Positions 1-55,959 of a stretch of 55,959 bases of DNA are shown piece after piece. The translations under genes were made by a program, and so were the position numbers. The notes under the pieces are model-generated. The model was not told the DNA's origin, did not search any database, and saw only the letters and a program-made list of their open reading frames with translations. Positions within the stretch are counted from its first letter, which is position 1. Every line of letters begins with the position of its first letter. The stretch is from contig JAITWO010000063.1 in the NCBI GenBank assembly GCA_031285205.1, positions 1 through 55,959 on the forward strand. The letters are read 5' to 3'. Source of the DNA: Methanomassiliicoccaceae archaeon. GTDB taxonomy: Archaea > Thermoplasmatota > Thermoplasmata > Methanomassiliicoccales > Methanomethylophilaceae.

Positions 1-2
1 TG

Positions 3-305
3 GAGATGCTCGAGGGAGAGGAAGGGGAGCAGGTCTTCCGGGAGATGAAAGGAAAAACATACACGGTATCATTCGCGGAAGGCATGCGCGTCAGTAAAGT
101 TTCGGAAACGCTCGTCAGCGGGCTGATGTTGGAGTCTCCGGTCACATCGAGGCCGATAGTCTTCATACGCGGGAACATACCGCAGGATGGCTCTCAGAGG
201 GCGCTGTCTGAAAGAATATCTGAGAGCACCGGAAGAGAACCGATGTTCGTGCAGGGCCCGGGAGGGCACGGCATGAACCTGATGATGTTCGCGCCGGTTC
301 AATGA
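3..305 (+). CDS. C-terminal part of an unrecognised protein, cut by the window edge
   Basis: The frame is open at the left edge and stops at 303-305, so this is probably the 3' end of a longer gene, although an in-frame ATG lies at position 6. The visible ~100 residues are soluble, with no membrane segment, and end in a Gly-rich stretch (QGPGGHGMNLMMF). I do not recognise the family. The stop overlaps the convergent stop of the methyltransferase gene by a few bases. No function is proposed. Confidence 0.5.
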   Translation, partial: EMLEGEEGEQVFREMKGKTYTVSFAEGMRVSKVSETLVSGLMLESPVTSRPIVFIRGNIPQDGSQRALSERISESTGREPMFVQGPGGHGMNLMMFAPVQ

Positions 306-997
306 TCCTTGCGTATCTTTTTTGATGCGTCCCCGAACACCCCGAGTATCGTCGCATACTCCCACTTTGTGGGCACGGCACGCCCCATGAGCCTTCTGAA
401 CATGACCGCCGTCCCTTCTTTGCGGTGCTCCGGGTAATCTATGGAATCAAGCAGTTCGTCGAAAAATGTGAACATCTGCTCCTTCTCATTACGGTCCGCA
501 GGGGTCGGCTGCGATGTGACACACTGAGATATCTCATACATCACGATGGCCGCCGCATGGGATATGTTCAGAACAGGGTACGACTCATCCGCAGGTATCG
601 TTATCAGAAGGTCGCAGTGTGCCAGCTCCTCCTGCAGCAGCCCGATGTCCTCGCGTCCGAAGAGTATCGCGACCTTTTCATCATACCCTTTCATGCGGTC
701 CGCGAACTCCTCCGCGGTTATCGGGATCCTGGTGTAGTTCTTTTCTCCTTTGGTCACGATGCCGCTCGTCCCCACAACGAGGAGGCACCCCTCGACCGCC
801 TCCTCTAATGTGCTTACCGTTCTCGATCCGTCAAGGATGTAGTTCCCGTGCTTTGATCTTCGGTACGCCTCGTCGCCTATCTCGCACGGGTCCACGAGAT
901 ACAGCTCATCAAGGCCGAAGTTGGCCATTGATCTTGCGACCGCTCCGATGTTCCCTTCGAACTTAGGTGACACAAGTATTATGCGCACATTTCCCAT
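299..997 (-). CDS. trmJ: TrmJ-like SpoU-family tRNA 2'-O-methyltransferase
   Basis: SPOUT-class RNA methyltransferase, most like TrmJ, which 2'-O-methylates the ribose at position 32 of the tRNA anticodon loop using S-adenosylmethionine. The N-terminus (VSPKFEGNIGAVARSMANFG) is SpoU motif 1 with the catalytic-region Asn and Arg. The middle holds the knot-forming motif 2 (VAILFGREDIGL) and motif 3 (IPADESYPVLNISHAAAIVMYE) with the usual LN-S pattern. A helical C-terminal extension of ~75 residues fits the TrmJ length of about 230-250 residues. It is transcribed divergently from the phosphopantothenate synthetase gene; only 64 bases separate the two likely starts. The family is clear; the exact target nucleotide is inferred. 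Confidence 0.88.
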   Translation of the reverse strand: MGNVRIILVSPKFEGNIGAVARSMANFGLDELYLVDPCEIGDEAYRRSKHGNYILDGSRTVSTLEEAVEGCLLVVGTSGIVTKGEKNYTRIPITAEEFADRMKGYDEKVAILFGREDIGLLQEELAHCDLLITIPADESYPVLNISHAAAIVMYEISQCVTSQPTPADRNEKEQMFTFFDELLDSIDYPEHRKEGTAVMFRRLMGRAVPTKWEYATILGVFGDASKKIRKDH

Positions 998-1061
998 GTG
1001 AATGCGCAGAACATTGATACTATGTAATCCTGCTCATCATCTGTTCATCAGCAACAATAAT

Positions 1062-1841
1062 ATGTACACTGACTTCGCTAAAGGTTCCGTGGACATACCG
1101 AAGGACCATCCCAGATACGATTCATTGATGACAAGGGAGAGGCTTGTCAGCTTCGTGAAGAAAGGTCTTGTCACGCCTACGGGACTTGTTTCGCACGGCA
1201 GAGGCGAAGCCCTCGATTATCTGATGGGTGAACGCACAACGGAAGCGGCGCTCGGTGCGGAAATGGCTGCCGCCGCTTATATGCTGAACGCGAAAAGACC
1301 GGTGGTGTGCGTGAACGGCAACGCTGCGGCGCTTGACGCGAAAAGGCTGATAGAGCTGGCCGATGAAACGAACTCGAAGATAGAGGTGAACATATTCCAC
1401 AGGACGGAGGAGCGCATGGCGCTGCTGACTGAATATCTGAGATCATGCGGCGCGAAGGATGTGCTCGGGGCGAAGCCCGATTCAAGGATCCCCGGCCTGA
1501 GTTCGGACCGTGCGCTGTGCACTGCTGAAGGCATACACTCATCGGACGTGATACTCGTGCCGATAGAGGACGGCGACAGGGCCGAAGCATTGGTGAACAT
1601 GAACAAAGTGGTGATAGCGATAGATCTCAATCCTCTGTCAAGGACATCAAGGACGGCGACCGTGTCCATATCGGATGAGATGTCCCGGGCGCTGGCCAAT
1701 ATGATATCCTTCGCAAAAGAACTCAAGGATGATAAAAGGAAAAGAGACAACATAATATCGCGATTCTCCAATGCTGACAACAGGAAAGCAACGGTGGACC
1801 AGATACGGGAGCATCTGATCTCGACGATGGAAAAAGAGTGA
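1062..1841 (+). CDS. 4-phosphopantoate--beta-alanine ligase (archaeal phosphopantothenate synthetase)
   Basis: Archaeal PPS (former DUF137) joins 4-phosphopantoate and beta-alanine with ATP to give 4'-phosphopantothenate, the archaeal substitute for the bacterial PanC/CoaA route to coenzyme A. Recognisable blocks are IPKDHPRYDSL near the N-terminus, GLVSHGRGEALDYL, the VCVNGNAAAL segment, VNIFHRTEER, and near the C-terminus VPIEDGDRAEALV followed by IAIDLNPLSRTSR. The ATG at 1062 gives 259 residues, the normal size; an upstream in-frame start at 1002 would add 20 residues unlike the family. It opens a five-gene operon: the next gene begins 7 bases after the stop. Confidence 0.93.
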   Translation: MYTDFAKGSVDIPKDHPRYDSLMTRERLVSFVKKGLVTPTGLVSHGRGEALDYLMGERTTEAALGAEMAAAAYMLNAKRPVVCVNGNAAALDAKRLIELADETNSKIEVNIFHRTEERMALLTEYLRSCGAKDVLGAKPDSRIPGLSSDRALCTAEGIHSSDVILVPIEDGDRAEALVNMNKVVIAIDLNPLSRTSRTATVSISDEMSRALANMISFAKELKDDKRKRDNIISRFSNADNRKATVDQIREHLISTMEKE

Positions 1842-1848
1842 TGACATA

Positions 1849-3084
1849 ATGAGCGACTTGGAAAAGGGAATGAGAAGGCTGAAATGGGCGGAAGCGCACA
1901 TGCCCGTGCTGAATGAGATCAGAGAACGTTTCAGGAAGGAGAGGCCGCTCAGCGGTCTGAAGGTAGGCATGGCGTTGCACACGGAAGCGAAAACAGGGAT
2001 ACTGGCGATCACGTTGGCCGATGCCGGTGCCGAAGTAAGGCTGGCATCATGTAATCCTCTGTCCACGGATGATTCCGTAGCGACGGCGCTCAGGGAAGGA
2101 TACGGGATGGAAGTGTATGCGAAGAAAGGAGAAACGCAGGACGAGTACTACGGCAATCTGAACAAAGTGCTTGACATGTCGCCCGACCTGATCATTGACG
2201 ACGGCGCCGATCTGATAGCCATCCTGCATACAACGAGGACGGACCTTCTGAAGAACATCCGCGGCGCGAACGAGGAGACGACCACCGGCGTTGTAAGATT
2301 AAGGGCATTGGCCGCTGATGGTAAACTGAGATTTCCGGTGATAGCGGTGAACGATGCGAAGATGAAATTCCTCTTCGACAACCGTTACGGTACGGGACAA
2401 TCGACATTCGACGGATGGATGAACGCCACGAACCTCATCGTCGCAGGTAAAAGGATGGTCGTCGCAGGGTACGGATGGTGCGGCAAAGGGATCGCCATGA
2501 GAGCGAAAGGATTAGGTGCCAATGTAATAGTCACGGAAGTGGACCCGGTAAGGGCGATAGAGGCGAAGTTAGACGGGTTCGAAGTGATGCCCATGATCGA
2601 AGCCGTAAAGACAGCAGACGCGGTCCTGACGGTCACGGGGTGTAAATCGGTCGTCTCCGAAGAGCATCTGAAGGTAATGAAAAGCGGATGCATATTGGGC
2701 AATGCCGGACATTTTGACAATGAGATAGACAAGAACGCATTAGATTCATTATCGGAGAGGAAGGAGGAGGTGCGCGAGTTCGTTGATGAATATAGGTTCA
2801 GGGACGGAAGGAAAGTGTATCTGATAGCCGACGGCCGCCTGATGAACCTGGCCGCCGGCCAGGGGCATCCGGCAGAGATAATGGACACAAGCTTCGCAAC
2901 GCAGGCGCTTGCGATAGAGTACCTTGCGAAGAACTGGAAGAAGATGGACCGCAAAGTGCACACAGTGCCGGAGTACATGGACAACGAGATAGCAAAGATC
3001 AAGCTCAGGACGATGGGCATCTCCATCGATGAATTAACGGAAGAACAGAAAAGATACATGAGCGGATGGGAGGAAGGCACCTGA
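1849..3084 (+). CDS. ahcY: S-adenosylhomocysteine hydrolase
   Basis: Splits S-adenosylhomocysteine, the product of methyl-transfer reactions, into adenosine and homocysteine using tightly bound NAD. At 411 residues it is the short archaeal form. The substrate domain contains LASCNPLSTDD and the DDGADL motif. The NAD-binding Rossmann segment is VVAGYGWCGKGIAMRAKGLG, and GNAGHFDNEID carries the conserved His/Phe/Asp block. The C-terminus ends in a helical tail similar to archaeal homologues. It lies 7 bases after phosphopantothenate synthetase, and its last ~19 bases overlap the candidate start of the PfkB kinase, suggesting translational coupling to an enzyme that could consume the adenosine product. 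Confidence 0.96.
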   Translation: MSDLEKGMRRLKWAEAHMPVLNEIRERFRKERPLSGLKVGMALHTEAKTGILAITLADAGAEVRLASCNPLSTDDSVATALREGYGMEVYAKKGETQDEYYGNLNKVLDMSPDLIIDDGADLIAILHTTRTDLLKNIRGANEETTTGVVRLRALAADGKLRFPVIAVNDAKMKFLFDNRYGTGQSTFDGWMNATNLIVAGKRMVVAGYGWCGKGIAMRAKGLGANVIVTEVDPVRAIEAKLDGFEVMPMIEAVKTADAVLTVTGCKSVVSEEHLKVMKSGCILGNAGHFDNEIDKNALDSLSERKEEVREFVDEYRFRDGRKVYLIADGRLMNLAAGQGHPAEIMDTSFATQALAIEYLAKNWKKMDRKVHTVPEYMDNEIAKIKLRTMGISIDELTEEQKRYMSGWEEGT

Positions 3085-4001
3085 GCCCTCCTTTTCTGTC
3101 AGTGTACGGGCACATAACCATCGATCAGATCATGGCCGTCGATGAGTTCCCGCCGAACAGCGTCTCAGTGAACGTGTTGTCAAAGGATATGCGCATCGGC
3201 GGGACCGGAACGAACATCGCCGTCACGGCAGCCTCGTTGGGCGTACCCACGGCGCTTTGCGGTTTCGTCGGTAACGATTTCCCGAAAGTGTTCACAGACA
3301 TCATAACATCGAAAGGAGTGATAACGGACGAGTTCATCACAATGGACGGGCAGTGCACCGCACAGGCACTGATCGTCAACGATTTCAACAAAGAGCAAAG
3401 AGTGTTCTTCTATCAGGGGCCGCAGGGTTCCGCATCGGATACGAACATCGTACTGAAGAAGAATGCCGGCATGTCAAAATATGTTCATTTTTCGACCGGA
3501 GAACCTGATTACTACATTAACATAATGAGGTCCGTGAAGGATCGCGACAGGAACATAGCGTTCGACCCCGCGCAGGAGATACACAAGGTGTGGAACAGGG
3601 AGAAATTCATGACCGCTCTGAAATTATCGGACATCTTCTTCTGCAACAAGTACGAATCGGCGTCCGCGCTGAAGTATACGGAATCATCATCGCTTTCCGA
3701 GATCAAAGCGAAGATGGCGGTATGCACAGAAGGGGCGGCCGGCAGCGAGATGTACGTGAACGGGAAGGTGACAAAGATACCGGTCATAAAGGCAAGACGG
3801 ACCGTGGACAACACCGGTGCGGGGGACGCATACAGAGCGGGGTTCTACGCAGGCAAATACAACGGGCATTCCGATATCGACTCATTGATAATCGGTGCAG
3901 CGACAGCGTCGTTCGCGGTAGAGGAAACGGGCGCACTGTCCAATCTGCCGACGTTGGATATGGTGATGGAACGCGCCGACCGATATCTGGGGAAGCTGTG
4001 A
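3066..4001 (+). CDS. PfkB-family nucleoside or sugar kinase
   Basis: Ribokinase-fold kinase. The first PfkB signature region is seen in GGTGTNIAVTAASLG, and the second in DNTGAGDAYRAGF, where the Asp of GAGD is the catalytic base. N-terminal VYGHITIDQI is the usual first beta strand. Start choice: ATG at 3066 overlaps the end of ahcY by 19 bases; a GTG at 3102 directly before YGHITID is an alternative. Archaeal members such as the MJ0406 type phosphorylate nucleosides broadly. Position directly after ahcY makes adenosine a natural substrate, but that is inference, and a sugar kinase role is possible. Its stop overlaps the next ATG by one base. Confidence 0.85.
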   Translation: MGGRHLSPPFLSVYGHITIDQIMAVDEFPPNSVSVNVLSKDMRIGGTGTNIAVTAASLGVPTALCGFVGNDFPKVFTDIITSKGVITDEFITMDGQCTAQALIVNDFNKEQRVFFYQGPQGSASDTNIVLKKNAGMSKYVHFSTGEPDYYINIMRSVKDRDRNIAFDPAQEIHKVWNREKFMTALKLSDIFFCNKYESASALKYTESSSLSEIKAKMAVCTEGAAGSEMYVNGKVTKIPVIKARRTVDNTGAGDAYRAGFYAGKYNGHSDIDSLIIGAATASFAVEETGALSNLPTLDMVMERADRYLGKL

Positions 4002-4531
4002 TGATAATAGCGCTGACAGGCACACCGGGCACGGGGAAGACAGTGATCGCCGCCTGTCTGAGGGAGAAGGGCGAGTACGTGGTGGATCTGCATCAGCACA
4101 TCGAAGAAAAAGGACTCAAGGAACGTTTTGACAAGAAGAGGGACACATACAGCGTTGATATCGGAAAACTCAACTCGTCCCTAAGATCATCGATACCGAA
4201 GGACAGGAACGCGTTCCTCGAAGGCCATCTGTCCCATTTCCTGGATTGCGATATGATCATCGTGGTAAGATGCAACCCATCGGTTCTACACGAGAGGCTC
4301 AAAAAAAGGAACTATGCGCCTCAGAAGATATCGGAGAACGTTCAGGCGGAGGCATTGGATGTGATATTGTGCGAATCGATAGGATCGGATGCGCATGTTT
4401 TTGAGATAGACAGCACATCATGTACCCCGGAGCAGGCGGTGGTGATGATAAGGGAGATCATCGCCGGAAGGACCGCCGGATATGAACCGGGAAGCGTGAA
4501 CTGGGCGGAGGAGATGGTGAAATGGTGCTAG
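4001..4531 (+). CDS. AK6/Fap7-type adenylate kinase family NTPase
   Basis: P-loop nucleoside monophosphate kinase of the AK6 (Fap7/hCINAP) branch. The N-terminus MIIALTGTPGTGKT is the Walker A loop. The lid-like RLKKRNYAPQKISENVQAE resembles the AK6 signature. About 176 residues is the family size. Family members have ATPase/AMP-kinase activity and help small-subunit rRNA maturation in eukaryotes and archaea. The ATG at 4001 overlaps the preceding stop by one base, which excludes the much longer overlapping reading from 3590. The stop is TAG, rare in this window, and the following gene starts 10 bases before it. If the upstream kinase makes AMP, AK6 could convert it to ADP. Confidence 0.85.
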   Translation: MIIALTGTPGTGKTVIAACLREKGEYVVDLHQHIEEKGLKERFDKKRDTYSVDIGKLNSSLRSSIPKDRNAFLEGHLSHFLDCDMIIVVRCNPSVLHERLKKRNYAPQKISENVQAEALDVILCESIGSDAHVFEIDSTSCTPEQAVVMIREIIAGRTAGYEPGSVNWAEEMVKWC

Positions 4532-5178
4532 ACGGACAGAGGGCAAAGGCAGATTTTGCGTTAACGCCGGTCGCAAAAAAATTGATAAACGTCAATCCGA
4601 ACACATTATCGTGGATAGGCCTGATACTGGCACTGATCTCCGGTCTGCTGTTCTTCCTGTCCGGAGAGAAGGAGAGCTGGCATTGGATGCTGATCCTCGG
4701 TGCAATAGTGGTCCTGGTCTCAGGATATTTTGACGCTATCGACGGGAAGGTCGCGAAGCTTGCGGGCAAAGCGTCAAAGAAGGGGGATTTTCTGGATCAT
4801 GTGTTCGACAGGTACGCTGACGTTTTCATGATCGGCGGGGTGGCGGTAAGCGCATGGTGCGATCCGTACATAGGGATGCTGGCGCTTGTTGGTGTTCTGT
4901 TGACATCGTACATGGGAACACAGGCGCAGGCGGTCGGAGCGCCGCGATTGTACGCAGGCCTTCTGGGAAGGGCCGACCGTGTCGTATTGAGCACCCTGTT
5001 CCCGATAATAATGTTCATCGGCCTGTGTTATGACTTCGGGTACATCAACATGTTCGATCTAATCACATTATCGTGGCTGGAGATAATGATGCTGTGGTTC
5101 GCCGTCGTCGGCAACCTTACGGCGATACAGAGAGCGATCGTCACGTGGAGGAACATGACAAAAATGGAGAAGGAGTGA
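4522..5178 (+). CDS. CDP-alcohol phosphatidyltransferase, probably archaetidylinositol-phosphate synthase type
   Basis: Integral membrane enzyme that transfers an archaeal lipid phosphate from a CDP-lipid to an alcohol headgroup. The family signature D-x2-D-G-x2-A-x-x8-G-x3-D-x3-D is fully present in DAIDGKVAK...GDFLDHVFDR (about residues 72-96). Around five or six hydrophobic segments follow (LILALISGLLFFL, WMLILGAIVVLV, MLALVGVLLTSY, IIMFIGL, IMMLWFAVVGNL). Length 218 fits archaetidylinositolphosphate synthase; the headgroup (inositol phosphate, glycerol phosphate or serine) cannot be fixed from sequence alone. It overlaps AK6 by 10 bases and ends the operon. Confidence 0.87.
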   Translation: MVLDGQRAKADFALTPVAKKLINVNPNTLSWIGLILALISGLLFFLSGEKESWHWMLILGAIVVLVSGYFDAIDGKVAKLAGKASKKGDFLDHVFDRYADVFMIGGVAVSAWCDPYIGMLALVGVLLTSYMGTQAQAVGAPRLYAGLLGRADRVVLSTLFPIIMFIGLCYDFGYINMFDLITLSWLEIMMLWFAVVGNLTAIQRAIVTWRNMTKMEKE

Positions 5179-5191
5179 GCTCACTCCTTCT
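5168..5191. terminator. Perfect 24-base palindrome over two convergent stop codons
   Basis: A perfect inverted repeat, symmetric about 5179/5180, covers the stop codons of the lipid synthase (TGA 5176-5178) and of primase (TGA on the other strand at 5181-5183). Both proteins end in Lys/Glu codons followed by TGA, so the coding ends form the two arms. It can fold on either transcript and is followed by pyrimidine-rich DNA on the plus strand. A bidirectional terminator role is inferred. Confidence 0.55.
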
Positions 5192-6221
5192 TCTCTTCAG
5201 TGTCATCCTTTCTGGCGGAACGCGTCTTTGTCCGGTAATAGATAAGCGGATGCACAACCTTCTCGTTACCGCACAGATCATCCGGTTCAAAGCAGATGCC
5301 GTAACTTTTCATTGTCGAGCATTCAGGCGGCGTATATTCGGTACCGCTCCCCTCTCCCGTGATATGCCTGACCTGATAGGCGCTCTTGGATGCGTCAAAA
5401 TCGGGCGACTTGGAGAACAATGCCATGATCTGCTCCGAGTCCATACCAAGCGCATGCAGGAACGATACCAACGCGAAACGGCCGCTGTGCGGTAAGTTCA
5501 GACCATTCTGCGTCCCGGCGAGCAGGGCGCGCATGCACGGCGGGAATTCGGTGACGGAAACATCCCCCGCGACATCGCCGTACCTGCTCTTCATCTCGTT
5601 GAGTGCGATCTCAACATGATCCACATCGGCCCTCAAAGCCAACCTCAATTCATTGGGAACGTTCAGCGGCAGTTCCGACTCGATCCTGTCCTGCAGCGCA
5701 TTCTGCAGCGCGCGGCCGAAACTCTCATTCGGAAGGAACACCTGCCCGTTGAAAAGTTCAGAGTTCACAAGCTTCCAGTCAATGCTTTTTATTCTCGTCG
5801 ACAGTTTGAGATAATCCGTGAAATGCATCATCAGTTTATCGTCCTTCGAAACGGCATCGATGCCCAGTTCCTTTGCGATGTGGATCATCTCTCTGGCACT
5901 TTCCGTTCTTAACATTTTATTCATGCGCACCGACTCCGCCAGAGCGTAGCGTTTGGTAAGGAACCGGTCGTTGACACAGGAAACAATGATACGGGCGTAC
6001 GGGTATGACATCACTTCTATGAACTGATCGGATTCAAAGATAAGCGGAACGTATGACACCTCCGATTGGTACAGCGACTCAAGCACACGTTTCATCCCCC
6101 TCTTCCGGGCATCCGCATACCGCGGTGACATTATCAGCGAAACAATATCGCCGCCATGCGATTCCGCAAATGCCGCCGACTCCTCAAGGAAAGGGTATGT
6201 CGCCGCGCGCCGGGTGTTCAT
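5181..6221 (-). CDS. priL: DNA primase large subunit PriL
   Basis: Non-catalytic iron-sulfur subunit of the archaeal/eukaryotic primase, which with PriS makes primers for DNA replication. The C-terminal third carries the four Cys that ligate the 4Fe-4S cluster in this family: one in FPPCMRALL, two in PPECSTMKSYGIC and one in DDLCG, followed by the diagnostic VHPLIYYR. The N-terminal ~200 residues are helical (YPFLEESAAF, YPYARIIVSCVNDRFLTKRYALAE), as expected for PriL. At 346 residues it is full length. PriS is not in the window. It converges on the lipid gene, and the radical SAM gene lies 30 bases upstream on the same strand. Confidence 0.93.
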   Translation of the reverse strand: MNTRRAATYPFLEESAAFAESHGGDIVSLIMSPRYADARKRGMKRVLESLYQSEVSYVPLIFESDQFIEVMSYPYARIIVSCVNDRFLTKRYALAESVRMNKMLRTESAREMIHIAKELGIDAVSKDDKLMMHFTDYLKLSTRIKSIDWKLVNSELFNGQVFLPNESFGRALQNALQDRIESELPLNVPNELRLALRADVDHVEIALNEMKSRYGDVAGDVSVTEFPPCMRALLAGTQNGLNLPHSGRFALVSFLHALGMDSEQIMALFSKSPDFDASKSAYQVRHITGEGSGTEYTPPECSTMKSYGICFEPDDLCGNEKVVHPLIYYRTKTRSARKDDTEEKKE

Positions 6222-6250
6222 GATACTTCAACGGATCGCCGTATAATAAT

Positions 6251-7858
6251 TCATTCGAATGTCACCATGCCGATCAGCCGTTCGGCGACCGCCGCATCGT
6301 CAACCGCTTCATACAGATCATCGGCACACCTGAACGGTCTGGCGAGCATTATCTTGGCCGCTCTCTTCTTACCAACGCCGGGCAGTGTCATGATCGATGT
6401 CATGGACGCCCTGTTTATCGGGAACGGAAATTCTATGCCTGTTATGGACCTGAACCCGTGGTCCGTTATCACAACATCACAAAAACGGTTGACATCTGTT
6501 CGGTAGGGGATGCCGATGAGCAACGGGTACGTACCTATCTGCCTTCCGAACGTTATCCCGTTGTCTATGATCTCCATGTAAACGTTCTTCAGGACGGTTC
6601 CCGAGGGAACGATCCTTTTCAGCATCGGGCCGTCGATGTTTTCGCGTATCTCCTGTTTGTATCTTTTGAATCTGCTGTGGTCAACCTTCGTATTGAACGT
6701 TCTTCTCACCGGAAGCACCTGGCGTATGTTGATCCTCCTGACCATCAATCCTTCCGATAACAGCATTCTCAAAAAATTGATGTTTGAGGCGTACGTACCA
6801 TTCGTTTCCATGTCCAGTCCCGCTATGAGGTTCAATCCGGGAAGCAGCTTGGGCATCCCGTTGTCCCCGGGCTGCGCACCTATGAGGTTTATCATGCGCA
6901 CCGCGCGGAGGACCTGGTCAGGCACGGAATTGAGGTTGTTCGCATCTATCACGTTCAGGTCGGTGCTTTCCATACCCAACGCAAGGACGTTCCCGGGAGT
7001 GCAGCATTCCGTCAGCGTTCTCAGTATCGCCGATGATTCATCCGGATATTCGGAGATGACGGCAGGATTCGCGTTGTCCACATGCAGAACGTCAAATCTC
7101 ATCTCATGAAGCCCTCTGAACAGTTCGTTCACAACATCCGGGCAAGGTTTAGGTATTCCTAAAAAATCTTTGGAGCCGTACGATACGATGCATGTCTGGC
7201 CCCCTATCCTTATGTTGCGGACGCCCAACTCCTTTAATCGGGAGACCTCATCAAGCACATCTCCGGGCGAACGCATCAGCGGCTCGCCTTTCAGTGGTTC
7301 TATGCAGTACGAGCACCCCCCGCTCATGAACCGGTGGCATCCGCGGTATGTTTCCACCTCCGCGATCAGTGGCTGCGGGAAATCGTGATGATCACTAACA
7401 ACATCAGCACCAAGTATCATCCATCTGTTCCATTCGTCCAATGTTCTGAGCCTCTCCGCGACCTCTTTTCCCGATATCCCGTCATAGAGGGATGCCGCCA
7501 GGTCCGTTCTTATCTGAAAATCAAATCCGTCCGCGACATCCGAGGATGCCGATGACCCTCCGATGAGCTTCCATCCGCTCAGTTTCGGCAACAGGGCGGA
7601 GATCTCGTTAGATGACATGGGCATCGACCGCAGATATTTTCCAGGAACGGTATTCCCGGAAAGGACCACGCTCACGTCCGCCTTTGGTATCTTGTATCCT
7701 TTCCTTATGCGGTCTACGGTCACATATTCAACGGCGGCACCCGCGTCCTTCGCAGCGCCTGCAACGGAACGGACCATCGGAGAGATGTACGGCGGAACAC
7801 CGAGCGCAGCGGGATCATCAATATATCCGTCAATAAGAAGCACTCTGATGTCCGTCAA
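6251..7858 (-). CDS. Radical SAM protein with N-terminal B12-binding-like region and C-terminal helix-hairpin-helix
   Basis: Archaeal radical SAM protein of unknown reaction. The N-terminus (RVLLIDGYIDDPAALGVPPY) resembles the cobalamin-binding-like domain seen before many such cores. Cluster Cys occur in RGCHRFMSGGCSYC, a C-x7-C-x2-C spacing instead of the classical C-x3-C-x2-C. The end carries a helix-hairpin-helix (LPGVGKKRAAKIMLARPF), a nucleic-acid-binding element. Start: the frame is open to a TTG at 7885, but TTG at 7858 follows a good Shine-Dalgarno (AGGTGAGG) and gives MTDIRVLLIDGY, so I prefer it. A DNA- or RNA-modifying role is suggested only by the helix-hairpin-helix. It is divergent from malic enzyme. 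Confidence 0.8.
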   Translation of the reverse strand: MTDIRVLLIDGYIDDPAALGVPPYISPMVRSVAGAAKDAGAAVEYVTVDRIRKGYKIPKADVSVVLSGNTVPGKYLRSMPMSSNEISALLPKLSGWKLIGGSSASSDVADGFDFQIRTDLAASLYDGISGKEVAERLRTLDEWNRWMILGADVVSDHHDFPQPLIAEVETYRGCHRFMSGGCSYCIEPLKGEPLMRSPGDVLDEVSRLKELGVRNIRIGGQTCIVSYGSKDFLGIPKPCPDVVNELFRGLHEMRFDVLHVDNANPAVISEYPDESSAILRTLTECCTPGNVLALGMESTDLNVIDANNLNSVPDQVLRAVRMINLIGAQPGDNGMPKLLPGLNLIAGLDMETNGTYASNINFLRMLLSEGLMVRRINIRQVLPVRRTFNTKVDHSRFKRYKQEIRENIDGPMLKRIVPSGTVLKNVYMEIIDNGITFGRQIGTYPLLIGIPYRTDVNRFCDVVITDHGFRSITGIEFPFPINRASMTSIMTLPGVGKKRAAKIMLARPFRCADDLYEAVDDAAVAERLIGMVTFE

Positions 7859-7899
7859 CGACCTCACCTGCCAATATGCCCACAATAAGTATGACTAAC

Positions 7900-7908
7900 T
7901 ATAAATAG
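7900..7908 (+). promoter_or_regulatory. TATA box, malic enzyme promoter
   Basis: TATAAATAG lies 75-83 bases before the malic enzyme ATG in the divergent intergenic region. With the usual ~25-base spacing, transcription would start near 7930 and leave a leader of about 50 bases. The same AT-rich block could also serve the radical SAM gene on the other strand. Confidence 0.5.
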
Positions 7909-7949
7909 AAATAGCGGCATAATAGGTTTTACAGCGAATTCGAAGAAAT

Positions 7950-7966
7950 ATTACGAAATTCGTAAT
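7950..7966. promoter_or_regulatory. Operator-like palindrome in the malic enzyme leader
   Basis: ATTACGAAATTCGTAAT is a 17-base inverted repeat (8-base arms, one central base). It lies between the predicted transcription start and the ribosome binding site (GGGGGA at 7971-7976). A related half-element, GAATTCGAA, is just upstream at 7936-7944. Placement fits a repressor site acting on malic enzyme; no regulator is encoded nearby. Confidence 0.4.
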
Positions 7967-7982
7967 TTAAGGGGGAAAAAAT

Positions 7983-9338
7983 ATGCCAAACGACAACATG
8001 TCTGTGGAGGAACGTCTCGCAAAGGCAAAGCAGCCGGGAATAGACGCGATGATCCTGCACAAATATTACGGCGGAAAGATCGAGATCGTACCAAAGGCGG
8101 CCGTTCGCGATTTCAGCGACTTCGCGATATGGTACTCTCCCGGTGTAGCGGAGCCGTGCAAAGCGATCAACAAGGATATCGACGAGGCGTATGCGCACAC
8201 GTGCAAGTGGAATACCGTGGCAGTGGTATCCGACGGAACACGCGTCCTCGGTCTCGGGGATATCGGGCCGGAGGCGGCGATGCCGGTGATGGAAGGGAAG
8301 GCGATGCTGTTCAAGTATCTGGGCGGTGTCGATTCGATCCCCATATGCCTGGACACAAAGGATCCGGACAAGATAATCGAGACCGTAAAATTAATAGCAC
8401 CGTCCTTCGGAGGCATAAATCTGGAGGACATATCGATGCCGAAGTGCTTCGACATCCTGGACACGCTGAGGAACGAATGCAAGATCCCGGTGTGGCACGA
8501 CGACCAGCAGGGCACAGCCACCGTCGAGGTCGCCGGTGCCATAAACGCAATGAAGATCGTCGGCAAGAAGATGGAAGAGGCGCACATATGCATGGTGGGC
8601 GCCGGAGCGGCGAACATTGCGATCGCCCGGTTGCTGTTGGGAACAGGATTCAACCCGAAGAACATCTGCATGGTGGACACCACCGGCATATTGAATCTTG
8701 AGAGAGAGGAGATAAGGAAAACGTTCAGACAGAAATGGGAGATCTGTGAGAAGACCAACGGCGCCGGAAAGAAGGGAGGGCTCAAGGAGGCGATGAAGGG
8801 CGCCGATATCGTCATAGCGGCATCGAAACCGGGACCAGGTACGATACCCGCGGAGTACGTCAAGCTGATGGCGAACGACCCCGTTGTCTTCGTGACCGCG
8901 AATCCGGTACCAGAGATGTGGCCATGGGAAGCAAAGGAGAACGGTGCAAGGATAGTTGCCACCGGCCGCTCCGACTTCCCGAACCAGGTGAACAACTCGA
9001 TGGGATTCCCTGCGATCTTCAGAGGAACGCTTGACGTTCGTGCTAAAACGATCACCGACGAGATGTGCATAGCCGCTGCTAAAGAATTAGCGAAGTGCGC
9101 CGAAGAGAAGGGCATACACGAAGAGTACATCATCCCGACGATGAGCGAGTGGGAGGTGTTCCCCCGTGAGGCGGTTGCCGTCGCGCTCAAAGCGCAGGAG
9201 CAAGGTATCGCCCGTTTGAAACTATCGCGTCAGGAGATATACGACCGTGCGGAGTTCATGATAAAGAGGTCAAGGGCCCTCACTGCGAAGATGATGAAGG
9301 ACGGCTTCATCGCACCGGCCGAGAAGGCATACAAGTAG
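7983..9338 (+). CDS. NAD(P)-dependent malic enzyme
   Basis: Oxidatively decarboxylates malate to pyruvate and CO2, producing NAD(P)H. The 451-residue length fits the short prokaryotic type. N-terminal malic domain motifs are FAIWYSPGVAEPCKAI, VVSDGTRVLGLGDIGPEAAMPVMEGKA and the metal-site region VWHDDQQGTATVEVAGAINA. The C-terminal NAD-binding domain shows GAGAANIAIARLLLG. FVTANPVPEMWPWEA and ATGRSDFPNQVNNSMGFPAIFRG are typical of the family. A strong GGGGGA site precedes the ATG. Cofactor preference is not clear. In a methanogen that uses external carbon it could link C4 acids, pyruvate and reducing power. The stop is TAG. Confidence 0.95.
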   Translation: MPNDNMSVEERLAKAKQPGIDAMILHKYYGGKIEIVPKAAVRDFSDFAIWYSPGVAEPCKAINKDIDEAYAHTCKWNTVAVVSDGTRVLGLGDIGPEAAMPVMEGKAMLFKYLGGVDSIPICLDTKDPDKIIETVKLIAPSFGGINLEDISMPKCFDILDTLRNECKIPVWHDDQQGTATVEVAGAINAMKIVGKKMEEAHICMVGAGAANIAIARLLLGTGFNPKNICMVDTTGILNLEREEIRKTFRQKWEICEKTNGAGKKGGLKEAMKGADIVIAASKPGPGTIPAEYVKLMANDPVVFVTANPVPEMWPWEAKENGARIVATGRSDFPNQVNNSMGFPAIFRGTLDVRAKTITDEMCIAAAKELAKCAEEKGIHEEYIIPTMSEWEVFPREAVAVALKAQEQGIARLKLSRQEIYDRAEFMIKRSRALTAKMMKDGFIAPAEKAYK

Positions 9339-9511
9339 ACGGGACCACGCATCCCACAAAACCCTTTACATCCTCCATTTTTGATGTCACCCTGCGTTGA
9401 GACCTTAGTATTTTGATAGATTCGGCCATTGCTTTTACATCGAACGAAAAAAACAATTCTAATTCAGCGTTAACAATATATCAACAGAGAGCATACATAC
9501 CATGATCACTC
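9339..9511 (+). promoter_or_regulatory. Intergenic region with promoter for the GT80-like gene
   Basis: AT-rich spacer of 173 bases without an ORF. A TATA-like AACAATATATC lies at about 9471-9481, some 30-40 bases before the ATG at 9512, so the transcript would have almost no leader. No clear Shine-Dalgarno precedes that ATG. Confidence 0.45.
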
Positions 9512-11188
9512 ATGAAGGCAGACACAGTAGGAAAAGCGATCGCGATTGCACTGTTTGTGATAATCGTCGCCTCGAGCGTATGTTTCGTGTTCACGTACGA
9601 TGACGATTCTGATGAATTTTATCAATCGGAAAAGATCGAGTTTACCCAGATCGGTGACTCGCTTGATGGCACAATAAAGGTTGATATCAAACAGTTAGGA
9701 CTTGACAAAGATGCCGGGAACGTCAAATACAGCATAACAAGGTCTGATTTCGATGTGGCATTGGACGCGGACCTCGACCCAAGCGGCACGATCAGCGTGA
9801 GCGTCCCGTTCCACGGAAGGTACACACTTGAATTAAAGTTCACATCTGGCGGAACGGCCCAGACGGAAAAGATGTCCATCGATTTCTCAGCCAGTCATTA
9901 CAATTTCATAATCACGAATGCGACACTGCCTGTGACCATGTCGATGACAAAGGCGTTCATTGATGAGAACGGCTACACATATGTGCGCCTTGAGCGCGGT
10001 GCAACATTCGAATGGTCGGAATTACCATACGACATCCGCCCGTTCCCGACCCAGTACCAGGATCGCACGGGGACGATCACGACAGGCCAAAGATGGCTTT
10101 CCCCCGGTGAATCAGTAATTATGATCGCATACGTGAAGGAACTCTGCATGCTCAACCCGGATGCGACATTCGCGTGGAGCATCTCTGAGAATTACAGCCG
10201 ATGGTCATACGGAACGCTGTTGGCAGCAGGCGTCCCTGTGGATCAGATGACCATTAACATCTATGCGGACGGTGTCAACTGGTCATCATCCTTCGTGGGC
10301 CAGGGGATGTACAACCAAACCACCTATGAGACCCAGGTCGCAGCGACCAAGGCGAGGATAGACGATATCATCGCAAAGGTACAGGACGGCATAGACCAAT
10401 CATTCGGTTACACCGAGGATTGGAAGGACACATGGGTGCTTGGCGAGGTGTTACCGGAGTATGGTATAAGCGTGAACTACTACTGTTTCGAGGTAACAAA
10501 GAATGCGGTCATGAAACGCATCGACTCATTGCCGGATGGGGAATGGAAGACCAAGCTTCTGGATCTGATGAGTACATACGTCGTCGGCGGTGATCTTTCC
10601 GAGCGGTACGATACATTGAGTGCGATCCCGGACCGGCTCCAGTACTACGAACGCACGTTCAGGCTGGCATGGGATGAGGGCGGTGTTGAGGTACATTTCA
10701 CCGCTGACAGTTCAAACCCGGCGCTCATAATCCTCGGCACCGCTCCGGGACCCCCGCTCAGCGGCATGGGTGAGACGAGCGCGGAGATGGGCGGCGGAAC
10801 ATTCCGTGAGTACATGGAATGGGCGGTCGCCACATACGGAAGCACGCACACGATATACTACAAAGGCCACCCCGGTTGGCCGGTCGACCCCAATAACGCA
10901 TACTTCAAGGATGAGTTCGGCCCCGGCGTCACGAGGCTTGACTGGTTCGAGGCGAACGGGGTGATCATACTTCCGTATCCAACTCCGGCGGAGGTCTACT
11001 TCTTCGTTTCAGATGACGTCTACGGAGGAGGGTACTGGAGCTCAACGTTCAACAGCGTCGACCCTCCGAACGTTCTGTTCGCATTCGGCACAGTTGCATA
11101 CATCCAAGGCATTGCCGGTGCCAACTACGAGGTATTCATCAGTGCAGGAATGCTGATAGTCAACAAACCGTATCTGGATTCGCTGTGA
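9512..11188 (+). CDS. Membrane-anchored protein with a GT80 (Pasteurella/Photobacterium) sialyltransferase-like domain
   Basis: Residues ~8-28 form a hydrophobic anchor. Residues ~40-125 look like an Ig-like beta-sandwich, which marine Photobacterium GT80 enzymes also carry. The rest shows the GT80 motif series in order: IYADG (residues 250-254; Asp253 matching the second Asp of YDDGS, the general base), ILGT (408-411), YKGHP (450-454; catalytic-type His453), PAEVYFF with Glu494, and GGYWSST with Ser510/Ser511 matching the CMP-phosphate-binding Ser pair. Spacings resemble the bacterial enzymes (E to SS 16 here, ~17 there). GT80 enzymes transfer sialic acid from CMP-sialate to galactosides. 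No CMP-sialate synthesis genes are in the window, and the anchor would place the domain outside the cell, so donor and activity are open. Motifs were compared from memory. Confidence 0.72.
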   Translation: MKADTVGKAIAIALFVIIVASSVCFVFTYDDDSDEFYQSEKIEFTQIGDSLDGTIKVDIKQLGLDKDAGNVKYSITRSDFDVALDADLDPSGTISVSVPFHGRYTLELKFTSGGTAQTEKMSIDFSASHYNFIITNATLPVTMSMTKAFIDENGYTYVRLERGATFEWSELPYDIRPFPTQYQDRTGTITTGQRWLSPGESVIMIAYVKELCMLNPDATFAWSISENYSRWSYGTLLAAGVPVDQMTINIYADGVNWSSSFVGQGMYNQTTYETQVAATKARIDDIIAKVQDGIDQSFGYTEDWKDTWVLGEVLPEYGISVNYYCFEVTKNAVMKRIDSLPDGEWKTKLLDLMSTYVVGGDLSERYDTLSAIPDRLQYYERTFRLAWDEGGVEVHFTADSSNPALIILGTAPGPPLSGMGETSAEMGGGTFREYMEWAVATYGSTHTIYYKGHPGWPVDPNNAYFKDEFGPGVTRLDWFEANGVIILPYPTPAEVYFFVSDDVYGGGYWSSTFNSVDPPNVLFAFGTVAYIQGIAGANYEVFISAGMLIVNKPYLDSL

Positions 11189-11195
11189 GCGCAAA

Positions 11196-11228
11196 GGGGT
11201 TCCGGTGACGGAACTCCTCCTTAATTTC
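11196..11228 (+). terminator. Hairpin terminator after the GT80-like gene
   Basis: Eight bases after the stop, GGGGTTCCG pairs with CGGAACTCC (one G-T pair) around a GTGA loop, giving a nine-pair stem. It is followed by a T-rich run (11221-11237). This looks like a terminator of the plus-strand transcript. Confidence 0.5.
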
Positions 11229-11305
11229 TTTTCTTTTGAACAGCGCAAACTCTGAAAGTTATATATTCTAAGAGTCGGAAGCTATAGCGGAAAAATAAGA
11301 GTGAC

Positions 11306-11321
11306 CTGCGCCGCGGCGCAG
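11306..11321. terminator. GC-rich perfect palindrome in convergent spacer
   Basis: CTGCGCCGCGGCGCAG is a perfect 16-base palindrome between the ends of the GT80-like gene and aEF1-beta. Read on the minus strand it is followed within ~10 bases by a T5 run, so it may terminate the zinc-ribbon/aEF1-beta transcript. A binding site is an alternative. Confidence 0.35.
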
Positions 11322-11339
11322 AGAATAAAAACAATAAGT

Positions 11340-11609
11340 TTACAGGAGCGCACTGGATGTGCACTCCGCATTCTCCACACCCGGTATGGAGTGGAGAGCA
11401 TCTTCGAGGGCCCCGCCGACGCCGTCAATTGTATCATCAACGACGAAGAACACGACCACCTTCTTCAGGCCGAACGCGACCGGCTCTATCTTTGCCTCGA
11501 TCATCTGCACGCCTTCCGGTATGACGCCTTTCAGCGCTTTGACAACATCATCGAGGGGGACATCCGTGCTTTCCGGCATAAGGTCATATGTGGTCGCTAT
11601 CTTACCCAT
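11340..11609 (-). CDS. ef1b: Translation elongation factor aEF1-beta
   Basis: Guanine-nucleotide exchange factor that recycles aEF1A-GDP during elongation. The sequence from MGKIATTYDLMPES through IPEGVQMIEAKIEPVAFGLKKVVVFFVVDD to the C-terminal VENAEC is the compact archaeal form (~90 residues, alpha/beta sandwich). The frame extends 13 codons further upstream, but the ATG at 11609 gives the standard N-terminus and follows the zinc-ribbon stop by 4 bases. The zinc-ribbon/aEF1-beta pair is a conserved archaeal neighbourhood. Confidence 0.92.
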   Translation of the reverse strand: MGKIATTYDLMPESTDVPLDDVVKALKGVIPEGVQMIEAKIEPVAFGLKKVVVFFVVDDTIDGVGGALEDALHSIPGVENAECTSSALL

Positions 11610-11613
11610 AGGA

Positions 11614-11781
11614 TCACGGTCCTTTGAATCCGCATTTGTCGCATTCATATGTTATGCCCTGATCGCGGCACTGTGCGCAGCGTCCTATCTCAGCGCCGCC
11701 GCAGCTGGGGCACTTGAAGAATGTGTTGCCGTGGCCGAGAAGCCTGACACCGCATGATGAACATATCTTATCTTTTGCCAT
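11614..11781 (-). CDS. Small zinc-ribbon protein (DUF1610/HVO_2753-like)
   Basis: A 55-residue protein with four Cys pairs: CSSCG, CPSCGG, CAQC and CDKCGF. The two CxxC-CxxC sets probably bind two zinc ions. Such tiny proteins sit next to aEF1-beta in many archaea and are thought to bind RNA or protein, but their role is not settled. ATG at 11781 was chosen because it starts just before the first zinc knuckle; a longer reading would add 15 residues of no obvious homology. Confidence 0.85.
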   Translation of the reverse strand: MAKDKICSSCGVRLLGHGNTFFKCPSCGGAEIGRCAQCRDQGITYECDKCGFKGP

Positions 11782-11842
11782 GAGCAGACCGATAATTTTG
11801 CTTGTATATAAAAGGCGGTCTTTCACGTATCCGCGAGAAACG

Positions 11843-12574
11843 TCATGCGCCCCGTATTTTTACGTACAGCTTACCGCAGAACTTGCCGAAGCGCCCGCAT
11901 TGGTTGAACGTTGTAAGGACGACGTTACCGCTGATATGGGATTCTCCCTCCGCTCTTTTGCCGAATCTGTATTTTGCCGTAGATATTTTCATGTCGGACG
12001 GGCCGAACTTCAGAAGGTCCAGAAGGACCTTCCATCCTTTCATCTCCAAACCTTTCCAGTTATCCTTTATCACCGGAACGAAGACATCTGTCCTCCCTGC
12101 GATCAGGCCGCTCATGAGGTCCTCGACGATCCTCTTCCCGTGATACAGAAGATACAGGTCGCAGTAGACGTTGAACGCCCACGATCCCGCCCACCGCACG
12201 AATCCCAATGCGAACCTGTCAACTCTGGTGCCAACACAAAGGTCGCACCCCTTTTCCATTTCCTTGTACATATCACCGAGGGCCTCCGGCGGATGCTGAA
12301 AGTCGCAATCGATCGTCATGAAATAATCTGTTCCGCACTCCACTATGCCTTGCAGTACACTTGCTGCCAATCCCCTGTCCTCCGGTCTCCTGGTGACCAG
12401 TCTGGTCTTAGGGTCGTTGAGCTCTTCGATTAATCTTTTAGAAGAATCGGTGGAATTATCGTCCATGAACATTATTCGAAAATCAGGGTAAAGGTTCCTG
12501 ATGTACTTCGCCATGTTGACGATGTTCTTCTCTTCATTATAGGTGGGGATGACGATGGTGCATGTTCCCGGCAT
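11843..12574 (-). CDS. GT2 glycosyltransferase, polyprenyl-phosphate mannose/glucose synthase-like
   Basis: Cytosolic family 2 glycosyltransferase without C-terminal membrane segments, most like dolichyl-phosphate mannosyltransferase (DPM1). TIVIPTYNEEKNI is the nucleotide-binding start, MFMDDNSTDSS and IDCDFQHPPEAL supply the Asp residues for metal and sugar nucleotide, and LMSGLIAGRTDVF the acceptor-loop region. It would load a sugar onto a polyprenyl phosphate used by lumen-side GT-C enzymes, of which the window holds several. ATG at 12574 is preferred over a TTG 36 bases upstream. It follows the acyltransferase gene by 15-50 bases on the same strand. Confidence 0.85.
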   Translation of the reverse strand: MPGTCTIVIPTYNEEKNIVNMAKYIRNLYPDFRIMFMDDNSTDSSKRLIEELNDPKTRLVTRRPEDRGLAASVLQGIVECGTDYFMTIDCDFQHPPEALGDMYKEMEKGCDLCVGTRVDRFALGFVRWAGSWAFNVYCDLYLLYHGKRIVEDLMSGLIAGRTDVFVPVIKDNWKGLEMKGWKVLLDLLKFGPSDMKISTAKYRFGKRAEGESHISGNVVLTTFNQCGRFGKFCGKLYVKIRGA

Positions 12575-12625
12575 GGTCTCGTCCGTAACAACGGAGGACG
12601 GATATATCAAAGGTGCGCCGAGTCG

Positions 12626-13774
12626 TTATTGGGGATGGTATTCTTTCTCCAATCTCTCAAAGGCGCGGTCGTATCTTCTCAGCACAAAATAGGACAACAG
12701 ATGCGCGCCGGCGGCTACCGCGATGGACAGAACAATGCCAAGAACGGTCCCGATAAAGACATTCCCGACCCACAGATGGGCGTAGATGATCACAAGGATA
12801 GTCCAATGCAGGAGGTACAGTTCGTAAGATATGCCCCATTTGGACATAATATCATCTGTGAGCGGGATCTTGGTCAGAAGCACGATCACAATAACAACAA
12901 AAAGCAGCTGCGGGGCCGCATGATGGACCCAATCCGTGCCCGCACTCTCCCAGCCCCACAGAAGGTAGGCTGAAAAGCACACGGCAACCGATACAAAGAC
13001 AGGAAGATTCTTTCTCAGGTTAAGCATCCTCAGCATAATTATCATTATTACGAATGCGGAGCACCTTATGCCCGGTACGAACATGTTATCGGCCCACCAG
13101 CCGTATCCGGTCCCGAACGGTATGAGCAGAACCGCGGTGAGAATGATGAACACAGGAACGAAGAACCGTTTCAGCACGGACACTATCTTTTCAGAGTGAC
13201 AGGACCACACGAGGCCCAATATGAACCCGACGAACGATAATGAGAAAACGATCCTGTCATAATGGGCTGCGAGGATCCATGCCGCTATGGTCGCAAGTAT
13301 CGACAGGACAGCGACGGCGGTCCTGCCGCGTAAAAACACGAACGTGACGAAGAACAGGGCATAGAACACCACCAGTTCCGCCACGTACCACGTCACAGGA
13401 TAAACGAACGGAAACTCGAACACGCGTATCAACATCGCAGGGAGGTTCGAGTATTGAACAAAGGCCACGGCAGTGATCAGCACGCTTATTATGCCGCATA
13501 TGAAGTAAGGTATCAGAAGAGAAGGATACCTCTTAGGTAAGAATGTCCTTAGATATCCCTTTTTATTCTTCACCCCTTCATGAAGGCCGTATCCGGACAG
13601 GAAAAAGAACAGTGCCACAAAGATATACCCGACGCGGCTGATGGCATAGGATTCGAACGCATAGGAGGAATGATACACAACGATCAGGACAGCCATCGCG
13701 AATCTCAGCGATCTGGTGTTCCTCAGGCTGAGCGTGTCATCGTCGAACCTAATCACAGATGTCATCTCTTCCAT
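12626..13774 (-). CDS. Acyltransferase 3 family (OafA/WecH-like) membrane protein
   Basis: Polytopic acyltransferase with about ten membrane segments, 382 residues. The N-terminal ALRFAMAVLIVVYHSSYAF region contains the conserved His, and FVALFFFLSGYGLHEG followed by FLPKRYPSLLIPYF is the characteristic first periplasmic/cytoplasmic pattern of the family. Homologues O-acetylate or otherwise acylate surface sugars. Context next to a GT2 gene and upstream of the heptose operon suggests glycan modification. The donor and target are unknown. Its ATG faces the DUF89 promoter divergently. Confidence 0.87.
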   Translation of the reverse strand: MEEMTSVIRFDDDTLSLRNTRSLRFAMAVLIVVYHSSYAFESYAISRVGYIFVALFFFLSGYGLHEGVKNKKGYLRTFLPKRYPSLLIPYFICGIISVLITAVAFVQYSNLPAMLIRVFEFPFVYPVTWYVAELVVFYALFFVTFVFLRGRTAVAVLSILATIAAWILAAHYDRIVFSLSFVGFILGLVWSCHSEKIVSVLKRFFVPVFIILTAVLLIPFGTGYGWWADNMFVPGIRCSAFVIMIIMLRMLNLRKNLPVFVSVAVCFSAYLLWGWESAGTDWVHHAAPQLLFVVIVIVLLTKIPLTDDIMSKWGISYELYLLHWTILVIIYAHLWVGNVFIGTVLGIVLSIAVAAGAHLLSYFVLRRYDRAFERLEKEYHPQ

Positions 13775-13871
13775 ATATCGGACAATCAGATAGTATTAGA
13801 ATTTTTTGTTCGGTATCGGGAAACGATATATTCTTACACTTAGGGATCCGAATGCATCATGCTAAAGGCGC

Positions 13872-13883
13872 ATATCTATTATA
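13872..13883 (+). promoter_or_regulatory. TATA box of the heptose operon
   Basis: ATCTATTATAAC lies about 25-36 bases before the ATG at 13908, the usual archaeal TATA distance for a leaderless or nearly leaderless transcript. It is the only convincing promoter before the five-gene operon that follows. Confidence 0.5.
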
Positions 13884-13907
13884 ACATCATAGACGCATGG
13901 GTGCAGC

Positions 13908-14813
13908 ATGGAAATAAGAGCCGAATGCGTCCCGTGCCTGATGAAGAGGGTGCTGTTCCAGGCAAGACTCGCTGATAACGGCACTGAGTTCAAAGCGATG
14001 CGGGCGGCCATGAGAAAATATGCGAAGGAATTCCGGGAAGGGAGGAACTCAGCGGAGGTCGCTACGGAGGTGCACAGGGCGGCATACGCCGCCATGGGCG
14101 TTGACCCGTATGTTAAACTGAAGATAAGAGCTGACGAGGTTGCGGGCGAATACATTGATGCGGCAGAGAGATACATATCGTCATCCGATGACAGAATGAA
14201 GGCGGCGATACTCGTTGCTGCAATAGGCAACATAATGGACTTCGGGATGGGTAAGGCGATCGATGACCCAGACGAGTTCAGGAATGAATTCTGGAATCTT
14301 ATTGATCAAAGGATCGGAAGAGATGATACCGACACGGTGAAGGAGATACTCTCGAAAGCGAAGAAGGTCATTTATGTTTTCGACAACTGTGGGGAGACAC
14401 AACTCGATAGACTACTGATCAGGGAGATCAGGAAAGCAGGCACAAAGGTCATCGGCATAATGAGGGGAGAACCGATCCTGAACGATGCAACGTTGGCTGA
14501 TGCAGAGCGCATCGGCCTTAACAAAGAACTCGATTCAATTCACACGACCGGGGAGTTCAGGATAGGGATCAGATTGAACGCTCTGAGCGATGACCTTAAG
14601 GAAGAGATAGTATCAGCGGACCTGATGATCGCAAAGGGCATGGCCAATTTTGAATCACTGTCAGATCAGGGCGTTCCGATACCGCTTGTCTATATACTCA
14701 GGTCAAAATGCGCCCCGGTCGCGGATGCGTTAGGAATACCGATAGGAGTGAACGCGGTCATCGTCAGGGACGAACGCAAAAAGGATTTACCACAATGCGA
14801 TAGGGTTGCATGA
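13908..14813 (+). CDS. DUF89 damage-control metal-dependent phosphatase
   Basis: DUF89/ARMT1-like phosphatase. The N-terminal AECVPCLMKR has the CxxC of the prokaryotic subfamily. VIYVFDNCGETQLD contains the metal-binding Asp-Asn pair, and IAKGMANFESLSD is the conserved C-terminal block. Family members hydrolyse sugar phosphates or harmful phosphometabolites. The gene leads the heptose operon, with 4 bases to the next ATG, so its target may be a heptose phosphate or by-product; this is inference. Length 301 is normal for archaeal members. Confidence 0.85.
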   Translation: MEIRAECVPCLMKRVLFQARLADNGTEFKAMRAAMRKYAKEFREGRNSAEVATEVHRAAYAAMGVDPYVKLKIRADEVAGEYIDAAERYISSSDDRMKAAILVAAIGNIMDFGMGKAIDDPDEFRNEFWNLIDQRIGRDDTDTVKEILSKAKKVIYVFDNCGETQLDRLLIREIRKAGTKVIGIMRGEPILNDATLADAERIGLNKELDSIHTTGEFRIGIRLNALSDDLKEEIVSADLMIAKGMANFESLSDQGVPIPLVYILRSKCAPVADALGIPIGVNAVIVRDERKKDLPQCDRVA

Positions 14814-14817
14814 TAGT

Positions 14818-15849
14818 ATGAACGTACGTCAGGCAGTGGTGATGGTCGGCGGTAAAGGCACAAGGCTCAGACCTCTGACCAACAACCGTCCGAAACCGAT
14901 ACTTCCGGTCCTTGACAGGCCGTGCCTTTCGTATCTCATCGAATCCCTTGCCAAAGGGGGAATAGAAGAGGTGATACTGGCATGCGGATACCGCTCAGAG
15001 AAGATGAAGGAAGCGATCGGCAACGGTTCCGGAGAAGGAACGGTCATCGATTATTCTTACGAGGATGTGCCCATGGGGACCGCCGGGGCGATAAAACTTC
15101 TGGAGGACAGGCTTGATGATGTATTCGTAGCGGTCAACGGCGACGTTTTTGCTGACATTGATCTAAAGAAGGAGATCGATGAGCACAAGAGGACAGGCGC
15201 ATCCATCACGATATCGTTAACACGCGTCGAGAACCCATGCGAGTTCGGGATAGCAAGACTGGACGGTGACGGAAGGATACTGGAGTTCAAAGAGAAGCCC
15301 AAACCGGAAGAGGTGTTCTCAGATCTGATAAATGCCGGCGTATACGTGATGGAGAAAGAAGTTTTAAAACATGTTCCGAAGGGGCAGATGTACGATTTCT
15401 CGAAAGAGCTGACGATCGATGTCATGAACAAAGGATACAGGGTCCAAGGCCACATGTTAAACGGCATTTGGATGGACGTAGGGAGACCTAAGGACCTTCT
15501 CAGAGCGAACATCACAGCCGCAGAGAGATGGTTCAGTGATCATGAATGGAATGATGTCACAAAAGGGTCAAAGATAACAAAACCGTTATACATCGGACAG
15601 GGCGGGAAGGCAACCGATTCGAAACTATCGCAGTCAATAATATCGAAGGGGTCAGCGGTCAGGCGCTCCGAGATATCCGGATCATTGATCATGGCAGATT
15701 GTGATATATGCGACGCAACCATATCGGGAAGCATAATAGGAGAGGGATGCATCATCAAGAGAGGGTCGATAATTGTTGATTCCGTTGTCGCAGATGATGT
15801 GATCATAGAAGAGAATACAACAGTCAGGGAGAGGACGGTGGAGCAATGA
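14818..15849 (+). CDS. hddC: NDP-sugar pyrophosphorylase, probable heptose-1-phosphate or mannose-1-phosphate guanylyltransferase
   Basis: Nucleotidyltransferase with the motif GGKGTRLRPLTNNRPKPILPVLDRP, the Asp of VAVNGDVFADID, and VYVMEKEV. After ~230 residues a C-terminal hexapeptide-repeat segment (IGQGGKATDSKLSQSIISKG onward) predicts a left-handed beta-helix, which classical HddC lacks and which resembles GDP-mannose pyrophosphorylases. ATG at 14818 is preferred to a TTG at 14806. Its stop overlaps the HddA start (ATGA). The operon makes heptose 1-phosphate activation the likely job, but mannose-1-phosphate activation is a real alternative, so the symbol is provisional. Confidence 0.75.
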   Translation: MNVRQAVVMVGGKGTRLRPLTNNRPKPILPVLDRPCLSYLIESLAKGGIEEVILACGYRSEKMKEAIGNGSGEGTVIDYSYEDVPMGTAGAIKLLEDRLDDVFVAVNGDVFADIDLKKEIDEHKRTGASITISLTRVENPCEFGIARLDGDGRILEFKEKPKPEEVFSDLINAGVYVMEKEVLKHVPKGQMYDFSKELTIDVMNKGYRVQGHMLNGIWMDVGRPKDLLRANITAAERWFSDHEWNDVTKGSKITKPLYIGQGGKATDSKLSQSIISKGSAVRRSEISGSLIMADCDICDATISGSIIGEGCIIKRGSIIVDSVVADDVIIEENTTVRERTVEQ

Positions 15850-16856
15850 AAGAAATGATAAGGGCAAGGGCGCCGCTCAGGATAGGGATGGCAGGCGGAG
15901 GAACCGATGTTGAGCCGTATGCATCGGAAAGGGGAGGATACGTTTTCAACACCACCATAGACAAATACGCATACTGCACGGTCGTTCCGAACGGTAGCGA
16001 CCGTTTAAGTATCGTTTCGTTAGATTACGGGGCCTTTGCCGCACCTCTGGACGGCGGTCCGCTGAAGTATGACGGCAACATGGACCTGATAAAGGCGGTG
16101 AGCAACCATTTCAGGATAACCGACGGTTTTGACGTGTTCATCCATTCCGATGCTCCGCCCGGATCCGGTCTCGGAGGGTCATCCACGGTGATAGTTGCAA
16201 TACTCGGTGCCATCACAGAATGGCTCAACATACGGTTAACGGATCACGAACTGGCGGACCTCGCCTTCAGATTGGAAAGGGAAGAGCTCGGGCTGAAGGG
16301 AGGGAAGCAGGATCAGTATGCCGCCGTATTCGGAGGATTCAATCTGATGGAGTTCAAAAAGCACGGCGTCCGCGTTCATAAGGTGCATTTGAAGGATGAA
16401 ACCGTTAACGAACTGCAATACTGTTCGTTGTTATGCTACACCGGCCGTTCCAGAGATTCGGCGAATATCATCGAAGCACAGATGAAGAGATACGGAGGGG
16501 GAAGCAACGTTGAGGCGTTAGATGCAGCAAAGAAGCTTGCCAAGGACGGGCGGGACGCTTTAATGCAGGGAAATGTCAGGAAATTCGGCGAGATACTGAA
16601 CGAATCATGGGCGCAGAAGAAGAGGTTCACACCGGATGTTACCAACAGCACGGTCGATGAATTGTATTCTGTAGCAATGGACAACGGTGCCATCGGGGGA
16701 AAGGTATCCGGCGCCGGCGGCGGGGGTTTCATGTACTTTGTCTGCGAATATGATAAAAAACATTTAATTGCGAAAGAACTGCAGAAGAAGGGTGCAAGGA
16801 TAACCGATTTCATGTTCGAGAGATCGGGAGTGCAGACATGGAGGCACAGGGAATGA
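15846..16856 (+). CDS. hddA: GHMP kinase, D-glycero-alpha-D-manno-heptose 7-phosphate 1-kinase type
   Basis: GHMP-fold kinase of the HddA group, which phosphorylates D-glycero-D-manno-heptose 7-phosphate at C1. The N-terminus RARAPLRIGMAGGGTDVEPYASERGGYVFN is diagnostic. The ATP-binding loop is PPGSGLGGSSTV (about residues 102-113). GLKGGKQDQYAAVFGGFNLMEF and KVSGAGGGGFMYFV complete the family motifs. Length 336 is normal. It overlaps genes on both sides by 4 bases. Fucokinase or other sugar kinases of this fold are possible, but the GmhA-GmhB neighbour strongly favours heptose. Confidence 0.87.
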   Translation: MKEMIRARAPLRIGMAGGGTDVEPYASERGGYVFNTTIDKYAYCTVVPNGSDRLSIVSLDYGAFAAPLDGGPLKYDGNMDLIKAVSNHFRITDGFDVFIHSDAPPGSGLGGSSTVIVAILGAITEWLNIRLTDHELADLAFRLEREELGLKGGKQDQYAAVFGGFNLMEFKKHGVRVHKVHLKDETVNELQYCSLLCYTGRSRDSANIIEAQMKRYGGGSNVEALDAAKKLAKDGRDALMQGNVRKFGEILNESWAQKKRFTPDVTNSTVDELYSVAMDNGAIGGKVSGAGGGGFMYFVCEYDKKHLIAKELQKKGARITDFMFERSGVQTWRHRE

Positions 16857-17887
16857 GGTCACTGATATCAAACGAGTTAAGAAGCAGTGCGGACACAATA
16901 GCCAGCATAGACGCGGGCATGATAGAAAGGATAGCGGACGTTCTTGTCGAAGTGATAAAGAACGGGAACAAGGTCATATTCATGGGCAACGGCGGATCAT
17001 CCGCAGACGCTTCGCATCTCGCCGCCGAGTTCACAGGACGCTATCTGATGGAGCGCGCACCGATGCCCGCCATCACGTTATCGAACATCGCCCCGGTAAC
17101 AGCGATCGGTAATGATTATTCGTTTGACACCGTCTTCAAAAGGCAGACTGAGGCATATGCGGTCAAAGGGGATGCGGCGATATGCATCTCAACGTCCGGT
17201 AACTCAAAGAACATCATCGAGGCGATGAAGGCCGCGAAGGAAAAGGGAGCGATAACAATATCATTCACCGGTTCCGGAGGAATAATGAAGGACATGGCAG
17301 ACCATGCATTGATCATTCCTTCAAAAGAGACTCCGAGGATACAGGAAGGATACATGGTAGCAGGTCACACGATATGCGGACTCACAGAGAGGGGCGTGTT
17401 CGGAAAGAAGGCCGTGTTCATCGACAGGGACGACACGATCGCCAAGGACGTTCCATACTGCAGCCGCCCCGAGGACATGAAATTATTCAACGGAGTGCCG
17501 AAATCAATAGCAAAACTGAACAAGGCAGGTTACCTGGTAATAATAATAACCAATCAATCCGGCGTTTCAAGAGGAAAGTTCACAACGGAAGATCTGGAAA
17601 GGATCCATAAGAAAATGTACGCCGACATTGAAAAAGAAGGCGGAAAAATAGACGATCTGTTCTACTGTCCCCATCATCCCGACGAGAAATGCGGATGCAG
17701 GAAGCCGGAGGCGGGCATGGGCATCGCCGCCGTTAACAAATACAAGATAAACACAAAGGCATCATTCATGATAGGGAACAGCGATGCCGACGTCGAATTC
17801 GGAAGATCGATCGGATGTGCTTCAATAAAGGTGACAGAGAAGTTCACGTTCAATGACGCTGTAGAACAAATTCTGAAGAGCGGGTGA
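16853..17887 (+). CDS. gmhA-gmhB: GmhA-GmhB fusion: sedoheptulose-7-phosphate isomerase plus heptose-bisphosphate phosphatase
   Basis: Two heptose enzymes in one chain. Residues 1-180 are GmhA: FMGNGGSSADASHLAAEFTGRY, the phosphate loop ISTSGNSKN, and RIQEGYMVAGH with the active-site His172; this isomerises sedoheptulose 7-phosphate. Residues ~186-344 are a GmhB-type HAD phosphatase: nucleophile and acid Asp191/Asp193 in FIDRDDT, TNQSGVSRG, the zinc motif CPHHPDEKCGCRKP, and GNSDADVEFG. DDT replaces the commoner DGT. ATG at 16853 overlaps the HddA stop (ATGA) and aligns with the E. coli GmhA start; an ATG at 16838 is possible. A fused pair co-transcribed with HddA supports metabolic channeling. 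Confidence 0.88.
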   Translation: MRSLISNELRSSADTIASIDAGMIERIADVLVEVIKNGNKVIFMGNGGSSADASHLAAEFTGRYLMERAPMPAITLSNIAPVTAIGNDYSFDTVFKRQTEAYAVKGDAAICISTSGNSKNIIEAMKAAKEKGAITISFTGSGGIMKDMADHALIIPSKETPRIQEGYMVAGHTICGLTERGVFGKKAVFIDRDDTIAKDVPYCSRPEDMKLFNGVPKSIAKLNKAGYLVIIITNQSGVSRGKFTTEDLERIHKKMYADIEKEGGKIDDLFYCPHHPDEKCGCRKPEAGMGIAAVNKYKINTKASFMIGNSDADVEFGRSIGCASIKVTEKFTFNDAVEQILKSG

Positions 17888-17889
17888 CA

Positions 17890-19026
17890 ATGCGCATAGC
17901 GATGGTCACCGACAGTTATTATCCGACAAGGGACGGAGTGGTCGCATCGGTGACGATAGCAAAAGAAGGATTGGAAAGACTTGGTCACGAGGTCGTGATA
18001 ATAGCACCGGATCCCGGCAAGGAACATAGGATGGCCGGCGTTCATTATTTACCGTCGATAAAGTTCAAGAGCTATCCCGGATACTTCATTCCCATATATC
18101 CGTCCGATAAGACAAACATTCTTCGGAAGATCGATCCTGACGTCGTTCATATACACGGGATGGCAGTGATGGCCATGAAAGGGCTGATCGCCGCACGAAA
18201 TCTGAGGATACCGACCGTATTGACATTCCACACAATGGTGGACGATGCGATACAATTTTATTCTCCGATAAAGGCGAACCCGAACGCTCAGAAAATAGCA
18301 GTCTGGGCGTATCTCAGATGGCTGCTCAGGAAAGCTGATGCGGTGATAGGGCCAACCGCATCCACAATAAAGGTAATATTCAGGAACGGCGCAGTAATGA
18401 AGAGAACGGAAGTGATACCTACCGGCGTTGATATAAACAGGTTCAATCCGGATCTCAACGGAAACGCAATACTGGAAAGGTACGGCCTTCGTGATGAAAA
18501 GATAGCACTGTCCGTAGGCCGATTATCTTACGAGAAGAACATCCCGCTGATCATCAATGCGTTGCGTTACACCGATAATGTAAAACTCTTGATAGGAGGA
18601 AAAGGGCCGGCAAAGGAAAACCTCGTGGAAGAAGCAAAGGCGGCGGGAGTGTCCGACCGCGTAATATTCGTTGGTTTCATCCCAGACGATGAGTTGCCGC
18701 AGTACTATGCAGCGGCAGATCTTTTCGTTTCTGCATCAGGATTTGAGACGCAGGGATTGTCCGTTCTTGAGGCGATGGCCTGCGGGCTACCGGCAGCATG
18801 TATCAACCGGAGGGCGTTCAGGGACGTTATACAGGACGGGGAGAACGGTTTTGTGTTCGACGGTGGCGCGGAGGAATGCGCAGAGGCGATGAAAAAATGT
18901 ATAATGTGCGATGACAGCATAAGAAAAAACGCAAGAGCGACCGCAGAGTCACTGTCGATAGATTCATGTGCGAAAAAGCTGGTAACTCTTTACGAAAGCC
19001 TGATAAAGAATAAGGTCAGCCGATGA
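17890..19026 (+). CDS. GT4 glycosyltransferase, last gene of the heptose operon
   Basis: Family 4 GT-B retaining glycosyltransferase, cytosolic face. The N-terminus MRIAMVTDSYYPTRDGVVASV contains the acceptor-side Gly motif, VLTFHTMVDD a conserved His, LSVGRLSYEKN the donor-binding loop, and ETQGLSVLEAMACG the E-x7-E motif. It resembles lipid-linked glucosyl/mannosyltransferases. Two bases separate it from gmhA-gmhB, so it may use the GDP-heptose made by the operon. ATG at 17890 was chosen over a GTG two codons earlier. Its 3' end overlaps the convergent GT4 gene by 11 bases. Confidence 0.85.
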   Translation: MRIAMVTDSYYPTRDGVVASVTIAKEGLERLGHEVVIIAPDPGKEHRMAGVHYLPSIKFKSYPGYFIPIYPSDKTNILRKIDPDVVHIHGMAVMAMKGLIAARNLRIPTVLTFHTMVDDAIQFYSPIKANPNAQKIAVWAYLRWLLRKADAVIGPTASTIKVIFRNGAVMKRTEVIPTGVDINRFNPDLNGNAILERYGLRDEKIALSVGRLSYEKNIPLIINALRYTDNVKLLIGGKGPAKENLVEEAKAAGVSDRVIFVGFIPDDELPQYYAAADLFVSASGFETQGLSVLEAMACGLPAACINRRAFRDVIQDGENGFVFDGGAEECAEAMKKCIMCDDSIRKNARATAESLSIDSCAKKLVTLYESLIKNKVSR

Positions 19027-20086
19027 CCTTCTTGTAAACGTCTTCAATTTTTGTTATGTTGTCGATCCAGTTGAATGTCTCCGCCTGAGCCCTGGCGGCC
19101 TTTGCCAATCGTTTACGTTCATCTGCATCGACGAGCAGCCTGTTCATGGCATCCGACAGCGCTTTGGGGTCCTTCGGAGGGACGATCAACCCACCGTCTT
19201 TCACGGTGTCCGGTAATCCATTTACATTTGTACAGATCATCGGCCTTCCATAAGACATCAATTCAACGGCAGCCAATCCGAATGACTCGAAGAGCGACGG
19301 CATCACGAAGAACTTGCACGTTCCCATCAGTTTCGCTTTCTCTTCCTCAGAAACGTATCCTCTCAGCTCTATCTTGTTTTCAAGGCCGCATTTGCTTATC
19401 AATTTCTTCAGGTGCTTTTCTTCGGGACCCTTGCCGCACATTATCAGTTTTGCGTTAACGTTCTTCATCGCCTCTATGAGATGATCCAGCCCTTTCGTCT
19501 TTACGAGGCGGCCCAGTGATAATATGAAGTCCCCCTCCTCGTCGCTGATGTCAGGAAAAGAATTGAGGCAGCTCGGTACCGCAGTCGTTACTTCCTTAGG
19601 CACTCCGCGTCTTGTCAGATCCTCTCTTACGAAATCACTGACACAGATAATATGATCGAAGGTGCACAGGCATTTACGGAACCGGTTGTCCTGGAACTCT
19701 GATATCTTACCGGTGAGCCCCATTCCCTCGCCCCACATGTTATGGTACGTGAAAACCTTCTTTCCTTCATATCTTCTCAGGTCTTTGTTGTAAGACGGGG
19801 CCCATCTGTAATTGTAATTGACGATATCCGCATCCATTTTGTTCAATGTTTCAAGAACGTCTTTCGACGAGATGAACGGAGGGTTGTAGATATTTATCAA
19901 TCGGGATCTCAATCGGACCACTTTGTACCCGTCCCGTTCCTCTGTCTCAGCGGTTCCCGGGAGCCGTCCTGTTAATATCGTGACATCGTGCCCCCTTTCC
20001 GCTAACAGACGGGACGTGTCATGCATCCTGTGTTCGATCCCACCCATGTACGGATAGAAGAACGGGTTCACGTCAACTATTCTCAA
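19016..20086 (-). CDS. GT4 glycosyltransferase
   Basis: Second family 4 glycosyltransferase. Features are DVNPFFYPYMGGIEHRMHD at the N-terminus, FTYHNMWGEG, the donor loop LSLGRLVKTKGLDHLIEAM and ESFGLAAVELMSYG (E-x7-E). The start is a TTG at 20086 that overlaps the end of the DedA gene, indicating translational coupling with it. Donor and acceptor cannot be named; the surrounding glycan genes place it in surface polysaccharide or lipid glycosylation. Confidence 0.85.
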   Translation of the reverse strand: MRIVDVNPFFYPYMGGIEHRMHDTSRLLAERGHDVTILTGRLPGTAETEERDGYKVVRLRSRLINIYNPPFISSKDVLETLNKMDADIVNYNYRWAPSYNKDLRRYEGKKVFTYHNMWGEGMGLTGKISEFQDNRFRKCLCTFDHIICVSDFVREDLTRRGVPKEVTTAVPSCLNSFPDISDEEGDFILSLGRLVKTKGLDHLIEAMKNVNAKLIMCGKGPEEKHLKKLISKCGLENKIELRGYVSEEEKAKLMGTCKFFVMPSLFESFGLAAVELMSYGRPMICTNVNGLPDTVKDGGLIVPPKDPKALSDAMNRLLVDADERKRLAKAARAQAETFNWIDNITKIEDVYKKVIG

Positions 20087-20666
20087 CCGTCAGACCTCCC
20101 TTCTTCTTTCTTGCGAACGCGGCGATGATACTGACCGCTATCACCGCTATGATGAAGATCATTGTATACAGTTCCGCATCGCCGCTACTGAAATATTGGA
20201 AGAAGAAACTGCTCATCATCATTATCAGGCCGTACTTCAGGACGCACCCCATTACAACGTAAAACATCGCCTTGGAATATTTCCATGAATCAATGATGCT
20301 GATGAACGCACCGGCGAAAGGTATCATCGGTGCGATGCGATTCACAAGAAGCATCTTCTCGTCCCTGCAGATAAGGAAGTTGACGTATTTTTCTGCGATC
20401 TTCTTTATCTTTTCAGGAACGCGAATATGTTCTACCACCCAGTAGAGGAGAGTTATACCGGCGACCTCCGCTATCACGGCGACAAAAAGCAGGATGAGCC
20501 CGAATTCCAATGTCGGATCATACATGAATCCGATTATAAAGAACAGCTCCGGCAATGTCGGAACGACGAGAGCATCGATGAAGAATATCAGGAAAACGAA
20601 TATGATGACGCCCATCATACCATAAGGGCCGAAAACATCGTTCATCCATTCTCCTATTCCGAACAT
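20073..20666 (-). CDS. DedA/VTT-domain membrane protein
   Basis: Small polytopic protein of the DedA (SNARE-associated, VTT) family with about five hydrophobic segments in 197 residues. The family's membrane-reentrant pattern appears as VVPTLPELFFIIGF, VAEVAGITLLYWV and NRIAPMIPFAGAFISIIDSWKY. DedA proteins act as lipid scramblases or polyprenyl-phosphate recyclers in bacteria and archaea. Recycling of the lipid carrier used by the neighbouring glycosyltransferases is a plausible role. It is coupled to the downstream GT4 gene by overlap. Confidence 0.8.
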   Translation of the reverse strand: MFGIGEWMNDVFGPYGMMGVIIFVFLIFFIDALVVPTLPELFFIIGFMYDPTLEFGLILLFVAVIAEVAGITLLYWVVEHIRVPEKIKKIAEKYVNFLICRDEKMLLVNRIAPMIPFAGAFISIIDSWKYSKAMFYVVMGCVLKYGLIMMMSSFFFQYFSSGDAELYTMIFIIAVIAVSIIAAFARKKKGGLTVENS

Positions 20667-20798
20667 ATGATCTCCTCGTCATTCCTGCGTGCGGCGGTGA
20701 TGGACATGTTGATATTTCAACCATCGGACGCATAGGCTGGGCTGAGGCGGCGTGTAATCACGCCGCCGTTCCGAACCATCTGCGTTTGGTCAAATGGA
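20667..20798. other. Spacer between ASST and DedA genes
   Basis: Spacer of 132 bases. Just after the ASST stop on the minus strand is a hairpin-forming GGCGGCGTGTAATCACGCCGCC element (about 20746-20767, stem GGCGGCGTG), the best terminator candidate here. Nothing else is seen. Confidence 0.4.
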
Positions 20799-22706
20799 TC
20801 AGATGTTGTACTTTATCGCCCTGTAGAACCACGGACCTGTTAGGGTTCCTCCGAACCTGTATTTTGCCAGAAGATTGCCCTGATCGTCATATTCGTATAT
20901 GAACGGCCCGTAGGAACAGCCGACAATGTAATTGCCCTCATGTATCTCGGAACTGCCCATGTATTTCGAGTATGCCACCTCGACCGTCCGGACGAGCGTG
21001 CATGTTCCTGTAGCCTCGTCTATCATGTAGATGTCCATCGAAGACCATTGTTTGATGCCGGAATCGTCAATACCGGTGAAATCGTACACATTATCGGTGT
21101 ACGATTCGTTCGATGTGCTCATATCGTTCATATTATTGAAAAGATGAACATAGTACAGGCTCGGGTCGAGAGCGTCACGTCCTATGAACGTGATGGTATG
21201 CTGACCGAGGGTCGGGATTATTCCTGCTCCAGTGTCGACCTTGGTCAGGATAGGTCCGTAGACCGCTAAGTTCGTATTCTCGGTCATTATCCACTCTATC
21301 GTTCTGTTGCCATTGATCTCGTAGAAGTCCCTGATCTTGACGATCGCCGACAGCTCACGGCTACTTACAAGCAACGAATGGGTCCCGTCCAGCTCAGGGA
21401 CGATCGACATGGAGTTACTGTGGAACCAGTCCCTGTTGTTCCTAGAATAATCGTAGCCCGGGAACAGGTCACGCAGGTTGATTTGTGTTATTGCCCCTGT
21501 GTCACGGTCTATGCTCAGTATCTGGTCTTCGACATAAGAATTGGCGGAATCATTCGCCTGTTTCAGGATGTCGTTGTTCGCACCGAAGATGAGGTCATGG
21601 TGGTTGTTGAACCCTGGCGTCTCATAGATCTTGATAACTTCACCCAATGTGCTCACAACGACAACCTTCTCTCTCGTTCCGTCATATATCCAATTCTCCT
21701 CTTCATCGAAGAGCACCCGGGTATACGCATACCCGCAGGTTATGTATCCGCGCCTTACACCATCGTTATCGAAGAGATGTATGTTGAAGCGTGTTCCGTA
21801 CTCAAAGACCGCGAACAGACCGTCCGAGACCTGGCCATTCATCTCCTCGATCGTAAGGTTCGGAACGGTCGTGGAGCATTGTCCGTTGACCTTGAACACA
21901 CTGGCCGCCTGTCCAGAGCCGGTAGTGATATCGAGAATTACCTCGCACAATCTCTGGTGAACGAGTCCCATGACCTGGAACTCATGTACAGTATCGGACG
22001 CACCATTGCTTACCGTCCTTGTGAAATCCCCTATCGCCGGGCTACCGAGCGATTTGATGGTGTAACCGACGCTGCATGCATCCGGCGTTTCAAAATATAT
22101 ATAAAGCCCCAGTTCGTTCGTGCCGAACGGGTTCTTGATCACAAGCGGATGTTCGAAGGTATATGTGTAATCTGTGATCAATTGGTCTATTTCGTCACGG
22201 ACCGCCTGCTGATTCGTCATATCATATATCTCTCTGAACCTTGCGGTGTTGCCAAGCTTCCAGCGATGCAATGTCGAAGAGATCTCAGTGACACTGATCT
22301 CAGAACTGTGCGTGAATTCCGTGTCCCCCAAACTTACATCATCGGGGTCCAGAGCATTGATGGAAATGGTGTACTTGATATCCGTGTCAGGTTTTGTCCA
22401 GGTTGTTGCACTGTTCAGGGACCCAACAGCGGAAAGATCGAAACTGTCGGTCGTTGTTGTGCCTACCAACGTGCCGTTTACCGTTATCTCATATTCATCC
22501 ACTCTATCGGTGGCGTTGATGTATAGTATTCCGCCTGTCAAGCGTACGGTTAGACTGACAGGTAACCACTCATCCCCCCCCCCTCCGGGATCCGTTCCTG
22601 GGTCAGTACCAGGGTCTGTGCCGGGATCATCAGTACCGAATATCACGATCATAGGACACAACAGAACGGACAGGGCAGTCGCAACAGCTAGTAGTTTCAT
22701 ATTCAT
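20799..22706 (-). CDS. Secreted aryl-sulfate sulfotransferase (ASST) family protein
   Basis: PAPS-independent arylsulfate sulfotransferase homologue, 635 residues. A signal peptide or anchor (residues 1-24) is followed by a DPGT-repeat/poly-Gly linker (25-44). A beta-sandwich with LVIKNPFGTNELGLYIYFET (about 188-207) fits the ASST N-terminal domain. The propeller contains FNNHHDLIFG (His369/His370), EDQILSIDRDTGAI, DWFHSNSMS (His429) and SSRELSAIVKI, matching the conserved His and Arg regions of bacterial AssT, where a His is transiently sulfated. It would move sulfate between phenolic molecules or onto surface material outside the cell. Bacterial AssT usually depends on DsbL/DsbI partners, not found here. 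Substrate unknown. Confidence 0.82.
   Translation of the reverse strand: MNMKLLAVATALSVLLCPMIVIFGTDDPGTDPGTDPGTDPGGGGDEWLPVSLTVRLTGGILYINATDRVDEYEITVNGTLVGTTTTDSFDLSAVGSLNSATTWTKPDTDIKYTISINALDPDDVSLGDTEFTHSSEISVTEISSTLHRWKLGNTARFREIYDMTNQQAVRDEIDQLITDYTYTFEHPLVIKNPFGTNELGLYIYFETPDACSVGYTIKSLGSPAIGDFTRTVSNGASDTVHEFQVMGLVHQRLCEVILDITTGSGQAASVFKVNGQCSTTVPNLTIEEMNGQVSDGLFAVFEYGTRFNIHLFDNDGVRRGYITCGYAYTRVLFDEEENWIYDGTREKVVVVSTLGEVIKIYETPGFNNHHDLIFGANNDILKQANDSANSYVEDQILSIDRDTGAITQINLRDLFPGYDYSRNNRDWFHSNSMSIVPELDGTHSLLVSSRELSAIVKIRDFYEINGNRTIEWIMTENTNLAVYGPILTKVDTGAGIIPTLGQHTITFIGRDALDPSLYYVHLFNNMNDMSTSNESYTDNVYDFTGIDDSGIKQWSSMDIYMIDEATGTCTLVRTVEVAYSKYMGSSEIHEGNYIVGCSYGPFIYEYDDQGNLLAKYRFGGTLTGPWFYRAIKYNI
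22574..22583 (-). repeat. Ten-base G tract (coding strand) in the ASST linker
   Basis: Ten consecutive C on the plus strand are ten G in the ASST coding strand, encoding the Gly run between the DPGT repeats and the first folded domain. A change of one base would shift the frame right after the signal peptide. Such tracts act as slippage switches in bacterial surface genes. Confidence 0.8.
22584..22631 (-). repeat. Four 12-base tandem units encoding DPGT-type repeats
   Basis: About four 12-base units (for example GGATCCGTTCCT, GGGTCAGTACCA, GGGTCTGTGCCG on the plus strand) encode the acidic, proline-rich linker of the ASST protein. Third positions differ between units, so the array is not a fresh duplication. 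Copy-number change would keep the frame. Confidence 0.7.
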
Positions 22707-22730
22707 CTCCCAATTGGTGACATCATGGCG

Positions 22731-22745
22731 CTTAAATCATTTAAG
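22731..22745. promoter_or_regulatory. AT-rich palindrome upstream of ASST
   Basis: CTTAAATCATTTAAG, a 15-base inverted repeat with one central base, is 25-39 bases before the ASST ATG. This is the TATA position, so it could be promoter, operator or both. Confidence 0.35.
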
Positions 22746-22921
22746 TGTAATCGTATCGCATCCGGTGCGGACAAAAGAAGAACGCGGGCATTCAGACGCG
22801 TCACTTCAGCACAGTCCGTGCAGTGGTAAGAATAAATATCCATTCGGAGATGTGAGTCAGGACGCAGGCCAGAGGTGAGAGGACGGAGTTTCTATCTTTT
22901 TACAGGAACAGAAAAGTATTC

Positions 22922-23926
22922 GTGACAGGCCACAACGGGTTCAAAGGATCGTGGTTGTGCAGGATACTCGAGGACGCAGGGGCCGAGGTGTGCGGATTCT
23001 CGCTTCCTCTTGCGGAAGGCAGCCCGTACAAAGCGATGGGACTCGGTAAAGTAAGGTCTGTGGAGGGGGATGTCGGCAGGACCGAGGATATTACAGGGGC
23101 GATATCATCATTCGAACCGGAGGTCGTGATACATATGGCGGCGCAGCCACTCGTCCTTGAATCGTACAAAGATCCCGTGGGAACGTACAGGACCAATGTG
23201 ATGGGCACCGTGAATGTATTGGATGCGATCAGGAAGTGTTCATCGGTCATATCAGCAGTGAACGTCACGACAGATAAAGTATACAGGAACCTGGAACGGC
23301 AGGAGGGGTACAGGGAGGATGAGATGCTGGACGGACACGACCCGTATTCGAACTCAAAATCCTGCTCTGAACTGGTCACGGCAGCATACAAACGTTCGTT
23401 CTTCAAGGATATCCCGGTATCAACATGCCGCGCCGGCAACGTGATAGGAGGGGGGGACATGGCGAAGGACCGCATCGTTCCAGATTGTGTAAGGGCAGCC
23501 TCCAGAAAGGAGGAGATAATACTCAGGAACCCCGATTCCGTGAGGCCGTACCAGCATGTAATGGAGCCGGTGTGCGCTTATCTGCTCTTGGCGGCGAGAC
23601 AGGCCGAGGACCACAGGCTTGCGGGATGCTACAACATAGGTCCGGATGATGAGAGCGCAGTGACGACCCAGCGTCTTACGGAATTATTCTGTAGCAATTG
23701 GAAGGGCGCGAAATGGAAAGCGGTCGGAGGAACGGGCAGGCCCCATGAGGCAGGGTTATTAAGACTGAACTGCGACAAGTTCAAAAGAACATTCGGCTGG
23801 GCACCGCGGTGGAATATCAGGGAGGCGGTGAAGAGGACCGTCGAGTGGTATATCGCCGAACACGACGGGAAGGACATGACATCGTTCACAGCCGGGCAGA
23901 TAAAAGATTATCTGGAACAAATGTGA
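22922..23926 (+). CDS. rfbG: CDP-glucose 4,6-dehydratase, with unclear N-terminus
   Basis: Short-chain-dehydrogenase-type NAD enzyme converting CDP-glucose to CDP-4-keto-6-deoxyglucose, the second step to CDP-dideoxyhexoses. Motifs are TGHNGFKGSWL (NAD loop), HMAAQPLVLESYKDP, VNVTTDKVY, the active-site Y/K pair in DPYSNSKSCSELV, and CRAGNVIGGGDMAKDRIVPD, all close to bacterial RfbG. The first ATG/GTG/TTG in frame is GTG at 22922, inside the first Rossmann strand. In-frame codons upstream from about 22886 read FLSFYRNRKVF, which fits the normal N-terminus but has no standard start. ATG at 22850 is followed at once by in-frame TGA. The real start is therefore earlier and non-standard, or there is a mutation or sequence error. 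Confidence 0.85.
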   Translation: MTGHNGFKGSWLCRILEDAGAEVCGFSLPLAEGSPYKAMGLGKVRSVEGDVGRTEDITGAISSFEPEVVIHMAAQPLVLESYKDPVGTYRTNVMGTVNVLDAIRKCSSVISAVNVTTDKVYRNLERQEGYREDEMLDGHDPYSNSKSCSELVTAAYKRSFFKDIPVSTCRAGNVIGGGDMAKDRIVPDCVRAASRKEEIILRNPDSVRPYQHVMEPVCAYLLLAARQAEDHRLAGCYNIGPDDESAVTTQRLTELFCSNWKGAKWKAVGGTGRPHEAGLLRLNCDKFKRTFGWAPRWNIREAVKRTVEWYIAEHDGKDMTSFTAGQIKDYLEQM

Positions 23927-23931
23927 GAATA

Positions 23932-24387
23932 TCACATATCATTCTTCGGGTCATTCCTGACGGTCTTTTTTGTGAATATCAGGTATTTGCTGAGTGCATA
24001 GTTCAGAACGATCTCAACCAGGCTCGTCACACCCCTTGCAGGCGCCCCTTCCACTCCGAAGATATATCCGTTCAACCCTGCAGAGAGAAGTATCGGGAAC
24101 AATACGACGGCTACCACGAAGGTGAATATCCTTGCCCCAACGAACGCTCCCAACTCCCTAGCTATGACCGCGGGCTCTTTGGACCTGTTCTCGAACACGA
24201 ACCATTTGTTGACCACGAAAGCGAACAGTATCCCACATATCCACGACAGGATGTTGCTCACTACGAGAGCGACGCCGAGCCACACGAACACAGCGTACGA
24301 TCCCAACGACACCAGCACTGTGAATGCTCCGAAGAAAACGTAGAGCACCACCTCCCTGTGGTCATTGAAGATCTCTTTAAAGCCCAT
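23932..24387 (-). CDS. GtrA-family membrane protein
   Basis: GtrA-like protein of 151 residues with four hydrophobic segments: YVFFGAFTVLVSLGSYAVFVWL, ILSWICGILFAFVVNKWFVF, ARIFTFVVAVVLFPILL and a C-terminal helix before NYALSKYLIFTKK. The N-K-W/Y-x-V-F and SKYLIF patterns are typical. GtrA proteins are thought to flip or help transfer polyprenyl-linked sugars. It converges on rfbG with a 5-base gap. The carried sugar is unknown. Confidence 0.88.
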   Translation of the reverse strand: MGFKEIFNDHREVVLYVFFGAFTVLVSLGSYAVFVWLGVALVVSNILSWICGILFAFVVNKWFVFENRSKEPAVIARELGAFVGARIFTFVVAVVLFPILLSAGLNGYIFGVEGAPARGVTSLVEIVLNYALSKYLIFTKKTVRNDPKNDM

Positions 24388-24479
24388 CTGATGGTCTAAT
24401 GGCCTGTTCCATATTTATTTAATACGTGACGCCTCGGAACACATTCTTTTCGCGATGTCCGCATGATAAAAAAAGTGAC

Positions 24480-24490
24480 ACATTTATAAC
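24480..24490 (+). promoter_or_regulatory. TATA box for the 24.5-kb membrane glycosyltransferase
   Basis: CATTTATAACA lies 22-32 bases before the ATG at 24512, so transcription would begin at or next to the start codon. No Shine-Dalgarno is visible. Confidence 0.5.
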
Positions 24491-24511
24491 ACAGATAGAG
24501 GATATACGTCC

Positions 24512-25789
24512 ATGAGGCTGTTCACTGGAGACATAAAGAGGGACCAGTTGATAATATGCCTCATTTTTGCCGTTTCATGTGCGATATATCTTATCGTGGT
24601 GACCGTCTTCAATATAGAAACGGAAGTTGCCAAGTACCGTTTTGAAGATGCTCAAAAAGTATTCAACGGTGAACCGCTTTCCACAGAGTATCCACCACTG
24701 ATGCTCCTTTTCAGCCTTGTTCCGAGGGTGTTCGCATCATCCGAATTCTGGTATAACGTCGGTTTCGTCGTAGAGATGTTCATCTTCTTCGTCATCGGCC
24801 TCATTATCACATGCAAGCTCGCGCAGAGACTGGGCAAGGACCCGAAGATGTACATGCTTTCGTACACAGTGATGATCGCCCTTCTCTTTGAGTTTGCCGT
24901 TGACCGTCTGGACCTTATCCCGGTAGTATTCACGATGGCGGCGATATATTGTTTCGTTACGAAGAGGTACATGTGGGCCTTCGTTCTATTATCTATTGGG
25001 ACGATGATCAAGCTGTATCCTGCTGTGCTGTTCTTCGTCTTCCTGATACCGCTGATAATGAAGAAGGACTGGAAAGAAGTGATGAAAGGGACGGGAGCGT
25101 TCGCCGTAGCGGCACTTGCAGTAATGGTACCTGTGATCATCTTCCAGCCGGACATGTTGTCCGGGTTCATCTCGTTCCACATGGACCGTCCACTGCAGCT
25201 GGAGACGGTCGCGTCAGGTTTCATCTTATTATTTTCAATGTCCGGGCTTACCGAGACCACCGCTGCCTTCGATCCAAAATTCCTTTCCGATGGCCTTCTC
25301 GGGGCGTGGCCAGAAGCCGTCGCGCCGGTGCTGTTGCCGCTCACGATCATATTGCTGGTGGTCGCATACATCTTTTACGTGTTCATATTAAGCAAAAGCA
25401 AAGAGGATGTCAAAAAGGATGACGAGATCGGCGGTAACGGAGATTCCGTACTCTTCGCCAACGTGGCACTGCTGTCCGTGATGCTGTTCCTGACATTCGG
25501 GAAGGTCTTCTCCTCGCAGTATCTCATGTGGCTCATACCAGTGATCCTTCTTGTGTTCATGCTGTCATCCGATGCAGAGTGGAAACGTAAGGTGACGATA
25601 ATGTTCGTTGCGATAGTCGTCCTGGCACAGTTGCAGTTCGCCTATACCAGCGGTTACCGGGGTGGGGCCATGAACATCACGGACCTGGGAGAGAGCATGA
25701 TCATCGCAAAAGCGATCCTTATGATCATCCTGCTTTATCTTGTGATAAGGCCGATATATGACCGTTACCGTTCGCAATACCCGCTTTAA
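24512..25789 (+). CDS. Polytopic GT-C glycosyltransferase-like protein (GT87/DUF2029 type)
   Basis: About ten membrane segments in 425 residues. Features shared with GT87/DUF2029 enzymes, which use polyprenyl-phosphate sugars outside the membrane, are the early STEYPPLMLLFSLVP loop, the DRLDLIPVVFTMAAIYCF segment, and MIKLYPAVLFFVFLIPLI with the K-x-Y-P motif. A cytosolic loop rich in Lys/Asp (SKSKEDVKKDDE) follows the eighth segment. The specific sugar is unknown. Its end overlaps the frame, but not the preferred start, of the next GT87-like gene. Confidence 0.78.
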   Translation: MRLFTGDIKRDQLIICLIFAVSCAIYLIVVTVFNIETEVAKYRFEDAQKVFNGEPLSTEYPPLMLLFSLVPRVFASSEFWYNVGFVVEMFIFFVIGLIITCKLAQRLGKDPKMYMLSYTVMIALLFEFAVDRLDLIPVVFTMAAIYCFVTKRYMWAFVLLSIGTMIKLYPAVLFFVFLIPLIMKKDWKEVMKGTGAFAVAALAVMVPVIIFQPDMLSGFISFHMDRPLQLETVASGFILLFSMSGLTETTAAFDPKFLSDGLLGAWPEAVAPVLLPLTIILLVVAYIFYVFILSKSKEDVKKDDEIGGNGDSVLFANVALLSVMLFLTFGKVFSSQYLMWLIPVILLVFMLSSDAEWKRKVTIMFVAIVVLAQLQFAYTSGYRGGAMNITDLGESMIIAKAILMIILLYLVIRPIYDRYRSQYPL

Positions 25790-25853
25790 AAACAAGCCAA
25801 TAAGCCTCGAGAGACAGGGTAGATTTTTATCGGTCATGGGCGTTGTCCAACAC

Positions 25854-27215
25854 ATGGTTGCAATCGTGGACAGGGCGGTATCCGCATACCGAAAAGAGTA
25901 TGAGGAAAATCCCGTTCTTACACTATTCCTTACGATCATCATCTCATTTTTCATAATGTTTGTTGTCAGCGTGGTCCTGACCGGGGGCGACACTGCCGTC
26001 AAAATCCTGTTCTCAGGACTGCATCAGACCGGTCTGAGCGATGACAGACTGATGGATTTCTTCAACAGTATCATGCACAGCTCCGATCACCCGTACACGC
26101 AACATCAAGTGATATATCCTCCTCTGGCGACGACATTCTATACGGTCATCGGTCACTTCATCATACCGTATGCCGATGCGTTGCCAGGCCCTATGTACGC
26201 ACTCGGTCTGAGAGATTCGCAGATGGGGATGATGGTTTTTTCTGTGATCACGTTGCTGACGTTCTATGCCCTGTATCTCATTTTTTCTAAGGCCTTGAAG
26301 CACAGGGGGGCGCGGAAGAATCTCGTTTTCCCGTTCGTCATCCTTCTCGGATACCCGTTCATATATGCACTGGAGAGGGGCAATAACATAATCCTCGCGC
26401 TCATCTTCTGTTTCCTGTTCCTCCTTGGGTATGGGTCCGAGAATAAGTTCATCAGGTACGCATCATACGTCGCACTTGGCATAGCAGCGGGATTCAAGAT
26501 ATACCCTGCAATACTCATGCTGCTGATAGCGAGGGACAGGAAGAGGACCGGAAGGAGATATGCGTACAAAGAGACCGGTATATGCATATCCGTGGTAATG
26601 CTGCTGATGTTCGTACCGTTCATTTTCACCGACGGCACCCCGCTGATTTTTATTGAGAATGTACTCTATTACACTGGTTCAAATCTCGGTTTCACGAACA
26701 TCAACCAGATAATAATGGGAACATTCCAGGAGTACCTCGGCTGGCCCGGGGACATTGTGTCAGCGATCAGTTACACGGTGATCGGGGCGTTCACACTGCT
26801 GTCGGTGATCGTGATACTGTTCGACACGGAGATGAAGTTCTGGAAGGTCATCGCGCTGCTTTCGTGCAACCTGATACTCGGTCTCGGCGCAGGTGCTCAG
26901 TATCAGATCATCTACATGGCGATGCCCATACTGTTCTTCCTCGCCGCCGAGAAGGAGATGACCCGGGAGAACCTATTCTATACTCTATGTTTCGCAATGA
27001 CGGTGGTATTGATTCCCGGCATCTATGTCGCCAGAATTCATCCTCCGATAGCATATGGGGCCATCGTAGAGACCGTATTCGTCATTGCCGTCACAATCAT
27101 GTTGCTCCGTGAAGGTCTGCTCAGAATATGCCGCAACCGTTACGGGGGACAGAGAGGCGTGGAATGCGTATCAGACGGCCTCACCAGTTCCGATGGTGCC
27201 TCTGAGGGGAATTAA
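25854..27215 (+). CDS. GT87/DUF2029-like membrane glycosyltransferase, copy A
   Basis: Polytopic protein of ~453 residues with about eleven membrane segments. The core ILLGYPFIYALERGNNIILALIF and AAGFKIYPAILMLLIARDRKR carries the K-x-Y-P motif. It is a close paralogue of the gene at 37.6-38.9 kb, with DNA almost identical over long stretches (see repeats) but different N-terminal lumenal loops and C-termini. ATG at 25854 aligns with the paralogue start (MVAIVDRAV against MKALDRVV) and lies ~25 bases after a TTTTTAT element; starts at 25836 and 25758 are possible. The 3' end overlaps the flippase gene by 45 bases. Confidence 0.78.
   Translation: MVAIVDRAVSAYRKEYEENPVLTLFLTIIISFFIMFVVSVVLTGGDTAVKILFSGLHQTGLSDDRLMDFFNSIMHSSDHPYTQHQVIYPPLATTFYTVIGHFIIPYADALPGPMYALGLRDSQMGMMVFSVITLLTFYALYLIFSKALKHRGARKNLVFPFVILLGYPFIYALERGNNIILALIFCFLFLLGYGSENKFIRYASYVALGIAAGFKIYPAILMLLIARDRKRTGRRYAYKETGICISVVMLLMFVPFIFTDGTPLIFIENVLYYTGSNLGFTNINQIIMGTFQEYLGWPGDIVSAISYTVIGAFTLLSVIVILFDTEMKFWKVIALLSCNLILGLGAGAQYQIIYMAMPILFFLAAEKEMTRENLFYTLCFAMTVVLIPGIYVARIHPPIAYGAIVETVFVIAVTIMLLREGLLRICRNRYGGQRGVECVSDGLTSSDGASEGN
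26333..27001 (+). repeat. 669-base inverted repeat, arm A
   Basis: This tract matches 37760-38428 on the opposite strand with equal length and no gap. Several 60-base blocks read by eye differ at zero to two positions (for example 26362-26421 is identical), while a middle block (about 26630-26790) has many more changes. The mosaic pattern suggests gene conversion. Confidence 0.88.
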
Positions 27216-28415
27216 CAGGACGCAGAGCGAGATGATGGTCCCAAATACTGCATATGCAACCAACAGCCCGTACGTTGCCCCGTGCATGCCGTATTCCGGG
27301 ATCGCGATAAGGAATACGATGAGAGCTATCGCAAGGGACGCCGCGGATGCAGAGGCAGCGGCTTTCCACTGTTCTTTCGTGATCAGCACGGTTATTCCCC
27401 ACATCCCTATGCTATAGAGACTTATCCCGAAGATCAGGATGTCGAAATATCTCACATACGGTACTATCTCATCTCCGTATGCGAGCTCGAACAGGGTCCC
27501 GGCGGCCAGCCGGCTCAGGACGTATCCAATGATCCCCAGCATAAGGACCACGCCGACCATCTTCAAATATTGTTTTCTGAGCAACGGCATATCTCTCTTT
27601 CTGGATATGTTTGAGAAATATACTATCAGCGGCGCGAATATGCCCATGACCAGCGTCGGTATTATTATCGTCGGTGCCGCAAGTGTCCCGAAGATCCCTG
27701 TTATCACATCACCGTCCGTCGCCTGCAGTATTATCCGCGGGATCGCCGTAATGATGATAGGCGCTACGATTGAGAGCAGAAGAGGTATGCCGATCCTGAT
27801 TAGCGACGATACCTTTGCCTTCTCCGCCCTCTGCCACGGGTATCTCCTTCCTGTGGTCCTCATGTAACCATGCGCTACAGTCAGCAGGAATGTCCCTCCT
27901 CCTAAGAGCGCCATTACCGCCACCGATAATACCAGGTCCCCGGTGATGCAGTACGAAGCGGTGAAAGAAGCGAAACTGACAGCCCCTTCGAGCATCATGC
28001 ATTTCCCGACATGGTCCAGTCTCTCCCGTATCTGCAGTGTCGCGGTGTGGAGGTACGCATAATGCAGCATGTTGCGGTACACCATGTACATTATTATGAC
28101 AAGGTTCTGTTCAGCGGAATAATTAAAAAAGAGCACCACGACGGCGATTAGGATAAAACTCAGAGATATCGTCATGACCCTTGTCGCCCTGTAGTCGTTC
28201 TCTGTGAAATTTCTATACTGATCAGATATCTGATGTTGATTGAGATTGAATGTAGCGAATATATTCAGGACGGAGCATATTGACAACGCGACGGCGAATA
28301 CTCCTGCATCGGAGAAGTCAGTGATCCTCGGGATGATCATCATGATCATCCATTGGCAGAAGAGAGAGACAACGGTTCCCACTGTGTTGTAAGAAATCTG
28401 CTTCAAAGTCCCCAT
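27171..28415 (-). CDS. Polysaccharide flippase (Wzx/MATE-type)
   Basis: Membrane protein of 414 residues with about twelve segments, resembling Wzx O-antigen/capsule flippases. The N-terminus YNTVGTVVSLFCQWMIMMIIPRITDFSDAGVFAVALSI is a typical first pair of helices. Other segments include IPLLLSIVAPIIITAIPRIILQ and ISLYSIGMWGITVLITKEQWK. It would move lipid-linked repeat units across the membrane. It is the only Wzx-like gene in the window and lies inside the segment bounded by the inverted repeats. No Wzy polymerase was identified with certainty, though one of the GT-C-like proteins could fill that role. Confidence 0.85.
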   Translation of the reverse strand: MGTLKQISYNTVGTVVSLFCQWMIMMIIPRITDFSDAGVFAVALSICSVLNIFATFNLNQHQISDQYRNFTENDYRATRVMTISLSFILIAVVVLFFNYSAEQNLVIIMYMVYRNMLHYAYLHTATLQIRERLDHVGKCMMLEGAVSFASFTASYCITGDLVLSVAVMALLGGGTFLLTVAHGYMRTTGRRYPWQRAEKAKVSSLIRIGIPLLLSIVAPIIITAIPRIILQATDGDVITGIFGTLAAPTIIIPTLVMGIFAPLIVYFSNISRKRDMPLLRKQYLKMVGVVLMLGIIGYVLSRLAAGTLFELAYGDEIVPYVRYFDILIFGISLYSIGMWGITVLITKEQWKAAASASAASLAIALIVFLIAIPEYGMHGATYGLLVAYAVFGTIISLCVLLIPLRGTIGTGEAV

Positions 28416-28527
28416 GGCAATCTCAACCGGTATCGCGGATATATGCGCTTACCGATATAAGCAATAAGACGATAAAACATTAACCGCAAACATTCATGTA
28501 TTATGTGAACCCGATTCTTTGCTTGCA

Positions 28528-28539
28528 TTTTAATATGTT
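28528..28539 (+). promoter_or_regulatory. TATA box for the SDR-DHQS-aldolase-HAD operon
   Basis: TTTTAATATGTT lies about 30-40 bases before ATG 28568, and a good Shine-Dalgarno (GAGAGGAGAAGG) precedes that ATG, so this operon has a short leader. This contrasts with the apparently leaderless membrane genes nearby. Confidence 0.45.
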
Positions 28540-28567
28540 ACCCGCATTATGAACCGAGAGGAGAAGG

Positions 28568-29248
28568 ATGAAAAAAACACTTTTTTTAACGGGGGCCAGC
28601 GGGGATATCGGCGGGGCCATCAAGATCTTCTTTGAGCAGAAAGGGTACACGGTCATAGCACCGGCACGAAAGGAACTGGACCTTGCACGGCCAGAGTCCA
28701 TAGCGGAATACTTCGAAGGAAGGTCTTTCGATATCGATACAATAATACATTGCGCCGGCATAAACGACCCACAGTTACTTGAAGACCTGACTCTTGAGAA
28801 TGTTCAGAGGACTGCACAGGTGAATTACATGAGCTTCTTCGAAATTGTAAAGTACCTTGCACCGAGTATGAAAAAGAAGCAACGAGGACACATTTTAGGG
28901 ATATCTTCCGTTTACGGTACGATCGGCAGGCGCGGGAGGCTTGCGTATGCCGCCTCCAAGCACGCACTTAACGGAGTAGTGAAAACCCTTGCATGCGAAC
29001 TCGGTGAGCACAACATCATGGTCAACGCCCTATCGCCCGGGTTTGTCGAGACCCAACTGACACGCAAGAACAACTCGGCGGAGATGATCGAACTGCTCAG
29101 AAGAAAGATCCCGCTGAAGCGCCTTGCGTCGCCTGAGGACATAGCACGGGTCGCTTTCGCACTTTGTTCCGATCTGAATACCTATATCTCGGGTCAGGAC
29201 ATTGTTGCGGACGGAGGGTTCCTTGCCGAAGGAGGGCAGAACTCATGA
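28568..29248 (+). CDS. Short-chain dehydrogenase/reductase of the carbohydrate cassette
   Basis: Classical SDR of 226 residues. FLTGASGDIGGAI is the dinucleotide loop, IIHCAGIND the NAG-like motif, GISSVYG the catalytic Ser, and YAASKHALNG the Y-x3-K pair; SPGFVETQLT and ISGQDIVADGG follow as usual. It probably oxidises or reduces a sugar or cyclitol intermediate made with the three co-directional genes. The stop overlaps the next ATG (ATGA). The first codons contain A7 and T7 runs. Confidence 0.88.
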   Translation: MKKTLFLTGASGDIGGAIKIFFEQKGYTVIAPARKELDLARPESIAEYFEGRSFDIDTIIHCAGINDPQLLEDLTLENVQRTAQVNYMSFFEIVKYLAPSMKKKQRGHILGISSVYGTIGRRGRLAYAASKHALNGVVKTLACELGEHNIMVNALSPGFVETQLTRKNNSAEMIELLRRKIPLKRLASPEDIARVAFALCSDLNTYISGQDIVADGGFLAEGGQNS

Positions 29249-30375
29249 GTCCTGATTTTTTGATAGAAGGCAGGACCTTCTGGATCCCGAAAGGGTTCTC
29301 ATCACTGGACGGGTTCACCGTCAGGTCAGTGCCCAGAAGTTATGACGTAACGATCAAGAACGACCCCGACCCGGCACCAGACATCCAAACCCTTCTGGAC
29401 GAGAACAGCGGCAATCTGTTGCTCATTGATGAGAGGGTCTATGACCTTCATTTCAAATGCCTGAATGTTGAAGAAAGAAGGATCCTCAAAGCACCCGCAA
29501 CAGAGGAGTTCAAGACCCTGAACGGATTCGAGGAAGTAATAGCATTCTTAGAGAAGAACCAATTCACAAAGGGCGAAAAGCTTATTGTGGTGGGCGGAGG
29601 GATCATTCAGGATGTCGGTGCGTTTGTAGGCGCGTGCTATAAACGCGGCATCAATTGGGTCTTCTTCCCGACCACCCTTCTGGCGATGTGTGACAGTTGC
29701 ATAGGCGGGAAGGCTGGCATAAACCACAACAGGGGAAAGAACCAGCTTGCGCTGTTCTCTGCACCCCGGGAGGTCATAGTGAACATCGGGTTCCTGAGAA
29801 CGCTCTCCGATCATGATATCAAATCGGGTATGGGAGAGATACTTAAATTGCTCGTGACCGGAGGGGAAGAAACGCTGGGGATCTACAGGAAAGAGGTTGC
29901 GCACGGCAAGGTCAGGAACTTTGAAAGCTATAAGCCGCTGATCCTGAGTGCGTTGAGTGTGAAACGCGCAGTGATAGAGGAAGACGAATTCGAGCTGTTC
30001 TACCGAAAGAGCCTGAATTACGGGCATACGATAGGGCATGCGATCGAGGTGCTTTCGGAGTACAGGATACCGCACGGACAGGCTGTGATCATGGGGATGG
30101 TCATAGTCAACAAATTAGCAATGAACCGCGGTATTCTGAACAATGCCGACTATAAAGAGACTCAGAGGCTTTCAAAAGAGCTTTTGGGAGATTCTATCTT
30201 GAAGGGGATATCTTTGGAGGGACTCTCTGGATTACTCAAAAAAGATAAAAAAACAGAAGGGAATACCATAAACTTCGTGTTCATATCAAAACTCGGAGAC
30301 ACTATGTTTATAAAAACCGAATTGAATCAAGAATTGATCCGGGAGATCGATGAAACCATCCAGCAGGAGTTCTGA
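29245..30375 (+). CDS. 3-dehydroquinate synthase-like enzyme in a glycan cassette
   Basis: Member of the dehydroquinate synthase superfamily (NAD- and metal-dependent). The VVGGGIIQDVGAFVGACYKRG segment binds NAD, FPTTLLAMCDSCIGGKAGIN is the family signature, and NYGHTIGHAIEVL carries metal-ligand His. Length 376 is similar to AroB and to sugar-phosphate cyclases. Most methanogens make dehydroquinate by another route, and homologues placed among capsule genes with an aldolase and HAD serve secondary carbohydrate pathways. I infer a cyclitol or modified-sugar product, not shikimate. ATG at 29245 couples to the SDR stop. Confidence 0.85.
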   Translation: MSPDFLIEGRTFWIPKGFSSLDGFTVRSVPRSYDVTIKNDPDPAPDIQTLLDENSGNLLLIDERVYDLHFKCLNVEERRILKAPATEEFKTLNGFEEVIAFLEKNQFTKGEKLIVVGGGIIQDVGAFVGACYKRGINWVFFPTTLLAMCDSCIGGKAGINHNRGKNQLALFSAPREVIVNIGFLRTLSDHDIKSGMGEILKLLVTGGEETLGIYRKEVAHGKVRNFESYKPLILSALSVKRAVIEEDEFELFYRKSLNYGHTIGHAIEVLSEYRIPHGQAVIMGMVIVNKLAMNRGILNNADYKETQRLSKELLGDSILKGISLEGLSGLLKKDKKTEGNTINFVFISKLGDTMFIKTELNQELIREIDETIQQEF

Positions 30376-30398
30376 AAGCCGATGACAGGAGAGACGAA

Positions 30399-32012
30399 AT
30401 GACCCGAACGATTTCTTTACTGGACTGTACGCTCAGGGACGGCGGCTATGTCAACGACTGGCATTTCGGTAGCGGTACGATGACATGCATATTCGACCGA
30501 CTGAATGAAAGCGGCGTAGAGATCATCGAGATAGGGTTCTTGGACGAACGGCAGCCGTTCAGCAAAGACAGGACCATACAGCCGGATGCCAGAAGCATGT
30601 CGGAAGTATTCTCCAAGACATTGGATAAAAAGGCCAAGACCGTGGCGATGATAGACTACGGCACATGTGGTATAGAGAATGTACAGCCGAGAACGGAGAC
30701 CGGGATAGACGGGATAAGAGTAATATTCAAAAAAGAGAACATGCACAAGGCCATTGCCTTCGGTAAAGAGGTGATGGACAAAGGATACGAACTTTTCCTG
30801 CAGATGGTGTCCATAACATCATATGAGGAAGGGGACGTTCTCGAATTCTGTGAAGCAGTGAACAAGATACGCCCTTCGGCCATATCCCTTGTTGACACGT
30901 ACGGGCTTATGCATAAGGAGCAGATGTTCCATTACTTCGAGCTGCTGGACAGGTATCTTGACCCGTCTGTCTCGATAGGTTATCACTCTCACAACAACTT
31001 CCAGCTGGCTTACGCTAACACGATCGAGATGCTCAAACTGAACACAGAACGTAACCTGGTGGTCGACGGCACCCTTTATGGCATGGGGAAGAGCGCGGGG
31101 AACGCGCCAGTTGAACTCCTGGCGATGCATCTGAACGAGAATTACGGGAAGAATTACAACATAAGCCAAATGTTAGAAGCGATCGATGTGGACATACTGC
31201 CGATATACAGAGACCATTACTGGGGGTACGGCTTCCTTTTCTACATATCCGCGAAGAACGACTGCCACCCGACGTATGTGGAGTATCTGATGAATAAAAA
31301 GACATTGTCAATAAAAGCGGTCAATGAGATACTTGGAGGCATACCCTCGGAGCTGAAGCTCAAGTTCAGCAAACAGCACATCGAGGAGTTGTATATGGAA
31401 TATCTGCTGGACAATGCTGATGACTCGGTGCATCTCGAATCGTTATCAAAAGAGCTTCAGGGAAAGGAGCTTTTGCTCATAGGCCCGGGTGCGTCCGTCA
31501 TTAAAGAACAGGGTATGATCCGTAGACATCTTGAGGAGAAAAGGCCGACGGTGATAGCTGTCAACTTCATGCCTGATGGTATCGCGGCGGACTATTTCTT
31601 CATCAGCAACCGCCTGAGATACAGCCGCATGGTGCCGCATATGGATCGTGCCGCCAAGGTCATAGCGACATCCAATATAGTGCCCGTCTCAAAGAAATTC
31701 GATTATACAGTCGATTATGGAAAGCTCATATCGGAAAAGGACGAGATATGGGACAATGCTTTAGTAATCTTACTGAATCTTTTGAATAAGGTGGGGGTCC
31801 GCTCTGTGTCTCTGGCCGGGTTTGACGGTTTCACAGAGAAGGCAGAGCAGAATTATGTTGACAAAAGCTTCGACCTCTCAAAGAATTTCAGCTATCTTTC
31901 TGCGGTGAACTCTCTCCTCGGAAAGAAATTGAAAGAATACCAGAGGGACCTGAGCATCATATTCCTCACGAGGTCCGTGTATGAGGACCGCTCATGCGAT
32001 ACGAAGCAGTGA
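30399..32012 (+). CDS. HMGL/DRE-TIM aldolase fused to an extra C-terminal domain
   Basis: Residues ~1-290 are a DRE-TIM metallolyase barrel related to 4-hydroxy-2-oxovalerate aldolase: LLDCTLRDGGYVNDW (metal Asp and Arg), GYHSHNNFQLAYANT with metal His, and VDGTLYGMGKSAGNAPVE. Residues ~340-537 form a second alpha/beta domain (LLIGPGASVIKEQ, VIAVNFMPDGIAADYFFISN) that recalls the DUF115/Maf-like fold of surface-glycan enzymes; this assignment is tentative. It may make or cut a C-C bond to pyruvate or a related keto acid. A clear CAGGAGAG site precedes the ATG. Its end overlaps the HAD gene by 19 bases. Confidence 0.82.
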   Translation: MTRTISLLDCTLRDGGYVNDWHFGSGTMTCIFDRLNESGVEIIEIGFLDERQPFSKDRTIQPDARSMSEVFSKTLDKKAKTVAMIDYGTCGIENVQPRTETGIDGIRVIFKKENMHKAIAFGKEVMDKGYELFLQMVSITSYEEGDVLEFCEAVNKIRPSAISLVDTYGLMHKEQMFHYFELLDRYLDPSVSIGYHSHNNFQLAYANTIEMLKLNTERNLVVDGTLYGMGKSAGNAPVELLAMHLNENYGKNYNISQMLEAIDVDILPIYRDHYWGYGFLFYISAKNDCHPTYVEYLMNKKTLSIKAVNEILGGIPSELKLKFSKQHIEELYMEYLLDNADDSVHLESLSKELQGKELLLIGPGASVIKEQGMIRRHLEEKRPTVIAVNFMPDGIAADYFFISNRLRYSRMVPHMDRAAKVIATSNIVPVSKKFDYTVDYGKLISEKDEIWDNALVILLNLLNKVGVRSVSLAGFDGFTEKAEQNYVDKSFDLSKNFSYLSAVNSLLGKKLKEYQRDLSIIFLTRSVYEDRSCDTKQ

Positions 32013-32635
32013 TATTCGATCTTGACGGAACGCTTATCGATTCAAGCAAAGGAATAGTCCGTGCTGCTGAAGAGACGATACATGAGTTCGGGTACCCCGC
32101 TATACCGTGTGAGGAGCTAACATCGTACATCGGCCAGCCCGTCGGCAGACGGGTCGTAGAAAGGAACGGATCCGATGAGAGCGAAGTGGCCAGATTCAAT
32201 TCCGTGTTCTACAGAAAATATGAGAGCGAATACCTCATGGATGCGGAGACATATCCCGGGATCACAGAGATGCTTCATGACCTCAGAGGATCTGTATTCA
32301 TCGGGGTAGCGACCTATAAGAGGGCCGAATGTGCCGTCACATTGTTGAACGGTCTGGGCCTCTCTCGGTTCTTCGATGACATATGCGGTCTCGATGCAGA
32401 GAGGAAGCTGATAAAGAAGGATATTATCGAGAACTGCATAGCGGCATCCGGAGCAGATGCCGGAGGCAGGGTCGTTGTGGTCGGTGACACAAAGATTGAC
32501 GAGTCCGCGGCGAAGGAATGCGGTGCGGACTTCATAGGGGTGATGTTCGGGTTCGGCTTCAAGAAAAAGGAAGAAATAACATATGGGCGTGCTGCCGAGA
32601 GCGTTCAGTCCCTGTGGAACATGCTGTCGGAATGA
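31994..32635 (+). CDS. HAD hydrolase, phosphoglycolate-phosphatase-like
   Basis: HAD superfamily phosphatase with a helical cap. IFDLDGTLIDSS holds the nucleophile and acid Asp, GVATYKRAE is motif II, a Lys lies in KLIKKDI, and VVVGDTKIDESAAKECG is motif IV. Length 213 is standard. As the last gene of the SDR-DHQS-aldolase operon it probably removes the phosphate from the cassette's product or intermediate. Its 3' end overlaps the convergent reductase gene by 31 bases. Confidence 0.87.
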   Translation: MRYEAVIFDLDGTLIDSSKGIVRAAEETIHEFGYPAIPCEELTSYIGQPVGRRVVERNGSDESEVARFNSVFYRKYESEYLMDAETYPGITEMLHDLRGSVFIGVATYKRAECAVTLLNGLGLSRFFDDICGLDAERKLIKKDIIENCIAASGADAGGRVVVVGDTKIDESAAKECGADFIGVMFGFGFKKKEEITYGRAAESVQSLWNMLSE

Positions 32636-33534
32636 CTTCTGACAAAAGAGACCGTGCGGACGATCCCTTCTTTGAAACTGTACTTCGGCACGAATCCCGT
32701 ATCTGCGGTGAGCTCCGTGATGTCCGCGCACAGGAACATCTGCTGATGCGGATAATAGTCCTTGATGCCGAACCTCAATTCAATGTCCGGATCAATAGAA
32801 TCCCTTACATCCGTGACGTATTCCCTAAGGGATCTGCATTCCCCGCTCCCGATCGGATATGTGCTCCCGTCCTTTCCTCGCATGCCTATCGCCAGCAGGG
32901 CGCGGGCAACATCTCCAGTATAGATATAGTCCCATATCTGTTCGCATTTTGTAAGTTCGGGACAGGCCCCGTTCAACAGAGCGCGTATAAGGTACATTAT
33001 CAATGTGTAATCTCTGTCATATTCGCCGTATGAGCTGAATATCCTCGTCCAGCAGAACCTCATGCCCAGCTCTCTGCATAATTTGGCCGATCTTCTGCCT
33101 GCGGAATATTTTGCGATGCCGTACCCACTCGTGGGGTTCGTAGGCGTGTTCCCATCGGCCTTGCCGCTGAGCAGACCGTATTCCGCTTGGGAGCCGACGC
33201 CTATGAATGCAGATGCATTCCAGCTTTTAGCGAGCTTTACGGCATCAATGACGTGATCGGCGTTCCTCATCTGCACGCTCATGTCGTCCCTTCCGCTCAC
33301 AGACGTCTTGTCCCACGCCAGATGGAAGAACAGATCGCATCTGTCGGTGCCCGTCATGCTCCCGTAATCCGAGATGTCACACTCCCTGACAGTTATCTTA
33401 TCCGATCCGGGGATGTGCCCGATCCCGGCAGACCCAGGTCTGGCGATGGCGATGATCTCGTGTCCCTCTTCCAGCGCATGCACAATCAGTGAGATGCCGG
33501 TCATGCTTGTGGCACCGGTCACTGCCAACCTCAA
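32605..33534 (-). CDS. NAD(P)-dependent epimerase/reductase, YerF-like
   Basis: Extended SDR of 309 residues. VTGATSMTGISL is the dinucleotide loop, YGIAKYSAGR the Y-x3-K active site and TRIFSSYG the usual following segment. It is the last gene of rfbF-rfbH-ThDP enzyme-reductase; its TTG start overlaps the ThDP stop by 4 bases (TTGA). In Yersinia yersiniose synthesis the enzyme in this position (YerF) reduces the two-carbon branch added by YerE. CDP-abequose or CDP-paratose synthase-like reductases are related alternatives. Confidence 0.82.
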   Translation of the reverse strand: MRLAVTGATSMTGISLIVHALEEGHEIIAIARPGSAGIGHIPGSDKITVRECDISDYGSMTGTDRCDLFFHLAWDKTSVSGRDDMSVQMRNADHVIDAVKLAKSWNASAFIGVGSQAEYGLLSGKADGNTPTNPTSGYGIAKYSAGRRSAKLCRELGMRFCWTRIFSSYGEYDRDYTLIMYLIRALLNGACPELTKCEQIWDYIYTGDVARALLAIGMRGKDGSTYPIGSGECRSLREYVTDVRDSIDPDIELRFGIKDYYPHQQMFLCADITELTADTGFVPKYSFKEGIVRTVSFVRSHSDSMFHRD

Positions 33535-35351
33535 GCAGATCGATCCTCCATCAGGCCGATATACATGTTCTTCCTGAGTTCATCACGGTCCAGGAAAGGG
33601 AACAGGTCTTCCAGCGGAGGTGAGAAGAGCCTCCCGTCCGGGAGCTTCTTCGTCGCTGATCTGGGTTCGAACTTCTGCTCGATGTCCACGAATACCTCAC
33701 ATATCAGATAGCCTTGCTGAGAAATGATGGAATCAAGCTTTGCTGTCTCACCGTTGCTCTTGATCGAAAAATATGGGAATCCGTACGCACCGGCCAGTTT
33801 AGACATGTCTGGGAAACCGAGGTCCTTGCTCTGGGGCCCGATGCCGCAGAAGTTGGAATTGAAGAGATTCGTCTGTGTCTGTCTTATGGAATGATATCCC
33901 TCGTTGTTTATGACGAATATCTTTATCGGAAGGTCATTCGTCACCACTGTCTGAAGCTCCTGTATGTTCATCTGTATACTTCCGTCCCCGGCGATGCATA
34001 TCGTGTCCTTGAGACCAGATGAGATGCATACGCCGATCGCCGCGGGGAGATCGTATCCCATACTCGCTATCGCGGAATTCACAATGAATCTCTGATCTTT
34101 TTTAATTACAAATGCGTGGCTGCCGACAGCGCATGCGGTCCCGTTCCCAACAACGGTCATTGCCCCTTCCGGGAGCCTTTTGCTCAGTTCCTTCATGAAG
34201 CAGTACGGGTTTGTGAGACCTTCTGATGAATAATGCCTTTCCTGCACTACAGGATATTTATTTTTCCACGTTTGGCACTGTTCTATCCATTCTTCTCCGC
34301 CGAATACTCTGCCTGATGTGCGGTCATCCAACTCTTCAAGCAGGACCCTTACATCCACATGGAGCGGCATGTTCACATGGAGCGTTGGCTTTTTCAGTTC
34401 GGCCTCATCGACATCCTCCATTATTACGAAGGCGTCTCTCGCCCATGTCCCCCAATTGAATCCAACCTGTCTCAGACTGAGCCTGCTTCCTATCGACAGG
34501 ACCAGGTCGCTATTCTGAACGGCAAAATTCCCTGCACGGTCACCGAGCCCCCCTCCTCTCCCCGTGTACAACTGATCATCATCCGGGACCAGGTCAATGC
34601 TGTTCCAGTTCGTTACAATAGGTATATTCAGTTTTCTCATCACTTTTTGGAAAAGATCAAATGATCCGGAAAGCCTGATCCCGTTCCCTGCATAGAGGAC
34701 CGGGCGCTTCGATCTTTTGATACGGTCTATTATTTCATCTACGGTGTCCTGATCGATGTGCATCGGCAGCGTCTTCATGTATTCATGAGGGTCGAAGGAT
34801 ATGAGTTCGTCCGTCTCCACGATCGCACCCTGAACATTCAGAGGGATGTCCAGCCAGCATGGCCCCGGGCGGCCGTGCGCCGCCACGAACAGAGCCTTCT
34901 CGAGACAGTATCTGATCATTTTGGGGTCGGTGACCATATCGCAATACTTGGTCATGCATTCCACAGCTTTAGTGATCTCGAATTCCTGGTCGCCCATCGC
35001 CCGCAACGGGAGTCCGGTGCTCTTTGCCGTGGTGTCGTAACGCACCTGTCCCGATATCACGATCATCGGTACGGAATCGAGCCACCCGCCGACCACCCCG
35101 GTGATCGCATTCGTTCCCCCCGGGCCGGTGGTCACGCAGAGCAGTGCCATTCTGTTGTTCACTCTCGAATAGCTTTCGGCGGCTATCGCGCTCCCCTGCT
35201 CATGATGATTATAATAGCATTTCAGCCGTGCATGGTGGCCGAATGAATCATTGAGGTGCATCGCACCTCCTCCGACGACGGTGAAAACATCCGTTATTCC
35301 GTGATCGGCAATGATATCTGCAATAAGATCGGATACTTTGATCCTCATCAT
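33531..35351 (-). CDS. Thiamine-diphosphate enzyme, acetolactate-synthase-like (YerE candidate)
   Basis: Three-domain ThDP enzyme of 606 residues. Catalytic Glu51 is in NHHEQGSAIAAE, and the cofactor motif is GDGSIQMNIQELQT...VINN. It resembles acetohydroxyacid synthase but ends in a long tail (LPDGRLFSPPLEDLFPFL) typical of polysaccharide-locus members. Just after rfbH it fits YerE, which transfers an acetyl unit from pyruvate to a CDP-3,6-dideoxy-4-ketohexose. Similar enzymes also occur beside aldolase/DHQS cassettes, so the facing operon may share it. An ordinary isoleucine/valine role is unlikely from context. Confidence 0.83.
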   Translation of the reverse strand: MMRIKVSDLIADIIADHGITDVFTVVGGGAMHLNDSFGHHARLKCYYNHHEQGSAIAAESYSRVNNRMALLCVTTGPGGTNAITGVVGGWLDSVPMIVISGQVRYDTTAKSTGLPLRAMGDQEFEITKAVECMTKYCDMVTDPKMIRYCLEKALFVAAHGRPGPCWLDIPLNVQGAIVETDELISFDPHEYMKTLPMHIDQDTVDEIIDRIKRSKRPVLYAGNGIRLSGSFDLFQKVMRKLNIPIVTNWNSIDLVPDDDQLYTGRGGGLGDRAGNFAVQNSDLVLSIGSRLSLRQVGFNWGTWARDAFVIMEDVDEAELKKPTLHVNMPLHVDVRVLLEELDDRTSGRVFGGEEWIEQCQTWKNKYPVVQERHYSSEGLTNPYCFMKELSKRLPEGAMTVVGNGTACAVGSHAFVIKKDQRFIVNSAIASMGYDLPAAIGVCISSGLKDTICIAGDGSIQMNIQELQTVVTNDLPIKIFVINNEGYHSIRQTQTNLFNSNFCGIGPQSKDLGFPDMSKLAGAYGFPYFSIKSNGETAKLDSIISQQGYLICEVFVDIEQKFEPRSATKKLPDGRLFSPPLEDLFPFLDRDELRKNMYIGLMEDRSA

Positions 35352-35352
35352 A

Positions 35353-36687
35353 TCACCTCACGGAGTCGATTATCACTGTGGCCATGTGATCTATCATCTC
35401 GTCCGTCATCCCCGGATACACGCCGACCCAGAAAGTATCGATCATTATCTTATCGGTGACAGGAAGATCGCCTACGGTCTTGTATCCTTTCCCTGAGGCT
35501 CTCATCTCATCAAAGCACGGATGCTTTATCAGATTTCCGGCGAACAGCATCCTTGTTTGGACACCTTTTGATTCTATGTACGGCACCACTTTTTTCCTAT
35601 CCGTGCCTGGTCTGCATGTAAGCAGGAACCCGAACCAGCTCGGCTCGCTTCCCGGCAGCGGCTCCGGCAGAATGAACTTATCCTGCACCTGTGCTAATTT
35701 GGACCTGAGCCTGTCAAAGTTATGGATCCTCCTTTCCCTGAACTGCGGGAACTTCTTCAGTTGCGCACAGCCGACCGCCGCCTGAAGGTCCGTCGCCTTC
35801 AGGTTGTACCCGAAGTGCGAGTATACGTACTTGTGATCATAACCGAACGGTAACTCGCCGTACTGTCTGTCGAACCTGCGTCCGCATAGGTTGTCGACAC
35901 CGGACGGGCATGAGCAGTCCCGTCCCCAGTCTCTCATTGAAACAGTGATCTTATGCAACAACCGGTCGTTAGTATACACTGCTCCTCCCTCGCCCATCGT
36001 CATATGGTGAGGCGGATAGAAACTGGACGTCCCTATATCCCCGACTGTGCCGGTGAATCTCATTCTGTTCTCGTATTGATATTTCGAGCCGAGTGCGTCG
36101 CAGTTATCCTCTATCAGCCAAAGGCCGTTCTCGTCACAGAATTCCTTCACCGCCTCTATGTCGAACGGGTTCCCCAGCGTGTGCGCGATCATCACGGCCT
36201 TGGTCTTTTCCGACAGTGCTCTTTTCAATTGTGACGTATCAATGTTGTACTGCGGTATCGTCATGTCAACGAACACCGGCACGGCACCATACTGTATGCA
36301 CGGCGTAACGGTCGTCGGGAATCCGCATGCAACCGTTATCATCTCGTCCCCCGGCCGTATCGCCCTCTCATTCAGAAGCGGAGAGGTTAGTGCCATGAAC
36401 GCGAGGAGGTTCGCAGAAGAACCGGAGTTCACAAGGCTGCAATGACTTATCCCAAGATATTCGGACAGGGACGATTCGAATTCATTCGTGTACCTTCCGG
36501 ATGTGAGCCAGAATTCAAGGGAGGCATCTACGAGGTTCACCATCTCATCATGATCGTACACCCTCGAAGCATATGGGATGCGCTGACCTTTGACGAATTT
36601 CTTTTTCTTATGATATGTGTCGCAATAATCCGATACCATCTTGAGTATGTCGGACCTCGCTTGTTGCTCTGTTCTCTCGCCGGTCAT
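35353..36687 (-). CDS. rfbH: CDP-4-keto-6-deoxyglucose 3-dehydrase (E1)
   Basis: PMP-dependent, 2Fe-2S-containing dehydrase of the DegT fold, 444 residues. The usual catalytic Lys is replaced by His (SSFYPPHHMTMGEGGAV, His227/His228), the hallmark of sugar 3-dehydrases. Cys196 in EDNCDALG and Cys258, Cys260 and Cys268 (CSCPSGVDNLC) match the E1 cluster ligands; the first spacing is a few residues longer than in Yersinia E1. It removes the C3 hydroxyl of CDP-4-keto-6-deoxyglucose. Bacterial E1 needs the iron-sulfur flavin reductase E3, which is not in the window. The ThDP gene starts one base after its stop. Confidence 0.92.
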   Translation of the reverse strand: MTGERTEQQARSDILKMVSDYCDTYHKKKKFVKGQRIPYASRVYDHDEMVNLVDASLEFWLTSGRYTNEFESSLSEYLGISHCSLVNSGSSANLLAFMALTSPLLNERAIRPGDEMITVACGFPTTVTPCIQYGAVPVFVDMTIPQYNIDTSQLKRALSEKTKAVMIAHTLGNPFDIEAVKEFCDENGLWLIEDNCDALGSKYQYENRMRFTGTVGDIGTSSFYPPHHMTMGEGGAVYTNDRLLHKITVSMRDWGRDCSCPSGVDNLCGRRFDRQYGELPFGYDHKYVYSHFGYNLKATDLQAAVGCAQLKKFPQFRERRIHNFDRLRSKLAQVQDKFILPEPLPGSEPSWFGFLLTCRPGTDRKKVVPYIESKGVQTRMLFAGNLIKHPCFDEMRASGKGYKTVGDLPVTDKIMIDTFWVGVYPGMTDEMIDHMATVIIDSVR

Positions 36688-36774
36688 TCATCCACATCCG
36701 TGTGTTTATCCAAATATCCGAACGTGTTATTAATTGATGCGCCTCCGCAACATAACTCTGGATGCGCGGAAGGC

Positions 36775-37548
36775 TTACCACGTTTTCCACGGAGCCCTGC
36801 CCTTTTTCCAGAGGTCTTCCAATTTTTCTTTATCACGCAACGTGTCCATGCACTGCCAGAACCCGGGATGTCTGAACGCCGCCAGCTGTCCGTCCGCGCT
36901 CAGTTTCTCCAGAGGGTCCCTTTCGAATATGGTGTCATCGCCTCCTTTGATGTAATCGAACACTTCTGGCTCAAGTACCATGAATCCTCCGTTCACCCAT
37001 CCTGCGTCCTCAACCGTCTTTTCCCTGAATGACGCAACCGCATCGCCATTCATATCAAGAATTCCGAATCTGCCGTCTGGACGCACAGCGGTGAGCGTTG
37101 CGCGTTTTCCGCATTTTTTGTGGAACTTCTGAAGCTTGTCGATCTCAACGTCCGACACGCCGTCACCGTAAGTGAGCATGAATGTTTCGCCGTCAACATA
37201 TTTTTTGATCCGTTTTATTCTTCCCCCGGTCATTGTCTCCATCCCCGTGTCGACAACGGTCACCTTCCATGGCTCCGAGACATTGCTGTGTATCTGCATC
37301 TTCCCCCCGTCGGAGAAATCGAACGTAACGTCGCTGCAGTGAAGGAAATAATCCGCAAAGTACTCCTTTATCATTTGTTGCTTGTACCCTGCGCATATCA
37401 CGAAATCGTTCACGCCGTGGTGCGAGTACATCTTCATTATGTGCCAGAGTATCGGCTGCCCGCCTATCTCTATCATGGGTTTAGGTCTGAGGTGGCTTTC
37501 TTCCGATATTCTCGTGCCCAGCCCTCCGGCAAGGATGACAGCTTTCAT
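36775..37548 (-). CDS. rfbF: Glucose-1-phosphate cytidylyltransferase
   Basis: Makes CDP-glucose from CTP and glucose 1-phosphate, the entry step to CDP-deoxysugars. MKAVILAGGLGTRISEESHLRPKPMIEIGG is the nucleotide loop, LHCSDVTFDFSDGG and WKVTVVDTGMETMTGGRIKRI are RfbF-specific, and LTYGDGVSDVEI holds the metal Asp. About 257 residues, the normal length. ATG at 37548 was preferred over one two codons upstream. It leads the CDP-sugar operon with rfbH 87 bases downstream, while rfbG lies 13 kb away in the other orientation. Confidence 0.95.
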   Translation of the reverse strand: MKAVILAGGLGTRISEESHLRPKPMIEIGGQPILWHIMKMYSHHGVNDFVICAGYKQQMIKEYFADYFLHCSDVTFDFSDGGKMQIHSNVSEPWKVTVVDTGMETMTGGRIKRIKKYVDGETFMLTYGDGVSDVEIDKLQKFHKKCGKRATLTAVRPDGRFGILDMNGDAVASFREKTVEDAGWVNGGFMVLEPEVFDYIKGGDDTIFERDPLEKLSADGQLAAFRHPGFWQCMDTLRDKEKLEDLWKKGRAPWKTW

Positions 37549-37581
37549 AACCATAGCTATGAAGGTACAGATATATGATAT

Positions 37582-38892
37582 TTATTTTGCGTCATTGGGG
37601 TGCTGCAGTCGGCTGAGATCGCGCTCTGCAGAACGGTTGCGGTATATTCTGAGCAGACCTTCGCGGAGCAGTGCGATCGCAATAACAGCGACAACAGCAG
37701 ACTCCATCGCCCCTATGACCGCCGATGCGCCCTGGGCGATCCCGGGAACGAGGATCATTGTCATTGCGAAACATAGAGTATAGAATAGGTTCTCCCGGGT
37801 CATCTCCTTCTCGGCGGCGAGGAAGAACAATATTGGCATCGCCATGTAGATGACCTGATATTGGATCCCTACGCCGAGGCCGAGTATCAGGTTGCACGAA
37901 AGCAGCGCGATGACCTTCCAGAACTTCATCTCCGTATCGAACAGTATCACGATCACCGACAGCAGAGTGAACAGCCCGATCATTGCATAACTGATCACCG
38001 ATACAATATCCCCGGGCCAGCCGAGCGTTTCCTGGAATATTCCCAATATGATCTGGTTGATGTTCGTGACACCCAAATTCGCGCCGGTGTACGAGATGAC
38101 GTTCTCCAGGAATACCAGCGGGGTGCCGTCGGTGAAAATGAACGGTACGAACATCAGCAGCATTACCACGGATATGCATATACCGGTCTCTTTGTACGCA
38201 TATCTCCTTCCGGTCCGCTTCCTGTCCCTCGCTATCAGCAGCACGAGTATTGCCGGGTATATCTTGAATCCCGCTGCTATGCCAAGTGCGACGTATGATG
38301 CGTACCTGATGAACTTATTCTCGGACCTATACCCAAGGAGGAACAGGAAACAGAAGATGAGCGCGAGGATTATGTTATTGCCCCTCTCCAGTGCATATAT
38401 GAACGGGTATCCGAGAAGGATGACGAACAGAAAGACGAATTCTTTCTGTCTGTGTCTATCTTTCAGTATTCTGGAGAAGATCATATGCAGGGTAAAGAAC
38501 ATCATCAAAACGATGACAAAGAACGACATGATCCCGACCTGCGAATCCCTTATCATTTCCGAAGAGAGGCTCCCTCCGGCAGGAATGTTGACAAACGGTA
38601 TCACGAAGTTGCCTAATATGATATAGAAGACGGTTGCCAGCGAGGGATATATCACTTGATATTGCGTGTACGGGCGGTCGGAACCGGAAAAGATACTGTC
38701 AAAATGATCGGAGAATAGTTTGGATTGGTCGGAGTTGAGCGTGTAATATAAAGTGTCCCCTCCCGTTATTATAACGGATGCGACGAACAGAGCGAAGAAC
38801 ACGATAAGGATCGTAAGGAACAGTGTAAGAACGGGATCGCTCTCATATTGCTTCCGGTACAGCGATACCACCCGATCCAAGGCTTTCATCAT
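37582..38892 (-). CDS. GT87/DUF2029-like membrane glycosyltransferase, copy B
   Basis: Polytopic paralogue of the 25.9-27.2 kb gene, ~436 residues. The shared core includes ILLGYPFIYALERGNNI and GFKIYPAILVLLIARDRKR. The first lumenal loop (TGGDTLYYTLNSDQSKLFSDHF) and the C-terminus (RNRSAERDLSRLQHPNDAK) differ from copy A, so acceptor choice may differ. ATG at 38892 is preferred because a TTTTTATATG element is about 25 bases upstream; the frame remains open to 38964. It is the last minus-strand gene of the rfbF side of the island. Confidence 0.78.
   Translation of the reverse strand: MMKALDRVVSLYRKQYESDPVLTLFLTILIVFFALFVASVIITGGDTLYYTLNSDQSKLFSDHFDSIFSGSDRPYTQYQVIYPSLATVFYIILGNFVIPFVNIPAGGSLSSEMIRDSQVGIMSFFVIVLMMFFTLHMIFSRILKDRHRQKEFVFLFVILLGYPFIYALERGNNIILALIFCFLFLLGYRSENKFIRYASYVALGIAAGFKIYPAILVLLIARDRKRTGRRYAYKETGICISVVMLLMFVPFIFTDGTPLVFLENVISYTGANLGVTNINQIILGIFQETLGWPGDIVSVISYAMIGLFTLLSVIVILFDTEMKFWKVIALLSCNLILGLGVGIQYQVIYMAMPILFFLAAEKEMTRENLFYTLCFAMTMILVPGIAQGASAVIGAMESAVVAVIAIALLREGLLRIYRNRSAERDLSRLQHPNDAK
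37760..38428 (-). repeat. 669-base inverted repeat, arm B
   Basis: Reverse-complement partner of 26333-27001, without length difference. It bounds a 10.8-kb segment that carries the flippase and both sugar-biosynthesis operons. Recombination between the arms would invert that segment and exchange the ends of the two GT87-like genes without breaking either. Confidence 0.88.
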
Positions 38893-39070
38893 CTGTAAAA
38901 TGATTGTAAGCATATAAAAAGGCTTCAAAAGCCATTGATTGGAAATCACACTCCGGAGAAGCATCGGTCATCCATCGGCATGTCCTCAAGCGACATCGGG
39001 TGCATAGGGGAGCAACACATTATTATCTCTATCTGACATTGTGACGGCACGGACGGGACGTATCAATGAC

Positions 39071-40135
39071 ATGCCGGTCATTCCAAGAAAGAGGCACCAT
39101 ATGAGGTCCAACACGGTACTCACTGTAATATTCGCGGTAATCGTTGCCGCAGTACTCATAGGAGAGGTGTATGTCTACACGCAGGACCAGGGAAGATATT
39201 CTTCAGACGTGACGTTCGATGCGGAAAACGACAGGATAGACTATTCCGTGACATCAAAAGGATCGGAGCAGTACTCCGTCATCGTATCAGACAACGGAGG
39301 ATTCGGAAGGGTCGATAATTATTACATCTATTACGACGCCGAATACGGATCGAGGCTGGAGAAGGTCCAGGTACCTGTCGGAGCGAGGGAGCTTACCCAG
39401 GAATATCATATATCGCAACTGATCACCATGCTGAACAACCGCAGCATCACGGAGATCGAAATGCTGAACGCTACGGAACTCGAGGCCATGATGACGACAG
39501 GCGGAAGCCCGGCATCAAAAGGGCTCATCATTCTCTCCGGCGCGTTCCCGGACACAGTGTACACAGGAGAACCAACAGATCCGGTGTTCAACTGGATCAA
39601 TGCCGGCGGAAGCCTGTACTGGGCAGGTAACGTGATCGGCGCATACATCGCGAGATCAAACGGTACCGTGGAGGAGGTGCCCGACGGCGAGGGCCTTTTC
39701 GGTCTCAGCCCACTGAGCACATCGCCCGAAAAAGAATTGTCAGATATCACGACCAACGATTACAGGCATTCGCTGTCGCTGATGAATAACAGCGTCAGGT
39801 ACGGAGTGAACACAAAAGGACTCACCGATCATTTAGCAATAGGATACACCGACGGGACATACAGTAGCTCCGTATTGTTAAAGGTGGGGGACGGGATGAT
39901 ATGTGTCGTCGCCGGGGATCATTCGATAGAACAGCGCCATGATCTGGCTCAGATAATCGCGTCCGGCATCTGTTATCGATCAACGGAAGAGGGATATGCG
40001 GAAGGGGAAGTAAAAAAAGGAACGGCGATTGGCAACATTGATGTAATCCTCGAATCCGGTAACAACTATGCTGTTTACATCTATTTCGGAGGATATTACA
40101 CTGTGTACGGGAAGATCACAGAGGTGATACCGTGA
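39071..40135 (+). CDS. Membrane-anchored extracytoplasmic protein of unknown function, partner of a GT-C gene
   Basis: One N-terminal membrane segment (NTVLTVIFAVIVAAVLIGEVY) after a basic stretch, then ~320 residues predicted outside the cell. A segment GLIILSGAFPDTVYTGEPTDPVFNWINAGGSLYWAG resembles the glutamine-amidotransferase-like folds of surface proteins (DUF4350-like), a weak match only. No catalytic residue is evident. Its stop overlaps the GTG start of the next membrane protein (GTGA), so the two are surely made together and may form a complex. Start 39071 is chosen; ATG 39101 is possible. Confidence 0.7.
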   Translation: MPVIPRKRHHMRSNTVLTVIFAVIVAAVLIGEVYVYTQDQGRYSSDVTFDAENDRIDYSVTSKGSEQYSVIVSDNGGFGRVDNYYIYYDAEYGSRLEKVQVPVGARELTQEYHISQLITMLNNRSITEIEMLNATELEAMMTTGGSPASKGLIILSGAFPDTVYTGEPTDPVFNWINAGGSLYWAGNVIGAYIARSNGTVEEVPDGEGLFGLSPLSTSPEKELSDITTNDYRHSLSLMNNSVRYGVNTKGLTDHLAIGYTDGTYSSSVLLKVGDGMICVVAGDHSIEQRHDLAQIIASGICYRSTEEGYAEGEVKKGTAIGNIDVILESGNNYAVYIYFGGYYTVYGKITEVIP

Positions 40136-41502
40136 GCTTCCTCAGTAAGACGGCATCTTCCGTAAAGGAAAAGGATCAGGATCCGAATACGATGTCGTTC
40201 ATTTGCAGGACGGCGATCATTGTGATGATCATAGGCGTGGCCGCCAGGCTGATCCTCGGATTCTTCATGACCCATCTTTATGACATGTACCACTGGGGCC
40301 TTGTTATTCAGAACATAAACAGCGGCAACGGATTGTACGAGCTGACAGGATTCTTCTACACGCCGCCGTGGGGGTACATACTCGGGCTGGAAGCATGGTT
40401 CCAAGATATGATAGGGATCACATCCACAGGGGAGTACGTCACCGCCGCCTTCCAACTGGAGGGGATAGCGTGGTACTACAAGCCGATGGTGACGACGCTC
40501 GGGTTCAACATATCGATCAAATTAATGTTCATGATAAGCGACCTCGTCGTCGGGTATCTCATCTTCTGGATAGTCCGCGACATCACGAAGGATAAAAGAA
40601 AGGCAGTGCTGGCGTTCGCACTATGGTTCTTGTGCCCATTCGTATCAGGGGCCGGGTCAGTGATAGGGATGTTCGATACGATATCCGTGCTCATGACGCT
40701 GCTCGCGGTCGTGATGCTCAGAAAGGACCGTTACATGGAATCGGGGGTGATGCTGTGCATGGCAACGCTGATGAAATTCTTCCCGGGATTCCTGATATTC
40801 ATATTCATTGCGTACATCATATCGAAGAACAGGGACAACGATGTGAAAAAGAAGCTGATGATATTCGTCATCAGTATCGTCGTCACAGCGCTGGTGCTGT
40901 TCCTGCCGCAACTGCTCGACGGAACGATCGCCGATTCTTTCCTCTTCATAACATCCAGGCTGAATGAGGGAGTGGGGTATGATAACATAGGGGCGGTCGC
41001 CGGATACATAGCACTGGGGATATATGCCCTAGCCATCGCAACATCCTTGATCTTCGCACTCCGCATAAAGGGCAACAAGGACCCCGTAAAGCTTGACGGG
41101 ATGCTGTTCGATGCATTGCTGGTAACCGTCGCCGTGATGTTCCTGTATCCGCCGTTACCGCAGTACGTACTTCTGCTGTTGCCGTTCCTGATATTCATGT
41201 TGATGAAGGACGGCCGATACAAACTTCCGTGCATAGTGCTGATGATAGGTACATCCGTCGCTGTTCTTGCCGGAGGTCCGACAGACCTCGTGGCAATAGC
41301 GGCATACACGGACATGCTGGACATCGGTTCGCTGATGGGAATCATCGACGGATACACCGGAGGGATCAATGCGATGATGCTGATCGGACTGGTCGGATCC
41401 GCTGTGCAGTACATCGGCATCCTGCTTATCCTGTGGGTGCGGTTCGGGAAGAAGATAAAGGAATTTGCACACAGACGCACATTGAAAGAGACGGTGCAGT
41501 GA
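40132..41502 (+). CDS. Polytopic GT-C-like glycosyltransferase
   Basis: About eleven membrane segments in 456 residues. The first lumenal loop contains DMYHWGLVIQNINSGNGLYELTGFFYTPPWGYILGLEAWF with the acidic/aromatic pattern of GT-C enzymes, and LMKFFPGFLIFIFIAYII is the K-x-F-P counterpart of the K-x-Y-P motif of the GT87-like genes. The GTG start overlaps the upstream anchored protein's stop. Probably transfers a sugar from a polyprenyl phosphate; substrate unknown. It ends 2 bases before the convergent GT2 gene. Confidence 0.78.
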   Translation: MSFLSKTASSVKEKDQDPNTMSFICRTAIIVMIIGVAARLILGFFMTHLYDMYHWGLVIQNINSGNGLYELTGFFYTPPWGYILGLEAWFQDMIGITSTGEYVTAAFQLEGIAWYYKPMVTTLGFNISIKLMFMISDLVVGYLIFWIVRDITKDKRKAVLAFALWFLCPFVSGAGSVIGMFDTISVLMTLLAVVMLRKDRYMESGVMLCMATLMKFFPGFLIFIFIAYIISKNRDNDVKKKLMIFVISIVVTALVLFLPQLLDGTIADSFLFITSRLNEGVGYDNIGAVAGYIALGIYALAIATSLIFALRIKGNKDPVKLDGMLFDALLVTVAVMFLYPPLPQYVLLLLPFLIFMLMKDGRYKLPCIVLMIGTSVAVLAGGPTDLVAIAAYTDMLDIGSLMGIIDGYTGGINAMMLIGLVGSAVQYIGILLILWVRFGKKIKEFAHRRTLKETVQ

Positions 41503-41504
41503 GT

Positions 41505-42464
41505 TCAACGATCCTTCTCTGATGTCTCCGAAGAGAAGTTTATCCGTTCTGCCTCTATGACCAGCGGACGTTTCTTCATCCGCGAACTTACATTCAGGAC
41601 GTGTTCCCCGACAAGACCGATGAACAGCATCTGCAATGACACGGCAATGAATATGGCCATATTGAAGGCCAGGCCCATCAGCTCGAAGCTATGCCAGTTC
41701 AGAAGTTTGTATATCCCGAGACCGATCGACACGGCGATGCTCCCTAAGGTGAAGAGAGTGCCGAAGAACACCGCCGCCCTGACACCGAACTTGGTGTATG
41801 ATGTCAGTCCCTGCATCCCCGCATCATAATATCCGAAAATGCCGTTGCTGGACTTACCGGTCTTGCGCGGAGGTTGATCGAACGGGATCAGTCTGATATG
41901 ATGCCCCATCTCCGCCACGATCCCTCTGATGAAGGGTTTCGGGTCCTCGATGTTCCTCATAACATCCACGAAGCCCCTGTCGTACAGCCCGGAACCGGTA
42001 ACATGCTTTATGAAGTTCACATCGGAATGCTTTCTTAAGAATTTGTAGTAGAACGATCTCAGGCCGCGTTTGATCCCGCTCTCTTTACTGGCGGTCTTCT
42101 GCCCGAGGACGATCTTGTACCCTGATTCCCATTCATTCACATATTGGGGTATAAGTTCCACCGGGTCCTGGAAATCGGCACACATCGCTATCACGCAATC
42201 CCCGGTTGCCTGCAGGATACCATAGTACGGAGAACTGAACTGACCGTAGTTCCTGGCATTGAATATCGCCTTGATCTTAGGGTTCGAGGCGCACAGGCCC
42301 CTCAGTTTCTCTCTCGTGGAATCCTTTGAGTCGTTGTCGATGAACAGGATCTCGTAATCATAGTCGGAAAGAAATTCAGTGAACTGACCGATGATGGCAT
42401 TCACGAGCGGTATCACGTTGCCTTCTTCATTGTACGTAGGGACCATTATCGATATCTTCTTCAT
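41505..42464 (-). CDS. GT2 polyprenyl-phosphate glycosyltransferase, GtrB-like
   Basis: Family 2 glycosyltransferase with a C-terminal pair of membrane helices (VFFGTLFTLGSIAVSIGLGIY and FNMAIFIAVSLQMLFIGLVGEH), the GtrB/ArnC layout. ISIMVPTYNEEGNVIPLV binds the nucleotide, ILFIDNDSKDST and CADFQDPVELIPQYV supply Asp residues, and ARNYGQFSSPYYGI is the usual loop. It would charge a polyprenyl phosphate on the cytosolic face for nearby GT-C enzymes. ATG at 42464 is ~25 bases from a GATTATATGAT element (42487-42497), which supports it over an upstream start nine codons earlier. Confidence 0.87.
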   Translation of the reverse strand: MKKISIMVPTYNEEGNVIPLVNAIIGQFTEFLSDYDYEILFIDNDSKDSTREKLRGLCASNPKIKAIFNARNYGQFSSPYYGILQATGDCVIAMCADFQDPVELIPQYVNEWESGYKIVLGQKTASKESGIKRGLRSFYYKFLRKHSDVNFIKHVTGSGLYDRGFVDVMRNIEDPKPFIRGIVAEMGHHIRLIPFDQPPRKTGKSSNGIFGYYDAGMQGLTSYTKFGVRAAVFFGTLFTLGSIAVSIGLGIYKLLNWHSFELMGLAFNMAIFIAVSLQMLFIGLVGEHVLNVSSRMKKRPLVIEAERINFSSETSEKDR

Positions 42465-42549
42465 CGTTCTTGAGCAACATGATAACATCATATAATCGTT
42501 TCCCCGTCCTTTAAACGGACCAGGTTCCCGAAAGCAAAATATACGGAAA

Positions 42550-43197
42550 ATGCGTCAACTGTCTCCGATGAGAGACAGGGTGCCGTACTTTCTGAGCGTT
42601 ATGATCGCAGCGGCCTCTGTTGCCGCAGGCATCTGGAAGCAGGACGGGCCGATGATAGCTCTGTCGGCAATGGCGTTCATTTTATCAGCGGTATCCTTGG
42701 CGTACTGTCGGGGGGACTCGTGGCGTATTTTCGTGATTGCATCAGTGACTGTGCTGATATGCACGCTCATCATGGTAACCGCGGCATCGCACCAGACGCT
42801 CGTGGATGAAGGGACGATGTCAGAGTACACATGGACGTACGTGGCCGCCCTGGTAAGAGGAGTAGCGATAATATCGCTGATACTCGCGTTCTACTTCGCA
42901 ACGGCGGCGGCATTCAAAGCATCGTACAACTGGGTCTCCGCCGGCGGTCTGGCGTGGCTGATAGGCATGGGCATGCAGGTGCCCATGTTCGTACTCATGT
43001 TCATGATCGAGGTCCCTGGGGCCATTGACTCCGTGATAGGCAACGAACCGGCTGTAGACATCGTGTCCAACGCTTCCATAGTGATAGGGATGCTCATCAA
43101 CCTCGCAATGTTCATGGCGTTCTCATTGTATATGGGCCGGGTGTTCGTAAAAAGACGGTGGCTGATAACCGCAAACGGCCTGGAGGTAAGGAGGTGA
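42550..43197 (+). CDS. Six-helix membrane protein of unknown function
   Basis: 215 residues with about six or seven membrane segments (FLSVMIAAASVAAGIW, IALSAMAFILSAVSLAY, IFVIASVTVLICTLIMV, AIISLILAFYFATAAAF, LIGMGMQVPMFVLMFMI, IVIGMLINLAMFMAFSLY). I do not recognise the family and see no catalytic motif. It overlaps the next membrane gene at GTGA, so the two are co-translated. They sit between the GT2 gene and a large GT-C-like protein. Confidence 0.7.
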   Translation: MRQLSPMRDRVPYFLSVMIAAASVAAGIWKQDGPMIALSAMAFILSAVSLAYCRGDSWRIFVIASVTVLICTLIMVTAASHQTLVDEGTMSEYTWTYVAALVRGVAIISLILAFYFATAAAFKASYNWVSAGGLAWLIGMGMQVPMFVLMFMIEVPGAIDSVIGNEPAVDIVSNASIVIGMLINLAMFMAFSLYMGRVFVKRRWLITANGLEVRR

Positions 43198-43910
43198 ATC
43201 CTGCAACAGAAGAGGAGGGATCGCAGACGAAGATCGACCGAAGGGAAAGAAAGGTCGCGTGGGCGATGCTGATAGCATGTCCGCTGTCCGTAATGCTGTT
43301 GTTCGTTTACGTGACATTGGGATATGCGCAGGGGCTGACGGCAGGTCATCCCATGGAGTACCTGCAGATGTCCTGCATCCTGTGGGCGGTCATCATGGCA
43401 GTGCTGCCGGCGTTCAGGTTAATGAGGATGATATCGTTGCCGTACTGGTTCATCATACTGCTGTATGCGGACATGTATATGTACATCCTCTCATTAACCC
43501 ACGGGTTCTATTTCGACCTGCCGTGGTGGGCGAACTTCACTCACGTGATATCATCAATGGTGGTCACCGCGATAGTCTTCATGGCACTGTGCCTGATGGA
43601 GAAACACTCGCCGTCGCACAACACCCTCGGTTCCAGAGGAGGCATCACCACTGTCCTGCTGATGATCGGCCTCTGCTTTGGCGCAGTATGGGAGATAATG
43701 GAAGGTTTCACTGATATCATCACGCAGGTCGATTACATGTCCTACGGCTCTGTGCATACGCTCGGCAACCTCTTCGCGGACGCACTGGGCGCAGTGCTGA
43801 TGACGATGATCGCATGGGTCATCATGGGAAGACAGAGCGCAAAGCAGATTGCATCCAAAGTGCGCATAGGAAGCAAAAATATAGACAAACACACGCATGG
43901 GGGGTATTGA
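43194..43910 (+). CDS. Membrane protein, distantly DUF2238/YjdF-like
   Basis: About six membrane segments in 238 residues. The later half (WWANFTHVISSMVVTAIV, CFGAVWEIMEGFTDIITQVDY, HTLGNLFADALGAVLMTMI) has the conserved His, W-E-I-x-E and final Asp residues in the order seen in YjdF/DUF2238 inner-membrane proteins, a tentative link. Start: GTG 43194 overlaps the previous stop and is itself part of AAGGAGGTGA, an ideal Shine-Dalgarno; the upstream GTG 43158 is also open. The next gene starts 2 bases after the stop. Confidence 0.68.
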   Translation: MNPATEEEGSQTKIDRRERKVAWAMLIACPLSVMLLFVYVTLGYAQGLTAGHPMEYLQMSCILWAVIMAVLPAFRLMRMISLPYWFIILLYADMYMYILSLTHGFYFDLPWWANFTHVISSMVVTAIVFMALCLMEKHSPSHNTLGSRGGITTVLLMIGLCFGAVWEIMEGFTDIITQVDYMSYGSVHTLGNLFADALGAVLMTMIAWVIMGRQSAKQIASKVRIGSKNIDKHTHGGY

Positions 43911-43912
43911 CG

Positions 43913-45778
43913 ATGAAAAATATCACAGAGAAACAGCTGAATTTGTTATCTCTGGTATCTGTGATCTCATTGACCGCACTGTGGGGGATCCTGACATTCG
44001 ATAAATTGGCACCAACGTCCGAGGGATGGTATGTGACATATGCCAACATGATTCTGGCAGGCAAAGTGCCCTATCAGGATTTTGAAATGGTGTTCTTCCC
44101 TCTGTATGCTTATTTCAGCGCGCTTGTTGTGAACGTCTTCGGTGAGAGCCTTATCGTATTCAGGATTATCGGCGTGATACTGGTCACTGCAACCTCCGCG
44201 GTCGCATATTATTTGTTCAGGCTTCTTTTCAAACCATGGATCGCCGCGACGGCAGCATTGATCACGATATTCCTTGCTCAGATCGAAGTATCCAACATTA
44301 ACTATGATTATCATCAGTTTTTCAACCTGTTTGTATTTATTATGCTTTTTTTGATATTGAAGACGTTCATAAAGCTGGCCAAGGAAGAAAGGATCAACAC
44401 GGATCTGTATCTGTTCTTTGCCGGCCTGTGTTGCGCGTTCGCCCTCCTCATCCGGCATCCGAGCGGCATCCTGCTCTTCTGCTTCATTTCTGTGTTCCTG
44501 ATATTAACATTCCTGTTCATGAAGGGCATAAGGCTCACCATCAGGAATCTCGGGGCCTTCTTGATCGGGTTCCTTGTCCCCGTGCTCATACTGTTCACCA
44601 TCCTCGCAGTGAACGGTCTGTTTTCATCATTCATAGAGATGGTTTTCTTTTCCGGGTCAAAAGGTGACATCTTCGTTGCATCCACGGCTTGGATCGAAAG
44701 GTGGCTGAGATACATGGCCGACGATAACAGACAGGTGATCATATCCTTCGTATTGGCGGCATTCCTGGCATTCCGTCTCCTTCGTCCGCGGACCGCGGAA
44801 AGGGAGGACAACAATATCATCAATTATTCCGTGTACATCATAACTCTGGTAATATCGGCCATAATGGTGATAATATTGTTTAGGGGGTTCGACGCTCCAT
44901 CAATATATGCGCTAAATCTCTATTACGATACCTTCGATGCGGTCAATGTGGTGTTCACAATGAACATAATTGTGAGCATAGTGCTAATTTTTCTGATATT
45001 CTTGAAGGTCAGACAGAAACGGAAAATAGAGACGGAGGAGTTCGTGTATCTTTTCCTGTGCGGCACCGTCTTTGTAATCACATTCGGCGGTGCCATGAGC
45101 AACACGCTGACATTCGTCTACGGGGGGCTGAACGTCGGGCTGATCGTCGCAATGTTGATCAAAGAACTCTCAAAGACAAGATTCCGGCTCAATCTGAGCC
45201 ACGTGGCGGTGTGCTTCGTTTTTCTCATGGTCGTGTCGGCGGTGGTTATCAAACTCACCGTACCTTATAACTGGTGGTCGGCGACGGAAAGATATACTGA
45301 GGCCGTATACCCAACGGACATTGATTATTTCGACGGTATGAAGCTGACCTATGCCGAGAAGGAGATGTACGAGGATTTCGTCATAAAAATACAGATATAC
45401 ATGAACGAAGAGGATGAGTTGTACTGCTACTCAAATAACATCATTTTCTATTCACTTGCCGGTAAGATGCCCAACGTTCGCGCGGCGGTGCCTTGGATGG
45501 ACGTATCAAGCGAAGGAGCAATAATCAGTGATCTTGAATATCTGAAAGCGAACCTGCCGAAGATGATATTGTTCATCGATCACGGCGCGCATTATCTGAA
45601 TGTCCATGAAGAACTGTTCAACGGAGGCAAGGAGTCGGTGCACAGGCAGCTGCACGGATGGCTGACCGAGCAACTTGATCGGTCTCACGGTTACGGGGAC
45701 GGGACAGGGGACTTCACGTTCATAAGCTTCTACAGTGCGCATGGCTTTCCGATGTATCTGCTGCTCCGGAACGGGTAG
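43913..45778 (+). CDS. Large GT-C-like membrane protein with C-terminal soluble domain
   Basis: 621 residues with about eleven segments. The first loop SEGWYVTYANMILAGKVPYQDFEMVFFPLYAYFSALV matches the GT39/GT83-like pattern, where an Asp/Glu in this loop is catalytic. DYHQFFNLFVFIMLFLILKT and IRHPSGILLFCFISVFLIL are helices. The last ~150 residues after the final helix form an extracytoplasmic domain with a large acidic content (NEEDELYCYSNNIIFY). Probably transfers a lipid-linked sugar to protein or glycan. ATG 43913 follows the previous gene closely. The stop is TAG. Confidence 0.78.
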   Translation: MKNITEKQLNLLSLVSVISLTALWGILTFDKLAPTSEGWYVTYANMILAGKVPYQDFEMVFFPLYAYFSALVVNVFGESLIVFRIIGVILVTATSAVAYYLFRLLFKPWIAATAALITIFLAQIEVSNINYDYHQFFNLFVFIMLFLILKTFIKLAKEERINTDLYLFFAGLCCAFALLIRHPSGILLFCFISVFLILTFLFMKGIRLTIRNLGAFLIGFLVPVLILFTILAVNGLFSSFIEMVFFSGSKGDIFVASTAWIERWLRYMADDNRQVIISFVLAAFLAFRLLRPRTAEREDNNIINYSVYIITLVISAIMVIILFRGFDAPSIYALNLYYDTFDAVNVVFTMNIIVSIVLIFLIFLKVRQKRKIETEEFVYLFLCGTVFVITFGGAMSNTLTFVYGGLNVGLIVAMLIKELSKTRFRLNLSHVAVCFVFLMVVSAVVIKLTVPYNWWSATERYTEAVYPTDIDYFDGMKLTYAEKEMYEDFVIKIQIYMNEEDELYCYSNNIIFYSLAGKMPNVRAAVPWMDVSSEGAIISDLEYLKANLPKMILFIDHGAHYLNVHEELFNGGKESVHRQLHGWLTEQLDRSHGYGDGTGDFTFISFYSAHGFPMYLLLRNG

Positions 45779-45836
45779 CCGTGACTCGGATTCAAAATAA
45801 AAGATAATGCTTGAGACAGACACGCGCATTATCAAA

Positions 45837-45850
45837 TAATATATATATGA
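45837..45850 (+). promoter_or_regulatory. TATA box of the L7Ae translation operon
   Basis: AATAATATATATAT, about 80-92 bases before the L7Ae ATG, with a Shine-Dalgarno (AAAGAGGT) at ~45915-45922. A leader of about 55-65 bases is predicted. It separates the housekeeping operon from the glycan island. Confidence 0.5.
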
Positions 45851-45928
45851 CGACGAAGTACATCGCCTTTGCTCTTCAGAGCCGATGAATGATGACGATG
45901 TGTAAGAACATCGGAAAGAGGTAATAAA

Positions 45929-46294
45929 ATGTCTGTATTTGTAAGATTCGTGACACCGAAAGAGCTGTCCGATAAAGCATATTCTCTCGCGGAGATCGCA
46001 AGGGACGGCGGAAAGATAAAGAAAGGTACCAATGAGGTAACGAAAGCGGCGGAGCGCGGCGAGGCGGCCATAATCATCATGGCCACCGACGTGGCACCCC
46101 CCGAGATACTGGCTCACATGCCAGCACTCTGCGATGAGAGGAACATCCCATACGTGTACGTTCCCAGCAAAGCGGAGCTCGGCAATGCCATAGGCTTAGA
46201 GAAGCCGACCGCGTCAATTGCGATAGTCGACGTCGGAAAGGGAAAGCCACTCTGCGACGAGATTGCGAAAGCCGTCCGCGAACTGAAGAAGTGA
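45929..46294 (+). CDS. rpl7ae: Ribosomal protein L7Ae
   Basis: Kink-turn RNA-binding protein that is part of the 50S subunit and also of archaeal C/D and H/ACA RNPs and RNase P. The 121-residue sequence has [42 protein letters not shown] and [27 protein letters not shown], the standard RNA-contact motifs. First gene of the L7Ae-S28e-L24e-Ndk-aIF5B operon common in archaea. S28e follows after 10 bases. Confidence 0.97.
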
Positions 46295-46304
46295 GGCGAT
46301 CCGC

Positions 46305-46517
46305 ATGGCTGACTCAGATAGCATTCCTTCGGAGGTAGTCGAGATAATAGGCCGCACCGGTATGACCGGTGAGGCCACTCAGGTAAAAGTGAGAGTGCTC
46401 GACGGCCGCGACAAGGGAAGGATAATCACAAGGAACATAATGGGCCCGGTGAGAATGGGGGACATACTCATGCTCCGCGAGACCTCAAGGGAAGCGCGCA
46501 AGCTCGGTATGAGGTGA
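46305..46517 (+). CDS. rps28e: Ribosomal protein S28e
   Basis: Small-subunit protein of 70 residues lying near the mRNA exit. [50 protein letters not shown] and the terminal [11 protein letters not shown] are near-universal for the family. It sits between L7Ae and L24e, with L24e 4 bases downstream. Confidence 0.97.
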
Positions 46518-46521
46518 TCCC

Positions 46522-46740
46522 ATGGTTGAGAAGAGGAATTGTTCGTTCTGCGGTGCTGAGATCGAAGCAGGCACCGGTAAGATGTTCGTTAAGAAGGATG
46601 GCACCGTGCTGAACTTCTGCACATCGAAATGCTACAAGAACATGATCGAGCTCAAAAGGGTCCCCAGGACGACAAGGTGGACCGCTAAGTTCGCAACGGA
46701 GAAGAAGGCCCGCTTGAAAGCGGCAGAGAAGAAGGAGTGA
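46522..46740 (+). CDS. rpl24e: Ribosomal protein L24e
   Basis: Zinc-binding large-subunit protein of 72 residues. CSFCG and CTSKC are the four zinc ligands; [16 protein letters not shown] and the basic end ([21 protein letters not shown]) are standard. The stop nearly touches the Ndk start. Confidence 0.96.
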
Positions 46741-46745
46741 TCCCC

Positions 46746-47195
46746 GTGGAGAGGACATACCTGATGATCAAGCCCGATGCGGTCCAGAGAGGGCTCATCG
46801 GGGAGATCATCTCCCGATTCGAGAAGAAAGGGTTGAAGCTCGTTGCCATGAAGTTGATGCTCATCTCGAAAGAGACCGCAGAAAAGCACTACGGGGAGCA
46901 CAAAGGCAAGAAGTTCTTCGAGCCGCTGATATCGTACATCACATCCGGTCCCGTGGTAGGGATGGTGTGGGAAGGCGAGGACGTGGTATCCGTCAGCAGG
47001 AACATAATGGGCAAAACGAACCCTAAGGAGGCGATGCCCGGAACGATACGCAGTGACTTCGGCATGCAGACCGGGCGCAACATCATACACGGTTCCGACT
47101 CGCCCGAATCTGCCGATCGCGAGATATCGATATTCTTCAGGCCCGAAGAATTGGTAACGCACGAGAGAACGGTAGATCAGTGGATCTACGAGTAA
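46746..47195 (+). CDS. ndk: Nucleoside diphosphate kinase
   Basis: Transfers the gamma-phosphate between nucleoside tri- and diphosphates through a phospho-His. [21 protein letters not shown] is the N-terminal signature and [20 protein letters not shown] carries the active His. GTG at 46746 gives the normal N-terminus (149 residues) and was chosen over a GTG three codons earlier. Its presence between L24e and aIF5B is a conserved archaeal arrangement. Confidence 0.96.
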
Positions 47196-47226
47196 GCAAA
47201 CACCTTTCCCCCTAAACGGTGGAGAA

Positions 47227-48975
47227 ATGGCGATAAGGCAGCCGGTGGTTAGCGTTCTGGGTCATGTCGACCACGGGAAGACGAAGCTTCTTGATACGAT
47301 CAGAGGTACTTCCGTGGTCTCCAGGGAGGCCGGCGCCATAACGCAGCATATCGGAGCAACAGAAGTTCCGATAGAACACATATACAAAGTGTGCGGGAAG
47401 TTGATAGGGAATAAGAAGTTCACCGTTCCCGGATTACTTTTCATTGACACACCGGGACACCATTCTTTCATCACATTAAGGGCAAGAGGCGGATCGCTTG
47501 CGGACCTCGCGGTGCTCGTGATAGATATACGAGAAGGCCTAAAACCCCAGACCGTCGAATCGATAAGGATCCTGAAACAATATAAGACGCCGTTCATCAT
47601 AGCGATGAACAAGATCGATACGATACAGGGATGGATCTCTGAAAAAGGCAGACCGTTCGTCCTCGCTGAGAGATCTCAACAGGAACATACCATGGCGGCA
47701 TTCAATGATAAGATGTACAACATCATCTCGTTATTAGCGGCGGAAGGCGTTCCTGCGGACAGGTACGACAGAATAGACGATTTCACGAAAGCCGTCGCGC
47801 TGGTCCCGGTGAGCGCGAAGGAAGGGGAAGGGATAGCAGACCTCCTTCTGATGTTGGTCGGGTTAGCGCAGCGCTTCCTCGAATCGCAGTTGTCGAACGA
47901 GGAAGGGCCGGGGAAAGGAACAATACTTGAAGTGAAAGAGGAAAAGGGGCTGGGGCAGACGTTGGACATGATCCTGTACTCAGGGATCCTCCGGAGAGGG
48001 GATACGGTGGCGCTCGGGACAAGGGGCGCACCGATAATCACCAAGGTCAAAGCGATACTGAAACCCAAACCACTGGACGAGATACGCGACCCCAGGGACA
48101 GGTTCGATTCCGTAAAGGAATTGTATGCGGCCGCCGGAGTGAAGATATCGTGCCAGAGCATGGAAGGAGTTATCGCGGGAGCGCCGTTGGTGGTGGTCAC
48201 CGGACAGAACGATCCCGCCGTTGCCGAGATGAAGGAAGAGGCATCCGTTAAAATAGAAACGCAGGAAGAGGGCGTGCTGATCAAGGCGGACGCCATCGGC
48301 TCGCTGGAGGCGCTGGCGTTCGAAGCGAAAGCGGCAAAGATACCGATAAGGAAGTTCGGCATCGGCGAGATATCAAGAAGGGACATCGTAGATGTGGCGG
48401 CATGCGGCACCCCGCTGAACAAGGTCATTTTAGGGTTCAATGCGGAGTTGTCAAAGGACGCCGCCGCAGAACTGGAAACGCAGGACATAAAGGTGTTCAC
48501 CAATCAGGTGGTCTACAGACTCGTGGAAGAATATCAGCAGTGGCTTGACGACACCAAAAAGAAACAGGATGCCGATAAGAGATCCGAATTTTCGTTCCCG
48601 GCCAAATTCAAGATACTCCCCAACTGCGTGTTCCACGTAGCAAAGCCGGCGATCGTCGGAGTACGCATCCTGGCGGGAAGGCTGAGACCCAATCAAAGGC
48701 TGATAATGCCGGACGGCAGATCCCAGGGAAGGATAAGGAGCATACGTTCCGGTGAGGAAGTTATCAAAGAGGCGACGCAGGGGCAGGAAGTGGCCGTTGC
48801 CATCGACGACATCACCATCGGGAGACAGGCGGACGTCGGTGACGTGATATACGTGGACCTTCTGGAATCGGCGGCCAAGGAGATGTTCAAGATGGACATA
48901 ACCGAGGATGAGAGGATGACACTGGATGAGACGGTCAACATCAAAAGAAAAGAAGAACCGTTCTGGGGGATGTGA
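47227..48975 (+). CDS. infB: Translation initiation factor aIF5B
   Basis: GTPase that promotes subunit joining. [12 protein letters not shown] (G1), DTPGHHSFITLRARGGSLAD (G3) and NKID (G4) mark the G domain. Domains II-IV follow, with FKILPNCVFHVAKPAIVGVRILAG in the last barrel. At 582 residues it is the short archaeal form without the long eukaryotic N-terminal extension. The isomerase gene begins 1 base after its stop. Confidence 0.97.
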   Translation: MAIRQPVVSVLGHVDHGKTKLLDTIRGTSVVSREAGAITQHIGATEVPIEHIYKVCGKLIGNKKFTVPGLLFIDTPGHHSFITLRARGGSLADLAVLVIDIREGLKPQTVESIRILKQYKTPFIIAMNKIDTIQGWISEKGRPFVLAERSQQEHTMAAFNDKMYNIISLLAAEGVPADRYDRIDDFTKAVALVPVSAKEGEGIADLLLMLVGLAQRFLESQLSNEEGPGKGTILEVKEEKGLGQTLDMILYSGILRRGDTVALGTRGAPIITKVKAILKPKPLDEIRDPRDRFDSVKELYAAAGVKISCQSMEGVIAGAPLVVVTGQNDPAVAEMKEEASVKIETQEEGVLIKADAIGSLEALAFEAKAAKIPIRKFGIGEISRRDIVDVAACGTPLNKVILGFNAELSKDAAAELETQDIKVFTNQVVYRLVEEYQQWLDDTKKKQDADKRSEFSFPAKFKILPNCVFHVAKPAIVGVRILAGRLRPNQRLIMPDGRSQGRIRSIRSGEEVIKEATQGQEVAVAIDDITIGRQADVGDVIYVDLLESAAKEMFKMDITEDERMTLDETVNIKRKEEPFWGM

Positions 48976-48976
48976 T

Positions 48977-50071
48977 ATGTCCTACGAGCCTGACAATAAA
49001 CAGCATTCCGCCCCCGTACTGATGGCTGAGGAAGTCGACAGATTCGTTGACGGACTTGCCAAGGCGGCGAAGACGAAGATCCGAATGCCCGAGGGATCCA
49101 ACAGGATATGCGTCTGCGGGATGGGCGGGTCGGCAATGAGTGGGGACATCATCGCTGACGCCGTACTGACATCATGGGATGTGCCGATACAGATCATAAG
49201 GTCCATAGGCATACCGAACTGGGTCGATGAAAAGACGCTGGTGGTTGCGTCAAGCTATTCCGGTAACACAAAAGAAACACTGATGATGTACGACCAGGCA
49301 AAGGCGAAGGGATGCAAGATCATAGGAATAACATCAGGCGGCGAACTGAAAGATAAATGCCTGAGGGACGGCAACAGGCTGCTGGAGGTCCCGACGAACA
49401 TGCAGCCCAGGAGCTCATCCGGGTACATGATCGGCTATCTTGCAAACATAATCGAATCAATGGGCGGCCCAAAGATAAAGGCCGAGCTCCTTAAACTGGT
49501 GCCGACGCTGCGCCGGTTCAGAGGCAGCATCTGGATGAAGAACAAGGGGAGCTATGCGAAGCAGATAGCAGAAAAGATACACGGAACGGTACCGGCGATA
49601 TATGCCGCAGGCCCGCTGCTGTCGGTGGCGGTGAGATGGAAGAACCAGATAAACGAGAACTCAAAGATGCTGGCATTCAGCGGCACCATACCGGAAATGA
49701 ACCACAATGAGATCATGGGATGGGCGGAATGCACGCACCGGTCAAAACTGATACCGCTGTTCCTGTGCGAGGAAGGGGCTTCCGAGTCCCTCATATCCAT
49801 GATGAATGAGTCGATAAAAATACTGAGGGCCTCCGGCCTTGAGCCGGAAGTGGTCACCGTCTGGGGGAAGACCGAGTTAGAGAGGAGTCTGAAGGTGGTG
49901 ATGCTCGGCGACTACGTGTCATTATTCCTGGCATCTCTGAACGGTGTCGATCCGATGGATGTCGGACAGATAGCGAGTTTCAAGCAAAGACTGGCGATAC
50001 TCCTCGGTCGCAAGAAGGCCGATAAGAAAAAGATCAAGAAAAGCACAAAGGAAGAATCGCGTAACAGATAA
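48977..50071 (+). CDS. Bifunctional phosphoglucose/phosphomannose isomerase
   Basis: SIS-fold isomerase that interconverts glucose 6-phosphate, fructose 6-phosphate and mannose 6-phosphate. ICVCGMGGSAMSGDIIAD and VVASSYSGNTKETL are the sugar-phosphate loops, PRSSSGYMIGYLANI and GTIPEMNHNEIMGW with catalytic Glu/His complete the archaeal PGI/PMI pattern. Length 364. It feeds mannose and glucose phosphates toward the glycan pathways. The lysine-rich tail (GRKKADKKKIKKSTKEE) is unusual. Confidence 0.92.
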   Translation: MSYEPDNKQHSAPVLMAEEVDRFVDGLAKAAKTKIRMPEGSNRICVCGMGGSAMSGDIIADAVLTSWDVPIQIIRSIGIPNWVDEKTLVVASSYSGNTKETLMMYDQAKAKGCKIIGITSGGELKDKCLRDGNRLLEVPTNMQPRSSSGYMIGYLANIIESMGGPKIKAELLKLVPTLRRFRGSIWMKNKGSYAKQIAEKIHGTVPAIYAAGPLLSVAVRWKNQINENSKMLAFSGTIPEMNHNEIMGWAECTHRSKLIPLFLCEEGASESLISMMNESIKILRASGLEPEVVTVWGKTELERSLKVVMLGDYVSLFLASLNGVDPMDVGQIASFKQRLAILLGRKKADKKKIKKSTKEESRNR

Positions 50072-50285
50072 AGGCACGGATGTGCTTTATCCGCGATCGT
50101 AGATGGTTGCGGGTCATGCGACATATATCGCGTGATGCCTTCTGATGATGATCCGGGATCGATCAACAGATCACACCGGCATCACAGCCGAATAGAGGCA
50201 ACTCTACGAGGCGTCCTATTTGTTTACAACGATGATAAAACCGCCCGTGGCAACATTAATTATATAAAAAGTCGTTGACAGCCCG
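50072..50285 (+). promoter_or_regulatory. Intergenic region: hairpin terminator, then TATA box
   Basis: Directly after the isomerase stop, AAGGCAC pairs with GTGCTTT around GGAT (about 50071-50088), a weak terminator. The middle ~170 bases hold no ORF or RNA that I recognise. At 50256-50270 TTAATTATATAAAAA is a strong TATA box whose start site would fall at the ATG 50286, predicting a leaderless message. Confidence 0.5.
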
Positions 50286-52205
50286 ATGTACGAGGGGAAA
50301 GCAGGCTATGTGATTTCAGCGGCCATCTCTGCGGCAGCATCTTTATTTTTATTGCGTTCAATAATCATGTCAGAGCCCGGGGGGCCGCTATTTTTCCTGA
50401 ATCCCGAAAGAATAGGGAGCATTGGAAATATACTCATCTATCTTATGACGGGCGCTCTCTTCATCGTGCTTTATGTCCTGATGTCGCTCTGTATCAAACA
50501 CGCTAAGCGCCCATATCCGAAGATCTCATTGCGAGTCAGGCACAGCCTGATCGCCATAATGGCGGTCGCAGGGATTGTCGCCGTCTATTATCTTTTCAGA
50601 ATGATGGAGTACGGCGGCTGGGTCAATTCGTTGATAGATCTGGCCATAGCTCTGATCGTAACAGCGGCGTCCTTCGTCCTCATATATTTTGAGAAGGAAA
50701 AGATCAATAAAGAATGGCTTCTGTTCATAGTATACGTGGTAGCAGCCATCATCATGGGGCTGAAGGTTGCAACACCCAACATGCTATCGAACGCATACAA
50801 TCTGCACCACGCATCTGCCGTTGTCGACTCGATTTACAATGTTCTGCACGGCGTTCAATTCTCAGGGGATCAGACCGATCAATACGGGCACTACAGCCTC
50901 TTTTTCTACCTGCCTCTAAAGCTATTCGGGGAGAGCATGCTGACGCTCTCGGCCATCATGGGCGCGATATATGCAGCATCCTTCTTCTGTTTATGTGGGG
51001 CCATCCATATAACACTGAGATCAAATTACATGAAAGTACTTACTGCGATCGCAGCAGCACTGTTCGTAACGACCCTCACAGCAAACTCTATCTATTGGCA
51101 GAACCTGCCGCTAAGGGCGGTTTTCCCGTTCATAATGATATTCGTCGTAGCATTCTATGCAAAAAGAAAGGACCCTCTCACAAAAAAAGAATATGCGATC
51201 GGATCGATCATCTCCATACTTGCGATATTGTGGAATTTTGAGTCAGGTGTCGCGGTCTCAGCAGCGTGGTTCATGTACCTTATCATCAACTATTATCAGA
51301 AAAATGATTTCAATGCCAAGAGCCTCATCAAGAATATGTCGATCATCGTTGCCGCGATGATATTCTATATACTCGTACCGTTCATCACAGTCAATCTGTA
51401 CAACTGGCTCGTGACCGGTTTCGACACAAATTCATTATTGTCGATAAAGGAGTTCGTCGGCTCCATGACGGATTCCGAGTATTTCGGTCGTTTGAACACA
51501 AAATGGATATGGTACACCCAGACCAACATTACGAGTATCTTCATGATGTTCTTATTTTTGGGGTGTATAGCGTGGGCCCTTAGGAGCACCAGCATGCTGT
51601 CAAAGAAAGGATCTCCGTCTGCGTTGCCCATATTGGCCGCCACCGTATCGATCACCGGTCTCGTCCTTCTGACGCAATGCATCAACCGGGCGGTCTCGGT
51701 ACCGGGCCACGTATGGATATATGCTGCCGTGGCACTCGGCATAATCGCATCCGGGATGGTGTCCGAGATCAGGTCGATCAAAGGGTGGAAGAAATTCGAG
51801 TTATACGGTCTGTTGAAAGTATCGATATGTTCTTTGGCGCTAATCGGGCTGGCTCTGATGGGAACGGCCGGTATGGACCTCAAAGACAGCTTCGAAGATA
51901 AGCACGCCACGGGCGCATACGACAACCGGGCCTTCGTATCATTCGCGGAAAAGGTAGGGGCCAAGGTCCCAAAGGACACATTGGCGGTCGGAGAGGGCAC
52001 GAGCGCTATATACTTGGAACTCGGCTGGGATAAACATTATTATAAATTCTATTCAACCGAAGTCGAGCTGAAAGATTGTTTTTCAAGCAATGATTCATTC
52101 TTCATAAAAAAATCACTCTCAACACACGTGGATACGATCAAGTACGGTCTGGCGTGGGATATAGTTTACAAAGGCACGACTTACGAATACTATGTGCGTA
52201 AATAA
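50286..52205 (+). CDS. Large polytopic membrane protein, GT-C-like
   Basis: 639 residues with about thirteen membrane segments and a ~100-residue extracytoplasmic C-terminus (DLKDSFEDKHATGAYDN onward). The loop HHASAVVDSIYNVLHGVQFSGDQTDQYGHYSLFFYLPLKLFGE resembles acidic loops of GT-C enzymes. IYWQNLPLRAVFPFIMIFVVAFYA is a helix/loop pair. The family is not certain: glycosyltransferase, polymerase (Wzy-like) or other. It is isolated between housekeeping operons, reads as a separate transcript from its own promoter, and resembles the 43.9-kb protein in layout. Confidence 0.7.
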   Translation: MYEGKAGYVISAAISAAASLFLLRSIIMSEPGGPLFFLNPERIGSIGNILIYLMTGALFIVLYVLMSLCIKHAKRPYPKISLRVRHSLIAIMAVAGIVAVYYLFRMMEYGGWVNSLIDLAIALIVTAASFVLIYFEKEKINKEWLLFIVYVVAAIIMGLKVATPNMLSNAYNLHHASAVVDSIYNVLHGVQFSGDQTDQYGHYSLFFYLPLKLFGESMLTLSAIMGAIYAASFFCLCGAIHITLRSNYMKVLTAIAAALFVTTLTANSIYWQNLPLRAVFPFIMIFVVAFYAKRKDPLTKKEYAIGSIISILAILWNFESGVAVSAAWFMYLIINYYQKNDFNAKSLIKNMSIIVAAMIFYILVPFITVNLYNWLVTGFDTNSLLSIKEFVGSMTDSEYFGRLNTKWIWYTQTNITSIFMMFLFLGCIAWALRSTSMLSKKGSPSALPILAATVSITGLVLLTQCINRAVSVPGHVWIYAAVALGIIASGMVSEIRSIKGWKKFELYGLLKVSICSLALIGLALMGTAGMDLKDSFEDKHATGAYDNRAFVSFAEKVGAKVPKDTLAVGEGTSAIYLELGWDKHYYKFYSTEVELKDCFSSNDSFFIKKSLSTHVDTIKYGLAWDIVYKGTTYEYYVRK

Positions 52206-52433
52206 TGTTCGTCAACAGAGGCCGCCAGTCAGTTAACGGCATCCCGATGCAAAAGCGGTCCGGCACACCCCTTCGCATCATCATCCGATCTCTGCGTATG
52301 CTGAAAGCACAGGACGGCCATCCCATCAGAAAAAGATATTCCAAAGAGCATTGCGGAATTACGATGCATAGTCGTTCGCCGACCAAAAGTATATAAGTTA
52401 TCCTCTAATAACGCGCTAAATACAGGTGTATAA
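52206..52433 (+). promoter_or_regulatory. Spacer with S6e promoter
   Basis: No supported gene. TATA element AAAAGTATATAAG (about 52384-52396) with an A-rich BRE lies about 38-50 bases before the S6e ATG at 52434. A 63-codon open frame (52205-52396) overlaps the preceding stop but looks random. Confidence 0.5.
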
Positions 52434-52835
52434 ATGGTTGACTTTAAAGTGGTCGTAGGTGACGTCAAGACGGGAAGGTCGCACAAGGTGACCGTGTCCG
52501 GGCATCACGCCAACTCCCTTGTGGGAAAGAATATCGGAGAGGTAGTGGACGGGATATTCGTCGGCCTCCCTGGATACAAGCTGAAGATAACGGGCGGAAG
52601 CGACGGTAACGGCATTCCGATGCGCAAAGACCTCCCCGGTAACAAGAGAAGAAGGATCCTGCTGTCGAACAGCCTGGGATTCCATGAGGTCTATCCCGGC
52701 GAGAGGAGACGCAAGGCGCTCCGCGGCTCAGCGATATCGAATGAGATAGTGCAGATCAACATGGCCGTCGCCGAGTACGGTCCAAAACCGATAGAAGAGA
52801 TTTTGGCCCCTCCGAAGGCTGAGGAAAAGAAATGA
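52434..52835 (+). CDS. rps6e: Ribosomal protein S6e
   Basis: Small-subunit protein of 133 residues. [37 protein letters not shown] and [35 protein letters not shown] are archetypal; the C-terminal PPKAEEKK tail is short as in archaea. Overlaps the aIF2-gamma ATG by 4 bases (ATGA), a conserved archaeal pairing. Confidence 0.97.
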
Positions 52836-54061
52836 AGGTCCTCAAGCAGCCCGAGGTCAATATCGGAATGATAGGGCACGTCGACCACGGAAAAACAACG
52901 CTCACGAAAGCATTAAGCGGCGAGTGGACAGACAAACATTCCGAGGAGATCAAAAGAGGCATATCCATAAAGTTAGGATATGCGGACGTCTCTTTCTACA
53001 GATGCAAGGGCTGCGGCGGGAAAGGCACCGCCGATAAATGTAAGAACTGCGGCTCGGAGGCCGAGGTCATAAGGTCGGTGTCGTTCGTCGATGCACCTGG
53101 GCACGAGACCCTGATGGCCACCATGCTCTCCGGTGCGGCGCTCATGGACGGCGCGTTGCTTTTAGTGGCGGCGAACGAGAAATGCCCGCAGCCGCAGACC
53201 AAGGAGCACCTGATGGCGCTGTCCATCATAGGAATTGAGAAGATAATAATCGTTCAGAACAAGATCGACATAGTCACCAGGGAAGAGGCCCTTGAGAACT
53301 ACAAGCAGATCAAGGCGTTCGTTAAGGGAACAATAGCCGAGAACGCACCCATAATCCCGGTATCGGCGCACCACGACGTGAATATAGACAAACTGGTGGA
53401 TGCCATTGAGAAATACATAATATCGGAAATAAAAAGGGACGCCGATGCGCCGCCGCTGATGCATGTTGCCCGTTCATTTGATATCAACGCGCCCGGAGCA
53501 TCCCCCAAGGACATCAAAGGCGGGGTGATCGGCGGCTCGCTGATACAGGGGACACTGAAGATAGGCGACGAGATAGAGATAGTCCCGGGCAGAAAGGTCG
53601 AAGCGGCCGGCAAGCAGACGTGGGAACGTATCACTACGAAAGTCGTTTCACTTCAGGCGGGCGGGAAAAGAACGGATGCAGTTTATCCGGGAGGGCTGAT
53701 AGCCATAGGGACGGGACTTGATCCCGCAATAACCAAATCCGACGGCCTTACGGGAAGGATGATCGGAACTCCCGCATATCTTCCGGACGTGGTCCACGAC
53801 TTCAAAATGAAGACGATACTTTTGGACAGGGTCGTCGGTACAGCATCAGACCTTAAAGTTGAAGAGATAAAGAGCAACGAGCCGCTGATGCTGAGCATCG
53901 GGACGGCGACAACGGTCGGCGTCGTGAAGAGCGCAAGGAGCGGTTCCGCCGAGGTCGTACTGAAGATACCCGTCTGCATAGTCAAAAATCAGAGAGTCGC
54001 CATTTCCAGAAGGATATCCGGCAAGTGGAGACTCATCGGGTACGGCATCGTAGAGCAGTGA
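52832..54061 (+). CDS. eif2g: Translation initiation factor aIF2, gamma subunit
   Basis: GTPase subunit of the aIF2 heterotrimer that brings Met-tRNAi to the small subunit. [14 protein letters not shown] (G1), [20 protein letters not shown] (G3), NKIDIV (G4) and a zinc knuckle [16 protein letters not shown] within the G domain are present. The C-terminal barrels end in [16 protein letters not shown]. Length 409. The PIN gene starts 1 base after its stop. Confidence 0.97.
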
Positions 54062-54062
54062 C

Positions 54063-54422
54063 ATGCAATCCGTCGTTTTAGATACCAATGCGTTATTGAT
54101 GCCGTTCGAGATGCGCATGAACCTCGATCTCGCGGTAGCATCTTTGCTCGGGGACGTGAGGATGGTCGTGCCGGGTCCGATGATCGGCGAGCTTAAGAAT
54201 CTGGACAACAAGCATGCCAAGGCGGCGCTGATGCTCGCCCGGAAATACGAGATAATGCAGACGGACGGCACAGGCGATGATGCCATAGTGGAGGCGGCGA
54301 TAAGGCTGAACGCGTACGTTCTCACCAACGACAAAGAATTAAGGAGACGATTAAGGTCTCTGAGGATACCGATGATATATCTGAGGTCGCACACCCATCT
54401 TGTCCTGGAGACCATCAGTTGA
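54063..54422 (+). CDS. PIN-domain ribonuclease, Fcf1/Utp24-like
   Basis: 119-residue single PIN domain. Acidic metal ligands are visible in VLDTNALLMPF (Asp), PGPMIGELKNLDNK (Glu), GTGDDAIVEAAIR and VLTNDKELRRRLR (Asp). Its place right after aIF2-gamma is conserved in archaea, and homologues act in rRNA processing. A free toxin role is unlikely, since there is no antitoxin and the locus is a core operon. Its end overlaps the marker protein gene by 8 bases on the other strand. Confidence 0.88.
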   Translation: MQSVVLDTNALLMPFEMRMNLDLAVASLLGDVRMVVPGPMIGELKNLDNKHAKAALMLARKYEIMQTDGTGDDAIVEAAIRLNAYVLTNDKELRRRLRSLRIPMIYLRSHTHLVLETIS

Positions 54423-55233
54423 GAGGGTACGGCTGAGAATCCTCGTTCGTTGCCGGTTCCTTCCCGAGGTCCTTCAATTTAGACAGTATTATCTCTTTGC
54501 CGAACTCGCTTGATGCATACACCGGAATTTTGGTGCCCGCCTGAAGCAGGGCGCGGTCCTTTGCAACGTTGCGTATACATTCGGATGCGCATGCCGTTAT
54601 CACGTCACAGAACTCGAAGAGCCTCAGCGCATCCTTCATTGACGTTCCTGTTGTGTGCACCGCAAATATCGCGACATTCCAGCCGAACGCATTGCGTATG
54701 AGCTCGGCATCATCCGCCTTCGTTATCGTCACACCGACCTTATTGCACCCCATCGCGAACGCCTTTGAAACGCCGCCGAACTGGTCTATGGTCGTTCTGA
54801 CGGGATCAAGCACGCGTTCCCTGCCGATCGCGTCCAAAACAGATCCGATGGGCTCCGTCTCAACGATCCCGGAGATCCTTCCGCCCAATCCCTGTACCAC
54901 TTCCGGATCATCAACAACGCACGTTCCGGTGCCGTCCGCCGCAATCACTGCTGAATCAAGGATGTTCTTCTGAAGTGCCATGCTCAGCAGTTCGGAGATC
55001 CCGAAACTAAGGAAATCGTTCATCCTGACCTGGCGGGATTCGGTGCACATACCGAAATGAGAGATACGGTATTCCATGTTCTCCCGTATTGTCGATTCGT
55101 TGAATTCGTCGATGTTGCGGTACTTTTTGAACAAAGGACAGAACTTGACCCTCGGTTCACCGATCTCGACCACTTTGCCGTCCTCTATGACCACCCTGGT
55201 CATACCGAGTGCTTCCATCACGTGCCTTGCCAT
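54415..55233 (-). CDS. mmp8: Methanogenesis marker protein 8 (DUF2099)
   Basis: Protein of 272 residues found in methanogen genomes. RHVMEALGMTRVVIEDGKVVEIGEPRVKFCPLF, ENMEYRISHFGMCTESRQVRMNDFLSFGISELL and TACASECIRNVAKDRALLQAGTKIPVYASSEFGKEIIL match the family as I remember it, including several conserved Cys (CPLF, GMCT, CDVITACASEC). The biochemical role is not known to me; a link to methyl-coenzyme M reductase function is inferred from its methanogen-specific distribution. It overlaps the cyclophilin stop by 1 base. Confidence 0.85.
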   Translation of the reverse strand: MARHVMEALGMTRVVIEDGKVVEIGEPRVKFCPLFKKYRNIDEFNESTIRENMEYRISHFGMCTESRQVRMNDFLSFGISELLSMALQKNILDSAVIAADGTGTCVVDDPEVVQGLGGRISGIVETEPIGSVLDAIGRERVLDPVRTTIDQFGGVSKAFAMGCNKVGVTITKADDAELIRNAFGWNVAIFAVHTTGTSMKDALRLFEFCDVITACASECIRNVAKDRALLQAGTKIPVYASSEFGKEIILSKLKDLGKEPATNEDSQPYPLN

Positions 55234-55712
55234 TACTCTATGACCTCTGCCTTCTTGATCACGATGTCGGTAAGAGGGCGGTTGTGCCTGTCCGTCCTGG
55301 CCTTCGCGACCCTGTCAACGATCCCCATGCCCTCGGTCACCTCACCGAACACCGGGTGCGCGCTCGGTGTCCTCGTATCATCCCAGTCCAGGTATGTGTT
55401 GTCCACGAGATTGATGAAGAACTGGCTCCCCCCGGAGTTGGGGCGGCCGGTGTTGGCCATCGATATCGTCCCACGCATGTTGGAATGCCCCTTCACAAAC
55501 TCGTCCTTTATGTTATATCCGGGACCGCCCGTCCCGTTGCCGTCAGGGCAGCCTCCCTGTATCATGAACCTATCGATCACCCGGTGGAATATCGTTCCGT
55601 CATAGAACCCTTTCTTCACAAGGTCTGTAAAGTTTGCCGTTGTGATAGGCATATCATCGTACAAAGAGATGATGATGTCCCCCATGCTCGTTCCTAATTT
55701 GACTTTCGCCAT
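55233..55712 (-). CDS. Cyclophilin-type peptidyl-prolyl cis-trans isomerase
   Basis: Cytosolic cyclophilin of 159 residues that catalyses prolyl isomerisation. FHRVIDRFMIQGGCPDGNGTGGPGYNIKDEF, the catalytic region MANTGRPNSGGSQFFINLVD, and HPVFGEVTEGMGIVDRV are the family blocks. ATG at 55712 (MAKVKLGTSMGDI) was chosen; the open frame extends 48 codons upstream into unrelated sequence. Co-transcribed with the marker protein gene. Confidence 0.95.
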   Translation of the reverse strand: MAKVKLGTSMGDIIISLYDDMPITTANFTDLVKKGFYDGTIFHRVIDRFMIQGGCPDGNGTGGPGYNIKDEFVKGHSNMRGTISMANTGRPNSGGSQFFINLVDNTYLDWDDTRTPSAHPVFGEVTEGMGIVDRVAKARTDRHNRPLTDIVIKKAEVIE

Positions 55713-55959
55713 GGACACGCATGCACGTAATGATAAAAACCCTTTCCTGTTCGGAGATATGCGATAATGTATCGTGCATATACACAAAAAATGCAGAACG
55801 CAGACGACATCCCGTTGCTGTTGAACAATTAATACGATAAATCCCGAGTTTGACACTTAGCCCGACAGCATCCGCTGAGTGATGTGACCGTTGCATGAGG
55901 CCCGCACGTTCTCACTTAGCGTTTTCTATCATCCGAATGCGTCCATCGAAGCCTGTTTC
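55713..55959. other. Right-edge spacer
   Basis: I see no gene here. The region upstream of the cyclophilin is AT-rich (for example TTCAACAGCAACGGG on the minus strand), but a TATA element could not be placed with confidence. The motif CACTTAG occurs twice near 55854 and 55914. Confidence 0.4.

What the first reader, a model, noticed from the sequence alone, without database searches (positions are those of the whole stretch)
9512..11188. GT80 sialyltransferase-like protein anchored in an archaeal membrane
All four functional motif blocks of GT80 enzymes occur in order (YADG, YKGHP, a PAEV Glu, a GGYWSS Ser pair) with similar spacing, plus an N-terminal Ig-like sandwich as in Photobacterium enzymes. 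GT80 is known to me from gamma-proteobacteria, not methanogens. The N-terminal anchor predicts an extracytoplasmic domain with no obvious CMP-sugar supply, so the protein may be an unusual transferase or a repurposed fold.
Basis: partly seen in the sequence, partly recalled or inferred. Interest (0 to 1): 0.88.

Follow-up and report, generated by a model that had tools for sequence, protein, structure and literature searches.

The report
Exported sialyltransferase-like orphan in methanogen
A one-of-a-kind surface-anchored protein in a methane-producing archaeon carries, in the right order and nearly the right spacing, the active-site residues of a rare bacterial enzyme family that attaches sialic acid, but its kinship is suggestive rather than proven and the genome shows no sialic-acid supply.

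Summary
The 558-aa ORF at 9512-11188 (+) and its motifs are real: N-terminal membrane anchor, then Y-A-D253-G, K-G-H453-P, P-A-E494-V and G-G-Y-W-S510-S511. These are the positions of PmST1 D141, H311, E338, S355 and S356. Spacings are 200/41/16 against 170/27/17. I found a further shared block, ATLP (137-140), equal to A[ST]LP of all six GT80 proteins I compared, at nearly the same distance from the catalytic Asp. With six GT80s, automatic alignment puts every block in register and matches 24 of 53 GT80-invariant columns (500 shuffles: mean 13.3; score reached by 0 of 500 shuffles and 0 of 66 real proteins). Profile searches are not significant, PF11477 does not hit, and both AlphaFold models are too poor (pLDDT 35) to test the cleft. 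No relative was found in any collection searched. Export is not odd: all four GT80 genes with their N-termini intact carry an export signal. The genome lacks NeuB and a nonulosonate CMP-synthetase, but the same glycan island encodes CDP-glucose synthesis (RfbF, RfbH). Best reading: a very divergent, exported GT-B glycosyltransferase of the GT80/GT38/GT52 superfamily, GT80 nearest, donor unknown. It is not a demonstrated GT80 member.

The parts
9512..11188 (+). ORF of 558 aa, candidate exported GT-B (GT80-like) glycosyltransferase; orphan
9533..9595 (+). N-terminal hydrophobic anchor, about residues 8-28, no lipobox
   Evidence: (hydropathy), sequence
9668..9904 (+). probable Ig/FnIII-like beta-sandwich, about residues 53-131 (weak)
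9920..9931 (+). ATLP block (137-140), aligned to A[ST]LP of GT80 N-domain
10262..10273 (+). YADG block; D253 aligned to catalytic base D141 of PmST1
10736..10741 (+). G409-T410 after strand ALIIL, aligned to F(I/V)F(T/I/V)GT of GT80 C-domain
10862..10873 (+). KGHP block; H453 aligned to H311 of PmST1
10991..10993 (+). E494, aligned to E338 of PmST1
11039..11044 (+). S510-S511, aligned to S355-S356 of PmST1
9339..11339 (.). malic enzyme to EF1B interval: a slot with different cargo, often glycan-related, in sister genomes
11843..13774 (-). GT2 glycosyltransferase and acyltransferase genes; absent between EF1B and the ARMT1-like gene in the sister genomes read there
14806..17887 (+). sugar-1-P nucleotidyltransferase, HddA-like heptose kinase, GmhA-GmhB fusion: NDP-heptose route
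33531..37554 (-). acetolactate-synthase-like TPP enzyme, RfbH, RfbF (glucose-1-phosphate cytidylyltransferase): CDP-sugar route in the same island

Best explanation
It is a very divergent, membrane-anchored, extracytoplasmic enzyme with a GT-B fold from the superfamily of metal-independent inverting bacterial sialyltransferases (GT80, GT38, GT52), with GT80 the nearest known family, probably behind an Ig-like linker domain. Proposed mechanism, inferred from aligned residues: D253 deprotonates the acceptor hydroxyl, H453 of KGHP protonates or stabilises the departing nucleotide phosphate, S510/S511 bind that phosphate, and E494 holds the ribose of a cytidine nucleotide. The product would be a glycan on the archaeal surface. 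Shown: the gene, the anchor, the residues, their order and spacing, the alignment excess, and the glycan-gene setting. Inferred: the fold, catalysis, a cytidine donor and the acceptor. The donor is probably not a home-made nonulosonic acid. How an activated sugar would reach the outside is unknown, as it is to my knowledge for exported bacterial GT80s.
For: Motif order and spacing. MAFFT L-INS-i and G-INS-i place all blocks, including ATLP and GT, in register with six GT80s, and hhalign aligns 58 columns through GHP, E and GG-x-x-SS (P 0.012 for the one comparison). 24 of 53 GT80-invariant columns match; the BLOSUM score over them, 122, exceeds all 500 shuffles (max 107) and all 66 real control proteins (max 90). 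Secondary structure of the unseeded model agrees in order: strand 220-225, helix 226-238, strand 246-251 ending at YADG, helix 270-298, strand 402-407 ending near GT, helix 431-442 (low confidence). GT80s also carry export signals, and the P. damselae enzyme has an extra N-terminal region before its GT-B domain. The gene lies in a slot filled with glycan-type genes in two sister genomes, beside a long surface-glycan island.
Against: No profile significance: hmmsearch --max 0.1-0.3 bits, which shuffles also reach; Pfam, NCBIfam and PDB negative; pairwise scores within shuffle range. Models are low-confidence, and GT80 hits of the GT80-seeded model are circular and weak (E 0.02, TM 0.15). The first acidic residue of D/E-D/E-G is Ala. 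There is no family of its own to show that the motifs are conserved. No NeuB and no nonulosonate CMP-synthetase, although the assembly is only 87% complete. I noticed the ATLP match after seeing the alignment.
Confidence: 0.52

Rival explanations
1. Chance resemblance: an orphan exported surface protein of another fold whose short motifs happen to line up with GT80.
For: No significant profile or pairwise score. No homologues to show conservation. Orphan surface proteins are common.
Against: Invariant-column score beyond all 500 shuffles and 66 real proteins; extra ATLP and GT blocks in register; predicted strand/helix order agrees.
Confidence: 0.3
2. A GT-B relative that has lost glycosyl transfer: a surface glycan-binding or structural protein on a sialyltransferase-like scaffold.
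For: A252 replaces the first acidic residue of the D/E-D/E-G motif; no donor pathway for sialic acid in the genome; extracytoplasmic site.
Against: The proposed base, acid, ribose-binding and phosphate-binding residues are all retained, which a binding-only protein would not need.
Confidence: 0.13
3. A true GT80 sialyltransferase gained by recent transfer from a gammaproteobacterium.
For: Motif set and exported design as in GT80.
Against: 17-20% identity; PF11477 negative here while scoring 265-636 bits in true GT80s; GC and codon usage native to the genome; no sialic-acid pathway.
Confidence: 0.04

Closest known systems
GT80 sialyltransferases: PmST1 (2ex0), P. damselae ST0160 (4r83), Photobacterium alpha-2,3 enzyme (2zwi)
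   Same: D, H, E and SS positions in order; A[ST]LP and GT blocks; a hydrophobic N-terminal export segment; extra N-terminal region as in ST0160
   Different: 17-20% identity, no profile hit, ADG instead of DDG, longer D-H and H-E spacings, different C-terminal end, archaeal host without NeuB, anchor without a lipobox
GT38 polysialyltransferase (Mannheimia MhPST, PMC5517516)
   Same: Spacing H-E 32 and E-S 16 in MhPST (H291, E323, S339) against 41 and 16 here; N-terminal membrane anchor; base in a D/E-D/E-G loop
   Different: No Pfam hit at the settings used; MhPST acts on a lipid-linked capsule precursor that is exported only when finished (PMC5517516); no ATLP comparison was possible
GT52 (NST type)
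   Same: HP and D/E-D/E-G motif logic (PMC4202792)
   Different: No Pfam hit at the settings used; not aligned here

Membership tests
GT80 (Pfam PF11477, PM0188) | Scores above the family profile cut-off | tested here: not met
   No PF11477 hit in hmmscan, 0 of 61 relatives incl. own genome; the same search gives 265-636 bits in three known GT80 genomes
GT80 (Pfam PF11477, PM0188) | Catalytic and donor-binding residues D141, H311, E338, S355, S356 in order and spacing (residues from PMC4202792) | tested here: met
   D253, H453, E494, S510, S511 aligned automatically; spacings similar, not equal
GT80 (Pfam PF11477, PM0188) | D/E-D/E-G motif | tested here: not met
   YADG: only the second acidic residue is present; all six GT80s compared have YDDG
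GT80 (Pfam PF11477, PM0188) | Two-domain GT-B fold with these residues in the cleft | tested here: inconclusive
   AlphaFold2 pLDDT 34.5 and 35.9; Foldseek not significant
GT80 (Pfam PF11477, PM0188) | Exported or lipid-anchored | tested here: met
   Hydrophobic N-terminal segment; export signals in the four GT80 genes with intact N-termini
GT80 (Pfam PF11477, PM0188) | Transfers sialic acid from CMP-Neu5Ac | not testable with these tools
   Needs an assay; the genome lacks NeuB and a nonulosonate CMP-synthetase
GT-B sialyltransferase superfamily (GT38/GT52/GT80) | HP motif plus upstream acidic-G base motif plus downstream E and S/T | tested here: met
   definitions from PMC5517516 and PMC4202792
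GT-B sialyltransferase superfamily (GT38/GT52/GT80) | Sequence-profile evidence of homology | tested here: inconclusive
   Not significant by HMMER or hhalign; beyond shuffles by invariant columns

The most novel reading that the evidence does not exclude
The protein founds a new family of archaeal surface GT-B transferases related to bacterial sialyltransferases, acting outside the cell with a cytidine-linked donor other than sialic acid, possibly a CDP-dideoxy sugar of the RfbF/RfbH/TPP-enzyme route in the same island, or a host-derived sialic acid by CMP-assisted trans-transfer.
Probability: 0.12. Interest if true: 0.78.

Novelty: new variant of a known kind. Interest (0 to 1): 0.46.

Why it matters
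To my knowledge GT80 is known only from a few gammaproteobacteria, and exported GT80 enzymes already pose the question of where their activated donor comes from. A distant archaeal counterpart in a cell without a sialic-acid pathway would widen the superfamily beyond sialic acid and give a second system in which to ask how nucleotide-sugar enzymes work outside a cell.

Tried and rejected
Relatives were sought in 147 genomes of the order, 390 of the phylum and 400 of the class (with a mixed profile), and in genome contigs, viral contigs, phages and plasmids: none. Weak hits whose ORFs I read proved unrelated: dicarboxylate-transporter-like, ATP-grasp-like, radical-SAM-like and beta-lactamase-like proteins. 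The PF02348 hit in the own genome (L002) is a short MobA/CobY-like fragment next to a CobS-like gene, not a CMP-sugar synthetase. A first 4-member GT80 profile misplaced E494; adding 2zwi and a V. harveyi plasmid GT80 corrected it. More GT80s were sought in 369 gammaproteobacterial and 330 genomes of the P. damselae family: no further ones. Folding with GT80s in the alignment did not lift confidence; its GT80 hits are circular and not counted. Pfam US3 (E 0.02) and NCBIfam GspJ (E 0.2) are sub-threshold noise.

Full report
WHAT IS THERE. The ORF 9512-11188 (+, ATG, 558 aa) is intact. Its GC, GC3 and codon usage are those of the neighbouring genes, so it looks like a resident gene and not a recent import from an AT-rich donor. 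It has one hydrophobic stretch near the N terminus (about residues 8-28), a net charge of -36 and three cysteines. With a short, weakly positive start before the anchor, the bulk should lie outside the cell (inference).

MOTIFS. YADG (251-254), YYKGHP (449-454), PAEV (492-495) and GGYWSS (506-511) are present as described. In four GT80 proteins the D-H, H-E and E-S distances are 170-172, 27 and 17; here they are 200, 41 and 16. The functional residues of PmST1 (Asp141, His311, Glu338, Ser355, Ser356) and the D/E-D/E-G and HP motifs are taken from PMC4202792. This protein has A-D-G in place of D/E-D/E-G. A loose motif chain (YxDG, GHP, E, SS with wide gaps) arises in 12 of 400,000 shuffles.

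IS IT HOMOLOGY? Standard statistics say not proven. Pfam, NCBIfam and PDB sequence searches do not return GT80. A 4- or 6-member GT80 profile gives only 0.1-0.3 bits with all filters off. Pairwise scores are within the shuffle range. hhalign gives P 0.01, on the GHP segment with four sequences and on 58 columns spanning GHP, E and GG-x-x-SS with six. A test that does not pick motifs by eye is more favourable. The protein was aligned automatically with six GT80s (P. damselae, Bisgaard taxon 45, P. oralis, PmST1, V. harveyi plasmid, 2zwi), and agreement was scored at columns invariant in all six. It matches 24 of 53; 500 shuffles average 13.3 (3 reach 24 or more). Its BLOSUM score of 122 is reached by none of the 500 shuffles (maximum 107) and none of 66 real proteins (maximum 90). 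The alignment depends on the members used: with the smaller sets that lacked the 2zwi-type members, E494 was mostly placed wrongly.

STRUCTURE. The single-sequence model has mean pLDDT 34.5; the one seeded with three GT80s has 35.9. Neither can test the cleft. GT80 entries top the Foldseek list of the seeded model, but that is circular and weak (E 0.02, TM 0.15). The unseeded model gives strands just before YADG and GT and helices where GT80 sequences suggest them, and its N-terminal strands match FnIII, Ig and PKD domains weakly.

DISTRIBUTION. I found no relative in 147 genomes of the order, 390 of the phylum, 400 of the class, or the viral, phage, plasmid and genome-contig collections. Those scans reach close relatives best; metagenome contigs could not be searched. 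PF11477 itself is rare: absent in 61 archaeal relatives, present in three positive-control genomes, and otherwise absent in 369 gammaproteobacteria and 330 genomes of the P. damselae family.

SURROUNDINGS. The gene sits between a malic enzyme and an EF1-beta gene. In sister genomes of the same genus this interval is short and without a gene (G050), or holds a TylF and an FkbM methyltransferase (G052), a GT4 glycosyltransferase (G051) or a small unknown ORF (G049). So it is a slot with changing, often glycan-related, cargo. To the right lies a long surface-glycan island: GT2 and acyltransferase; a heptose route (HddA-like kinase, GmhA-GmhB fusion, nucleotidyltransferase); several GT4 and GT87/PMT-type glycosyltransferases; a Polysacc_synt-type protein; an arylsulfotransferase; and RfbF and RfbH with an acetolactate-synthase-like TPP enzyme. 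RfbF and RfbH score above their NCBIfam cut-offs and indicate CDP-glucose-derived deoxysugars; with the TPP enzyme this recalls the yersiniose route (own knowledge, untested). NeuB is absent in the own genome and its seven genus relatives, and present in 3 of 61 genomes searched. The only CTP_transf_3 match is a short MobA/CobY-like fragment beside a CobS-like gene. The assembly is 87% complete, so absence is not final.

EXPORT IS NOT THE ODD PART. The P. damselae and V. harveyi GT80 proteins begin with lipoprotein signals (LSAC, ISGC) and the Bisgaard taxon 45 and P. oralis ones with signal peptides. The question of where the donor comes from outside the cell therefore belongs to GT80 as a whole.

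VERDICT. Most likely (about 0.52) a highly divergent exported GT-B transferase of the sialyltransferase superfamily, nearest to GT80 by its motif set, probably not a sialyltransferase fed from inside this cell. Chance resemblance remains a serious rival (0.30). It works like a GT80 on paper; it is not shown to be one.

Noticed in passing
window 33531-37554 (-): RfbF (glucose-1-phosphate cytidylyltransferase, 420 bits), RfbH (697 bits) and an acetolactate-synthase-like TPP enzyme lie together, next to an NAD-dependent epimerase/dehydratase (32605-33534): a CDP-dideoxy, perhaps yersiniose-like branched-sugar route in an archaeon.
   Followed up: partly
window 20799-22706 (-): A 635-aa protein with arylsulfotransferase (ASST) and Arylsulfotran_N Ig-like domains, unusual to me in an archaeon and another candidate extracytoplasmic glycan-modifying enzyme.
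   Followed up: no
window 28568-32635 (+): SDR, AroB-related putative sugar-phosphate phospholyase (TIGR04425, below its cut-off), HMGL-like aldolase fused to about 270 further residues, and HAD phosphatase in a row: looks like an undescribed cyclitol or higher-sugar route.
   Followed up: no
window 14806-17887 (+): HddA-like heptose kinase, GmhA-GmhB fusion and sugar nucleotidyltransferase next to an ARMT1-like phosphatase; the order is kept in sister genomes (L039, L041, L043).
   Followed up: partly
window 9339-11339; L039, L040, L041, L042: The malic enzyme-EF1B interval carries different genes, or none, in species of one genus, as a cargo slot would.
   Followed up: partly
L049 2899-4113: A GT80-like gene annotated as hypothetical protein on conjugative plasmid pvh5 of Vibrio harveyi (57% identical to the typed alpha-2,3-sialyltransferase-like query), with a lipoprotein signal.
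   Followed up: no
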